Shown piece after piece: positions 1 through 64,000 of a DNA stretch of 64,000 bases (the first letter of the stretch is position 1; every line of letters begins with the position of its first letter). The stretch lies in NCBI RefSeq assembly GCF_032854445.1, contig NC_088305.1:24895400-24959399 (forward strand), written 5' to 3'. The notes under the pieces are model-generated. The model was given only the letters and a program-made list of their open reading frames with translations, was not told where the DNA came from and did not search any database. Source of the stretch: Liolophura sinensis. Its lineage: Eukaryota; Mollusca; Polyplacophora; Chitonida; Chitonidae. The translations under genes were made by a program, and so were the position numbers.

Positions 1-182
1 AATACTTAAGCTATCAGATGAATGAATGAATGGACGAATCCTTGGGGTTTGACGTCGTACTTAACAATATTTTTATATGACGAGGAGGCATTAGGCATGT
101 TTACATATATTATGCTGCCTCCACGTTCTAAGCACTAGGCCACCGAAACGGTCAAGCTGTCACACGAGTTCATAACGAAAGT
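1..182. repeat. Family B repeat fragment and downstream flank
   Basis: Bases 45-115 carry 'ttggggtttgacgtcgtact' and the decayed family B body, here internally deleted. The rest is the 3' flank of the EMI/Ig gene. Confidence 0.5.
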
Positions 183-403
183 TTAATGATACAAATATAG
201 CCACATCTCACCGTCGTCCTCAAAAGCTCCAAACCAGTACTTGAACCAAATTTGAATGGCGCGACTGCGTTTATAGACGACAATTGGCAAAACTATCGCG
301 ACTAGAGCCAAGAGACCAGCCAGGACAGCAGGAGCTGCAATATTGATTGGGGTGGATTGGGGAATCGATTGCATTTTCACTGGTACTATCTCTGGGCAAC
401 AAC
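183..403 (-). CDS. Exon 4, transmembrane and cytoplasmic end
   Basis: The acceptor TTATATTTTCAG lies before 403; the stop codon is at 183-185. It encodes a CCP motif, a helix of about 23 hydrophobic residues (core AVLAGLLALVAIVLPIVV), a YKRSR stop-transfer sequence and a short tail ending in two tyrosines. No clear AATAAA is visible in the 180 bases left to the window edge. Confidence 0.68.
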
Positions 404-3400
404 CTGAAAATATAACAAAAGCCAATGAGATTTTCACAGTTGAAAAAGTTTCATTGACTACATGTCTGATGTAAAAGAACAGTGCATGGGGTATCTCCCA
501 GTGACACGCCGACAAAGCAAGCGGTAAGACGAAAACATAGCTTTTTCAACTGTCTTACATGATATTGTGTGCAAACAGCAATGCCTTTTTTTTCATTTCT
601 CCAGATTTCGAAGAATTACACGTTTACAGTTCTATCGTACTTCAAAAACACCCCGGCATATTTTGAGTGTTATTCCTAGAAATTGACTTACGTTAGTTTT
701 GTTACTTTTAAATTGAACGTATCGGTTCATCATTGGTGGAGAGTTTTAAATTTTATTAGCTTGATCATTCTGTTTTTTTTAATTATAGACGAAGAAAACC
801 AAAGAGCCTTGTGCAAACCGTCGAACTTTCGGCAACTAACTAACCAACTTTCCAACGTGTGACGTACGTCAAAGAGTAGTAGACAAGCTGAGACTGAGGC
901 CAAGACCCAATCTCAAAACCATACTCGTTTTATACACGTTTTCATGTATCCTTTGAACATTAAGTTTGGATATTACGGTGTATATTTATCCAAAATTATA
1001 TTCACAATATCCTGCTATTTATTTGTTTATTTGATTGGTTTACGCCGTATTCAGGAATATTTCACTTATACGACGGAGGCCACCATTATGATGGGAGGAA
1101 ACAGGACAGAGCCCATTGAAAGAGAACCGCCTTCCAAAGTACGGCAAGAGAGGAAGCCAGCATGAGGTGGGCTCACAGTAGCAGCATTGGTGAGAAGCTA
1201 CAGAGTCATTTCGCCGGATTGGCAGGCTCACCCTCTCTGCCACGGAGGCCGAAAACCAGAATGGGTATACAAGGTATCTGCGTAAGGCTTTCAATTTAAC
1301 TGTGGATATAGCGGTCATATGAAAACTGCGTACTGTATATACAAGCCCCTTGACCCGGATTAAAGTAAACAGATACACACCTACAAAGCCTAGCGCTAAA
1401 GATCTTCCACGCTATATGGCTGTAAATCGTCATTTAGACTAGGCTAAGCGTGTTAGTTCACTTCGACAAGTCTAGTATATTTATTTATTTACTTGATTGG
1501 TGTTTTACGCCGTCCTCAAAACTATTCCACTTGTTTGACGGCGGCCATCAGTATGGTGGGAGGAACCCGGGTATAGACCGGGGGAAACCCACGACCATCC
1601 GCAGGTTGCTGCATGCCTCACACGGCCGCAGAGGAAGCTAACCAATCCAGTTTTTTCCACCTATAACCTCATCCCGCCATACACACATACAGACATACAG
1701 ACAAACACACGTATTTGCGTGCTAAATCATCTTTAGTACCACATTAACTTTAGTACCACATTAAACACCAGTCTGCTTAACACATTAGTTACTTACTGTT
1801 TCCAAAGTTATACTGTGTATGTGAAAAGCTGGGGAATTTAGGACATCCCAGATGGACACTGTTGTTGTGTTTGCACTGCCCCACCCTGGCCTGGCACACG
1901 TACTCCCCTGCCATACAGACAGAAGCGTTCACAACCGTGAGGGTGGAAATTACTCGAATGCCTCTAACTCTTTCTCCAGCTATGCTCTCTCCAAAGCCCT
2001 CCATGATGTCCACCTCGAACAGTGTCGTGACAGCCACACCATTAACCAGCCAGACGATTTCCGTCGGCTGCTTTTCGCGGTGGTAAAAAAACAGGACTTG
2101 ACAAACGAAGGTTATGTTGGCTGGAACTGCCTGCAGATTTTGATCGTGTGACAGTACCTGGGATTTCGGTGTCTCGACGCCACAGACAGGTGAAGGCGTT
2201 GTTGGTGTTGATTCAGATGACTGGAAGGTCGACAGGGTTGTCCACGTTGTTACTTTATCAGTCAAAGTCGAAGTTGTTGCAGCTTGAGTCCAGGTCAAGG
2301 GGAATGAGGTTTTGAAGGGCAGTGATGACGTGGTTGTTTGTGACGGCCATGGACGTACTGTACTTGCTGGCAGTGGTTGTGTCACGTGTGTTGTTCTTAG
2401 CGGGGATGTTCTTCTTATATCTGTTGTTTGCCGTTGTGTTGTTCTTGTTGTTAGTATTGGTGCTACTGTTCTTGTTGTCAGTATTGGTGGTATTGTTCTT
2501 GTTGTTCGTGGAGGTGTTGTTCTTGTTGTTGGTGGCATTGTTGTGGTTGTTGTTGTTGTTTTTGTTGTCTCGTATGTCGTTGTACCTGGGTTTGAGAGAA
2601 AAACGCCAAACAATATGGGCGAATCAGCATCTAAGTTACCGATATCCAAGAACACTAAGCACGTATGGAGCGTATCAATGTTCGTTTTCAAAAGAAACAA
2701 TCTCTTGGCCTGTTCGGACATGTCGCAATAAAAAATACTCATTATAGCCGTTGCGTCGCCAATGACCACAAAATACTTCTCCACATCAACCATATATTAT
2801 TTAACAATAGTCCCGAAGTAATACGCAGTAATTTTATGTGTATGTTAACAAGAAACAAGACTGTCCTTGTATCGTATATGATCGCTACAAATGGCTTTAA
2901 TATTGCTACATTTATTTAATATGGCGATAAGCCACAGTCATACATTCACTTGTTTCAGGATATTGAGGGCTGTTCTAATTTACCCCCTCCGCAAACTATA
3001 CAGAATAACATGGTAATTTAACATGGACGTTAATGGAAGAGAATCAGACATGTACCGTTTTGCTATTTGACATCCTTTTACATAAATCGGTTTCAAAGTA
3101 CATATTCACAGCTTGTCCTGATGTCTACATTCGTTTGACATCAAGTGCCGCCAGTACAAGCAAATTTTGTACAGAAATATTGAACAGCGCCCAGATTACT
3201 GGTTTCAGGGCGAGGAGGCAGGAAATAATGTCATGAAACACGAAAATCTTGTTTCAATCTTTGCTTCTAATTATACTTAACACACATACATTCTCTTTAT
3301 CTGAAGTGTGCGCGATTATATCCAACACCTGACACAATTTTATTGATGAGTGCTTATTAAACAGTCCCGCGCGAAGATACCTGTGATGAGGCTAAGTCTA

Positions 3401-5929
3401 AATAAGCCCACGTGAGCGGGATCCAAAGGTCACGCCTGTCTAATGGTGGGAGTGATGTAAACCGAGCTTAGAGAATGATTTATATGCTGTATGGAGTATC
3501 ATGTCTGAACCCTGTGTTATCTCCCCTTGTCTAAGGGAGTTATCTCAGCTGAGCGATCATTATAGGCTTGGATTATAGTAGTGCCGGAGGGAGCGCACTA
3601 AATCACCTAACCTTTCCAACTAGACCTACGTTACAAATCTAGTTTAAAGACCGTTTGACGTAAAGCAAAACAAACGTTAATGATATATTTTTAAAAAAAA
3701 ACTCTTACCCATATCACAGTTGTCTCCCTTCCACCCTGGACAGCACGACTTACTGTAGTGAGTCTCTGTGCGCAGCCTCAGTTTGGTCTCGTAAACAATT
3801 CTGTACTGTAGACTGTGAACAAAGGTTAATATATTACAAGACTGGCAGTATAGAGGGAAAACCCAGAGCAGCAACGAAAGTGGGATAACTGGCGAATGAT
3901 GACACGTAACCGGTGGAATACGGTCTCCGATCAGTTTATGTCAGTCAGGATTTTATTCTAATTGCGCTTGTAAATGCTGAAGTAGTAGCCAGTTACACGC
4001 CCCTAGAACTACGGCTTTGGCAGAATTAGGTAAATAAAAAGTGTTGTGATGTTAAGATAGAGATAGGTAGATGGGAACATTTCATATGTAACCAGGTTAA
4101 CATAAAAGCTGGTAAATTCTGAATGGCAGAACGCTATAAGCATGATACATGTTCTAATGGTTTATAAATCTGATGCTTATCACCTCTGCCTGTAATACTA
4201 AAATGCCGGTTTATGCAGTTAAAACACTGGTTTGTGAACTTGATAGACGTTAATTTACACAAAATGAACCTGCAGATAACAACAACAAAAACAACAATAA
4301 CAACGCTTTATTTCGTACACCAAGGTCCATATGAAAAGGTTGTCCATAGAAATAAGAGAAAGGTCACGAGCACAAATGCTCTGGCCTATACCAATGTACA
4401 ACAGACTGATCCGAATAACGACATATATCGCGAATGTCGTTGGATAACGAATTCAGATATACAGAGTTTTACTACCAGTGATAACTTATTATCCTAACCT
4501 GTATCGGGTACAACGTCCTAGACTCCATAGTCCACACGACACGGACTGCCTTACGCTGTACGACTTCACCACGGCTTCCGCTGTAGTAACGTTTACTCTT
4601 CGTGAAGAAACAAAAAATAGCAGAGCTACATTTTCATTAAAAACAGAAAGTTGCGGTATTTACAGTAGACGTTTAAGCATAGACTAACAAGATATCATGA
4701 GCTTATTTGTAGCCTTCTGCCAGAGTTTCTCCAAACATGTTCAGTTCTTGGTTTGGCCCGATTTTTGTGCTTTGACGACACTGTGTGGATTTTAACTTTG
4801 TTTGATTCATGGGTCATAGCTTGCCATTGCAAAACTATTTGAAGGGTACACATAAAAAAACTTTCGAAAATAAACGTTTTTCTGTAGATGCTTGCTAACT
4901 ATTCAACAAAACTACATATGGAGGAGAATGGGATAAGCTGACCCGAGGAGTAAGATGAGCCACCCGTATAAAATGTACCAGGATGCACAACGTAAAACGA
5001 AAGCACCACATATATTGTCAAAAACATGTGCTAACCTTTTTCACCTGGTTTTATAGCAGCATTTATCAACAACAAGGAAAAAAAATTACAAAAATTCAAT
5101 TTTTTATGACAAAAAACATGAATACTGTTAAACCAGGTATATGCATGTGTTCCTCTAGTAAACAGACCAATATGACTTAGCTTGGAAGTAATTTCACGTC
5201 TAAGACATTATACATGTACTTCAACCATTACGTTCGTGATGTAAAACCAGGTTTAGCATTACTAGTTTTGTAGCTCCTAAGAAAAAAAAGTAGTTGTGCG
5301 GTTAGGACCGGTATGATGAGCTACTCAGGCTGGGCTAAGGTGAGACATAGGCTATAACATATTCATACAGCTTAAATAAATAAATAAATAAATAAATGAT
5401 AGCGTTGTACAGAAACTCCGAGTTCTCGACACTTAGCGTATCTGTCCGAAGATCTATTTTGCTCACAAAGGTACAATATAAACTATAGTCTATTTCATTA
5501 CGACCGTCGCCTATGTTTTGCTCTCCACATAAAGAATTTGTCGGGTATATAAGTATTAGTACTTTTTTGCTTCATTTTTGCTTCAGTATTTAAATTACAG
5601 GCTCTATCGAAAAAATTACAGGCTTCATCGAAAAAAGTGAAAAAATGTCTTGATCCCGCTCCCCCCATTCACAATGGTAACATAAATGGAATAAAATATA
5701 TACGGTTGATATTTTATCAACAAACAATACGTGTAGATACTGATACTTACAGTTTTAAGATTGATACGGTACTGTGACATCCCGCGTTGTTTGGGGTGGT
5801 GGCCACACCTTGAACAGCCTCCGCGATGACCAGAAGAGACAGACTGAGGCAGACAAACCAACCCGAAAACGGGCTATTTTTTGACCTAAAGTAGACATAA
5901 GCTCCGTGTGTATAGAATAAACAATTCAT
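183..5929 (-). CDS. EMI-like / mucin-stalk / Ig-domain type I membrane protein (four exons)
   Basis: Assembled exons on the minus strand are 5751-5929, 3709-3812, 1797-2585 and 183-403, giving 430 residues. All three introns are GT-AG and the phases match (2, 1, 1). Order: signal peptide (hydrophobic core about residues 23-37, preceded by an unusually long n-region); residues 60-95 with YRIVYET and CCPGWKGDNC, like the C-terminal part of an EMI domain; a Thr/Pro/Ser-rich stalk of about 130 residues; an Ig-like domain (C256, W273, YVC with C325, sequons at N251 and N314); CCP, then a transmembrane helix at about 379-401; a 29-residue tail rich in aromatic residues. What is seen fits a cell-surface adhesion or recognition receptor, but the ligand and function are unknown. 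The EMI motif is shorter than the usual roughly 75 residues, so an upstream EMI exon may be missing or skipped. Confidence 0.72.
404..1017. other. Intron 3 of the EMI/Ig gene, no further feature
   Basis: AT-rich intronic DNA between exons 4 and 3. I see no exon, RNA gene or repeat family in it. Confidence 0.5.
1018..1247 (-). mobile_element. SINE family A copy, inverted
   Basis: Starts with the AAATA-type tail in reverse, then 'ttacgccgtattcaggaata', the 'tatacgacgg' and 'gtgggaggaaac'-type core, and a decayed tRNA-like head near 1190-1240. It lies in intron 3 of the EMI/Ig gene. Confidence 0.75.
1482..1645 (-). mobile_element. SINE family A fragment, inverted
   Basis: Tail and core present ('ttgattggtgttttacgccg', then the 'gggggaaacccacgaccatc' core). 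The head is missing after about 1640. Confidence 0.7.
1797..2585 (-). CDS. Exon 3, Thr-rich stalk and Ig-like domain
   Basis: The acceptor has a TTTTTCTCTC tract and CCCAG before 2585; the donor is A|GTAAGT after 1797. The first about 130 codons are Thr/Pro/Ser-rich, the likely result of expansion of ACA/ACG-type triplets, and should be heavily O-glycosylated. The last about 115 codons form an Ig-like domain with the Cys, Trp and Tyr-x-Cys landmarks and extra cysteines at residues 229, 318, 332 and 342. The open frame runs upstream to 2793, but that part reads as intron. Confidence 0.7.
2586..3708. other. Intron 2 of the EMI/Ig gene with a diverged dispersed repeat
   Basis: Bases 3344-3490 ('cagtcccgcgcgaagata' and 'gggagtgatgtaaaccgagc') resemble 52745-52850 at roughly two-thirds identity by eye, so a dispersed repeat is likely. 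I see no exon. Confidence 0.4.
3709..3812 (-). CDS. Exon 2, EMI-like Cys motif
   Basis: The acceptor TTGTTCACAG precedes 3812 and the donor G|GTAAGA follows 3709. It encodes YRIVYETKLRLRTE followed by SCCPGWKGDNCD, which matches the known C-terminal EMI signature (aromatic-Arg, Tyr-x-Thr, CCPG-W-G-x-x-C). It enters in phase 2 and leaves in phase 1, in agreement with both neighbours. Confidence 0.65.
3838..4035 (+). repeat. Dispersed repeat family D copy
   Basis: Shares 'gatgacacgtaaccggtgga' and the following 'cagtttatgtcagtcaggat' region with 59715-59915, 16180-16345 and 29985-30050. I see no coding capacity; the class is unknown. Confidence 0.5.
4036..5750. other. Intron 1 of the EMI/Ig gene
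   Basis: AT-rich sequence with a short AAAT microsatellite near 5378-5397. The open frames here are short and show no domain. No exon is recognised, although a missing N-terminal EMI exon could be hidden in this intron. Confidence 0.4.
5751..5929 (-). CDS. Exon 1, signal peptide, of the EMI/Ig membrane protein
   Basis: ATG at 5929; the hydrophobic run FVCLSLSLLVIA is followed by EAVQG, a plausible signal-peptidase site. The exon ends CT|GTAAGT at 5751 (phase 2). The first nucleotide of exon 2 completes a Leu codon. No other Met precedes the hydrophobic core in frame, so this start is the only option within the exon. Confidence 0.65.
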
Positions 5930-5934
5930 TGTCG

Positions 5935-6600
5935 CTCACACCTGTCTAGCCATGCGCATGCAGGAAAAGTGGAGGTGAACCTGAGGGCGGTGAAACTCGG
6001 ATGAGGATCTATAAAAAGATCGATGAAACGGAAAAGAAGTTGGTAAAACTACCATGAAGACGGCGAAACTGGGAATAGGACAGTTAAACTGGGAATGGGA
6101 CGGTGAATATATAAAGAGATTAATTAAACGGCCAAGAGGTTGGGGAAACTACATGAAGGCAGTGAAACTAGCAAGAGATCGGTGAAACAAGAGACACAGA
6201 CACATTCAGATAGCATATGCAGTAACACAATGCTCGTGCAACTGCTATTCACCTGCTGTCGATGAAACATACCACGATTCACGTGACAAAACCAGAACTA
6301 TGTACATTTCATGATACTGTATATATTTAGATAAAATCAGGATTAACATGGCAAAACCAGACGTGTGTACATTTGATGAAACTGTAAACACTTGGATGAA
6401 ATCAGGATTAACGTGACGAAACCAGAACTACGTACATTTGATGATACTGTATACACTTGGATGAAATCAGGATTAACATGGCAAAACCAGAACTATATGT
6501 AGGCCTATTTGATGAAACTGTAAACACTTGGATGAAATCTGGATTAACATGACGAAACCAAAACTGTGGACATTTGGTGGAACTGAAAACTCTGGGATGA
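5935..6600 (+). repeat. 'GATGAAAC' degenerate repeat block, inverted copy at 52195-52735
   Basis: Starts 'ctgtctagccatgcgcatg' a few bases upstream of the EMI/Ig start codon. It contains irregular 'ggtgaaac' and 'gatcgatgaaac' motifs and then about five 65-bp units (6290-6600, motif 'aacacttggatgaaatcagg'). The reverse complement of 52195-52735 aligns end to end by eye, including the 'gagacacagacacattcaga' stretch. Confidence 0.7.
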
Positions 6601-7983
6601 AATCATGAATGCCCATTAGCTGAAGAGGGCACAAGTGCAAGAAGCGCATAAATATGATGATGAAACGGACGTGAGCTTAACATTCACACCAGGGAAAAGC
6701 TCAGAAGGTCTTGACACTTTACGCAACCTGAAGAAACCGTTTGATAGAACTGAATACACCTTCCAGAAACCGGACGTGAATTCATAAAACTCGAACTCGA
6801 AATCGAACACAACTTCACGACACTCTCTACAACGACGACAACTCCTCACAGCTGAACGAAACCGGGCATGTCTTGAAAAAAAATCAGCACAGCTTGACAA
6901 AACCGAAAACAAATTGAGAAAACTCAGTAGAGCGAGACGAAACAGATCACAACTTAATGAAAGTCAGCACTACCTCACGAAACCGATCCCAACTTGATGA
7001 AACTTAGCACAGGGCCTCACGAAACGAAAGATAAAACTGGGGCGAATCAAGCTGGAAAAGTGTCTCGATGAAGTGCATGGACAGATTACACCACGGCTCT
7101 GAACACGGATGAGTTGACATGAGCAAACGGACAACTGAGTACTTGAACGGTCTGATACAGTGACTTTTCCGTCACACATAACATGTTGACGACTTCGTTA
7201 GCGGAATGAGTATACTCCGTGATGTACAGGGAAAGGGAGGAGAGCTGGGCTGTCTACTGCGTGGGCCTAGCTCTGTGCATCAGAATTTATGTGGGACACT
7301 TTTTTGTGTGCCTTTTTTTCTCGTCTGGGCGTTACAAGGCTTGTGTGACACACTTACATACAACTATATACGAGAGGTTGACATACACAGAGAGTAGAAC
7401 GCCCCAGTAAGACTGAACAAACTGTTTAGTTTACACAGACTGACAGGGGTTAACATGCAACTCTGGCTGGCTGTAACCCGGATGTACATAATCCTTGCCT
7501 CTAGCCAGAATTTGACCCACACTAATTTTCCACAAGAGACAACGTTAACGTTTAGTGCTGTAAAAATTTTGACAATTTCCATGAATTATATCCTTGTTCT
7601 AGCATTCACCTGTTCATCAAAAATGACCGGGGACAAACGGAATTTACACCCTAAAATAGAGAATTACATGTACAGTCCAATAAAGACGGAAGTGGTATTG
7701 GGGTCTTGATTCCCGTCACAGTGTAACACTTCAAACATAAACATGTGTTATAGAGAAGAAAGTTTACTCACAGGGACTTTTTTTCTGAGATAATGAAAAT
7801 AATATTCCTTTGTGACATTCCATTCATTAATTCACCAGTCTAGCATAAATGAAGACATACCTGGAATAAGTTGCAATTATGAGGATAACCTTGTAGACAT
7901 AAATATACAAAGTACAACGTATTATACATTACTCCATGTGTGTAGATCACTATGTTCGTGTAATCAGATACTATATCCACGAG
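6601..7983. other. Gene-poor upstream flank of the EMI/Ig gene
   Basis: Up to about 7060 the DNA keeps decayed 'gaaacc' periodicity. After that I see nothing beyond short unsupported open frames. Confidence 0.4.
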
Positions 7984-8246
7984 ATGGTTAGCTCACTAGC
8001 ACAGCGCAATGATCCAGGAGCCTCTCACCAATGCCGTCGCTGTGAGTTCAAGCCTGGCTAGCTTATGCTGGCCTCCTCTCCAGCCATACGTGGGAAGGTA
8101 TCCCAGCAGCCTGCGATTGGTCGTATGTTTTCTCCGGGCTCTGTCTGGCTAACTCCCACCGTAATGCTGGTCTCCGTTGTATACAAGTAAACTATTCTTG
8201 AGCGAGGCGTAAAACACCAATCAAGTAAATAAAGAAATGAACAAAA
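7984..8246 (+). mobile_element. SINE family A, near full length
   Basis: Head 'ttagctcactagcacagcgc', B-box-like 'gtgagttcaagcc', the core with 'gtgggaaggt', and the tail 'cgtaaaacaccaatcaagta' with AAATA repeats. Confidence 0.8.
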
Positions 8247-9650
8247 TACATGTATATCCACTTGCCTGTGAGCAGACATTTAAACCTGTATGCTGGGAAA
8301 CAGTGTCCACATTATGACACACCGTGGCCAAATTAATGGGACTATACTAAATATTTTTGACCCCTCCCCCCAAAAAAACAGTGAATGACCATTCAATCGT
8401 GTTTTGGCTCTTTATCATTTTAAAATAGCACACACGATTATCTTTCACAAAATATCAGCCTCACCTGCGTACGTGTTACCGTTCAATCAAGAAATGAAGT
8501 TCTTAGCCTTTGCAAAACGGACCGCACTATAACTTTCAGTCTGTAGAATTATGTTAACACTGTAAATAACATACAGATACGAGTCTGATATGTACTGAAA
8601 TACTGTCACTTGAGCTAATCTAGCTATATAGAAAAACTTTAATTTGATTAATGAAGAGGTTTTTATTCGCGGAAAAATCTCCGGTATAGCTTCTTTAACC
8701 AGCCTTAATGTCCCAACAGATGTCCACATCAGGATATAAAACATTTTCACAGGAAATATTGTGACTTACGTCGTACAGGGAAATGGTTTATGAAGCCTAG
8801 AGCCGAAAACAAATTAAAAATGTTCCTAATTAGGCATGTCTTTTATTTTCCGAATTCTAATTAACAGAAGTTCGTCACATAACACATATAAAGACAGTTT
8901 CTTGCTTCTCTCGGCGGTGGGTGTCTCTTTTATCACTTTGCTTGTCAAAGGCATCCGGGTTTGCTCAATGCAATCCTCTTTCTTGCGTCATTCCGACTCC
9001 CCAAAACCTCACAGCTGATAGGATTAAATAGGATTTCGTAGTGTGGCTTATAAAGTTAAGTACATAATTTCCGTTTCGTGACTTTTGACATAAGCTCAAC
9101 CCACTTGTACATTGGTACACGTCTACAGTTGCGGAGATAGGCCAGCAATGCATGTCGTTATGACCATGCATGTGCACTAAGCATGTCTGGGACGAGTTAC
9201 TCAAAAGTGTATACCATGGGAGCCTAGCCAGGCATTGGTCTTTGCCTGATCCAAAGATTCATTTGGCTTGCGGCATGACCTGGAGCATGACCAGTTTTAA
9301 AACCACGCACTCCACCACCTTCTCTCTACCCACCTACCCCAATCCCACCAAAGAAAATAAATAAATAATTTATTAGCTTCATTAAAAGCTACTTACCAAG
9401 AGAACACGTCACATGATTTAATCTGAGCGCAAATAATACTGGACAAACTGAATTTCAAACTAAGTTTGTTGATAAATAAACCCGTTTAACAATAAAGTTT
9501 GATGGCATAGCCAGGTTATTGTCTCAATGGAAATACTATATACATAAATGTTATTTGTACATTACAGAAAAAAAGCGTCTTTCTGATATTTATCCGTAAA
9601 CAACATGCCTCATAGCCAACCTTCCATTTGTTTTGTTAGCTGGAGTCTCC
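8247..9650. other. No gene recognised
   Basis: A, T-rich DNA. A donor-like 'GACGTAAGTCAC' on the minus strand near 8768 has no convincing exon attached. Otherwise nothing. Confidence 0.35.
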
Positions 9651-9651
9651 G

Positions 9652-9870
9652 TGGCCGAGTGAGTAAGTGAGTGCTCGGGGTTTAACATTGTACTGAAGAA
9701 TTTTTCAGTCATATGACAACGAAGGAATCTTTAGAGCGCATGTAATGTGGCTCGTTGTTGCAGGACGGATTTCCACCGCTCTTTTATCTAGTGCTGCTTC
9801 ACTGAGACGCCTTACCGAGGGCAAGTACGCTTCCCCGACCGAGCCATTATATCGATACAAGTCTTTCGAA
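9652..9870 (+). repeat. Dispersed repeat family B copy
   Basis: Begins 'tctccgtggccgagtgagta', then 'tcagtcatatgacaacgaag', 'tgttgcaggacggatttcca' and 'agtgctgcttcactgagacg'. Same order as the copies at 33528, 50489 and 54774. The tRNA-like start suggests a SINE-type family. Confidence 0.65.
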
Positions 9871-10482
9871 AGGTTACTGCTGTTAACAGAAGAAAAGTAT
9901 TGTAAAGTGGAATATGTGGTATGATCTTAATTGTATTAAACAAATGGTAAAATCTTTATATTTTAATTCATAACAGCGGATTAACTGTCAGGCGTAGCTC
10001 GCCCCAATGGGTAAACGGTGTGCGCGTGACGGGTAGAATGTATCAGCGCGTGTTCAAATCAGAATCTGTGCAACCTAGGTTCTCCAGTCGGTGTGATTCA
10101 CTCGTTGTTAAGACCAACAACTATAGTGAGTATAAAAAGCCTTGCCTGAGGGAAGGAAGTCATTTTACCTCATGTTGTGAGCCCACAGCAGGTCGTGTTT
10201 TCTTACGGGCAAATTGTAAAGACGGCTATACCATGTAAATCGTTGTGGATGTAATACACGAAACTTAACTATATGTGTGGAATTGCTAAAGTTTGAATAT
10301 GAGCTTACTCATGTATACGCGTTTATATGACAGGATTCTGTTCATTATATATACACATCCGTATCCTCTTATTTATAGCTTGATAATTGTGCATTGTAAG
10401 GATTCTGCCTCCTTGCCAATAATTTATACAAGTACTGATTGGAGAACCTGCGTTGTCTATTTCCCAGCTCCAAACCAAACCT
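9871..10482. other. No gene recognised
   Basis: AT-rich spacer. The short open frame at 10020-10238 has no domain and no splice support. Confidence 0.35.
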
Positions 10483-10727
10483 GGGGCCTCCGTGGCTCAG
10501 TGGGTTAGCGCGCTAGCGCAGCGTAGTGACCAAAAAGCCTCTCACCAATGCGGTCGCTGTGAGTTCAGCGACTCAGTTCATGTGGAGGCCTCCAGCAACC
10601 TGCGGACGGTCGTGGGTTTTCCCCGGGCTCTGCCCGGTTTCCTCCCACCATAATGCTCACCCCCGTCGTATAAGTGAAATATTCTTGATTACGGCGTAAA
10701 ACACCAATCAAATATATAAATAAATTA
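10483..10727 (+). mobile_element. SINE family A, full length
   Basis: One of the best-kept heads: 'ctccgtggctcagtgggtta' (A-box-like), 'gcggtcgctgtgagttca' (B-box-like), and the tail 'ggcgtaaaacaccaatcaaa'. Confidence 0.85.
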
Positions 10728-10854
10728 ATATAGCCATTACAAGAACAATGTAAAGAGTTTAGAAATATCTACAAAAGAAAATAAATAAGAATATTTCTCT
10801 GTTGTTTTGAGAAAGTTAACTTTATAAAGTTAATTGCGACTTTAAACAGCCTAC

Positions 10855-10903
10855 CTGTTGCCATAAGAATGAGAAATACCCCCATATGTCGCAACGCCTC
10901 CAT
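10855..10903 (-). CDS. Signal-peptide exon, inverted twin of 19445-19493
   Basis: ATG at 10903 encodes MEALRHMGVFLILMAT, then ACAG|GTAGGC (phase 1 donor), one residue different from the exon at 19445. On this strand the gene would run left. I found no downstream exon matching the second exon at 24171, so this may be a first exon without a body, or it may serve an unseen gene. In phase it could join the acceptor at 2585, which is speculative. Confidence 0.45.
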
Positions 10904-11599
10904 GTTGGTTCACGGCTCACTTGGAAAATGAGGAAAATGTTAAACACTAGTGTTTTATTGCCTATTTCCTCCGATCACATGGGCGGTAATGGTGCGCATG
11001 CATCCAGGTAAATATGTGTCGGTGTAGTCCATTAAAAGTGACTTGTGTTGAACGCATTAACTAATGGGCATGCGGAAACTACACTCAAAAATTAATCTAC
11101 TCATTTTAACAAAGTCTTTTGTCTGAGTGATGCTAGAATGTATTCTGTTATTATAGCATGATACTGTGTTCTATTCAGTATAATATCCTGTTAGTTGAAT
11201 AGAATCTTTCTGTTGGATTAATAGAATATTGCTGTTATATTTAACACGATAGTGTGTTACAATAGCAGAATGCATTCTAGCATTACTCAGACAACAGATT
11301 ATACTTTTGAGTGTACTGTTGTGGTACTAATTATGAGCAACTGTAGTTGTTTGAAATGAATGGATGTGTTGGTGTGTTATGAAACTGGAACCATGTATGG
11401 ATGTATGCTGCAGGTTTAACGCCGTACATAACAATTTCAGGTTCATGCTTGGAACTCACAAATGGATATGTCAATAAAAATTTGAAACTTGAAAGACAGA
11501 AAAATTGCACCGCTAGAGCCTACTTCTGAAACGAGTAAATTAGGCATAGCAGGAGGCAGATGTCTGATTTAATCTAACAAAGGTAAGTTATTTACGAGA

Positions 11600-11930
11600 T
11601 TAATGAACTCAACCAAGGCACCAATCCATCTTCCTTCAAAGAAAGTATTGGCGACTGTGGGTGACATTCTACCCAAAGCGGTACATACAATATCCACACC
11701 CACGGCTTTACGTTTTGCAGTCAGCTATATTGTAGTACAATTGAATGCACACGGCAAAGAGAAAGTTACAGCACATGGAGGCCGAGAATTGAAAAGTTAT
11801 AAAAAGAAAATGACGATCACTGACAGGGAATGCCTTGTTGTCGTCGAAGGTGCAAGAATTCACAGAGCACATCTTATTTTTAAGGTCATCACTGACCACA
11901 AAGGTCTAACCCTCAATAAATTATAACCCT
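11600..11930 (+). mobile_element. Ty3/Gypsy-type LTR retrotransposon fossil (RNase H region)
   Basis: A short stretch resembling the RNase H end of Ty3/Gypsy polymerase (TDRECLVVVEG and VITDHKGL motifs). Only this part remains; no LTRs or other domains are seen nearby. A broken, old remnant. Confidence 0.65.
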
Positions 11931-11984
11931 CAATAACTACTGCTCAGAGAACCTGTGTTGTCTAGCTCCTACCCAAACCTACCT

Positions 11985-12150
11985 AAACAAGAACTATCGT
12001 GGCAAACAAGAACTATCGTGGCAAACAAGGACTATCGTGGCAAACAAGAACTATCGTGGCAAACAAGAACTATCGTGGCAAACAAGGACTATCGTGGCAA
12101 ACAGGAACTATCGTGGCAAACAGGAACTATCGTGGCAAACAGGAACTATC
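11985..12150 (+). repeat. 19-bp tandem array
   Basis: Unit 'acaagaactatcgtggcaa', about nine copies with few differences (aagaac, aaggac and aggaac variants). 19 is not a multiple of 3, so the array reads through three frames and is not coding. Confidence 0.9.
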
Positions 12151-12970
12151 CTAAGGACATAATAAAAGCCAAAAACAGGATGTGATTATATGTATTGTAT
12201 CAGCATGTAAGTGGCATTCAGCGACGAGCCTTTGACCTCAGGCTGCATAATATGCAGAACACATAAAAGCTTCTTGTTTTTTTTTTGAGGAAATTGAAAA
12301 ATCTGCCAACGGCCAGTCTGAATTTTTTCGTATGGTATTATGTTTTCAAATCCACTCAACTTTAAGATACATATCTGAAATAGCGGCCGACGTGTATTTG
12401 CCTTTAGGAATTCAGACACATATATAAAAAACTTTTGGTAGCGTATGCAAAGCGTTATAGGGATTTGATCACGTGTAACCTCGCTCCAAGCGAGAGCTGA
12501 TGTTTGCGATCTCGCGTTTATGGTACGTATATGGGCTCACTAACCACAACCCTACAAGTATAGAATAGAAGAGAGAATTTCTTCCTTAACATTCTTCCTT
12601 ATTTGTATAACTTCTCGGTGGTTTGACTTTTTTTTATATCACACTTTCATGGTCCATGACGTTGGAGTAGGCCTATAGGCCATTAATTATATATGTACAT
12701 ACACGTAGGCTTTTAATAATAAACTGAGACCTTAATTACTTCTTTAGCGTGAGAGAGCAGATAGGTTGTTCGAAGGTCTGCTCCTGCATTTTATACAAGC
12801 TCCAGTTTAGATCACTAGCCTTAGGTCATTGAAACAATGATTATATGGTTAACGGCACAATATTACAGCGTTGTGGTGGCGAACTCTGGTCAATCGTGTC
12901 GCGTGTTCCCATTGGTATAACTGCGATATTCAGTCTGAAGGTTTGTCTGGTACTTACCCGTCTGTATAAG
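12151..12970. other. No gene recognised
   Basis: AT-rich spacer. The open frame at 12186-12419 (minus) has no recognisable domain. Confidence 0.35.
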
Positions 12971-13195
12971 CCTGAGAGTCTCTCACCAATGTGAGCTGTG
13001 AGTTCCAAGTCCAGCTCATGCTGGCTTCCTCTCCGGTCGTACGTGGGAAGGTTTTTCAGCAACCTGCGGATGGTCGTGGGTTTCCCCCGGGCTCTTCCCG
13101 GTTTCCTCCCACCATAATGCTGGCCGCCATTGTATAAGTGAAATATTCTTGAGTGCGGCGTAAAACATCAATCAAGTAAATAAATAAATGAATAC
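12971..13195 (+). mobile_element. SINE family A, 5'-truncated
   Basis: Contains 'gagtctctcaccaatg', the core 'gatggtcgtgggtttccccc' and the tail 'cgtaaaacatcaatcaagta'. The first part of the head is missing. Confidence 0.8.
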
Positions 13196-13482
13196 ATTTT
13201 AAAGACCCGTCGAACGCCCTGCACCAAGACTCTGACTCTATTTTATTTACGTGAAATGTTCCTTTTCCGGCCCATAGACAACACAAGGCTGTCTCCACAG
13301 GAAACACAACACACACTGAATGAATCTTAACAAAATGACTTTTCAACAAAGCAATTTATCAACAAAATGATTTCTGGAGAGAAACCTTAGACAAAATGTG
13401 CCCTACGAGACTCGACCCAGCTTCTCAAGACCAGGGCCTAGTTTCATAAAGACATCGTACTTGTACGATAATCGCACACACC

Positions 13483-15540
13483 GGACCATGAATCAGGCGG
13501 CATGACTGCTAACCACTAGAAATCAAGCGGCATGAATGCCAACCACTAGAAACCAGGCGGCATGACTGTTAACCAACATGGATCAGGCCACATAACTGCT
13601 AACCACTATGGATCAGGCCGCATGACTGCTAACCACCATGAATCAGGCCGCATGACTGCTAACCACCATGAATCAGGCCACATGACTGCTAACCACCATG
13701 GATCAGGCTCCATAACTGCTAACCACCATGGATCAGGCCACATGACTGCTAACCACCATGAATCAGGCCACATGGCTGCTAACCACCATGAATCAGGCTA
13801 CATAACTGCTAACCACCATGGATCAGGCCACATAACTGCTAACCACCATGGATCAGGCCACATGACTGCTAACCACCATGAATTAGGCCACATAACTGCT
13901 AACCACCATGAATCAGGCCACATGACTGCTAACCACCATGAATCAGGCCGCATGACTGCTAACCACCATGAATCAGGCCACATGGCTGCTAACCACCATG
14001 AATCAGGCTCCATAACTGCTAACCACCATGGATCAGGCCACATGACTGCTAACCACCATGGATCAGGCCACATGGCTGCTAACCACCATGAATCAGGCTA
14101 CATAACTGCTAACCACCATGGATCAGGCTACATAACTGCTAACCACCACGAATCAGGCTCCATAACTGCTAACCACCATGGATCAGGCCACATGACTGCT
14201 AACCACCATGGATCAGGCCACATGGCTGCTAACCACCATGAATCAGGCTACATAACTGCTAACCACCATGGATCAGGCCACATAACTGCTAACCACCATG
14301 GATCAGGCCACATGACTGCTAACCACCATGAATTAGGCCACATAACTGCTAACCACCATGGATCAGGCCACATGACTGCTAACCACCATGAATCAGGCCG
14401 CATGACTGCTAACCACCATGAATCAGGCCGAATTACTGCTAACCACCATGGATCGGGCGGAATGACTGCTAACCACCATGGATCAGGCCGCATGACTGCT
14501 AACCACCATGGATCAGGCGGCATGACTGCTAACCACCATGGATCATGCGACATGACTGTTAACCACCATGAGTCAGGCAGCATGATTTTTGACCACCATG
14601 GATCAGGTGGCATGACTGCTAACCACCATGAGTCAGGCAGCATGATTTTTGACTACCATGGATCAGGTGGCATGACTGCTAACCACCATCAGTCAGGCAG
14701 CATGATTTTTGACCACCATGAATCAGGCTACATAACTGCTAACCACCATGGATCAGGCCACATAACTGCTAACCACCATGGATCAGGCCACATGACTGCT
14801 AACCACCATGAATTAGGCCACATAACTGCTAACCACCATGGATCAGGCCACATGACTGCTAACCACCATGAATCAGGCCGCATGACTGCTAACCACCATG
14901 AATCAGGCCGAATTACTGCTAACCACCATGGATCGGGCGGAATGACTGCTAACCACCATGGATCAGGCCGCATGACTGCTAACCACCATGGATCAGGCGG
15001 CATGACTGCTAACCACCATGGATCATGCGACATGACTGTTAACCACCATGAGTCAGGCAGCATGATTTTTGACCACCATGGATCAGGTGGCATGACTGAT
15101 AACCACCATGAGTCAGGCAGCATGATTTTTGACTACCATGGATCAGGTGGCATGACTGCTAACCACCATGAGTCAGGCAGCATGATTTTTGACCACCATG
15201 GATCAGGCGGCATGACTGCTAACCACCATGAGTCAGGCAGCATGATTTTTGACTACCAAGGATCAAGTGGCATGACTGCTAACCGGGAATCAGGCGGGAT
15301 GACTACTAAAACCCATGGATCAGGCGGCATGATTGTTAACCACCACAAATCAGGCGTGAAGGATGTTAACCACCACAAATCAGGCGTCAAGGATAATAAC
15401 TACCATGAATCAGGCGACATGGTTGCTAACCCTGGGTCAGACCGCATGCCATCTAAGGTGACATGACTGCTAACCGGGAATCAGGCGGCAAGACTGCAAA
15501 GGTTGCATGGTAACTAAACATGAATCAGGCGGCATGACTT
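13483..15540 (+). repeat. 30-bp minisatellite, open on both strands (10-residue repeat)
   Basis: About 65 units of 'catgactgctaaccaccatg' plus 10 bases. Because the unit is a multiple of 3, the plus strand is open for 634 codons (13562-15466; motif MTANHHGSGH) and the minus strand shows MWPDPWWLAV repeats. About 480 bp is itself repeated (14235-14700 and 14717-15180), a higher-order unit. Unit-to-unit differences are mainly amino-acid-changing (Gly/Glu, Met/Ile, His/Arg/Tyr), so I see no purifying selection and no splice-site or promoter context. Most likely a non-coding satellite; a His-rich secreted product cannot be excluded. Confidence 0.9.
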
Positions 15541-15779
15541 GGCATTGGCTAAAGGCGGTTTTGTTGACGAGTATGATTGATTTTACAAAGAGCTGAATAC
15601 AGGCGAATCTTTAAAAGAAATAGATATAGTTGAATGGGTCGTTTACCCATATCAGTACACTGTTGTCACAATTTTGTCATTTTTTCAACCACGTTCACTA
15701 GATGTGATCCGTGGTAACGATTCGTCTAATTCGACTATAGAGTATAAAAAACTACGGCACAGAGTGTGAAGCCTTGGAG

Positions 15780-15920
15780 AAGGTCAAGACCATCCACAGG
15801 TTGCTGGGAGACCTTCCCACGTACAACAGGAGAGGAAGCCAGCATGATCTTCATTTGAACTCACAGTGGCTGCATCGATGACAGGCTCTTAAGCGGTTGT
15901 GCTAACGCTAATGTGAACAA
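15780..15920 (-). mobile_element. SINE family A fragment, inverted
   Basis: Core and head only ('gaccatccacaggttgctgg', 'gaggaagccagcatga'). The tail is absent. Confidence 0.65.
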
Positions 15921-16179
15921 TTTCGTGAAGATTAGGCCCCGGGGTCACCAAGCGATCTTAGAAAAAAAGTAAAAATTTTAATCATTAAAATTGGTTTGTT
16001 TCTTTTCGTTAATTTTTCGGAATAGTTTTTACCAAAACGTACCCAGAATTTACGCTGTCAAGCAATATTTTCATCTTGTTACATCAGAAATAACAATTTT
16101 AAAGTGATCTGAAATTCTGCCCTAAGACATAGATCGCTTCATGATGCGAGGACCAGGTGGCATTCCTGTATTATAGGAT

Positions 16180-16345
16180 TTTTAACACCGTCCGTGGTAT
16201 CGTGGCAAATGATCACACGTAACCGGTGAAATACGTCCTCATGTCATTTCAGGCCTACCTCGATTATGGTTTTATTGTATCTCTTCATGTAAATGCTTAA
16301 ATGGCAATAATTCACACACCATCTAGAACATACACTAGTAGCTCT
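16180..16345 (+). repeat. Family D copy
   Basis: 'gatcacacgtaaccggtgaa' and the sequence after it match the copies at 3838 and 59715. Confidence 0.45.
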
Positions 16346-16545
16346 CACTACTATGAGTGAGTGAGAGAGTGAGTGCCGGGAGTGCATTGATGTGTAATGT
16401 GCCTCCTTGTTGCTGGGCGGATTTCCACCGCTCTCTTATCTAGTTCTGCTTCACTGAAACGACTTAACCTTCTGAGACAACTTCGATGTCTTCGATGTGA
16501 CCCGACAAAGGACTGACCCTGTATCTCCGCCCCCCCCCGTGGAAT
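16345..16545 (+). repeat. Family B fragment
   Basis: Carries 'gtaatgtgcctccttgttgc', 'ttctgcttcactgaaacga' and 'gtgacccgacaaaggactga', with the centre deleted. Confidence 0.6.
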
Positions 16546-16690
16546 TGTCGAATTCTACAAGGTCCTGTCATGTTTCTCTTTCGACAAGTTTAACTCGATG
16601 AGTCGATGGCATAAATCGCACTGTTTGAACGCTGCTGAATAAATGTGCATAACCAGGCCTGTTAGTACAACATGATGAATTAATCAGTTA

Positions 16691-16945
16691 ATTTATTTAT
16701 TTGACTGGTGTTTTACGCCGTACTCAAGAATATTTCATTTATAGGACGGCGGCCAGCCTTATGGTGGGAGGAAATCGAACAGAGGCCGGGGGAAACCCAT
16801 GACCATCGGCAGGTTGCTGGTAGATCTTCCCACGTTCGGCCTGAGAGGAAGTCAGGATGATAGAACATAGCGGCCGCATTGGTGAGAGGCTAGTGGGTCA
16901 CTGGGCTGCACTGGCGTGCTAACCCCTCGGCCATGGGGACCCCTT
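16691..16945 (-). mobile_element. SINE family A, near full length, inverted
   Basis: Runs from the reversed AAAT tail and 'ttttacgccgtactcaagaa' to the head 'ggccatggggaccccttaat'. Confidence 0.8.
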
Positions 16946-18690
16946 AATCAGTTAAGATAAACCATCTGTGTAATGCATCCAAAACTCAGTAGCACTGTAG
17001 TCTGTGTCAACATAAGTGATGAAAAGAATCAAGACTGTCATATTCACGGGAAGACCACCAAAGCTTTACATAGTATACATGAGATGTACTTGCATGTACC
17101 CTGTTCTGGAATACACAGATACCATGGGAGACAACTCATGCTTGTACAAATAAGCTTAAAGCATTCTAAACGGAAATGTGCCTACTGTCTCCTTTTTTTG
17201 TCTCTGTACCGTCGAATTATGCGTAAAGGCGCGTGATCGAAAATGAAGCTTATAGGTTAGACGGGTGTGTAGATTTCCTTGCTATTTATGTCGTAATGGT
17301 CCTGGTATGGTCAGACGGGGACTAGACCCCAGTGCATTGAAGCGATGTTTAGGTCACAAAATCGAAATATAGCGGCCTTCTCCAGTCAAACTGAAATATC
17401 TTTTTTGCATTAAACACTGTAAAGTGGGAAAATCACTGCACCACAATTGTACCTTTCTGAAAAAATGCACCAATCACTTTAATAAATATATAATAAATGT
17501 AGCTTCCAGGTTTATAAGTCCTCTACCCGTAATATGCTAATGTTGATGATAGACGACCACATGTGATGTTAACCAGGATTCACGTATGATATCGCTGCAG
17601 TTTCCACATGTTAGGTATACCATACCTAAACAATTATCCATTTTAATTCAACATAAAACTTATATACTGCAAGGTGACCTATGTCTTTACTCACAGTATG
17701 TATGCTTCCAAAGAAAAAAACAAAGAACCACCAAGATTCGAACTTAGTTCACTGTACCTTGAAGGCTGCTGGAGAGACTATGGCAGAAATACCTATGTTA
17801 GCATTTTGTTACCTAGATAGCCTCCGGTGGGGGTTGGTGGGTCGGGAGGAGGGGGGAGAGGGTTGTTGAAGGGGGGTGGGGTGGTTGTAATAGTAGCATT
17901 GGGCAAAGGTTTTCAGTTCTGTCCAAAACGGAAAAATAATTGATGTATTTTAAACAGGTGTAAAATAGCATGCTAGGTATTTATAGTGTCACCAACCTAA
18001 ACTGCCTGTGTGGTAGAATTACCCAATCAGTACTCCTTCACTCTTCAGTTCGGAGACAAATCTTGGATCCAACTGCCTGAATTGCGCATGTGTTACCTAA
18101 CGCGTTCGAATCCAGGTCGTGGAACATCGGCCACTTATTTTATGTTTTGAAAAATTCATATGATGTAGGCTGTTTATGTTACAACTGTTAGTGAAATTCG
18201 AAGTAATAACTATTTCCACAAAACAGAAACGATTATCACAATATTTTAAAATTACCTGAAAACGTAACAAAGCACAGGGACTTCTCTCAGCACTGTCAAT
18301 TTTTTTCCTAGGTGTTTTGCGCATTCGAAGATTTCAGAGTAAGGCAAAGGGTCACGTGGATTTCTACCTTTTTTCGATGACTTCTGAACGTTTCAGTAAT
18401 ATGTACAAGAGTAAATTCGTTTCCATTATTTGCTTAGCGCGAACATGTTTTATCATACCAGCAATTCATGCAAAGTTCGGTTAACAGCTTCTATTTATAC
18501 GACTCAGATTTGCACATGTAATATCTTAATATGGATACGACATAAAACTTTGTGTTTATGTGTTTTAACTGTTTTCACATATTTGTCTGAAAGAGTTACA
18601 TATTTATTCCTTAATACCACAGCACATGTATTTTTTACCACTTATAATATATTCATTCCCCAAAAGTTTCAGCGGGGTCTGGTCAAAGAG
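16946..18690. other. Spacer with a G-rich tract
   Basis: Bases 17822-17885 are a dense run of G clusters on the plus strand (several runs of four to six G), a candidate quadruplex. Otherwise AT-rich with no supported exon. Confidence 0.45.
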
Positions 18691-18699
18691 TTTAAAAAT

Positions 18700-18960
18700 G
18701 GCACTAGCTCCTGCCTTGCTTGGCGCTCAGCAATGAAAGGTTAGAGCAAGGAAACATGACTGGATGGCTCGGTGTCAGTATAATGTGACATTTGTGGGGT
18801 GTCATGTCTGGTGTCCTTGGCATGATAAATTAGTAGCGGCAGCACTTTGGCGGCATGGTCTCGCCCTGCAACAAGAAGACACCATCAATGTACACATACC
18901 TAATAACTAAATTGTTATGTACGGCGTTAAACCTGCAGCATACATGCATACATGGTTTCA
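18700..18960 (+). repeat. Dispersed repeat family C copy
   Basis: 'ggtgtcatgtctggtgtcct', 'cggcagcactttggcgg' and the ending 'tgtacggcgttaaacctgca'. The same order is found at 20330-20560 and, diverged, at 42440, 49195 and 52905. Confidence 0.6.
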
Positions 18961-19332
18961 GTCTAATAACACACCAACACATCCATTCATTCCAAACAAC
19001 TATAGTTGCTCATAATTAGTACAACAGCACACTCAAAAGTATAATCTGTTGTCTGAGTAATGCTAGAATGCATTCTGCTATTGTAACACACTATCGTGTT
19101 AAATATAACAGCAATATTCTATTAATCCAACAGACAGAAAGATTCTATTAAACTAATAGGATATTATATTGAATAGAACACAGTATCATGCTATAATAAC
19201 GGAATAAAATCTAGCATCACTCAGACAAAAGACTTTGTTAAAATGAGCAGATTAATTTTTTGAGTGTAGTTTCCGTATGCCCATTTGTTAATGCGTTCAA
19301 CACATGTCACTTTTAATGGACTACAGCGACAC

Positions 19333-19444
19333 ATATTTAAATGAATGCATGCGCACCATTACCTCCCACGTGATCGGAGGAAATAGGCAATAAAACACTA
19401 GTGTTTAATATTTCCCTCATTTTCCAAGTGAGCCGTGGACCAAC
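19333..19444 (+). promoter_or_regulatory. Putative promoter and 5' UTR of the secreted-protein gene
   Basis: A TATA-like 'atatttaaatg' (19333-19343), an E-box cacgtg near 19368 and 'gcaataaaac' precede the ATG. The block is conserved in the inverted arm, but the E-box there reads cacatg. Weak evidence. Confidence 0.3.
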
Positions 19445-22400
19445 ATGGAGACGTTGCGACATATGGGAGTATTTCTCATTCTTATGGCAACAGGTAGGCT
19501 GTTTAAAGTCACAATTAACTTTATAAAATTTCTCAAAACAACAGAGAAATATTCTTATATATTTTCTTTTGTAGATATTTCTCAACTCTTTTCATTGTTC
19601 CTGTAATGGCTCTGCAAATGCTATATTTATTAATTTATTTATTTGTTTGGTGATTTACGCCGTAATCAAGAATATTTCACGTATACGAAGCGGTCAGCAC
19701 TATGGTCTTGGGAAAAAGGGCACAGCCCTGGGGAAACCCACAACCGTTCCCAGGTTACTGGAAGACCTCCTCATGTCCGGCTGGAGAGGAAGCCAGCATG
19801 AGCTGGACTTGAACCCACAGCGACCGCGTTAGTTAGAGCCTCTTGGCTTATTACGCTGACCTAGCGCGCTATCCACATATTGTTTGGTCGCTGAACCAGC
19901 CTGTTACAAACAAACCCGGAAGACAAACATCAAAACTTCGGCTCAGCGTTTTCCTACTCGGCTATGAGAGTATAATTATATATATGAATGTTTAGCTGGC
20001 ACAAGTAACTCTTCGTTTGCAATGACGCATATGCACATGGTCTGTGAATCGAACACTGTTTATAGAAGGCTCTATTTATTTGACTATCTTTTACCGTTAC
20101 ATACCTGATTATACAATGTGGATTATTTTTGTGCATCAAAGAAGCCGGAGTGACAATGGTAAACCACCGATTTACGAAGTTACTGACAAACATTACCATG
20201 TGCTTCGTAAAGATATGCGCACTGTATATCGGTGAAGAACGTGCTTGTGGCCTTGAACGAACGTTATGCTGCGTAAACAGACACTTACGTGTCACTGACA
20301 GCTCATCAAACCCCGGTGTGGTCACACCAAAGACTTTAAGAATGGTACTCGTTACTGCCTCACTTTGTGCCCAGCATTGACCGGTTAGCTAAGTGAACCA
20401 GTGTCAGTGTAATGTGGCGGTGTGTTTTGTCTGGTGTCTACGGAATGATATCTCAGTGGAGGCAGCTCTTTGGCGTTATTTCCACACGAAGACACACACT
20501 AAATGATTCCGCGTCATGTGACTGAAAAATTGTACGGCGTTAAACCCCAGGCATTGCTTTACGGCAGAAAAAGTACTGTATATACAAAAATACAATGATT
20601 AACCCAGTAGATCTACAAAAACATTGTACAAACGCAAGTACCTGCAGTAGGTTTAAGGAGGTGACTTACCATCGATTTGCGGACACATTTCTCCTGTAAC
20701 TTTACACCATGATGGTTTATATTTGACTGGCATTTTATAGCACTTTGATGGCGAAGGAGACTTTGTTGTACTTGGACAACACCTTGTCTATTTAATTGCA
20801 TGCGTCTGGCTGATACAGGTTATTTACATTCAAAATAGAGATGCTTATCTATAGGGAAATACACTATAACATAATCTGCCAGCAAATTTTCAGTAAAATA
20901 CAAAATTGTAATGACAGTGTATTTACAGTAAGTTTACTAGTTTCTTCAAACAGTTGAAAAGACTATAACAACGGTCTGGAAAAACGACATGTACACCATA
21001 CTGTTCGTTTTAACTCAAGTGTCTACCAGGATTATGAAAATTGTTTGTCGGAGCTAATCGAAGATTGTCCAGAAGACGAATCCTTCCTAAGCATGCAAGG
21101 TTACGATCAAGAGAGCACGCGGATCGCCTTTACAGGCTTCTGACCATAGAGAAGGTAAGGATTTACATGTTCAGTGAGTTAGTGGTTGAGAGGTTTTCAC
21201 AGTGTGGAAAAGTGTGGGGTAGAAACTGTAAATGATTTAGCTTCAGTCAGTGAGAGACAGTCCTAGAACGGCAGGGTAACGGCTGTAAAACACGCAGAGA
21301 AAACTGACTTACATAGATATTTAGGCGGTTCCTGTAGCGACCGAGAGACGAAACAGAGAACGTACATGTAGTCGACATACAGTTGGCGTTGTCACTGAAT
21401 TAGTGGGAGGTAACTGAGTATTGAAATCATTTCACGAATTGAAACTCCTGAAGATTTGAGTCTGTCCTCCTCCATGATTCTTGATAATACTGAAAATGTT
21501 AGTTTATTGTTCTTCATGATTCTGAACGTTCTGAGGACTTGAGTTTATTGTCCTTCGTGATTCTGAACGCTCTGAGGACTTGAGTCTATTTTCCTCAGTG
21601 ATTTCTGAACGTTCTGAAGACTTGAGTCTTTTGTTCTCCATGATTTCTGAACGTTTTGAGGAATTGAGTTTATTGTCCTCCATGATTTCTTAACTTTCTG
21701 AAGACTTGAGTCTATTGTCCTCCGTGATTTCTGAACCTTCTGAAGACTTGAGTCTTTTGTCCTCCATGATTTCTGAACGTTCTGAAGAGGTCTATTGTCC
21801 TCCATGATTTCTGAACGTTCTGAGGACTTGAGTTTATTGTCCTCCATGATTTCTGAACGTTCTGAGGACTTGAGTCTATTATCCTCCGTGATTTCTGAGC
21901 CTTCTGAAGACTTGAGTCTTTTGTCCTTCATGATTTCTGAACGTTCTGAAGAAGATTATTGTCCTCCATGATTTCTGAACGTTCTGAAGACTTGAGTCTA
22001 TTGTCCTCCATGATTTCTTAACGTTCTGAAGACTTGAGTTTATTGTCCGCCATGATTTCTTAACGTTCTGAAGAAGTCTATTGTCCTCCATGATTTCTGA
22101 ACGTTCTGAAGACTTGAGTCTATTGTCCTCCATGATTTCTGAACCTTCTGAAGACTTGAGTCTGTTGTCCTCCATGATTTCTGAACCTTCTGAAGACTTG
22201 AGTCTATTGTCCTCCATGATTCTGAACGTTCTGAGGACTTGAGTTCATTGTCCTCAGTGATTTCTGAACGTTCTGAAGACTTGAGTCTTTTGTTCTCCAT
22301 GATTTCTGAACGTTTTGAGGAATTGAGTTTATTGTCCTTCATGATTTCTTAACTTTCTGAAGACTTGAGTCTATTGTCCTCCGTGATTTTTGAACCTTCT

Positions 22401-25400
22401 GAAGACTTGAGTCTTTTGTCCTCCATGATTTCTGAACGTTCTGAAAAAGTCTATTGTCCTCCATGATTTCTGAACGTTCTGAGGACCTTGAGTTTTTTGT
22501 CCTCCATGATTTCTGAACGTTCTGAGGACTTGAGTCTATTGTCCTCCGTGATTTCTGAGCCTTCTGAAGACTTGGGTCTTTTGTCCTTCATGATTTCTGA
22601 ACGTTCTGAAGAAGATTATTGTCCTCCATGATTTCTGAACGTTCTGAGGACTTGAGTTCATTGTCCTCAGTGATTTCTGAACGTTCTGAAGACTTGAGTC
22701 TTTTGTTCTCCATGATTTCTGAACGTTTTGAGGAATTGAGTTTATTGCCCTCCATGATTTCTTAACTTTCTGAAGACTTGAGTCTATTGTCCTCCGTGAT
22801 TTCTGAACCTTCTGAAGACTTGAGTCTTTTGTCCTCCATGATTTCTGAACCTTCTGAAGAAGTCTATTGTCCTCCATCATTTCTGAACGTTCTGAAGACT
22901 TGAGTTTATTGTCCTCCATGATTTCTGAACGTTCTGAAGACTTGAGTATATTGTCCTCCGTGATTTCTGAGCCTTCTGAAGACTTGAGTCTTTTGTCCTT
23001 CATGATTTCTGAACGTTCTGAAGAAGATTATTTTCCTCCATGATTTCTGAACGTTCTGAAGACTTGAGTCTATTGTCCTCCATGATTTCTTAACGTTCTG
23101 AAGACTTGAGTTTATTGTCCGCCATGATTTCTTAACGTTCTGAAGAAGTCTATTGTCCTCCATGATTTCTGAACGTTCTGCAGATCTGAGTCTATTGTCC
23201 TCCATGATTTCTGAACCTTCTGAAGACTTGAGTTTATTGTCCTCAATGATTTCTTAACGTTCTGAAGACTTGAGTCTATTGTCCTTCGTGATTTCTGAAC
23301 CTTCTGCAGACTTGAGTCTTTTGTCCTCCATGATTTCTGAACGTTCTGCAGATCTGAGTCTATTGTCCTGCATGATTTCTGAACGTTCTGAAGACTTGAG
23401 TCTATTGCCCTCCATGATTTCTGAACCTTCTGAAGACTTGCGTCTATTGCCCTCCATGATTTCTGAACGTTCTGAAGACTTGAGTCTATTGTCCTTCATG
23501 ATTTCTGAACGTTCTGAAGATCTGAGTCTATTTTCCTCCATGATTTCTGAACGCTCTGAAGATCTGAATCTATTGTCCTCCATGATTCTATCCGCATATA
23601 CACTACCATTATGGAGTGATAGTGGTGGACGTACGCAATTACAGACCTTTGAAATTGTCTCATATGTTGTCGCAAAGCACGTTGCTTTTCCTCAGTTTAC
23701 ATATAGTGAATATATAACCAAATAACAAAAAAGTGGAAAAAACAATTAATTACAAAGATTGAATGGTAGTGGCCTCAGTACTTTTCGAAATCATCATTCT
23801 CACGAGCAGACTGACTCAGTTAAAATATGTCATAAGTAACAATAACTGTCAAATTCTGGTATACTAGTAAATGTATCTGTATTTATATGTTTGTTCTCCA
23901 GTTTATGTGAGGGGTGCTTCTTTAAAACTGCCTTGTCTCAAAACACGTTGGCTTAACTCAGTTTTTCTAAAGTGAATTAATAACGAAATAACAAAAACGT
24001 GGAAAAAATAATTAATTACAAAGATTGAATGGTAGTGGCCTTGGTACTTTTAGAAACCATCATTCTCACGAACAGACTGATTTAGTTAGACAGACTGATC
24101 ATAGCTGGCCATAACTGACAAATTCCGGTATACTTGTGAATGCATCTGTATTTGTTTATTTATTCCCCAGTTTATGTTAGAGGAGCTTCGTGTTTCAACG
24201 ATAGCAGTGCTGAATTCTGGGACTGCCTGATCACTCACTCTGTTGCTCGATATACCACCATGATTGAAGTGAATGCTACGAGAGACTGGGAGACATTCTA
24301 CGAGACGATTTGTCCGTAAGCACGCGTAGATACATAGCCAGCTGTCTTAATTTATTTACAGACGGTTGGCGTGTTAGTGCACAAATGCAGCACAATGATC
24401 TCCTCACCAATACGATCGTTGTGCGTTCAAACCTATGTAATGCTGGTTTCCTCTCCGGTCTTATGGGGGAAGGCTTTCCAACGACATGCAGATGGTCTTG
24501 AATTTCCCTCGCTCTCTGCCCGATTGCCTCCCACTATAATGCTGGCCGCCTTCGCATGACTGTATAGTGAAATATTCTCGTGTACGTCGCGGAACGCCAA
24601 TCCAATAAATAAATAACTAAATAAATCCAGATTACATTCAGATAAGACAGATCAATGTTCTATCCACAGGTGTTGAAAGACAACAGTAAACCTGTTCAGT
24701 GTACATTTAAATTCCTCACAACCAAACCACCCCCTCCCCCACCCATACCACCCACCCCAAACGACACAAAGGTCAAAATGAAGTTATCTTATACCTTCTT
24801 CGGGTGACGGAGGTGGGGGTTGGGGTTGAGGGATAGGTGTTCTTGATTGTTTTGTATTTACGTCTCATGAAAGTTCCACAAGTTAGCTCCGCTAACTATA
24901 GACTAGAAATCTAGGGCCAGATTTAGAGAGCGTTTTCGTAAAGATGTGATATTCTCTCTGCGTCACAAACGTTTAGTTAAAAAATACTCCAGTGTCCAAA
25001 ATACTCCACCAAACGCTTTCATTCTGAGTTTTATAAATTCGGTCACAAGTATAACACTCTGACAAAAATAAGGACAGACCGTTGAAGACCTCTATATCAA
25101 AGCTGTATCAAATTCCGCTTTTATAAACAGTTAATGTAACAATAAAAAGGCAGCTGAGATACTTGTTTTGTGTTCGATCTGAAAATTTCTCACGGACCTC
25201 TGGTTTGAAAGTTGATTCGAATCACATGCCTATACTGTCAACTCTCTTCCTTGCATCACTGAAAAGTATCGACTGGATCTCACTCACATATGGCCTGCTT
25301 TATTTACTATCACTGTATTAACCCATTCATATTTCTTTGGTAACTGGTGTTGTTGTGGAAAGGATCTTACAATTATTGACTTAAACCCCGTATTTTGGGT

Positions 25401-25811
25401 CGTCGAGTGAGACACGAATGTCGGACATATGGCTTGGATTGTATATGTTGAGAAGGTCTATCAGCCAACTGCGGATGGTCGTGGGTTCCCCCCTGGCTCT
25501 GCGCAGTTTGCTTGTCGCCGTCGTATAAGTGAAATATTCTTGAGAACGGAGTAAAACACCAATCGAAGAAATAAATGTATAAATAAATAAAAGAAGTAAA
25601 TAAATATCTCCGTATGTTTTGACTTTACCCATTTAGTCTCCACTGGCACACCTCAGCTGGTGTGATAGGCGCTGTTAGAAGTTGTCGGGGGAATATCGGA
25701 GACACCCTGAAGAACATCATTTACGCCTTAATACATGGACGGTGTAAGAACGAACAGTACGGGAACGTGGTATCGAAGTATGATCGCTGGTACGGGGATT
25801 CCGACCGATGA
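19445..25811 (+). CDS. Small secreted Cys-containing protein (three exons), family unknown
   Basis: Exons 19445-19493, 24171-24315 and 25679-25811 give 108 residues with phases 1 and 2 matching. The signal peptide METLRHMGVFLILMAT is followed by about 90 residues with five cysteines (24, 35, 64, 67, 87) and sequons at N26 and N51. The second acceptor is tattccccag. The third (gcgctgttag) is pyrimidine-poor; a better-looking CAG 12 bases upstream would bring in a stop, so the chosen site rests on frame. The stop is TGA at 25809 and an AATAAA lies near 26166. I do not recognise the family. Intron 1 holds family C, a SINE and the 42-bp array. Confidence 0.6.
19631..19875 (-). mobile_element. SINE family A, inverted
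   Basis: Reversed tail 'tttggtgatttacgccgtaa', core, and head up to 'cctagcgcgctatccac'. Orthologous, within the inverted repeat, to the SINE at 10483-10727. Confidence 0.8.
20330..20560 (+). repeat. Family C copy
   Basis: 'tcactttgtgcccagcattg', 'cagtgtaatgtggcgg', 'tgtctggtgtctacggaatg' and the end 'gactgaaaaattgtacggcg'. Confidence 0.6.
20670..20787 (-). CDS. Candidate orphan Cys-rich exon
   Basis: Minus strand, between a TAG acceptor and G|GTAAGT. It encodes RCCPSTTKSPSPSKCYKM followed by a Trp-Cys and CPQID, with five cysteines in under 40 codons. The composition and strong donor suggest a secreted domain exon. It lies in the antisense direction inside intron 1 of the gene at 19445, and no partner exon was found. 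Confidence 0.25.
21440..23590 (+). repeat. 42-bp minisatellite
   Basis: About 50 units of 'tgatttctgaacgttctgaa' plus 'gacttgagtctattgtcctcca', with a truncated variant lacking about 10 bases and a longer-range repeat (21545-21960 resembles 22536-22620 and beyond). The unit is a multiple of 3, so short open frames appear on both strands; the truncated variants break them. Lies in intron 1 of the secreted-protein gene. Confidence 0.9.
23672..24190 (+). repeat. About 260-bp direct tandem duplication including the exon 2 acceptor
   Basis: 23672-23922 and 23935-24190 share 'attaattacaaagattgaat', 'ggtagtggcct' and the ending ctccag/ccccag followed by 'tttatgt'. The first copy stops about 25 bases into exon 2, leaving a pseudo-acceptor at 23901. 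Confidence 0.75.
24171..24315 (+). CDS. Exon 2 of the secreted Cys-containing protein
   Basis: tattccccag acceptor, CC|GTAAGC donor. Encodes YVRGASCFNDSSAEFWDC and on to YETIC; carries three of the five cysteines and both glycosylation sequons. Confidence 0.6.
24370..24627 (+). mobile_element. SINE family A, diverged
   Basis: Head 'gtgttagtgcacaaatgcag', core 'ttcctctccggtctta', tail with AAATAAAT. Lies in intron 2 of the secreted-protein gene. Confidence 0.75.
25448..25606 (+). mobile_element. SINE family A, 5'-truncated
   Basis: 'caactgcggatggtcgtggg' to 'gtaaaacaccaatcgaagaa' with an AAATA tail; ends about 70 bases before exon 3 of the secreted-protein gene. Confidence 0.75.
25679..25811 (+). 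CDS. Exon 3 (last) of the secreted Cys-containing protein
   Basis: Encodes SCRGNIGDTLKNIIYALIHG, RC, and ends WYGDSDR with TGA at 25809-25811. The open frame extends upstream of the chosen acceptor as GVIGAVR, so the exact exon start is uncertain. Confidence 0.5.
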
Positions 25812-28080
25812 CATTCAGCGATGGCAGTTCTCGCTGTCTACGAGATGTTGACTACAAAACACGTGCTTTACAATGACGCACCTGCCTGATCTCTCCAGCC
25901 ACAAATTGCATGCATGAACTATAGCTTTCGGATACTGCTTTAATTCATTCGGCGGTTACTCGTTATAAGCCAAAATACAAAAGATCTGTATTACAGGTAC
26001 ACAGTAAATTAACAAATGTGCACAGGAAAATAATGTGTGCCTTGCACATATCATATGTATGCAGATACACTTTAAATGTGTACCAGATTCTTTACCTTTG
26101 ATACACATAAAACAATACACATTAGCGCTTTGTGAGTAAACCCTTCAATGCGTCGTTCCGTCATCAATAAAAATAATTGACTGCTTCTCTTCGTATCAGT
26201 GCTTTCTAATTTCTTATCTCATGTACTTTCTTTGTCCTTTGTTTAGTTTGTACTGAAGGATACAACAAATCAAACCGTGGGGATGTGTATTATGATAATG
26301 GTTTGTTTTGACTAAACTGTATACACTGATCCACAAATTAATCCTGTATCGTTTGATAAAATATTAACTGTAAAATTCACACCCCTCTTTCTCGCAGCCA
26401 TTGTGTTAATGGATTTGTGGACTATAACACTCTGGTCGTTCATTTAAACTATACTGGAGATTTTTAGCCAAAATCGATATTCGCTAATCAAACAATGTTT
26501 TGCTTACGAAAAACAGCTAGTAGTATTAAATTTCAGAAAATATTCTACATGTACCCGCATTATGTGGAATGTTAGAATGATTTTTAAGTTTGAAATATGC
26601 TCTCCCTGAAGGAAGATGGCATGTACGTTTGGTCCCGGAGAGTGGTTTGGAGGTGCGCGGAATACGGGGTGACTGGCCTATAGGCCCCACATGTTTTCAG
26701 CGGCATGATTTTGCCATTAAGGCTGCACTACATAGGTTGAAATAAAATATTTGCTATTGTCGGTTGGCTTTGCCCGCTGTCGTAAAAGTGAAAGGTTCTT
26801 TTTGCGATCCATTCAGATAGATGAACAAACATATATTGGTTTTTTAGATGTGGAAAACTATTTATTTATCTACTGTTCAATCCAAGTTCCAGAATCGTTC
26901 ACCCACACAATGGTGACCTGTTACAGTAACTGATTAGTGAACCACATGCTTTGATCTGCTGTAAATGTACGAGTGATCCAGGTGTTTCACACGTTCATTC
27001 CAGTTCCTGTTGACACAATGGAGCATTCTGAGAATGATTGGATCCTGTATTTTTTTTTTTTTAAATCAGCTAATCGTGAAGCGTGACTTTTTAGAAAATA
27101 ACTTTTGCACATATTGTGTTTCGCAACGTATCAAATTGTCACTCACGGGGAAATTGCAACTTTGAACTTGTTTTATCACGAAAGGCAAAAACGGCATGTA
27201 AAGATGCAACTATTTTTGATTCCATTTACTGTAAAGTTGGGTGTCTTAAAAAGTTTCACACAATGTTGTTTATAGAAAAAGAACGATAGAGAGCACTAGG
27301 ATGTGGGTGCGGTGAGATTTTTGACGGGGGTGGGTGGGGGTGGGGGTCTGAGTGTTTATGCACCTAAGAAGTTCCTGAAAGAAGAAGATGAGGCAAGTGA
27401 TCGTTGCTTTCATGTCAACAAACGGAGCCGAACATTCTAGACATTTTCTTCATATGATACAGTAGGGATTATTTTACCGTTTGAGAAAGAGTTCGATGTC
27501 AAAACTCACCTACTGAATCATCTGCCAGAAAAAAAAATCATAGCCGCCCATGTATTTATCTTATGAATACATTTATTCCATTCATGTACATATCATGCAT
27601 TTTGTCAGAAATTGGTTTTAGAAATAACGCAAAATAGAATGAAAAGGAAATGTTTCAATTTTACCACTTGAAAAAAAATAACATGTTTATTCAGTTACTT
27701 AGTACGTTGCCTAAAACCCTAAAATATCTAATTTGTACGAAATTTTCCAAGAAGTAGCTGATGTTGTACCTTTTACCTTTGTTGTAAATCATAAGGGAAT
27801 CTTACTAAAATAATTATGGATAATAATAAAATGATCTTTATTAAGAAGACAAGGCATATATTTCCGATCAAGCCAATCAGGTGCTTTGGTTCTACACTTT
27901 ACGAGTCCCTGACACACATTTATCAAAACAGAGACATTCTTGCCTGAAAGGGAAAAAAATGACTTACGTTTAATTATGAAGAAAATCATTCATGTTTCAT
28001 GAAATGTGATTCAGCGAGTACAGGATTATTATTGGAGACTATAGATTAAGTTTCGTTAGCATGGCTCTCTAATATCCAAT
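25812..28080. other. Gene-poor stretch
   Basis: 3' flank of the secreted-protein gene (AATAAA near 26166), a poly-T run near 27050 and a G-rich tract at 27325-27346. No supported gene. Confidence 0.4.
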
Positions 28081-28084
28081 GATT

Positions 28085-28850
28085 GCGGTAACTCCATTAC
28101 GTCATCGTCAGCGAAAACCAAGCTCGAGATCAATTACCATCCACTTCAGGTGACTACGTCACATAATGAGCCTGACATGCCTGGGATGACATTGCCTGTG
28201 TCGTCACATCATTGGCAGGGTTGACCGTGCCGGACCCCAAGTTCCGTTCAACCCAGGTACATATAACTACGTCATATTCCTGGGTTATCGCGTGAGACTG
28301 CCAGTTCCTTTCAGCTCAGGTACATGTAACTACGTCATGGCCCTGGATTATCGTGTGAGACTGCCAATTCCTTTCAGCTCAAGCACATATAACTACGTCA
28401 CATCATGGACCTGAGTTAACCGTGCCGCACTCCCAGTTCCGTTCACCTGAGGTACGTGTAATTACGTCCCGCCACGGGCGTGGGAAGATCATGTCGGATC
28501 CCCAGTTTCGTTCAGCGCAGGCACATGTAGCTACATCACATCATGGGCCTGAAATGACCGTGGCAGACCCCCAGGTACGTTTAGTTGTGGTAACTACGTC
28601 ACGTCATAGGACTGGTATGACCATGTCGGACCCCCAGTTCCGTTCAGCTGATGTACATGTAATCACGCCAGGGGTCTGGGTAGGCCGAGCCGGACTCCTA
28701 TTTCCGCTAAGTCACCTCATGGGCCTCGGATAATCGCTCCGTCTCCAAGTTTTGTTCAGCTGGGTCAACTACATCACTCTAGAGGGCTGAGTTGCCGGAT
28801 CTACAGTTTCGCTCAGCTGTGACTATACGTCACGTCATGGGCGTTTCTAG
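28085..28850 (+). repeat. Degenerate about 65-bp array with recurring ACGTCA motifs
   Basis: Recurring 'aactacgtcaca' or 'tacgtcat', then 'catgggcctg' and 'ccagttccgttcagctc'. About 11 units are recognisable; each keeps a CRE-like TACGTCA core better than the rest. Confidence 0.7.
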
Positions 28851-29382
28851 TTGAGGTAACCGTGAAATCTGCAGTTTTTTTGAGCCTGTAGTCTGTACTA
28901 CTGTACATACTTACATACGCAGAATATACCGCAGTTCTTAGTGGCGCATGCATTTGAACACCTTCATTGCTTCACACTTTCAGGTCGACATCCGAGATGA
29001 AAAAGTGCGTCTTTGTTTTAACTTAGCAATAATTTCATTAAAATGTGTACCTGCATTTTCCATCCATGCGAAACTGAAATCGCGACTGACTGGCTGATTG
29101 ATTGGTGAGAGGTTTCTGAGCCATTGTGCTGCCTTTAGCACACTAACCACTGGGCCACGGACGTTCCCCTAATGATTCGGAGACGTTTTTCCTACCTAAG
29201 TTTGGGGCTTTTTCTAAAGAAAACTCCTGGCCTGAAGCTGTGGACTATAGTTTCAGTGGTCAAAAAGTATTTTTGTGGTCATCCTTTGGCCATCCGCTTC
29301 TTAATTTTCGGTTGTCCGAATGGTTTTCCAGTAGCCCGAAGAAGCGAGTGTCTATTTTTCTATTCGGTGTGTTTATTGACAT
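28851..29382. other. No gene recognised
   Basis: Unique-looking spacer. A possible decayed SINE head near 29110-29160 ('gagccattgtgctgcc'). Confidence 0.35.
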
Positions 29383-29565
29383 GTTTATTTATTTGATTGG
29401 TGTTTTACGCCATACATATACGACGGCGGCCAACATTATGGTAGCAGGAAACCGGAAAGAGCCCGGGAGGAATCCACGACCATCTACAGATTGCTGACAG
29501 ACCTTCCCACTTACGGCCGGAGAGGAACCAGCACAAGCTGGACTTGAACTCACAGCAACCGGGTT
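29383..29565 (-). mobile_element. SINE family A, inverted
   Basis: 'tttgattggtgttttacgcc' through 'gaccttcccacttacggccg' to 'cttgaactcacagcaacc'. Confidence 0.75.
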
Positions 29566-29984
29566 TGTATTAGTCTAACTCCTTTGTATGTATGATAGAT
29601 CGCTTCACATCACGCCTGTGTCTTCCTGTGACCAGTGTCCACATCTTTTTAGTGCTGCCTCACTGGAACACTATGTCGCATCCAGCCACATTATACAGAC
29701 AACAGTCCATGATTTATTCTTCATACGGTGAGAACCAAACAAGGTAGTGATAACCCAGAAAGGTAGCGATAACCTCAACAGAGTTTAAAATTCCACATGT
29801 CGGTATGCCTAGACTTGCAGTGGAACCCCGGAACCACCGGTTACAGTCGTGTTAGTTACACACAGCAGGTTATGTATGTTAGGAGATTTACTCGACTAAA
29901 ATTGGCTGAATTAACATACGGTCATTAGCAGACTACAGATGTATTTATTTGTCCTGCGGGTTTACTCATACATTGAAGACTACA

Positions 29985-30050
29985 TCATAGAGGGCAAAAT
30001 GTTGGCGAATGGCCACACGTTTTACCCGTGCAGTACGACCTCATGCAGTA
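29985..30050 (+). repeat. Family D fragment
   Basis: 'atagagggcaaaatgttggc' and 'cacacgttttacc' align with the start of family D. Confidence 0.4.
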
Positions 30051-30069
30051 AGGGTCTTTTTTTTAACAG

Positions 30070-31330
30070 CAAGAAGATGTCTGACAGTAACTTATTAGCA
30101 ATTAAAAAGGACAAGTAATAAGATGTCTAACAGTAACTAATTAGCTATTAAAAAGGACAAGTGATAGGATGTTTGACAGTAGCTAATCAGGTATTAAAAA
30201 CAACAAGTAATAAGATGTCTGACAGTAACTAATTAGCTATTAAAAAGGACAAGTGATAGGATGTTTGACGGTAGCTAATTAGGTATTAAAAACAACAAGT
30301 AATAACATGTCTGACAGTAACTAATTAGCTATTAAAAAGGACAAGTGATAGGATGTTTGACAGTAGCTAATCAGGTGTTAAAAACAACAAGTAATAATAT
30401 GTCTGACAGTAACTAATTAGCAATTAAAATGGACAAGTGATAGGATGTTTGACAGTAGCTAATCAGGAATTAAAAAGAACAAGTAATAAGATGTCTGACA
30501 GTAACTAATTAGCTATTAAAATGAACAAGTGATAGGATGTTTAACAGTAGCTAATTAGCTATTAAAAACAACAAATAATAAGATGTCTGACAGTAACTAA
30601 TTAGCTATTAAAAAAGAACAAGTGATAGGATGTTTGACAGTTAGCTATTAAAAAGGACAAGTGATAAGATGTCTGACAGCAGCTAATCAGGTAATAAAAA
30701 GAACAAGTAATAAGATGTCCGACAGTAACTAATTAGCTATTGAAAAGGACAAATAATAAGATGCCTTACAGTAACTAGTTACCTACTAAAAAGAACAAGT
30801 GATAAAATTTCTTACAGTAACTAATTAGCTATTAAAAAGAACAAGTAATAAGACGCCGGACAGTAACTAATTAGCTATTGGAAAGAACAAGTAATGAGAT
30901 GCCTGACAGTAACTAATTAGCTATTAGAAAGAACAAGTAATAAGATGCCTGACAGTAACTAATTAGCTATTAAAAAGAACAAGTGATAGGATGTTTGACA
31001 GTAACTAATTAGCTATTAAAAAGAACAAAAAATAAGATGCCTGACAGTAACTAATTAGCTATTGAAAGGGACAAGTAATGAGATGCTTTACCGTAACTAG
31101 TTACCTACTAAAAAGAACAAGTGATAAGATTTCTTACAGTAACTAATTAGCTACTAAAAAGAACAAGTGATAAGATTTCTTACAGTAACTAATTAGCTAC
31201 TAAAAATAACAAGTGATAAGATTTCTTACAGTAACTAATTAGCTACTAAAAAGAACAAGTGATAAGATTTCTTACAGTGACTAATTATCTTTTGGAAAGT
31301 ATAAGTATTAAGATGTCTGACAGTAACTAC
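30070..31330 (+). repeat. 46-bp AT-rich tandem array
   Basis: About 27 units of 'aagatgtctgacagtaacta' plus 'attagctattaaaaagaacaagtaat'. It sits about 100 bp past the stop codon of the clusterin-like gene, so its transcript 3' end may lie within or before the array. Confidence 0.9.
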
Positions 31331-31427
31331 AGAAAATTAAAAACTTTCTACCAGTTGGGACTACTTTCTAAACCGGGCAGAACTGGTAGTGAGATTTTAA
31401 GCTGGTTTTATGCGGTAAGCATGAAAC

Positions 31428-31607
31428 TTATTTTACCAGCTCTTCAAACAGGAGTTGTGAAATGACTGGGATAGCGGCGACAGGGTTTGTCGGATTAACC
31501 GGATCCTTCATGGTGACCACGTAGGAGGTTCTTAGGAGAGAGTATCCTACACGGACAGCGTTGTATCCTAAGGATTCAGCATTATACTGGGACGGGTCAA
31601 ACTGGAT
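31428..31607 (-). CDS. Exon 6 (last) of the clusterin-like gene
   Basis: Acceptor CATTTTTTCAG; 59 codons and TAA. Encodes YNAVRVGYSLLRTSYVVTM, an NP-rich loop and a closing helix ending FEELVK. The strand, loop and closing-helix order recalls the clusterin C-terminus. Confidence 0.65.
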   Translation of the reverse strand: MQFDPSQYNAESLGYNAVRVGYSLLRTSYVVTMKDPVNPTNPVAAIPVISQLLFEELVK

Positions 31608-34600
31608 CTGAAAAAATGAATCGATTGATTGATTGAGTGAATGATTGGCTGACTGGATGAGGTCATATTTACGTAAAAGATAGGGAAATACCTGTTGATA
31701 TTTAAACCAGAATAACCCACTTGTACACACATAGTTTCACACGATATTCTCCCTTGTCTAAAGAAATACGTACTAGGGAAATTTACATCGGACAGCTGCC
31801 TACCAGTGCGCATGTTACTTGACATAATAGTCTCCCCTGTCTGTAAGAGTAAGTAACAAGGATTTTCTATCGATATTGAAGCAAGGCCAAGACCTACTTG
31901 AGCAAACATATTATTATATCCTGAACAGATCAACAGGTCACATTCCCTCAACAAGCTGGGAAGTTCTCATCTATATGTAAATGAGGCTATGACCTACTTG
32001 TGCACACAAAACTCAGCTTATCAGTATTCTCTCCTGAATGGATGGGACTTGAGTTATCAAATGCTGGAGAAAATCACTGAACAAGAAATGGATAAAACGA
32101 TCACCCCAATGAACGAAATAGTCGGATGATTAAATGGGTAAATGAGTGAATGAATTTGCCTCTGAAAAAGTTTGTTAACAAGAACAAACCCAAAACAAGA
32201 CATCCGATTTACATTAGTGGTCTGATGTCATTTTTCAGTGTATTTATTTGTGCCTTTGTAGCAAAAACAATGTTAACATTTGCTGTTGGAAGAATTAGGA
32301 AGAATTTTGTGTATAATAACCACGTTCTTGAAAGTGTTCTTAAAAAGCTTCTCAGAAAAGGATTCCTGCTTCGCGTGCTTAATTGAAACAATCTCGTTCA
32401 TTCCCTCCTGTTAGAGGCATTGAAATAAGGAGCTACGGTTCTGTTGTTCAATTGTTGTTTAAGTCCATGAAAAGTTCCAACGCAACGATTATCTTCAGGC
32501 AGTATTCACATCTATTTTAAATGTTTCTGGATAAGAGTTGTATGTTGTTTGAGTCTAAATGGACTGTTGGATATTCAGTACTTACAGAAGTGATACTGAA
32601 GACACTGGAATTAGTGATATCAAATATTTCTTCCAATCTGATAAGCCTTTCCTCTTTAGCTTGCAAGCTGCTGAAAATGGCTGTCACATCTTTGCCGCAC
32701 ACTGAAACGAATAAATACGTTTAATAAATAATTTATTTATTTGCTGGTGTTTTACGCAATATTCAAGAATATTTCACTTAACGCCTGTAATTAATAAAAA
32801 TTTATTCTGTTACGCGATGGGAGTCAGTTTTATGAGTAGAGGAAACCGGAAGGTCCGCGATAAACCCCCGCTGCTCAGCCAGGAACTTGATAAACCTCGT
32901 CGTAAACCAGCGATTTTCGGCAAATTATTCACGAACTTCACTAGATCACGAATCGCGTTCAAACGGTGCGATTTGTCGTCTGGAGTTGTTGAATTTTCTC
33001 TCGTAGCACGCAAAACTATTTGTGCCTTTTGACAGTTGAAGTGAACAAATTGCATCGGGTAAGGCTTCTCACAGAAACCTGTGGTCCACTGATCATTTAT
33101 TTCGAAGTCTAAATTATGTCTCCGAGCCCCATAATAGTTTTAACAGTGTAATAAATACTTAGAGATTGTTTCACCTGCATAACAATTTTGACTTACCGTT
33201 CTCAAGTAACACCAGTTCGTCAGGTTCATCCATTCCGGAACAGACAGAACACTGCGCCGCGTAGACCAGACAAGCTGTTTCTCCATTGCTTTCCAGGTCC
33301 TCACAACTAGGATCTGCCGACTGGCGCTTCCGTCGACCCCATCCCCTTCGGAAGCGGATTCTTGGCAAACGGATTCGAGGCGTCCGGATTCGGATTCGTG
33401 GCAAACGGACTCTTGGCAACCTAATCCGCGGCAACCTGACTCTCGGCAACCGGATTCTCGGCAATCTAATTCTCGGAAGCCTTATCCGGGGAAGTGAGAC
33501 TCTGCGTAGACGTATTCCCCCTGTAGTTTAACAAGTGAGTGAGTGAGCGCTTGAACGTAGTACTTAACAAATTTTCAGTCATATGACGACAAAGAAATCC
33601 TTAAAGTGGATGTAATGTGCCTCCTTGTTGCAGGACGGATTTTCACCGTTCTTTTATCTAGTGCTGCTTCACTGAGACGCCTTACTGAAGGCAAGTAAGC
33701 TGCCCCACTCGAATCATTATACTGTAACGGTTCAACCAGTCGTTCCACTATCCCTTTCATGCTCAACGCCAAGCGAAGAAGTTACAACTTCCTCTCTTAA
33801 AGTCTTCGGTGTGACTCGACCCAGAATTGACTCTGGATCTACCGCTCCCGAAGCGGACGGTTTAACAAGTAAAACACAGCATTGGATTTAGTAATAAACA
33901 ATAGAGGTGGGTATCCGTGGGTGTTTGTGCAATACGACCGACGAAGAATTTATTAAATTTAAAAAAAAGCTGTGATATAGTAATGCCCTACCAATAGTGA
34001 GTCTCCGTACTAGTTGGAAAGAAAAGGAATAAATATACTACCGTACTATTTTTATAAACGGTACTGACCACTGATCATCCCAAGATACTGAACTCGATAT
34101 TGGGTGCTTTCATTGATGATGAAAAGACACAAGGAATGCTCAAGGATTGAATGACTGAATTAAATTAATATGAAGTCCAATTTACTGGCTGCTTTTTACA
34201 AAGTTGGTAACAAAATCTGAAGAAAAAAACCCCTACCTCTATCTTATACTCCGCAAACATCGCTGACTACAGAGGTCAAAGTTTACTAACAATCAGAATG
34301 GCTAGTTCAATATATCAAAGAACCAAAAAGCCGCTGTCGTATAAGTGAAATACTCTTCAGTACGGCGTAAAACACCAATCAAGTAAATAAATAGATAAAG
34401 AAAGAAAGAAAGAAATATCTTTCCACATACAGCCAGAGAGAAAGCCAACATGAGCTGAACATGAACTCAGAGCAACCGCATTGGTGAGAGGCTCCTTGGT
34501 CATTGCGTTGCGCTGGCACGCTAACCACCTATGCAAGGAGGCCCATCAAGCCTTGTACAGTTAAATGAAGGTTATTTGTAACATTCAGCCAATAAAACGA

Positions 34601-36961
34601 AAAGATAAAATATCTTACCAAGTATGTTCTTGAGACCATTTTTGATTTTGTCTCCAGTTTTCTTCACAAGTTCTGCAGCCTTCTTCACCACATTTATAAC
34701 CTTACAAGCCGTAGGAGAGGCTTGGCATGGCAATTTCTTCATGTCTACATGCACGGAGCATTCATGGGCCCTGTAACGATATAATTATCAGGTTTTGGTT
34801 GACATATTATTTAACTACCAAATGACTGATTAAATATTATATTTTCAATTCAATTAATACGAACGCCATTTACTTCTGGTATTTCTGGACATTTAGAATT
34901 AATTGTTGGTCGCCTTTTCTTCCACTGGGTACAGAAGCCTGAAAATCAATCTAATAAGTCACAAAACAATTTTTGACCCCAAGAAAAGCAATTGCCAAAT
35001 CTGGCAGAATGAAACAACAACGTTTATATACGTTTTCAAGTATAGAAATACGGTTAAAGTTTGAGATGGTGGAGAACCCTTGTACCAAAGTACCAAGAAA
35101 TCATCCTGACAAAGCCGTAGCAGAAAAAGGAGGCGTTTGAATTGAAAATGTGTCCAAGGACAGTCGCAAGGTTTTTTTTTTCGATTTTTAAGTTTGATCA
35201 TTAGAAAAAAACACATTTTGATTTATTTGATTTGATTTGATTTATTTGATTTGATTTGATTTATTTGATTTGATTTGATTTATGTGATTGGTATTTTACG
35301 CCGGCTCCTGGGTCAATACGGTGCGCTATAGCGCGCTAACCAACTGAGCCACAGAGGCCCCTACCACATTTTGATGTATCAAGATTAGATTTGTTCATTT
35401 CCCGCTTCCTGCAGTCAGAGTTTTTCTTTTTTTAAAGCAGGTCGCCAGCCTCCCCCCTCCCACCCTCCAAAATTTATTTATTTATGTGATTGGTGTTTTA
35501 CACAGCACTCAAGAATATTTCACTTATACGACGGCGGCCAGCATTATGGTGGGAGGAAACTGGGCACAGCCCCGAGGAAACCCAAGACGATCCGCAGGTG
35601 CTGACAGGCCTTCCCACACATAGCTGGAGAGGAAGCCAGTATGTGCTGGGCTTGAACTCATAGCGACCGCATTGGTCATTATGCTGCGCCAGCGACAACT
35701 GAGCCACGCCCCCTCCCCCTCCAAAAAGAATAAAAGTTCCAGAAAACGAGATCAGGTTGGAGTTTTTCTTTTTTTATTTAGGCAGATGAAAAAAAGAAAA
35801 ACTTTAAGAAAAAGATATAGGATTGGGCCTTTTTTATCTGCTTAAAATAAAAAATCCACCCCGATCTCTTTTTCTGGACATTTTTCCTTTTTGGAGGGAG
35901 AGGTAGGGGTGGGGGCACCTGCTTAAAAAAAGAAAAACTCCGTCTGCAAAAGTGGAAAAAAACAAAAACGTACAGTTAAAAAAAGAGAAACACGCCATGT
36001 CCCTTTCACTCCGTAATATCCGTTTTACGTGTTAGTTGTTGTGGGGAACTCCAGTACATTTTAGTCTTTGACTTGACGCCTGTAACGTAATTATTGACAT
36101 TCTCCATAGCCCACGTTATACATTCACACAGTGTTCCGACAGTTAAGCTAGACGTCAGGCTCCTACCGTCTTTATGGTGGTCCCATAGTCTTTGTGGTGT
36201 TCTTTTTGTGCATGAGAAAAGCACGGGTCCATTAACTCGTACCATATTATTTAAAATCAAGTACGTATAGCTTCAGAAATTTATGTAGGAGAAGTACCAA
36301 CATCGAATGACCCGCTGTCTGTAGTAAAAAAAAATTATGCCCAAGCATAACGTCGTATAATACTTGATTTTTTTTTTCTTGCATGGTTTTATTGAGCTTG
36401 CAATAAAGCTATAAACGGACACACTGCCTTCGTTGTCTAGGAGGTTAGCGCGCCTGCTCGGCTCAGTGACTCAGGAGCCTCTCACAAATGCGGCCGCCGC
36501 GAGTTCAAGTCCAGCTCATACTGACTTCCTCTCCGGCCGTGCCTGGGAAGGTCTGCCAGCAACCTGGTCGTGGGTTTCCCCCGGGCTCCGCTTGGTTTCC
36601 TCCCTCCATAATGCTGGCTGCCGTCGTATAAGTGAAATATTCTTGAGTACAGCGTAAAACACTAATCTTATAAATAAATAAAGGGACCCAAACCATGGTG
36701 TCAGACAATTATCCATTATGCATCACACATGTGGATATTTTGTGTCCTACACTATGTCATTGGTCACAGTCCTTGATGCCTGTAACTCTTCTAATTAAGA
36801 GCTGTGACCACTTACACACTGGACTGAGAGGTTTTAGTTTTGATTTAGTTTATTGACACAGACATTATAGTGAACAATGCATCTTTGTAAAATATTTATT
36901 TGATTAGTGTTTTACACCATTATTATTATTATTATTGTTGTTGTTCTTCTTCTTCTTCTTC

Positions 36962-37017
<56 letters not shown>

Positions 37018-39025
37018 ACCCTGCCATGCGGAGTATTTTTTAATACATCTAAGGAGGTAGGATAGATTCTATTCCACGTGAACTTCCTGGGTGTATATAT
37101 ACACGACTGCGCACAAATCGGAGAATGTGCTGACAGGACTCATAATATGCAGCTTTCAACACTTTTGTCCGGTTTCGGGAGGCATACTACCCCACGGACT
37201 GAACCGCCTGAAGGCTGACTGGCTAACCCAGTGTAAGTGACAAGTGGGATAACGGACTAGGCTACTCACTCTTCTGTGGTAAAATTTCAGAGAAATCTGG
37301 ACAGTCCAACGAGATCATTTATATTTTTTGCGTGAATTTTGCCGATATTAGCGATCGATCTGACAATTTAACGTGCTCGATGTAACCGTCACTGTCAAGC
37401 GGTGATTGTCGGAGAAGATGTCAACACTGAGGTTTATTAGCCCACTTCCTGATTGACCCGAGATAATTCAGTAGTCGTCAATCGGTCAGTTCATCAGAGG
37501 CCGATTTCACGAAGCCATTTCCGACTTAATTCGAAATTTGATATACGATCTTAAAGCTTATTTTTCGGCTTTATAAATTAAAGTTGGGTCCACCTCATCA
37601 GTGTTATCTTAAAATTTAAATTTCAGCTTTGAAAAGCAAAGCTCTGTGAATTGGATTTAAATTTTGACTCAAGTTAGAAATGGCTTGGTGGCCCCATATC
37701 CCTAGCACATTGCCTGACTTAAAGCAGCAGCGGGGCCTCCGTGGCTAGCGCAGCGTAAAGACCCAGGAGCCTCTCATCAATGCGGTAGCTGTGAGTTCAA
37801 GTCCAGCTTCCTCGCCGACCGTAAGTGGGAAGGTCTGCCGATGGTCGTGTGTTTCCCCCCGGGCTGTGCCCGTTTTCCTCCCACCATAATGCTGACCACC
37901 GTCGTATAAGTGAAATATTCTTGAGTACGGCGTAAAACGCCAATCAAATAAATAAACAAAAATAAAGCCGCAGCAGAATGACTGGCTATACATGTATAAC
38001 TCACTTGATCTGGCAATTTTCGTTGATGCAATTCCCACATTGCTCATGTCTTCTTGAGACCAGGTCAGTGCATACTTTGAACTGGTCGTTTAGATTACTT
38101 ATCGTCTTGTTCACCGCAACAAAGTCGTTTTGAATCAAAATCTCAAGCTGGGACGCCACTTCCGGCGCAAGCACTAAAAAAAAAAAAAAAAAAAGACAGA
38201 AATGAAGGAAAACAATGTTTCTTTCTTTATTGGACATGTGCTCTTTTTTGTTGAAACAATTAAACTTACACACTGTTTGTGGCATTATTCAGCTCATCGA
38301 TCGTGAAAAACCAATCGCTTTCATATTTATGTATTTATGTTTTTCTTAGTTACTAGACAACTTGGTTCGAACAGTTTTGACATGGTTTGTCCTAAATCCC
38401 AAAGCTGTGGGTTTCGGGCTAATCGATGCAGTACACGGCTGAGGGCGGTCCTGGCAGCCGCTAAGGTCTGTTATCAGGTACATGTACCTGATAAACAACT
38501 TGCATCATAACAAGCGGCAAGAGCTGGATTCGAACTCGCAACACCACTGACTGAGGGCTGAACGGCTGTGTTGAGAACAACGCCTTAATGGAATAAGTCA
38601 GCGAAAACTTCACGGTATAGATTAAGAAAGACTGACAACAGTGAAATAAACTAAAATTATCGGTAAATAATTGATAAAAACTACAAATTAAAAGAACAAA
38701 ACCAAAACACCATAACCATATCAAATAAAACGATCAAAGAGCGAATCAAACACCTTATTGCATTTCACATGTTTTTTTTTCCGTGTTTATTTAAACCAAT
38801 GATTGAAATTCATAAATCAGTGTATCAAGCCTCGACTTATCCGGAATATACGGAAAATAGAACTCCAAAAAACAAAGACACAAATAAAACTGAGAAAATA
38901 TAGTAAACATTATGTTATCTTTAAAATGTCAGCTACTTACCACCCAAAGTAAAAGAGTTCAGTTCTATATATTGTCCACGAACGTTTGCTAAGAAAGCAA
39001 AGAGCAAAATCTTCGCAGCCTTCAT
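31428..39025 (-). CDS. Clusterin-like secreted two-chain precursor (six exons)
   Basis: Exons 38941-39025, 38005-38173, 34619-34770, 33197-33520, 32586-32701 and 31428-31607 give 341 residues; all five GT-AG introns match in phase (1, 2, 1, 1, 0). Signal peptide MKAAKILLFAFLANVRG; short helical region; five cysteines at 63, 74, 77, 82, 89 (gaps 10, 2, 4, 6); C100 and C107; Lys-rich amphipathic segment 108-136; nine Pro-Arg pentapeptides; furin site RRKR 198-201; five cysteines at 208, 219, 226, 229, 245 (gaps 10, 6, 2, 15); coiled-coil-like stretch; C-terminal about 60 residues. Human clusterin has gaps 10, 2, 4, 7 and 9, 6, 2, 7 in its two chains with a furin-type site between, and pairs them antiparallel. 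The chaperone function is inferred. The family call rests on this architecture alone. Confidence 0.65.
31608..32585. other. Intron 5 of the clusterin-like gene
   Basis: AT-rich, with a 'gattgattgattga' run near 31622. The open frames at 32150-32391 show no domain. Confidence 0.45.
32586..32701 (-). CDS. Exon 5 of the clusterin-like gene
   Basis: Acceptor CGTTTCAG, donor T|GTAAGT. Encodes VCGKDVTAIFSSLQAKEE and RLIRLEEIFDITNSS: the fifth alpha-chain Cys, a likely helix and a glycosylation sequon. Confidence 0.65.
32727..32900 (-). mobile_element. SINE family A, strongly diverged, inverted
   Basis: 'ttatttgctggtgttttacg', 'tattcaagaatatttcactt' and 'agaggaaaccgga' are recognisable. Lies in intron 4 of the clusterin-like gene. 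Confidence 0.55.
33197..33520 (-). CDS. Exon 4 of the clusterin-like gene (Pro-Arg repeats, furin site, alpha-chain cysteines)
   Basis: Acceptor CTACAG, donor G|GTAAGT. Begins GIRLRRVS, then LPRIR/LPRVR pentapeptides (15-bp units), FRRGWGRRKR, and CEDLESNGETACLVYAAQC with SVC. The repeat is an in-frame minisatellite inside a coding exon. Confidence 0.7.
33528..33865 (+). repeat. Family B, long copy
   Basis: 'agtgagtgagtgagcgcttg', 'tcagtcatatgacgacaaag', 'cttcactgagacgccttact', 'tcggtgtgactcgaccc' and the end 'accgctcccgaagcggacg'. Lies in intron 3, about 10 bp from exon 4 of the clusterin-like gene. Confidence 0.75.
34328..34415 (+). mobile_element. SINE family A tail fragment
   Basis: 'gtcgtataagtgaaatactc' and 'gtaaaacaccaatcaagtaa', with a GAAA-rich tail. 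Confidence 0.7.
34425..34546 (-). mobile_element. SINE family A head fragment, inverted
   Basis: 'accgcattggtgagaggctc' and 'cgctggcacgctaaccacct'; abuts the tail fragment on its left, in opposite orientation. Confidence 0.65.
34619..34770 (-). CDS. Exon 3 of the clusterin-like gene (cationic amphipathic segment)
   Basis: Acceptor TTACAG, donor G|GTAAGA. Encodes AHECSVHVDMKKLPC, then CKVINVVKKAAELVKK and TGDKIKNGLKNILG. Hydrophobic residues recur every three to four positions among lysines, as in membrane-active helices. Confidence 0.65.
35216..35362 (-). mobile_element. Internally deleted SINE A with expanded ATTTG tail
   Basis: 'tgattggtattttacgcc' is followed directly by the head end 'gcgctaaccaactgagccac'. 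The tail has expanded to about 65 bases of gatttattt-type repeats. Confidence 0.7.
35405..35955. mobile_element. Palindromic MITE-like element with nested SINE
   Basis: Ends are inverted repeats: 'gcagtcagagtttttctttt' at the left and the complement of 'gaaaaactccgtctgc' at the right, continuing about 60 bp. A second, inner inverted repeat spans 35718-35905. No transposase is present. A SINE A (35474-35712) interrupts it. Confidence 0.55.
35474..35712 (-). mobile_element. SINE family A, inverted, inside the MITE-like element
   Basis: Reversed tail 'gattggtgttttacacagca', full core, and head 'gcgacaactgagccacg'. Confidence 0.8.
36429..36682 (+). mobile_element. SINE family A, full length
   Basis: 'cgttgtctaggaggttagcg', 'gcgagttcaagtccagctca', 'gtgggtttcccccgggctcc', with an AAATAAA tail. 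Confidence 0.85.
36920..37015 (+). repeat. ATT/TTG/TTC microsatellite
   Basis: Runs of attatt, then ttgttg, then ttcttc, then about 55 bases of attatt. Confidence 0.95.
37733..37967 (+). mobile_element. SINE family A, full length with short head deletion
   Basis: 'gggcctccgtggctagcgca', core 'gtgtgtttccccccgggctg', tail 'cgtaaaacgccaatcaaata'. Ends about 40 bp from exon 2 of the clusterin-like gene. Confidence 0.85.
38005..38173 (-). CDS. Exon 2 of the clusterin-like gene (beta-chain cysteines)
   Basis: Preceded by an unbroken T tract of about 18 bases and TAG; donor AA|GTGAGT. Encodes LAPEVASQLEILIQ, sequon NKT, VCTDLVSRRHEQCGNC and INENCQIK: the C-x10-C-x2-C-x4-C part of the clusterin-like pattern. 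Confidence 0.7.
38174..38940. other. Intron 1 of the clusterin-like gene (copy A splicing)
   Basis: AT-rich, no repeat family recognised except a poly-A run of about 18 bases that forms the polypyrimidine tract of exon 2 on the minus strand. Confidence 0.5.
38941..39025 (-). CDS. Exon 1 copy A of the clusterin-like gene
   Basis: ATG at 39025, signal peptide MKAAKILLFAFLANVRG then QYIELNSFTLG, donor G|GTAAGT. Nearest of three identical-peptide copies to exon 2. Its upstream sequence departs from copies B and C right after 'actctgca', and no TATA box is seen there. Confidence 0.65.
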
Positions 39026-40084
39026 TGTGACGTCTCACCGAAGTACTCTGCAGAAATATCATGAAAAATAAAGAAAAGTTTTTTGAGATATGTCCTTGAA
39101 TGGTTATTGCGTTGACACCTTTATAACGAGGTAAATCTGTATCACTTATTCCCGCCATCCTCAGTTTTGTGCATGGGAGTTAAATACGTAGCCATATATG
39201 GAACATGAGACTTGAGTGCCTGTTGACCTCTTGTGCCTGAAACTCGAATACCTGGTGCTACATTGTGAATAAGATCCGATTTCATATTGAACTCTTGTCT
39301 ATGAGGCTCGGTTCCTCGACAATATACTTTGCATCAGATAGACTGCCAGATCCTATATGTATCAGCAGAAGTTTTAACTAATGTAAATATAAGTGTCATG
39401 TCCGACATTCATATACCATTCGTAGTCCGTAAAGGGCGTTCCAAGTCGATAAACAAACGTTTAACACTAGCTCCCATAGACAAAGGTATGTAAGAAGTTA
39501 TACAAATAAGAAATAAAGCCGGTAACACACAAGAGAGAAGCGGTCATCAGTTTTCAATGATGCCGGGCACACAGTGGATATTCCAGGCATGATCTTCCAT
39601 ATCAAAGTTCAAATTCGTAGTCCAGGAATGAGTTCCAGATCGTATGGTAATCATCTACCATATTTCCTCTGCAACAATTTGGACTGTAAGATACCGCGTC
39701 CAGGAACAGACTGTTGTATCTTGTTCAAAGACACTGGATTATGGTAGCTCAATTTGTACCTACGTTAATCTTTCAACATTACCATGCTTTCGTTAAAACA
39801 TTAATCTAAATTAAAGAAAAGAATTCTATCAAAGGGATGCAATTGGGCATTGTGAAAGATTATTTTTTAATTTAAATACATAAACATTACAATATATTCT
39901 CATCACGATTACAGAGACAAGGTTTGCTTGCAAGTGCTGTATTACCCTAGGAAAGATAATATATTACATTAAAATATTTTTATTGCAACAGAAATATCAT
40001 GAAAAATAAAGAAAAGTTTTTTGAGATATGTCCTTGAATGGTTATTGCGTTGACACCTTTATAACGAGGTAAATCTGTATCCCT

Positions 40085-40395
40085 TATTCCCGCCAGCATT
40101 ATAGGAGTTTACTTGGCCAGGAACCATTTGTATCCCTGATTCCCGCCAACATTTTAGGAGTTTACATGACTAGGAACCATATGTGTCCCTGATTCCCGCC
40201 AGCATTATAGGAGTTTACTTGGCCAGGAACCATTTGTATCCCTGATTCCCGCCAACATTTTAGGAGTTTACTTGACCAGGAAACATCTGTATCCCTGATT
40301 CCCGCCAACATTTTAGGAGTTTACATGACTAGGAACCATATGTGTCCATGATTCCCGCCAACATTTTAGAAGTTTACTTGACCAGGAAACATCTG
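40085..40395 (+). repeat. About 53-bp array, copy 1
   Basis: Unit 'gattcccgccaacattttag' then 'gagtttacttgaccaggaaac'; about six units alternating two subtypes. Confidence 0.85.
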
Positions 40396-40506
40396 TATAC
40401 GGAATACGGAAATATACGGAAAATAGAACTCCAAAAAACAAAGACACAAATAAAACTGAGAAAATATAGTAAACATTATCTTATCTTTAAAATGTCAGCT
40501 ACTTAC

Positions 40507-40591
40507 CACCCAAAGTAAAAGAGTTCAGTTCTATATATTGTCCACGAACGTTTGCTAAGAAAGCAAAGAGCAAAATCTTCGCAGCCTTCAT
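40507..40591 (-). CDS. Exon 1 copy B, alternative first exon of the clusterin-like gene
   Basis: Same 28-codon signal-peptide exon and G|GTAAGT donor as copy A, but with a TATA box 50 bp upstream. It can splice in phase to the acceptor at 38173. Copy A would be skipped or, through a CTGCAG acceptor-like site upstream of A, included out of frame. Confidence 0.55.
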
Positions 40592-40640
40592 TGTGACGTC
40601 TCACCGAAGTACTCTGCAAGTATTGGGCACCAGCAAAGCC

Positions 40641-40700
40641 CTTTATATAGTGCATCAACAAACGGCTAATCGTGCGGTTAAAAGAGTTAAAGCACACGTG
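40641..40700 (-). promoter_or_regulatory. TATA promoter of exon 1 copy B
   Basis: CTATATAAAG at 40641-40650 on the minus strand, 50 bp from the ATG, with an E-box CACGTG at 40695-40700. A CRE-like GACGTCAC lies just before the ATG in all three exon copies. Confidence 0.5.
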
Positions 40701-40884
40701 AGAATCGTGGTTGAAAGCTGCCGTGTTCAATTTCACTTTATTGTATTTCTTACAGATAGTATGCAGATCCCGGATGTCCCCACTCCCGGATGTGATCGCA
40801 CCAGTTCACGTAAACCGGTTTCTTGGCACACACCCAGCACATAAATAAGCCAGTAAACTGATTTGATGGCAATATTACGCCAAA

Positions 40885-41010
40885 GTCCTCTTCGGTCGTA
40901 CATGGGAAGGCCTTCTAGCAACCTGTAGATCGTTGTGGGCTTCACCCGAGCTCTGCTCTGTTTGCTCCCACCATGATGGCCGATCAATTAAATAAATAAA
41001 TAAATAAATC
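40885..41010 (+). mobile_element. SINE family A fragment (copy at 47650-47772)
   Basis: 'ctcttcggtcgtacatggga' to 'ctcccaccatgatggcc' with an AAATAAAT tail; the part between core and tail is deleted. Confidence 0.7.
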
Positions 41011-41442
41011 TTACGCCAAAATAATAAATATGTCACCTATACGACTATACGACTATATATTCAAAAGGCTACCTCGTAAACGGGAGATCCTCGACGAATT
41101 CCCGAATGGAGGGTTAAAACTGGAACATTAGAAGAATTAATTTCATTAAGGCATTGAGGAGCTACAAATTCAACCTTTCACTCTCAAAAAAATCAAGGCC
41201 AACATAACGTTCCTTACATAACATTTCCATAACATTTGTCTCCTTTCAAAGTTTTTTATTTGCACGATCTTAATTTCTGCTCTAATATGCTCATTTGCAT
41301 ACTGTTCCAGATTTATCTACGAACAAGTTACCGCTTGTGCGGTGCAAAGTGTCAACGCAACGCTCAAAAACTTTTGCATTAGGTGTTGAAACCAAATGCG
41401 ACCATGCTTTGTCTCACAGGCTTTCTCTTTCCCTCATACATT

Positions 41443-41495
41443 GTCTATTTATTTGATTGGTGTTTACGCCTTACTAAAGAATATTTCACTTGTAA
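41443..41495 (-). mobile_element. SINE family A tail fragment (copy at 48204-48255)
   Basis: 'atttatttgattggtgttta' and 'aaagaatatttcacttgt'. Confidence 0.55.
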
Positions 41496-42439
41496 GGGTG
41501 CCACTATCGGATAGTAAAGATGAGAAACACCTGGCTTGTTTAACGCTCAAATCAGGGATAGGCCTAACACAAGATCAAACAAAGAAACACGAATACGCTT
41601 GAATAAGTTCAATACATATATTTGAACAATGAAATACGGATGGAATATTCCGGCTTAGAAAGGCGAGTCAGTCCACGTAAATATAGAACCCACAGTCAAT
41701 CTACGGATGACAGTTCGATAATTGGTGTATTACCCCTGGTATTGTCTGCTATCAAATAAACTTGAGTAAATGACCGCGAGCTTCACAACTCCGTCGGTCG
41801 TCTTTATAGACTAACCTAAAAGAAAATACTGGATGGTTTGATCGTAAACATGTTTACAACATTGATACATATTTCCAGAATGTACACTCTATGTACGATG
41901 ACACCTGTAAATGTGTCTACTTGCCCTGCAGTGAAGTACAACCACAAATCAGTTTGGCGTGGGACAAAATGAGTGTAACTCGGAACATTAGAACTGTGTT
42001 ATACTGTGAATTGAATTGAATGTTTATTCACCATACGTAAATATATGAATAATTACATATCTCGTAAATGGTGGGAATAAAGTCAAAGGGACTTGTTCTA
42101 TCCTTGACTCATTATTATCAAATAATAATACTACATGCTTGGTGAGGAACGATAATTATTGAACAATTGTATTAACAAAAAACAAATTTACTTGGGAAAA
42201 AATGAACATAGAAATGTAACACTACAAAAACCTAAGTTAACAATAGTTAACAATAGTGTGAATAATATTTTGTGTGACACATTCTGTCTCGTAGATTGTA
42301 TGACTAATGTGGATCAAATATTGTTAATTAAAAAATCTTTTAACCTGAATTAGAATAAAGAAATCGACACTCGGATTTCCCTGGTCCGTAGGAGTTGGCA
42401 TATTTGCGATTTAGTCTTCGCACCTGGCTAGACGCTCAA

Positions 42440-42640
42440 CATAAGTGGAATATCGGCCAGGTACTGGTGGGCACGGATTGCAATGTGACTTAATGAGGTG
42501 TCGGGTTTGGTGTCTTCGGTATGGCATTCTGGTGAGTCAGATCTATGAGTATGTCGGCATTGGGTCCAGCCTCCCACGTGGACACACCGTCCTAATATGA
42601 CCGAAATAATGTTGTTAGCGACGTTACATCCCAATCCACC
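42440..42640 (+). repeat. Family C, diverged (copy at 49195-49395)
   Basis: 'gtgtcgggtttggtgtcttc', 'ggcattctggtgagtcaga' and 'ccgtcctaatatgaccga'. Confidence 0.5.
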
Positions 42641-43247
42641 AAACTTCTATATTAAAGGTTTGTTTTCTACAACATGAATGGCGAGACCAGACGACTCTGT
42701 TTGTTATCCCTGGGAATATTAGATTATTCCCATCGCCACGATATGGGTAAAATATTGCCGATGTGGCATTAAACTACAGTTCATTCCTTTTTCCCTTCCT
42801 GTAGAAGTTAGCACTTCATACAAATCGAAATCCCGCCGAATTCCTATTACATAATAACTAAACTGGCCTGGTAAAACCAAAAGGCAAATCCGCGCATCTG
42901 GACTGAAGATTATTTTACACTCTTAAAATAATAATCTTATGGAAAGTATCCAGTTCAGTAATTTCATGGTAGAGGCTTTTTGTCATTAGACCTTGTGGAA
43001 AGAAATATTTCATATTTTGGAAATAAATTAAGAACAATTGCACAGGAAAATTTGGTTGATTCTTCAACGCGGAATACGTTTCGTATTCCTTATTACTCCC
43101 TTATTTCTGTTGGTTACAGTTGTAAGGATAGTAGAATTAAGTATAAGATATGTTATATATATATGCCTTATAAGGCCAATTAGCCGGATGTAATGTAGGA
43201 CTATATATATTGTGTTCTATTGACACCTGCTATTTTCCAGCTTATGC

Positions 43248-43350
43248 CGACTTCCTCTCCGGTCTTATGTGAGAAGGTCTTGCAGCAACCTTCGGATTGT
43301 CTGGGGTTTTGCCCGAGCAGTTTTTGGTTTCCTCCCAGCATAAAGCTACT
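43248..43350 (+). mobile_element. SINE family A core fragment (copy at 49988-50090)
   Basis: 'gacttcctctccggtcttat', 'gcagcaaccttcggattg' and 'tttcctcccagcataa'. Confidence 0.65.
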
Positions 43351-43751
43351 AAAGATGCTGTTTTCTTGGTTGAGTTCAGGATTGTTCCTAGCCTTCTTAT
43401 ACACGTTTGTCGTCCATTGACATTTTGAAGAGATGAAACATTCTGAATTGTAGTTAAAGTTGTTGGCACAAAAGCTAATATGTTTGGTTACATGATGAAA
43501 CTAAATTTCTATCGCGTTGATACGTTGCCGGTGTACTCGACTCACAGTTCTCAGTATATGTTTATTCTAGAGCGTTTTACTGCATGGCAATCGTCTATAT
43601 CCATTGTAGACAATAACAATGTCATACGTGAGAATTACCAAGGTTAGTATGTCTGGTCTTGTTTTTTTCTCCAGAAACTAGCGAGGAAGCCCCTAACTTA
43701 TCCGGGAGTGAGTGAGCGCGTTTTCAAATGCTTGAAATGTCTTACCGTTGC

Positions 43752-44509
43752 GCTCTTAGCTGTAACGTCTTGAAAGCTTCGCCGCTTTACCGACAGTGAA
43801 AAATTTTACCAGCATGTATTTGAGAATGACTTATGAATATTCATCTCTCTTTCATCCTTGTGGGTGAGGAAACAGTGTATAGGCCCACGGGGTTCTGCTG
43901 ACGTAAACCACTGTCCTCTATTTGACAATATGCCTTTAGAAATAAAAAAAAGTACCACAAAAATGCATGCAGACAAAACAGGATGTTTTGTATTCTTACC
44001 GCAACTCGGTGGAAGCTGATTGGCTCTGACGTAGCTTAACCCCAATACCTGCTCCTGCTTTCTGCTAAAAAATACAAATCACAAGGACACATCCTTCTGT
44101 TCAAGCAGCTCAAAGTCTTCATAAAACATAGGGAATTGGTTCTCATCAAATGGTTTCCCTTACGACTCTCGACCGTCCCTTTTCTTCAAACCTTCCTATT
44201 TAAGGACTCTGACTGTGACCATGATGGCTGTGGTTCTATCCGTGGTTGCAAAAAAGGAAGACGGTAATTGATTAATCACTGGAGGCTCAGATTAATCATC
44301 GTATTTAGATTATAACACTAAAATAATGTTGGAAGTTTAATGATAAAATTTATGAAAAGGGTGATAAAAAATCACATCCCCGTGTTCAGACAAACTTAGT
44401 TTAATACTATTTTTTTCTTTTTTCTCTGTATTAGGGTTTAGCTCAAGCTATAAATGAAACCGTTTCTCCGGTGTAAGGAAAGGTGATGCTTGTCACGTTG
44501 GAGTTTGTC
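43752..44509. other. Unique spacer after duplication copy 1
   Basis: No exon recognised; the open frame at 43806-44045 (minus) shows no domain. Confidence 0.35.
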
Positions 44510-45630
44510 AGCTATCTGGTGAGGTGAGGTTTGTCATGTATCTGCTGAGGTGAGGTTTGTCATGTATCTGCTGGGGTGAGGTTTGTCAGGTATCTGCTGA
44601 GGTGAGGTTTGTCATGTATCTGCTGGGGTGAGGTTTGTCAGGTATCTGCTGGGCTGAGGTTTGTCATGTATCTGCTGGGGTGAGGTTTGTCAGGTATCTG
44701 CTGGGGTGAGGTTTGTCAGGTATCTGCTGAGGTGAGGTTTGTCATGTATCTGCTGAGGTGAGGTTTGTAAGGTATCTGCTGAGGTGAGGTTTGTAAGGTA
44801 TCTGCTGGGGTGAGGTTTGTCATGTATCTGCTGAGGTGAGGTTTGTCAGGTATCTGCTGAGGTGAGGTTTGTCAGGTATCTGCTGAGGTGAGGTTTGTCA
44901 GGTATCTGCTGAGGTGAGGTTTGTCATGTATCTGCTGGGGTGAGGTTTGTTAGGTATCTGCTGAGGTGAGGTTTGTCAGGTATCTGCTGAGGTGAGGTTT
45001 GTCAGGTATCTGCTGAGGTGAGGTTTGTCAGGTATCTGCTGAGGTGAGGTTTGTCAGGTGTATCTGCTGAGGTGAGGTTTGTCAGGTATTTGCTGAGGTG
45101 AGGTTTGTCAGGTATCTGCTGAGGTGAGGTTTGTCCGGTACCTGGCGCAGTGAGGTTTGTCTGCTGGGTGAGGTTTTTCCCGTACCTGGGAAGGTGAGGT
45201 TTGTTAGGTATCTGATGAGATGAGGTTTGTCATGTATCTGCTGGGGTGAGGTTTGTCAGGTATCTGCTGAGGTGAGGTTTGTCAGGTATCTGCTGAGATG
45301 AGGTTTGTCGTACCTGGGGAGGTGAGGTTTGTTAGGTATCTGCTGAGGTGAGGTTTGTCAGGTATCTGCTGAGGTGAGGTTTGTCAGGTATCTGCTGAGG
45401 TGAGGTTTGTCGTACCTGGGAGGTGAGATTTGTCAAGTATCAAATAAGGTAAGGTTTGTCCGGTACCTGGCGCAGTGAGGTTTGTCTGCTGGGTCAGTTT
45501 TTCCGGTACCTGGGAAGGTGAGGTTTGTTAGGTATCTGATGAGATGAGGTTTGTCCGGTACCTGGCGAAGTGAAGTTTGTCCGGTATATGCTGAGGTGAG
45601 GTTTGTCAGGTCTTAGATGAGGTGAGGTTA
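44510..45630 (+). repeat. 26-bp minisatellite
   Basis: About 40 units of 'ggtgaggtttgtcaggtatc' plus 'tgctga'; the right third (after 45130) is more degenerate. 26 is not a multiple of 3, so not coding. Confidence 0.95.
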
Positions 45631-45639
45631 TTATTCATT

Positions 45640-45882
45640 CAAATCATTAGCCATATACCAAGCATGAGTATCGACTGTCTATACTATACCTGTACCCTTG
45701 AATCTCTAGTGACATACGGAGCATGACAATCAACACTATACATGCACATTTGTGCGAGAAACTCGAATACGTAGCGATATATTTTGTTCATGAGACTCGA
45801 GTGACTGTTGATCTTCTTGTGTCGGAAACTCGAATCCTCAGAGATACATTGTGCATGATCGAGTGCCCATATTATATCCGTA
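45640..45882 (+). repeat. Decayed repeats of about 100 bp
   Basis: 'catgagactcgagtg', 'tgttgatcttcttgtg' and 'gaaactcgaata' recur and continue into the duplicated segment. Confidence 0.55.
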
Positions 45883-46799
45883 GTTTTGTGCATGGGAGTT
45901 GAATACGTAGCCATATATGGAACATGAGACTCGAGTGCCTGTTGACCTCTTGTGCCTGAAACTCGAATACTTGGTGCTACATTGTGAATAAGATCCGATT
46001 TCAAATTGAACTCTTGTCTATGAGACTCGGTTCCTCGACAATATACTTTGCATCAGATAGACTGCCAGATCCTATATGCATCAGCAGAAGTTTTAACTAA
46101 TGTAAATATAAGTGTCATGTCCGACATTCATATACCATTCGTAGTCCGTAAAGGGCGTTCCAAGTCGATAAACAAACGTTTAACACTAGCTCCCATAGAC
46201 AAAGGTATGTAAGAAGTTATACAAATAAGAAATAAAGCCGGTAACACACAAGAGAGAAGCGGTCATCAGTTTCCAGTGATGCCGGGCACACAGTGGATAT
46301 TCCAGGCATGCTCTTCCATGTCAAAGTTCAAATTCGTTGTCCAGGAATGAGTTCCAGATCGTATGGTAATCATCTACCATATTTCCTCTGCAACAATTTG
46401 GACTGTAGGATATCGCGTCCAGGAACAAACTGTTGTATCTGTTCAAAGACACTGGATTATGGTAGCTCAATTTGTACCTACGTTATTCTTTACCATGCTT
46501 TCCTTAAAATATTAATCTAAATTAAAGAAAAGAATTCTATCAAAGAGATGCAATTGGGCATTGTGAAAGACTATTTTTTAATTTAAATACATAAACATTA
46601 CAATATATTCTTATCACGATTACAGAGACAAGGTTTGCTTGCAAGTGCTGTATTACCCTAGGAAAGATAATATATTACATTAAAATATTTTTATTGCAAC
46701 AGAAATATCATGAAAAATAAAGAAAAGTTTTTTGAGATATGTCCTTGAATGGTTATTGCGTTGACACCTTTATAACGAGGTAAATCTGTATCCCTTATT

Positions 46800-47165
46800 C
46801 CCGCCAGCATTATAGGAGTTTACTTGACCAGGAAACATGTGTATCCCTGATTCCCGCCAACATTTTAGGGGTTTACATGACTAGGAACCATATGTGTCCC
46901 TGATTCCCGCCAACATTTTAGGAGTTTACTTGACCAGGAAACATCTGTATCCCTGATTCCCGCCAACATTTTAGGAAATTACATGACTAGGAACCATATG
47001 TGTCCCTGATTCCCGCCAACATTTTAGGAGTTTACTTGACCAGGAAACATCTGTATCCCTGATTCCCGCCAACATTTTAGGGGTTTACATGACTAGGAAC
47101 CATATGTGTCCCTGATTCCCGCCAACATTTTAGGAGTTTACTTGACCAGGAAACATCTGTATACG
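46800..47165 (+). repeat. About 53-bp array, copy 2
   Basis: Same unit as 40085-40395 with about one more unit. Confidence 0.85.
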
Positions 47166-47270
47166 GAATACGGAAATATACGGAAAATAGAACTCCAAAA
47201 AACAAAGACACAAATAAAACTGAGAAAATATAGTAAACATTATCTTATCTTTAAAATGTCAGCTACTTAC

Positions 47271-47355
47271 CACCCAAAGTAAAAGAGTTCAGTTCTATAT
47301 ATTGTCCACGAACGTTTGCTAAGAAAGCAAAGAGCAAAATCTTCGCAGCCTTCAT
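47271..47355 (-). CDS. Exon 1 copy C, distal alternative first exon of the clusterin-like gene
   Basis: Encodes the same signal peptide and keeps ATG and donor G|GTAAGT. It lies 9.1 kb from exon 2. A transcript from here would need to cross copies B and A. Confidence 0.5.
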
Positions 47356-47403
47356 TGTGACGTCTCACCGAAGTACTCTGCAAGTTTGGGCACCAGCAAA
47401 GCC

Positions 47404-47413
47404 CTTTATATAG
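47404..47413 (-). promoter_or_regulatory. TATA box of exon 1 copy C
   Basis: CTATATAAAG, about 50 bp upstream of the ATG, as in copy B. Confidence 0.5.
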
Positions 47414-50400
47414 TGCATTAACAAACGGCTAATCGTGCGGTTAAAAGAGTTAAAGCACACGTGAGAATCGTGGTTGAAAGCTGCCGTGTTCAATTTCACT
47501 TTATTGTATTTCTTACAGATAGTATGCAGATCCCGGATGTCCCCACTCCCGGATGTGATAGCACCAGTTCACGTAAACCGGTTTCTTGGCACACACCCAG
47601 CACATAAATAAGCCAGTAAACTGATTTGATGGCAATATTACGCCAAAGTCCTCTTCGGTCGTACATGGGAAGGCCTTCTAGCAACCTGTAGATCGTTGTG
47701 GGCTTCACCCGAGCTCTGCTCTGTTTGCTCCCACCATGATGGCCGATCAATTAAATAAATAAATAAATAAATCTTACGCCAAAATAATAAATATGTCACC
47801 TATACGACTATACGACTATATATTCAAAAGGCTACCTCGTAAACGGGAGATCCTCGACGAATTCCCGAATGGAGGGTTAAAACTGGAACATTAGAAGAAT
47901 TAATTTCATTAAGGCATTGAGGAGCTACAAATTCAACCTTTCACTCTCAAAAAAATCAAGGCCAACATAACGTTCCTTACATAACATTTCCATAACATTT
48001 GTCTCCTTTCAAAGTTTTTTATTTGCACGATCTTAATTTCTGCTCTAATACGCTCATTTGCATACTGTTCCAGATTTATCTACGAACAAGTTACCGCTTG
48101 TGCGGTGCAAAGTGTCAACGCAACGCTCAAAAACTTTTGCATTAGGTGTTGAAACCAGATGCGACCATGCTTTGTCTCACAGGCTTTCTCTTTCCCTCAT
48201 ACATTGTCTATTTATTTGATTGGTGTTTACGCCTTACTAAAGAATATTTCACTTGTAAGGGTGCCACTATCGGATAGTAAAGATGAGAAACACCTGGCTT
48301 GTTTAACGCTCAAATCAGGGATAGGCCTAACACAAGATCAAACAAAGAAACACGAATACGCTTGAATAAGTTCAATACATATATTTGAACAATGAAATAC
48401 GGATTGAATATTCCGGCTAAGAAAGGCGAGTCAGTCCACGTAAATATAGAACCCACAGTCAATCTACGGATGACAGTTCGATAATTGGTGTATTACACCC
48501 TGCTATTGCCTGCTATCAAATGAACATGAGTAAATGACCGCGAGCTTCACAACTCCGTCGGTCGTCTTTATAGACTAACCTAAAAGAAAATACTGGATGG
48601 TTTGATCGTAAACATGTTTACAACATTGATACATATTTCCAGAATGTACACTCTATGTACGATGACACCTGTAAATGTGTCTACTTGCCCTGCAGTGAAG
48701 TACAACCACGGCGTGGGACAAAATGAGTGTAACTCGGAACATTAGAACTGTGTTATACTGTGAATTAAATTGAATGTTTATTCACCATACGTAAATATAT
48801 GAATAATTACATATCTCGTAAATGGTGGGAATAAAGTCAAAGGGACTTGTTCTATCCTTGACTCATTATTATCAAATAATAATACTACATGCTTGGTGAG
48901 GAACGATAATTATTGAACAATTGTATTAACAAAAAACAAATTTACTTGGGAAAAAATGAACATAGAAATGTAACACTACAAAAACCTAAGTTAACAATAG
49001 TTAACAATAGTGTGAATAATATTTTGTGTAACACATTCTGTCTCGTAGATTGTATGACTAATGTGGATCAAATATTGTTAATTAAAAAATCTTTTAACCT
49101 GAATTTGAATAAAGAAATCGACACTCAGATTTCCCTGGTCCGTAGGAGTTGGCATATTTGCGATTTAGTCTTCGCACCTGGCTAGACGCTCAACATAAGT
49201 GGAATATCGGCCAGGTACTGGTGGGCACGGATTGCAATGTGACTTAATGAGGTGTCGGGTTTGGTGTCTTCGGTATGGCATTCTGGTGAGTCAGATCTAT
49301 GAGTATGTCGGCATTGGGTCCAGCCTCCCACGTGGACACACCGTCCTAATATGACCGAAATAATGTTGTTAGCGACGTTACATCCCAATCCATCAAACTT
49401 CTATATTAAAGGTTTGTTTTCTACAACATGAATGGCGAGACCAGACGACTCTGTTTGTTATCCCTGGGAATATTAGATTATTCCCATCGCCACGATATGG
49501 GTAAAATATTGCCGATGTGGCATTAAACCACGGTTCATTCCTTTTTCCCTTCCTGTAGAAGTTAGCACTTCATACAAATCAAAATCCCGCCGAATTCCTA
49601 TTACATAATAACTAAACTGGCCTGGTAAAACCAAAAGGCAAATCCGCGCATCTGGACTGAAGATTATTTTACACTCTTAAAATAGTAATCTTATGGAAAG
49701 TATCCAGTTCAGTAATTTCATGGTAGAGGCTTTTTGTCATTAGACCTTGTGGAAAGAAATATTTCATATTTTGGAAATAAATTAAGAACAATTGCACAGG
49801 AAAATTTGGTCGATTCTTCAACGCGGAATACGTTTCGTATTCCTTATTTCTGTTGGTTACAGTTGTAAGGATAGTAGAATTAGGTATAAGACATGTTATA
49901 TATATATGCCTTATAAGGCCAATTAGCCGGGTGTAATGTAGGACTATATATATTGTGTTCTATTGACACCTGCTATTTTTCAGCTTATGCCGACTTCCTC
50001 TCCGGTCTTATGTGAGAAGGTCTTGCAGCAACCTTCGGATTGTCTGGGGTTTTGCCCGAGCAGTTTTTGGTTTCCTCCCAGCATAAAGCTACTAAAGATG
50101 CTGTTTTCTTGGTTGAGTTCAGGATTGTTCCTAGCCTTCTTATACACGTTTGTCGTCCATTGACATTTTGAAGAGATGAAACATTCTGAATTGTAGTTAA
50201 AGTTGTTGGCACAAAAGCTAATATGTTTGGTTACATGATGAAACTGAATTTCTGTCGCGTTGATACGTTGCCGGTGTACTCGACTCATAGTTCTCAGTAT
50301 ATGTTTATTCTAGAGCGTTTTACTGCATGGCAATCGTCTATATCCATTGTAGACAATAACAATGTCATACGTGAGAAATTACCAAGGTTAGTATGTCTGG

Positions 50401-50488
50401 TCTTGTTTTTTGCTCCAGAAACTAGCGAGGAAGCCCCTAACTTATCCGGGAGTGAGTGAGCGTGTTTTCAAATGCTTGAAATGTCTTA

Positions 50489-50825
50489 CCTTTGCGAGTG
50501 AGCGCTTGGGGTTCAACGTCGTGCTTAACAATTTTTAAGCCATATGACGACAAAGGAATCCTTACAGTGCATGCAATGTGCCTCCTTGTTGCAGGGGGGA
50601 TTTCCACTGCTCTTTTATCTAGTGCTGCTTCACTGAGATGCCTTACCGAAGACAAGTAAGCTGCCCCGCCCGAGCCATTATACTAATACGGGTCAACCAG
50701 TCGTTGCAATATCCCCTTCATGCTAAACGCCAAGCGATAAAGTTAAAACTCCCTCTTTTAAGATCTTAGATGAGACTCGACTTAGGACTGACCTTGGATC
50801 TACGCCCTATTAAGTGTGCTATCGG
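50489..50825 (+). repeat. Family B, long copy
   Basis: 'gcgcttggggttcaacgtcg', 'catatgacgacaaaggaatc' and 'ttcactgagatgccttaccg'. Sits at the edge of duplication copy 2. Confidence 0.75.
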
Positions 50826-52194
50826 AGCCGCCATGCATCTGGGACAAATACAATAAAACCACTCTATCTTAAATGGCGACCGGTGAGGTCTTTCTTTCTT
50901 TCTTTGATCGAATTTTAAAATAGGTCAGTCCACGCGGACATGGTTCAAAAATGATATCAAATGAAGGACCAGGTAAACAAAACTTGTGTATAGTCGACAA
51001 AGTGACGTCCTCTTATCTTACAAACACGCTTTCTTATTGCCATCTCTACGTCCTTAACACTTGTTTGTGGAGAGTACACTGTGGAGGGTAAAACCATCTC
51101 CCAAATCACCAGCCAAAAGAATTCAACCAACGGTGGCTAGATAAACATGAAAATTTCCCTAATCCTTCTATTTTTCAAAGGACAGATATTAGTAGTGCTG
51201 AAAGCAAAGAATTGCATTTCACCCTTAGTATTTTTGAAATGTAAAGATATAAACATGTTGTTCATTGCATGGATTAACCACGGGGAAAGATAAAAGCCAA
51301 ATATTTCTGCAGTAATTATATGTATATTGGCAAAATAAAGAGCAGACCAGGTATATTCCAAAACTTATATTAAACTAATATTCCAAAACGAATTACAATG
51401 AATGTCGTATCTCAGTTGGCCTACAGCGACTGATTTAATAGATTGGACTCATTTAATTGACTGATGCATTGGTTGAAGGATTTAACACTGCACTTACAAT
51501 ATTTCACTCATATTTGCCGATGGTTAGTTTTATGAGTGGAGCGTGCTAACGGATGACAAAGAAATATACTGCATTCTTTAACCCGCCATAGTTTGACGAC
51601 CATAGCCTAAAACATGTGAGCCATTTTCGTTTACGAAAGTAAGCAGGGATTGGGCGAAAAGCAGATGACATGCTTTTTTCTCCCCATCATTATTTACTTC
51701 TGTGTGGAGAAGAATTTCGTGGAAGAAAGATCTAATGTTAATAGAAAATATGGGGTTACTGATAAACTTATACATGTTTTCTTAATGGCTGTATCACAGT
51801 GCAGAATACAAAAGGAGAAAAAATGAAGAAAAAGAAAAAAAGAATAAAAAGGTAAGAGGTAAATCTGTGAAAAAAGAACAGGTATTTGATCATGTATTTT
51901 ACTATTTTCATCTCCTCACAAAACGAATACCAAACGGGTAATCGATCTTTTACAAACATTTCAAATGTTGGAGGTGTGGAACCTTTAAAGACTCGACCTC
52001 ATAATACACACCACATTTGCGTCTGAGAAACTGACAATGCTTACTCGATGGTCAAGTCTCAGTCCAAGTTTTCAATCTGACCATTTTCGTGAAGTGACCA
52101 GTTCTATAATCATCAACCTACATGTAATATGAAATAGGCAAAGCCTAAGACCGAATCAGTCTGTGTAAACTGAACAGTTTGCTCAGCCCTACTG
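50826..52194. other. No gene recognised
   Basis: AT-rich. The open frames at 51137-51959 (minus) are short and low in complexity. Confidence 0.35.
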
Positions 52195-52735
52195 GGGCTT
52201 CATCCAAGAGTTTACAGTTTCATCAAATGTCCACAGTTTTGGTTTCGTCATGTAAATCCAGATTTCACCCAAGTGTTTACAGTTTCATCAAATGCACATA
52301 GTTCTGGTTTTGACATGTTAACCCTGATTTCATCCAAGTGTTTACAGTATCATCAAATGTACATAGTTTTCGTTTCGTCACGTTAATCGTGATATGTTTC
52401 ATCGACTTGCAGCTGAAAGGCAGTTGCGCGAGAGTTGTGTTACTGCCTATGCTATCTGAATGTGTCTGTGTCTCTTGTTTCACCGATCTCTTGCCATTTT
52501 CACCGCCGTCATGTAGTTCACCAACCTCTTGGTCGTTTAATTAATCTCTTTATAGATTCATCGTCTAATGCCCAGTTTCACTGTCCTCTTTCCAGTTTCG
52601 CTGTCTTCATGGTAGTTTTATCAACCTCTTGGCCGTTTCATCGATCTCTTCATAGATTCACCGTCCTCATCCCACTTTCACCGCCCTCAAGTTCACCTCC
52701 ACTTCTCTTGTATACGCATGGCTAGACAGATGTGA
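52195..52735 (-). repeat. Inverted copy of the 5935-6600 block
   Basis: 'tccaagagtttacagtttca' to 'cgcatggctagacagatgtg'. It stops at the point where, at the other locus, the start codon of the EMI/Ig gene lies; no exon is retained here. Confidence 0.7.
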
Positions 52736-52904
52736 GCGGTTTTAGTAGTGAATGTTGATCAAACAATTCCGCGCGAGTATATTATTGTCTTCTGGTGGCA
52801 GTGATGTTAAGCGAGCGCAGAGAGCGACATATATGCTTTTAGGGGTATGGCCATGTCTAACACTTTAAAATCGGTAATCTTTTTACTATCTAACTTGGCG
52901 CTCA

Positions 52905-53100
52905 TCATAAGAGAAACAAGCAAAGTACTAGTCGGTCTGGTTTCAAGATAGTGTGATTGTGTGCGGTGTCATGTCTGGTGTCCTCGACATGGCATTCCAG
53001 TCACGTAGCACTTTAAAAATGTTGGTATTGGGTCAGGCCAGCGACAGGGAGGCACCGTCGTGATATGACCGATATGAACGTTGAGCGTCCCAATCAAGCA
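52905..53100 (+). repeat. Family C copy
   Basis: 'gcggtgtcatgtctggtgtc', 'gacatggcattccagtc' and 'gttggtattgggtc'. Confidence 0.55.
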
Positions 53101-53587
53101 AACAAAGAGAAATAGTTTTGTTTACGTACATCCTACTATGAGTATCATGTTTGTCGCTAATTTGGTAATTCAGTATGTTTTTTTTTTTTGCCATTCATAG
53201 GCAGGTCTGACAATATAGTCGAAGCCATGAGTCAGTGCCGATGAGTGATGGTCATTTTTAGCGAGAGTTATCGTTCTTGTGAGTGGTGTCGCTTTGAATT
53301 CCTAACAGCACAAAGATTGTTCATTGGCGAAGGAGCCGCAGTATGGAGACACGAACATGCACGTTGCAGTCATAACATTTTGTCAGGAGAACAATACTCT
53401 GCACCTACCCTACTATAGCTAGAGACGCAATCAATAAAGAACGAAACAATAAAACCTAATCAATAAAGACCATGAATGTATCCACCGGACGACGTTTCAT
53501 CCTTAATAACTGGTGAACACGAAGTCTTGCAGAAACAAACTATGTTATTTTTCCGCTTAAATATGTCACTCGTTTAAAAACAAGCAT
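53101..53587. other. No gene recognised
   Basis: Unique-looking spacer without supported exon. Confidence 0.35.
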
Positions 53588-53797
53588 AACCTGCTAGCGC
53601 AGCGTAATGACCTAGGAGCCTTTCACCAATGCGGTCGCTGTGAGTTGATGTCCAGCTGATGCTGGCTTCCTCTCCGACCCTACGTCGGAAGATCTGACAG
53701 CAACCTGCGGATGGTCGTGGGTTTCCACCCACCATAATGCTGGCCGACGTCGTATAAGTGAAACACCAATCAAATAAATAAATAAATAAATAAATAA
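53588..53797 (+). mobile_element. SINE family A at the edge of a LINE
   Basis: 'ctgctagcgcagcgtaatga' to 'gtataagtgaaacaccaatc' with an AAATA tail ending at 53797; the end 'ttgagtacggcgtaaa' is deleted. Confidence 0.8.
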
Positions 53798-54320
53798 CAC
53801 TGCAATTGTCAGACCAAGATTTCTTAAAAATTGTTTCAGCTAGTTTATTTGCTATATCAGGTTGAGAAGTTAACATATAGATAATACCATCTGTCCAATC
53901 CTAAACTTTCCCTTGATAATTTTTGCCCTTCAGTTTCTGAACCATGTTCCAGACCTTACCCATAGGCTTTTTTGACGTAATGCCCAAAACAAAGTTCCAC
54001 CAACAAGATCGTCTCTTGGACGTCATCGACGAGCCTTAGCTCGAAAAATACGAACCTAGTTTAAATTATTATCAGTGGGACATATAATAAAACTTCGCTC
54101 GGCCTTTTTACGGTCCTTAATGGCTTTGCGACAGTCCTAATCATACCAGGGTTTACTTTTAAGTTTTGGATTTGTCGATGTCTTAGGGATAGTTCTATTG
54201 GCAGACCGTAAAACAAATTCATTAAATTTTAATATCGGTTCGCCTGTTGCATTGAGTGTCTCGCAGAACATCTTACATGCGTTCTGATCAGCTTTATCGA
54301 ATTTCCACTAAGCTAAAACT
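53797..54320 (-). mobile_element. Non-LTR retrotransposon (LINE) fragment
   Basis: On the minus strand, in pieces: SIPK-like IPKTSTNPKLKSKPWYD, RKAIKDRKKAE, RAKARR, and DIANKLAETIFKK. This is the stretch between endonuclease and reverse transcriptase in jockey-like LINEs (the 'PWW-D-C' and 'A-A-LAETF' region). Several stops and frame changes show that it is dead. The SINE at its 3' side interrupts or truncates it. Confidence 0.7.
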
Positions 54321-54773
54321 ATGAAGTACACCTTTTCCCCTTGGGCAAAAATCTTTTGCCACAACATCCTAAAGCTGTACATACAGAAATAAATGTAATA
54401 CCCTAGTTGTATTAAGATGCAAATGCTATCCATCAACCTATGTCCTCAATAAAAAGTCTCTCAAGAGAAAATGTTACCCAGGGAACATTGCTGTACACAT
54501 GGTAAAATTACTCAAGCAACTGCAAGTAAAACAGATGAACAGAAAGGTTGAGACAGGTCACATGTGATTAATTTGATCAAATCTTGTTTCAAGGAACAAG
54601 TTACTTAACACCTGCCCAACTGACCAGTCTTATACATGATACAACAAACCACAATTTGAGCTTCAGATGTTCTTAAACGTTTCATTATTCTCCAACACAG
54701 CATGATTTAGCCCTGTATCCATGGGAGTAATACCTGCAATACACTGTTAAACACACGTGTGTGCATTTAAAGA
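54321..54773. other. No gene recognised
   Basis: May hold more of the decayed LINE, but no motif is readable. Confidence 0.3.
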
Positions 54774-55105
54774 GTGCGTGAGTGAGTGCTTCGGGTTTCT
54801 CGTCGTACTTAACAATTTTTCAGTCAGATGACGACGAAGGAATCCTTACAGAGCATGTAATGTGCCTCCTTGTTGCAGGACGGATTTCCATCGCTCTTTC
54901 ATATAGTGCTGCCTCACTGAACTTCCTTGCCGAAGGCAAGTCAGCCGCCCCGCCCCAGCCATTATACTGATGCGGGTCAACTAGTCGTTGCACTATCCCC
55001 TTCACGCTGAACGCCAAGCGAGGAAGTTTACAACTTCCTCTTTAAAGGTCTTAGGTGTGACCCGACTCAGGATTGACCCAGGATCTGCCTCTCCCAAAGT
55101 GGATG
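54774..55105 (+). repeat. Family B, long copy
   Basis: 'gtgagtgagtgcttcgggtt', 'tcagtcagatgacgacgaag', 'tgctgcctcactgaacttcc' and 'gtgtgacccgactcagg'. Confidence 0.75.
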
Positions 55106-55726
55106 TGTATTTAAAGAGACAAAATAGCAGTACATATCATTCCTGACCTATAAACAAATTAAACAGATTTTGTATTTAACTGTCTTACATATAGAACAAG
55201 CAAAGTAATTGCATCTAAGAGAAAAACAGTCGTCTAAAATTAAAGTCTTTGCTTTAGATCAAAGTACTGAAGGTTGTGTTGAACGAAAAATCCAGGTTAC
55301 AACTCTCAGATTTGGGGATGTTTTGACTGTTCTTCGTTAACATTGAATGAAATTATTTCAACAACAGGGGAAAGAACTACTTGTAAGGTCCACATGTACA
55401 CCCTGACATGACAATGACTGCCGTGAAGCCATAATAAACGGTAAATGCTGTACGCAGTTTTAGTCATCGTCCTACTAATAATAGTTTAAAACAGGTTCGT
55501 CTTATTAGAGCTAAGAGCTTGCCGATTACGTAAGACCAAGAGACGCTCTTACTGAGGTTGTTTCAGACGTTAAGAGGTCTGGAACATGGTCATCACATTG
55601 AACACACAATGACAATATTAACGGCTTTCGATCTGATTTGTTTTACTAACTTTATAACGATCTTTGGTGAGGTCTAAACTGGACACCACGGTCTGTTTGT
55701 TGATATGTTTTTGTCATGAAAATTAT
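55106..55726. other. No gene recognised
   Basis: Unique-looking spacer to the left of the second segmental duplication. Confidence 0.35.
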
Positions 55727-56624
55727 CACCGCAGGCAGTTTGTAGCGAAATAGGACATTCAGCGTAGAACACGGGCGACACAGGCATCGTATCACAGATT
55801 CGAAACTGTGTAAATTCCGTATGAGAGACATTTATTGAGGATCGCCGTACATGCTGTTGTTGAAATCGAAAGTTACTGTGTTCTCGTCAAATTTGTAATT
55901 TGGTTTTTTCCGTATTATGCACCATTCTACTTAAAAAACGTTCTAAGGTGTGTGTAATTGTAATCTATAACATCTAATCATGGTATATCGTCTTTGAGAG
56001 CGAAAGTTAGGTTGAATGACATGAGTTCTATAAGCACGTATTTCGTCACTCGGTAATATACTACTGTCTAGCTATTGTTTTAAGACTGGACAACATAAAG
56101 CAGTCGGCCCTTTCATGTCATGGATAATTTAGTTTATTCTTAATGCTGTTAGAATTGTTCAAACTTCAAATGTCATGATTTTTACGACCTATTTTGATGT
56201 GGTTTGATATACATACATCTACTGCTAGGCGCGATATATTTATTTGATTTGTCATACTTTAACTCTTAATATCTTCATGCATGGCTTCAAACTGTGTAAC
56301 AGGAATACTTATCGAGCTTTCTTTTTGCTAATTTTGTAACCTTTTCCTCAACACCTCGCGCTCATCATGTGACTTCACAACTTCACTCCAGCAATAAATC
56401 ACATCATCATTCACAAGTCACGAGACGCGGCTTAAACTAAACTCAGCGCTTCCTGCACATAGGAAGTGAGGGAGTACATGCACTGTGGGTCTGTCAGTTA
56501 CGACTTCACAAGGAAATCATGAGTTAAAATGTTGGATCCCTCTTATCACAAGAGTTTGAAACTCAGTCTTGGTGCTTTAAGAACCTCACTGGTGGAGAGT
56601 TAATAAGGAGCCTTCTTTAAATAT

Positions 56625-56745
56625 ATGTATTTGGTTGGTGTTTTACGCCACACTCAAGAATATTTCACTTATACGACGGCGGCCAGCAGTGTAGTGGAAA
56701 GAAACAGGGCAGTGCTTGAGAGAAATCCACGATAATTCACATACC
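56625..56745 (-). mobile_element. SINE family A fragment, inverted (copy at 61487-61605)
   Basis: 'ggttggtgttttacgccaca' to 'gagagaaatccacgataatt'; no head. Confidence 0.7.
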
Positions 56746-57164
56746 ATATCCACGAACATACTGTGGAAGACAACAAACTATATGAGATAGTATACATCTT
56801 TTTGCCAGGGTCTCCTCTCTAGCTTCTTTCACAACCTATATTAAAATTTGAACCAAGTACACACAAGAAAGCAGATAGGAGGACCAGGAATTAGACGGAG
56901 AACAAACAAAGTACACCAGAGAAGATACAACTTACGTAACATGTGGGCCCGGAATAATAAAGAAACGAAACTGTCCACACCTGAGAAAATACAAATCAGG
57001 TAGCCTAATATCTGGACCAGGTGTCAGACAGGGAAACGCACAACAGTAGAGAAGATGGATACATGTAGAATGTAATGTGCGAATCAGGCGTCATCCAGAG
57101 AGGAAATCCAGCACACGCTGAAAGGTAGACATGTGAGGACCCGATATTATATGTAGAGAGGAAA

Positions 57165-59170
57165 ACCAGCTCTTCTGAGCAGTTATACATCATGTTATGT
57201 GTGGACTTGGTATAAGAGAGAGGGAGGAAAACCAGCTCTCCTGAGAAGTTACACATTATGTTATGTGTGGACTTGGTATAAGAGAGAGGGAGGAAAACCA
57301 GCTCTCCTGAGAAGTTAAACATCATGTTATGTGTGGACTTGGTATAAGTGAGAGGGAGGAAAACCAGCTCTCCTGAGAAGTTACACATCATGTTATGTGT
57401 GGACTTGGTATAAGAGAGAGGGAGGAAAACCAGCTCTCCTGAGAAGTTACACATCATGTTATGTGTGGACTTGGTATAAGAGAGAGGAAGGAAAACCAGC
57501 TTTCCTGAGAAGTTAAACATCATGTTATGTGTGGACTTGGTATAAGAGAGAGGGAGGAAAACCAGCTCTCCTGAGAAGTTAAACATCATGTTATGTGTGG
57601 ACTTGGTATAAGAGAGAGGGAGGAAAACCAGCTCTCCTGAGAAGTTAAACATCATGTTATGTGTGGACTTGGTATAAGAGAGAGGGAGGAAAACCAGCTT
57701 TCCTGAGAAGTTACACATCATGTTATGTGTGGACTTGGTATAAGAGAGAGGGAGGAAAACCAGCTCTCCTGAGAAGTTACACATCATGTTATGTGTGGAC
57801 TTGGTATAGGAGAGAGGGCGGAAAACCAGCTTTCCTGAGAAGTTAAAAATCATGTTATGTGTGGATTTGGTATAGGAGAGAGGGAGGAAAACCAGCTCTC
57901 CTGAGAAGTTACACATCTTGTTATGTGTGGACTTGGTATAAGAGAGAGGGAGGAAAACCAGCTTTCCTGAGAAGTTAAAAATCATGTTATGTGTGGACTT
58001 GGTGTAAGAGAGAGGGAGGAAAACCAGCTTTCCTGAGAAGTTACACATCATGTTATGTGTGGACTTGGTATAAGAGAGAGGAAGGAAAACCAGCTTTCCT
58101 GAGAAGTTAAACATCATGTTATGTGTGGACTTGGTATAAGAGAGAGGGAGGAAAACCAGCTCTCCTGAGAAGTTACACATCATGTTATGTGTGGACTTGG
58201 AATAAGAGAGAGGGCGGAAAACCAGCTTTCCTGAGAAGTTAAAAATCATGTTATGTTTGGATTTGGTATAAGAGAGAGGGAGGAAAACCAGCTCTCCTGA
58301 GAAGTTACACATGATGTTATGTGCGGACTTGGTATAAGAGAGAGGGAGGAAAACCAGCTCTCCTGAGAAGTTAAACATCATGTTATGTGTGGACTTGGTA
58401 TAAGAGAGAGGGAGGAAAACCAGCTCTCCTGAGAAGTTACACATCATGTTATGTGTGGTCTTGGTATAAGAGAGGGCGGAAAACCAGCTCTCCTGAGAAG
58501 TTACAGATCGTGTTATGTGTGGACTTGGAATAAGAGAGAGGGAGGAAAACCAGCTTTCCTGAGAAGTTACACATCGTGTTATGTGTGGACTTGGTATAAG
58601 AGAGAGGGAGGAAAACCAGCTCTCCTGAGAAGTTACACATCATGTTATGTGTGGACTTGGTATAGGAGAGAGGGCGGAAAACCAGCTTTCCTGAGAAGTT
58701 ACACATCATGTTATGTGTGGACTTGGTATAGGAGAGAGGGAGGAAAACCAGCTCTCCTGAGAAGTTACACATCATGTTATGTGAGGACTTGGTATAGGAG
58801 AGAGGGCGGAAAACCAGCTCTCCTGAGAAGTTACACATCATGTTATGTGTGGACTTGGTATAAGAGAGAGGGCGGAAAACCAGCTTTCCTGAGAAGTTAA
58901 ACATCATGTTATGTGTGGACTTGGTATAAGAGAGAGGGAGGAAAACCAGCTCTCCTGAGAAGTTACACATCATGTTATGTGTGGACTTGGTATAAGTGAG
59001 AGGGAGGAAAACCAGCTTTCCTGAGAAGTTACACATCATGTTATGTGTGGACTTGGTATAAGAGAGAGGGAGGAAAACCAGCTCTCCTGAGAAGTTACAC
59101 ATCGTGTTATGTGTGGACTTGGAGTAAGAGAGAGGGAGGAAAACCAGCTCTGCTGAGAAGACACACATCA
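57165..59170 (-). repeat. 66-bp satellite, copy 1 (22-residue repeat)
   Basis: Unit begins 'gtgtggacttggtataagag'; about 30 near-identical units with decayed ones outside (56930-57165 and 59170-59340). A multiple of 3, so minus-strand frames of 480 and 239 codons (motif NFSGELVFLPLSYTKSTHN) and plus-strand frames stay open. Fresh centre and decayed edges are typical of unequal exchange; I treat it as non-coding. Confidence 0.9.
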
Positions 59171-59617
59171 GGTAATACGGACAAGTTATCAGACAGAGAA
59201 GAAATCCACGACACTTGAGAAGATAACCATAAGGTAATGTGAAGACCCAGTATTAGAAAGAGAGAAAAACCAGCTATCTTGAGAAGATACATATCAGGTA
59301 ATGTGAGGACTCGGTATCTGAGAAGAAACCCAGCACTACTGACAAGATACCCATCAGGTAACTTGAATATGTTGAATATGAAGTTCGTATACGTAAAAAA
59401 TTGTGTAGCAATACTACATACGGTTCATGATTTTAAATGTGTATTTCTACATTTCACTGACACTAACTCAATCACTCAAACGAGAATTACGCAGTACACA
59501 ATCATTCATTTCTATTAGGATATTTCTCAGAAGTTGGAACACAAAGGACAAAAAATGGCTCATGTAGATGTATAGAAATACAGCTGACATCAATAACAGC
59601 AAGCAGATGCGCTAATA

Positions 59618-60574
59618 GATGACCTCATAATCTTGATAACAGGTTGTCATAGCTACAGTACTAGTGATTACGCTGCTTCTTAAAGTAAATCAGGTACAAC
59701 ATAATTAAAGACGGACAGCGAAGAGAGTAAAACCAGAGCAGCTACAACAGTGTGATAGCTGGCAAATGGTCACACGTAACCGGCGAGATACGGCCTCTTG
59801 TCAGTTTGCCTCAGTCAGTGTTTTGTTCTAACTGTTCAGGTAAATGCATAAACAGTAGCAATTTACACATCCCCTAGCACCACGGCTTAAGTAGAGTTGG
59901 GTAAAAAATGCAGTGATCTTAACTGCAATTTCTTAGACGTCATTGGTCTCGACTTACTCAGAACTATCTACCCATTTCAGAGAATGTCATGGTGTTATAT
60001 TATACATGTCAGTTTACTTTAAGCACGTGTATTTCTACAGCTGTGGGTGAAGTTAATTAAACATATGACAGACACAGCTCATGTTGTAGTTTTTCATACA
60101 TGTATGCAATAAAAGAGAATTAGCGCTCAGTACATGTACAACAAAAACTGATCAACTTTTTGAAAGAAAAATTGCGGACAGGTTTGTTTACATCAAAAGT
60201 ACAAAAAAGAACCAAAGAAAAACGGTGTAACAACTATACACCTATCAGTTTACCAGACTAGGCACCTCCAAGCCAAACACCATCTATATTCTGAACAAAA
60301 TCCTTACAGAACTGACATACATGTAATCAACGTATATACATGTATTTGGAAAAGCATGTAACACAGCTATAACGTATCATTTGCACTGGGCAAAATTCTA
60401 ACAATATCATCATGTATAACCAGCAGACACGGTGTAATACCTACAGGGCAGGGATCTACCTGGGCAGTGAATACAATGTGCAGTAATGCATGTTATATAA
60501 CATCACAGCACTTACATGGAAATCTCATTTAAAAGGAAATATTTAAAAATTTATAATATAAATGCTTAGCATCG
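59618..60574. other. Spacer between the duplication copies
   Basis: Holds a family D copy (59715-59915); otherwise AT-rich, no gene seen. Confidence 0.4.
59715..59915 (+). repeat. Family D, best copy
   Basis: 'ggtcacacgtaaccggcgag', 'cagtttgcctcagtcagtg' and 'cccctagcaccacggctta'. Confidence 0.5.
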
Positions 60575-63086
60575 TGAAAATTATCACCGCAGGCAGTTGT
60601 AGCGAAATAGGACATTCAGCGTAGAACACGGGCGACACAGGCATCGTATCACAGATTCGAAAACTGTGTAAATTCCGTATGAGAGACATTTATTGAGGAT
60701 CGCCGTACATGCTGTTGTTGAAATCGAAAGTTACTGTGTTCTCGTCAATTTGTAATTTGGTTTTTTCCGTATTATGCACCATTCTACTTAAAAAACGTTC
60801 TAAGGTGTGTGTTAATTGTAATCTATAACATCTAATCATGGTATATCGTCTTTGAGAGCGAAAGTTAGGTTGAATGACATGAGTTCTATAAAGCACGTAT
60901 TTCGTCACTTCGGTAATATACTACTGTCTAGCTATTGTTTTAAGACTGGACAACATAAAGCAGTCGGTCCTTTCATGTCAAGGATAATTTAGTTAATTCT
61001 TAATGCTGTTAGAATTGTTCAAACTTCAAATGTCATGATTTTTACGACCTATTTTGATGTGGTTTGATATACATACATCTACTGCTAGGCGCGATATATT
61101 TATTTGATTTGTCATACTTTAACTCTTAATATCTTCATGCATGGCTTCAAACTGTGTAACAGGAATACTTATCGAGCTTTCTTTTGCTAATTTTTGTAAC
61201 CTTTTCCTCAACACCTCGCGCTCATCATGTGAATTCACAGCTGCATTCCAGCAATAATCACATCATCATTCACAAGTCACGAGACGCGGCTTTAAACTAA
61301 ACTCAGCGCTTCCTGCACATAGGAAGTGAGGGAGTACATGCACTGTGGGTCTTTCAGTTACGACTTCACAAGGAAATCATGAGTTAAAATGTTGGATCCC
61401 TCTTATCACAAGAGTTTGAAAACTCAGTCTTGGTGCTTAAGAACCTCACTGGTGGAAAGTTAATAAGGAGCCTTTCTTTAAATATATGTATTTGGTTGGT
61501 GTTTACGCCACACTCAAGATATTTCACTATACGACGGCGGACAGCAGTATAGTGGAAAGGAAACAGGGCAGTGCTTGAGAGAAATCCACGATAATTCGCA
61601 TACCATATCCACGAACATACTGTGGAAGACAACAAGCTATATGAGATAGTATACATCTTTTTGCCAGGGTCTCCTCTCTAGCTTCTTTCACAACCTATAT
61701 TAAAATTTGAACCACGTACACACAAGAAAGCAGATAGGAGGACCAGGAATTAGACGGAGAACAAACAAAGTACACCAGAGAAGATACAACTTACGTAACA
61801 TGTGGGCCCGGAATAATAAAGAAACGAAACTGTCCACACCTGAGAAAATACAAATCAGGTAGTCTAATATCTGGACTAGGTGTCAGACAGGGAAACGCAC
61901 CACAGTAGAGAAGATGGATACATGTAGAATGTAATGTGCGAATCAGGCGTCATCCAGAGAGGAAATCCAGCACACGCTGAAAGGTAGACATGTGAGGACC
62001 CGATATTATATGTAGAGAGGAAAACCAGCTCTCCTGAGCAGTTATACATCATGTTATGTGTGGTCTTGGTATAAGAGAGAGGGAGGAAAACTAGCTTTCC
62101 TGAGAAGTTACACATCATGTTATGTGTGGACTTGGTATAAGAGAGAGGGCGGAAAACCAGCTTTCCTGAGAAGTTACACATCATGTTATGTGTGGACTTG
62201 GTATAAGAGAGAGGGAGGAAAACCAGCTCTCCTGAGAAGTTACACATCATGTTATGTGTGGACTTGGTATAAGAGAGAGGGCGGAAAACCAGCTTTCCTG
62301 AGAAGTTACACATCATGTTATGTGTGGACTTGGTATAAGAGAGAGGGAGGAAAACCAGCTCTCCTGAGAAGTTACACATCATGTTATGTGTGGACTTGGT
62401 ATAAGAGAGAGGAAGGAAAACCAGCTTTCCTGAGAAGTTAAACATCATGTTATGTGTGGACTTGGTATAAGAGAGAGGGAGGAAAACCAGCTCTCCTGAG
62501 AAGTTACACATCATGTTATGTGTGGTCTTGGTATAAGAGAGGGAGGAAAACCAGCTCTCCTGAGAAGTTACAGATCGTGTTATGTGTGGACTTGGAATAA
62601 GAGAGAGGGAGGAAAACCAGCTCTGCTGAGAAGACACACATCAGGTAATACGGACAAGTTATCAGACAGAGACGAAATCCACGACACTTGAGAAGATAAC
62701 CATCAGGTAATGTGAAGACCCAGTATTAGAAAGAGAGAAAAACCAGCTATCTTGAGAGGATACACATCAGGTAATGTGAAAACTCGGTATTTGAAACCCA
62801 GCACTACTGATAAGATACCCATCAGGTAACTTGAATATGTTGAATATGAAGTTCGTATACGTAAAAAATTCTGTAGCAATACTACATACGGTTCATGATT
62901 TTAAATGTGTATTTCTACATTTCACTGACACTAACTCAATCACTCAAACGAGAATTACGCAGTACACAATCATTCATTTTTATTTAGCGTATTTCTCAGA
63001 AGTTGGAACACAAAGGACAAAAAATGGCTCATGTAGATGTATAGAAATACAGCTGACATCAATAACAGCAAGCAGATGCGCTAATA
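60575..63086. repeat. Second segmental duplication, copy 2 (2.5 kb)
   Basis: Starts 'tgaaaattatcaccgcaggc'; diverges from copy 1 after 'gcagatgcgctaata'. Confidence 0.9.
62030..62640 (-). repeat. 66-bp satellite, copy 2
   Basis: About nine units of the same repeat as at 57165, with the same diverged flanking units on both sides. Confidence 0.9.
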
Positions 63087-63352
63087 AACTACCAGGCAAA
63101 AGAAAGGTTTCACCCACTTCTTGAGCCCATAAAACAAAAACAAAGGCAGATATAAGAATTAAGAAGATTGGTTTATAAACAGGAATCATTGTGAAATATT
63201 CTCTCAAAAAGGCTTTGAAATATTGGCATTCAATTGACCACAAAACACAGTGAAAGAGACAAGGGGTCAGAAGAAAAAATTACACAAATGTAAAGTTAAC
63301 TGGCAAGTGCATGTAAAGTCACAGTATCCACAGAAATGAAGGACTACAGTCA
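63087..63352. other. Left flank of the Tc1-like element
   Basis: Probably contains the 3' terminal inverted repeat of the element; no clear pair is visible as the other end is outside the window. Confidence 0.35.
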
Positions 63353-64000
63353 TCAGTAGCGAGTGTGGCCACCCTGGGCATCAATGCAAGCAAGCACACG
63401 CCTCCGCATTGACGTCGTCAGTCGCTGGATGACGTCAACAGGGATAACGTTCCATAGGTTTAACAGATCTTGCTGAAGTTCCTGTTGGTTAGTTTGAAGG
63501 AGGCACCAGCTGTCTCAAACGGCGGTCAAGGTGATCCCAGAGATGCTCATTGGGGTTCATGTCTGGTGAGTTGGCTGGCCAGGGCAACACGATGACGTTT
63601 GCGGTCTCGAGGTAGTCTGTAACAATGCGGGCAGTGTGAGGTCTTGCGTTGTCGTGTTGCAAGATCGATCCACTTGGCTGTCGTTGGGGGAAAGGAACGA
63701 CGACAGGTCTCAGTACCTCATCAACGTATCGCTGGCCAGACAGATTACCTCGCACAATAACCAGCTGCGTCTTCATTTGGTCACAAATCCCTCCCCAAAC
63801 CATGACGCCTCCGCCGCCAAACGGATAAACCTCTCTTACGCAGTTTGGCGCGAGACGCTCGCCTCTTCATCGGAAAACTCGAACTCTGCCATCGTTCCTG
63901 AATAGACAGAACCTGCTCTCGTCTGTAAACAGCACTCTCGCCCAGTCACGTCGTTGCCACCGACGTACAATACGTGCCCATCGCAATCTGCGTTGACGGT
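63353..64000 (-). mobile_element. Tc1-like DD34E transposase, 3' part, interrupted
   Basis: On the minus strand: VLFTDESRF (first Asp), GGGVMVWGGI, QHDNARPHTA (second Asp) and SPDMNPNEHLWD (Glu), with 34 residues between the second Asp and the Glu, so DD34E of the Tc1 group. The usual end IDAQGGHTRY stops at 63353-63355. A TGA replaces an Arg codon before RGERLAPNCV (near 63850), and the frame shifts near 63490 just after LVPPSN, so it is inactive. The N-terminal DNA-binding part lies beyond the window. I could not fix the left inverted repeat. Confidence 0.85.

What the first reader, a model, noticed from the sequence alone, without database searches (positions are those of the whole stretch)
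31428..39025. A clusterin (apolipoprotein J)-like gene in what looks like a mollusc
Seen: six exons in perfect phase encode a secreted precursor with five cysteines (gaps 10, 2, 4, 6), a furin site RRKR, and five more cysteines (gaps 10, 6, 2, 15). Known: human clusterin has cysteines 102, 113, 116, 121, 129 and 285, 295, 302, 305, 313 (gaps 10, 2, 4, 7 and 9, 6, 2, 7), is cut by a furin-like protease between them, and pairs the two groups antiparallel. Inferred: same family, and so perhaps an extracellular chaperone. Clusterin is known mainly from vertebrates, so an invertebrate member with this architecture would push the family back.
Basis: partly seen in the sequence, partly recalled or inferred. 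Interest (0 to 1): 0.88.

Follow-up and report, generated by a model that had tools for sequence, protein, structure and literature searches.

The report
Clusterin-like gene family, probable mollusc
An invertebrate, probably a mollusc, carries a family of secreted two-chain proteins built on much the same cysteine, cutting-site and sugar-site plan as vertebrate clusterin, a protein that mops up misfolded proteins and lipids, which suggests clusterin may be far older than vertebrates.

Summary
The gene is real: six exons (minus strand, AG/GT borders) encode a 341-aa precursor. It has 12 cysteines, not 10. Exon 1 exists three times and only the distal copies have a TATA box, so transcription probably starts near 40.6 or 47.4 kb.

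It belongs to a family: 19 C-terminal-exon loci on one contig and a Mytilus relative. Seven models share cysteine gaps 10/11-2-4-6..8 and 9/10-6-2-15..19, a furin site and a sequon 13 residues before the first cysteine. Human clusterin has 10-2-4-7 and 9-6-2-7.

Formal membership fails: no Pfam hit for the window protein; two of four paralogs hit PF01093 below cutoff (E 0.021, 0.034); a PDB profile search misses clusterin. Profile comparison favours distant homology (P 0.0021 and 0.019, one hit per cluster; 1 of 300 cysteine-fixed shuffles matches both).

Paralogs E, F and G carry a 108-147-aa amphipathic helix where this gene has a short helix plus an Arg-rich RIRLP array. Best reading: a distant clusterin homologue with exchangeable binding tails. 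Fold, disulfides and expression are untested.

The parts
47404..47412 (-). TATA box (TATATAAAG) of the outermost exon-1 copy
   Evidence: 57 bp before ATG; same element in paralogs A (L009) and C (L010)
47271..47355 (-). exon 1, outermost copy (identical peptide), possible first exon
40641..40649 (-). TATA box of the middle exon-1 copy, probable promoter
   Evidence: 58 bp before ATG
40507..40591 (-). exon 1, middle copy, probable functional first exon
38005..38173 (-). exon 2: helix, sequon N50, Cys 63, 74, 77, 82
   Evidence: matched in paralogs
34619..34770 (-). exon 3: Cys 89, extra pair Cys 100 and 107, 28-aa amphipathic helix
33197..33520 (-). exon 4: RIRLP array, furin site RRKR, Cys 208, 219, 226, 229
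33345..33520 (-). Arg-rich RIRLP array (aa 136-194), with a second furin-like site RLRR (aa 139-142) at its start
33324..33335 (-). furin site RRKR (aa 198-201)
32586..32701 (-). exon 5: Cys 245, helix, sequon N274
31428..31607 (-). exon 6: C-terminal beta/alpha region and stop
   Evidence: matched in paralogs

Best explanation
The gene encodes a secreted precursor that most likely descends from the same ancestor as vertebrate clusterin. Inferred working: the signal peptide sends it to the ER; the five beta-chain cysteines pair antiparallel with the five alpha-chain cysteines to form a small disulfide domain, the extra pair C100-C107 closes a local loop, and N50 and N274 are glycosylated; furin cuts at RRKR so that the beta chain ends in a free tail. 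That tail (a short amphipathic helix plus an Arg-rich RIRLP array here; a 108-147-residue amphipathic helix in paralogs E, F, G) is the working part. It binds lipids, anionic microbial surfaces or exposed hydrophobic protein, while the coiled-coil and C-terminal beta domain hold it. Shown: exon structure, cysteine plan, sites, tails, family size. Inferred: disulfide pairing, cleavage, fold and every function.
For: Gene model. Family: 15 C-terminal-exon matches at 18.22-18.41 Mb plus 4 at 24.86-26.98 Mb of contig C11. Cysteine plan and furin-like site in models W, A, C, D, E, F, G; sequon 13 before C1 in 7 of 7, sequon before the C-terminal domain in 6 of 7. Both helical arms are shorter than human by a similar amount (signal end, set by eye, to C1: 45 against 79 residues; last alpha Cys to the next sequon: 29 against 61; positions), as expected if they pair in one bundle. 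HMM of 105 clusterins finds both cysteine clusters of the array-less window protein in order; 0 of 5000 plain and 0 of 5000 gap shuffles do as well, 19 of 5000 with cysteines fixed. Profile-profile best P went from 0.085 (window alone) to 0.003 and 0.24 (5 models) to 0.0021 and 0.019 (7 models), one hit per cluster; column shuffles that match both: 0 of 300, and 1 of 300 with cysteine columns fixed. PF01093 appears in a Pfam scan of paralogs E (E 0.021) and F (E 0.034, residues 53-309 on profile 57-303). Tail helices: 0 of 300 shuffles as amphipathic for E, F, G, periodicity 98.4-99.4 degrees; F hits PF01442 Apolipoprotein at 1.2e-4, 22.3 bits against a cutoff of 90.
Against: Window protein: no Pfam hit, no PDB hit to clusterin. 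Profile of 6 members against PDB does not list clusterin at E up to 10. Whole-protein score of the clusterin HMM is ordinary (503 of 5000 shuffles reach it). Most of the five-model profile signal is cysteine spacing: 479 of 5250 cysteine-fixed shuffles reach the median real clusterin score, and 4 of 300 cysteine-fixed column shuffles reach the best single-hit score. Adding the Mytilus sequence to the window protein did not help (P 0.10). With tails cut out only 1 of 6 members still hits PF01093, at E 0.18, and in full-length E and F several other families score above it. The comparison of A9 with 14 clusterins gave one hit only, the beta cluster. The clusterin HMM put the alpha cluster in register in 5 of 5 members tried (W, D, E, F, G) but the beta cluster only in W and F; in D its alpha segment also hit the beta cluster. 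Last alpha gap 15-19 against 7; no alpha-tail or helix alpha7. AF2 models of the Mytilus relative are poor (pLDDT 44 and 47).
Confidence: 0.62

Rival explanations
1. Convergence: an invertebrate-specific family of disulfide-linked two-chain secreted proteins that resembles clusterin only because two CxxC-bearing five-cysteine clusters around a furin site are an easy way to join two chains.
For: No significant Pfam or PDB match; most of the score is cysteine spacing; last alpha gap differs; alpha7 and alpha-tail absent.
Against: Gaps near 10-2-4 and 9-6-2 recur in divergent paralogs; signal rises as paralogs are added; 1 of 300 cysteine-fixed column shuffles matches both clusters as well; sequon positions are similar.
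Confidence: 0.28
2. Antimicrobial precursor: furin-type enzymes cut at both RLRR142 and RRKR201 and release the cysteine-free RIRLP array as a free proline-arginine-rich peptide that acts on microbes; the clusterin-like body is a carrier. (Compatible with homology, so the odds overlap.)
For: RLRR at the start of the array in W, A and C; array is 24 Arg of 59 residues and amphipathic in an extended state (mean moment 0.851 at 160 degrees against 0.244 at 100); similar arrays occur in other secreted-looking proteins, some behind an acidic stretch (P0003, P0005, P0007 by eye).
Against: Array is absent in E, F and G and short in D, so it is not the family's common function; other RIRLP proteins may share only low-complexity composition; no activity data.
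Confidence: 0.3
3. Extracellular matrix, egg or shell matrix proteins rather than lipid or chaperone factors; the charged tail binds polyanions such as acidic matrix proteins.
For: Arg-rich low-complexity tails are compatible with polyanion binding (inference; composition).
Against: Amphipathic apolipoprotein-like helices in E, F and G are better suited to lipid.
Confidence: 0.1
4. Not a gene: fortuitous open frames or a dead duplicate.
For: Proximal exon 1 lacks the TATA box; dN/dS among the three young copies is only 0.42-0.75, based on 17 to 22 differences per pair.
Against: Copies A and C are intact with AG and GT borders; divergent paralogs keep the 12 cysteines and, as I read them by hand, the exon phases in D and E; Mytilus relative.
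Confidence: 0.03

Closest known systems
Vertebrate clusterin (apolipoprotein J, CLU; PF01093; PDB 7zet/7zeu)
   Same: Signal peptide, five-cysteine clusters with gaps 10-2-4-7 and 9-6-2-7 (here 10-2-4-6 and 10-6-2-15), furin site between them, a sequon near the end of the helix before C1 and another shortly before the C-terminal domain, a low-complexity tail at the cut.
   Different: No Pfam hit in the window protein; helical arms shorter (45 against 79 residues before C1); last alpha gap longer; extra conserved cysteine pair in the beta chain; alpha-tail and helix alpha7 absent; Arg-rich tail instead of the Phe-biased tails described for 242 clusterins.
Exchangeable apolipoproteins (PF01442) and apolipophorin-III (PF07464)
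   Same: Paralogs E, F and G carry long amphipathic helices with a period near 11 residues in three turns; F matches PF01442 at E 1.2e-4, E matches PF07464 at 0.008, both below cutoff.
   Different: Here the helix is one segment inside a protein with the clusterin-like cysteine plan, and it is 28 residues long in the window gene.
Mytilus trossulus uncharacterized protein LOC134709380 (P0002)
   Same: RIRLP-type array, GWGKKR site, C-x2-C-x15-C-G as in the window protein, a sequon before the C-terminal part (read); 0 of 3000 full shuffles and 5 of 3000 site-fixed shuffles reach its family score.
   Different: 199-aa record without signal peptide or beta-chain cysteines, perhaps a truncated gene model; its cysteines before the CxxC are spaced differently.

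Membership tests
Clusterin (PF01093) | Pfam profile match above the curated cutoff | tested here: not met
   Window protein: no hit at E up to 10; paralogs E 14.3 and F 13.6 bits against 23.6, D and G none; tails removed, 1 of 6 at E 0.18; human clusterin control 527.9 bits
Clusterin (PF01093) | Two five-cysteine clusters, first seven of eight gaps within one residue of human | tested here: met
   Window 10-2-4-6 and 10-6-2 against 10-2-4-7 and 9-6-2; the other six models within one residue as well
Clusterin (PF01093) | Last alpha gap of 7 | tested here: not met
   15 in the window protein, 15 to 19 in the seven models
Clusterin (PF01093) | Furin-type cleavage site between the clusters | tested here: met
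   RRKR at aa 198-201; furin-like site in all seven models; cleavage itself not tested
Clusterin (PF01093) | Secretory signal and N-glycosylation sites | tested here: inconclusive
   Hydrophobic N-terminus judged by eye, no predictor available; two sequons, N50 and N274, against six in human
Clusterin (PF01093) | Five inter-chain antiparallel disulfides | not testable with these tools
   Needs mass spectrometry or a structure
Clusterin (PF01093) | Three-domain fold: coiled coil, disulfide domain, alpha/beta roll | tested here: inconclusive
   Only the Mytilus relative was folded; pLDDT 44 and 47; no fold search was run on these
Clusterin (PF01093) | Alpha-tail and amphipathic helix alpha7 after the furin site | tested here: not met
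   6 residues between furin site and first alpha cysteine in W, A, C, D and 7 in E against 57 in human
Clusterin (PF01093) | Profile-profile similarity beyond cysteine spacing | tested here: inconclusive
   P 0.0021 and 0.019, one hit per cluster; cysteine-fixed column shuffles: 4 of 300 reach the best hit, 1 of 300 both; no PDB profile hit
Exchangeable apolipoproteins (PF01442) | Pfam match above cutoff over the helical repeats | tested here: not met
   Paralog F 22.3 bits against 90, paralog G 12.5 bits, E and D none; window protein none

The most novel reading that the evidence does not exclude
Clusterin is not a vertebrate invention: the family was already present in the common ancestor of molluscs and vertebrates, and in this lineage it radiated into at least 19 loci on one contig in which a constant disulfide scaffold carries exchangeable working tails, an apolipoprotein-type 11-residue helix in one branch and a furin-excisable Arg-rich RIRLP array in another.
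Probability: 0.5. Interest if true: 0.85.

Novelty: new variant of a known kind. Interest (0 to 1): 0.72.

Why it matters
A 2025 structural paper still calls clusterin a 'conserved vertebrate secretory glycoprotein' (PMC12527946, passage). A protostome branch would date the family to early bilaterians and show which features are ancestral (disulfide domain, furin cut, two sequons) and which are vertebrate additions (Phe-biased tails, helix alpha7). The tails of this family vary on one scaffold, a natural experiment on how clusterin tails work. Testing whether the invertebrate proteins hold misfolded clients or lipids would also show how animals without vertebrate plasma manage extracellular protein quality.

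Tried and rejected
Pfam, NCBIfam and PHROGs scans of the window protein gave nothing usable. Single-sequence PDB searches with the window protein and with paralog E gave only low-complexity, helical or chance hits. Of the 10 proteins, I kept P0002 as a relative and dropped the other nine, which share the RIRLP composition but not, as far as I read them, the cysteine plan; I suspected by eye known domains behind some arrays, but of the eight that I scanned Pfam listed only EF-hands (P0004) above a cutoff. A second protein search with the Mytilus C-terminus found only itself. The whole-genome PF01093 search found nothing, but neither did its 14 controls, so it says nothing about absence. AF2 of P0002 alone and with window exon rows gave poor models; I ran no fold search on them because the tool warns such matches are meaningless. 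MAFFT did not place the Mytilus cysteines as expected. The total clusterin-HMM score was rejected as evidence because 503 of 5000 shuffles reach it. dN/dS of the three young copies is uninformative. A plasmid search, tRNA and Rfam scans found nothing. Literature: searches showed in their listings no report of an invertebrate clusterin, but the listings are capped (for example 25 of 6,353, 20 of 729, 5 of 4,483 and 15 of 346 papers). Searches listed 15 of 16 and 8 of 8 papers that name clusterin with Mytilus or Crassostrea; in the one I looked into (PMC9892467, one passage) it was clusterin-associated protein 1, another protein. PMC8840921 on Aplysia and Alzheimer genes does not hold the word clusterin (term search only). 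No paper holds the RIRLP strings searched. The prefix search could also catch 'clustering'. The library holds open-licence papers only.
Full report
WHAT IS THERE. Six exons on the minus strand, with AG and GT at every inner border, join with intron phases 1-2-1-1-0 into a 341-residue precursor ending at 31428. Three points need correcting. The protein has 12 cysteines (63, 74, 77, 82, 89, 100, 107, 208, 219, 226, 229, 245). Exon 1 is present three times, ending at 39025, 40591 and 47355, because the upstream region is duplicated: 3.7 kb repeated at 97.7 percent identity in 40064-43752 and 46827-50496, plus a shorter copy. All three encode the same 28 residues. Finally, exon 4 begins with a 59-residue array with 24 Arg, 9 Pro, 9 Ile, 9 Leu, no Lys and no Cys, directly before the furin-site segment.

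A FAMILY, NOT A SINGLE GENE. The window lies in a 609-Mb genome of 632 contigs, at C11:24895400-24959399. Exon-by-exon search found two near copies (A, 24.860-24.868 Mb; C, 24.994-25.002 Mb), a divergent gene D at 26.96-26.98 Mb, a degenerate fragment at 27.364 Mb and a divergent gene at 18.316 Mb. A search with the last one found 15 C-terminal-exon matches between 18.22 and 18.41 Mb, which I sort by identity into eight E-type, six F-type and one G-type; with four that makes 19 loci, all on contig C11. These are exon matches and, by the tool's own note, lower bounds; I built models only for W, A, C, D, E, F and G. Pairwise identity of the divergent members with tails removed is 22-52 percent. 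Models D, E, F and G were spliced by hand; G lacks exon 1 and D has a 9.5-kb gap between exons 4 and 5.

WHAT IS CONSERVED. All seven models keep seven beta-chain and five alpha-chain cysteines, beta gaps 10 or 11, 2, 4, then 6 to 8, and alpha gaps 9 or 10, 6, 2, then 15 to 19 (for W, A, C, D, E; positions for F and G). Human clusterin has 10, 2, 4, 7 and 9, 6, 2, 7. E, F and G have 9, 6, 2 exactly. All seven keep a furin-like site between the groups and a glycosylation sequon exactly 13 residues before the first cysteine (human: 16 before). Six of seven (not F) keep a sequon just before what I take by eye as the first strand of the C-terminal domain, where human clusterin has N374 (index 352); the Mytilus protein has one there too (read). 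The helical arms are shorter than in human on both sides: 45 or 46 residues from signal peptide (end set by eye) to first cysteine in W, A, C, D, E against 79 in human, and, from positions, 29 against 61 between the last alpha cysteine and the next sequon in the window protein. In the human structure the helices of both chains form one coiled coil (PMC12527946, section on the crystal structure), so a matched shortening is what one would expect. That last step is inference.

HOW STRONG IS THE CLUSTERIN LINK. For: with both ends of each five-cysteine cluster fixed, 4 of 2300 beta and 220 of 7140 alpha arrangements fit human as well or better. An HMM of 105 clusterins (those of 400-480 residues among the 120 listed of 499 hits; the named ones are mammals and turtles, plus one filed under Salmonella) finds both clusters of the array-less window protein in order; 0 of 5000 plain shuffles, 0 of 5000 shuffles with new gaps inside the clusters and 19 of 5000 with cysteines fixed do as well (the criterion was set after seeing the hit). 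Profile-profile P went from 0.085 for the window protein alone, one hit, to 0.003 and 0.24 with five models and 0.0021 and 0.019 with seven, one hit per cluster (one search has a third, short hit at 0.093 outside this pattern). With realignment off the same two scores attach to the clusters in the other order, so I do not say which cluster carries which P. Of 300 column shuffles none reached the best hit or both hits; of 300 with the 12 cysteine columns fixed, 4 reached the best hit and 1 both. A Pfam scan of E, F, G and D listed Clusterin for E (E 0.021) and F (E 0.034, residues 53-309 on profile 57-303) among 24,736 families.

Against: the window protein, D and G have no Clusterin hit; E and F are below the curated cutoff, four families rank above Clusterin for E and eight for F; with the tails cut out only one of six members keeps the hit, at 0.18; the six-member profile does not find clusterin in the PDB at E up to 10; the comparison of A9 with 14 clusterins gave the beta cluster only (P 0.0028); adding the Mytilus sequence to the window protein gave P 0.10. 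The clusterin HMM aligned the alpha cluster in register in 5 of 5 members tried but the beta cluster only in W and F. 503 of 5000 shuffles reach the window protein's total HMM score, and 479 of 5250 cysteine-fixed shuffles reach the median score of real clusterins against the five-model profile, compared with 11 of 5250 full shuffles and 0 of 105 reversed sequences. So the signal is mainly the cysteine plan, with a weaker contribution from other residues. I hold distant homology as about twice as likely as convergence, and do not file the gene as a clusterin.

TAILS AND MECHANISM. Between the last beta-chain cysteine and the furin site each of the five divergent members has an amphipathic segment: 28 residues in W (before the array), 35 in D, 108 in E, 147 in F, 116 in G; mean moments beat all of 300 shuffles in W, E, F and G and 299 of 300 in D. 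In E, F and G the periodicity peaks at 98.4, 99.4 and 98.7 degrees, near the 11-residue, three-turn repeat of exchangeable apolipoproteins (recalled); in E the autocorrelation peaks at lag 11, and F matches PF01442 at 1.2e-4, below cutoff. In W, A and C the helix is followed by the RIRLP array. F's exon 4 starts GGIRLRRRR-S and W's GGIRLRRVSLPRIRLP, so the array may have grown out of the furin-site segment (inference from the sequences). In human clusterin two disordered, Phe-biased tails made by the furin cut are needed for chaperone activity, receptor binding and lipid particles, with His, Arg, Pro and Ser also over-represented and Lys and Cys rare (PMC12527946, passages, sections). The invertebrate tail sits at the same place in the chain, is rich in Arg, Ile, Leu and Pro, and has one Phe. 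I therefore propose a secreted disulfide-locked scaffold that presents a lipid-, surface- or client-binding tail. A second furin-like site, RLRR, lies at the start of the array in W, A and C, so release of a free cationic peptide is a serious alternative.

ORGANISM. No tool named the species. The only relative with a similar architecture that the searches returned is from Mytilus trossulus; I take 'mollusc' as probable.

Noticed in passing
40064-43752 and 46827-50496: 3.7-kb direct duplication, 97.7 percent identical, that copies promoter and exon 1 of the gene; with a partial copy at 39 kb it gives three possible first exons.
   Followed up: partly
G000:C11:18.22-18.41 Mb (L014, L027, L028, L029): Tandem cluster of E-type and F-type clusterin-like genes; five of the eight E-type terminal exons follow each other at 14.3 to 15.3 kb spacing (positions).
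   Followed up: partly
L013 (C11:27.364 Mb): Degenerate fragment, clearly matched only in exon 4, with a broken frame; looks like a dead copy.
   Followed up: partly
P0001, P0003, P0004, P0005, P0007: RIRLP-type Arg arrays recur in other secreted-looking proteins with different bodies (EF-hands in P0004, acidic stretches before the array in P0003, P0005 and P0007): perhaps a reusable cationic module.
   Followed up: partly
1789-2793 and 3677-3940, minus strand: Exon-like open frames with a weak immunoglobulin match (PF13927, E 7.6e-4, below cutoff) and a weak EMI match (PF07546, E 2.3e-4, below cutoff).
   Followed up: no
63489-63866, minus strand: DDE_3 transposase fragment (PF13358, E 6.7e-12).
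   Followed up: no
13485-15448, 21440-23587, 57155-59361, 29976-31419: Large tandem-repeat blocks; those at 13.5 kb and 57 kb hold open frames of 638 and 544 codons, probably only because their repeat length is a multiple of three.
   Followed up: no
P0116: A clusterin sequence recorded under Salmonella enterica, 58 percent identical to human; probably host contamination in a public assembly.
   Followed up: no
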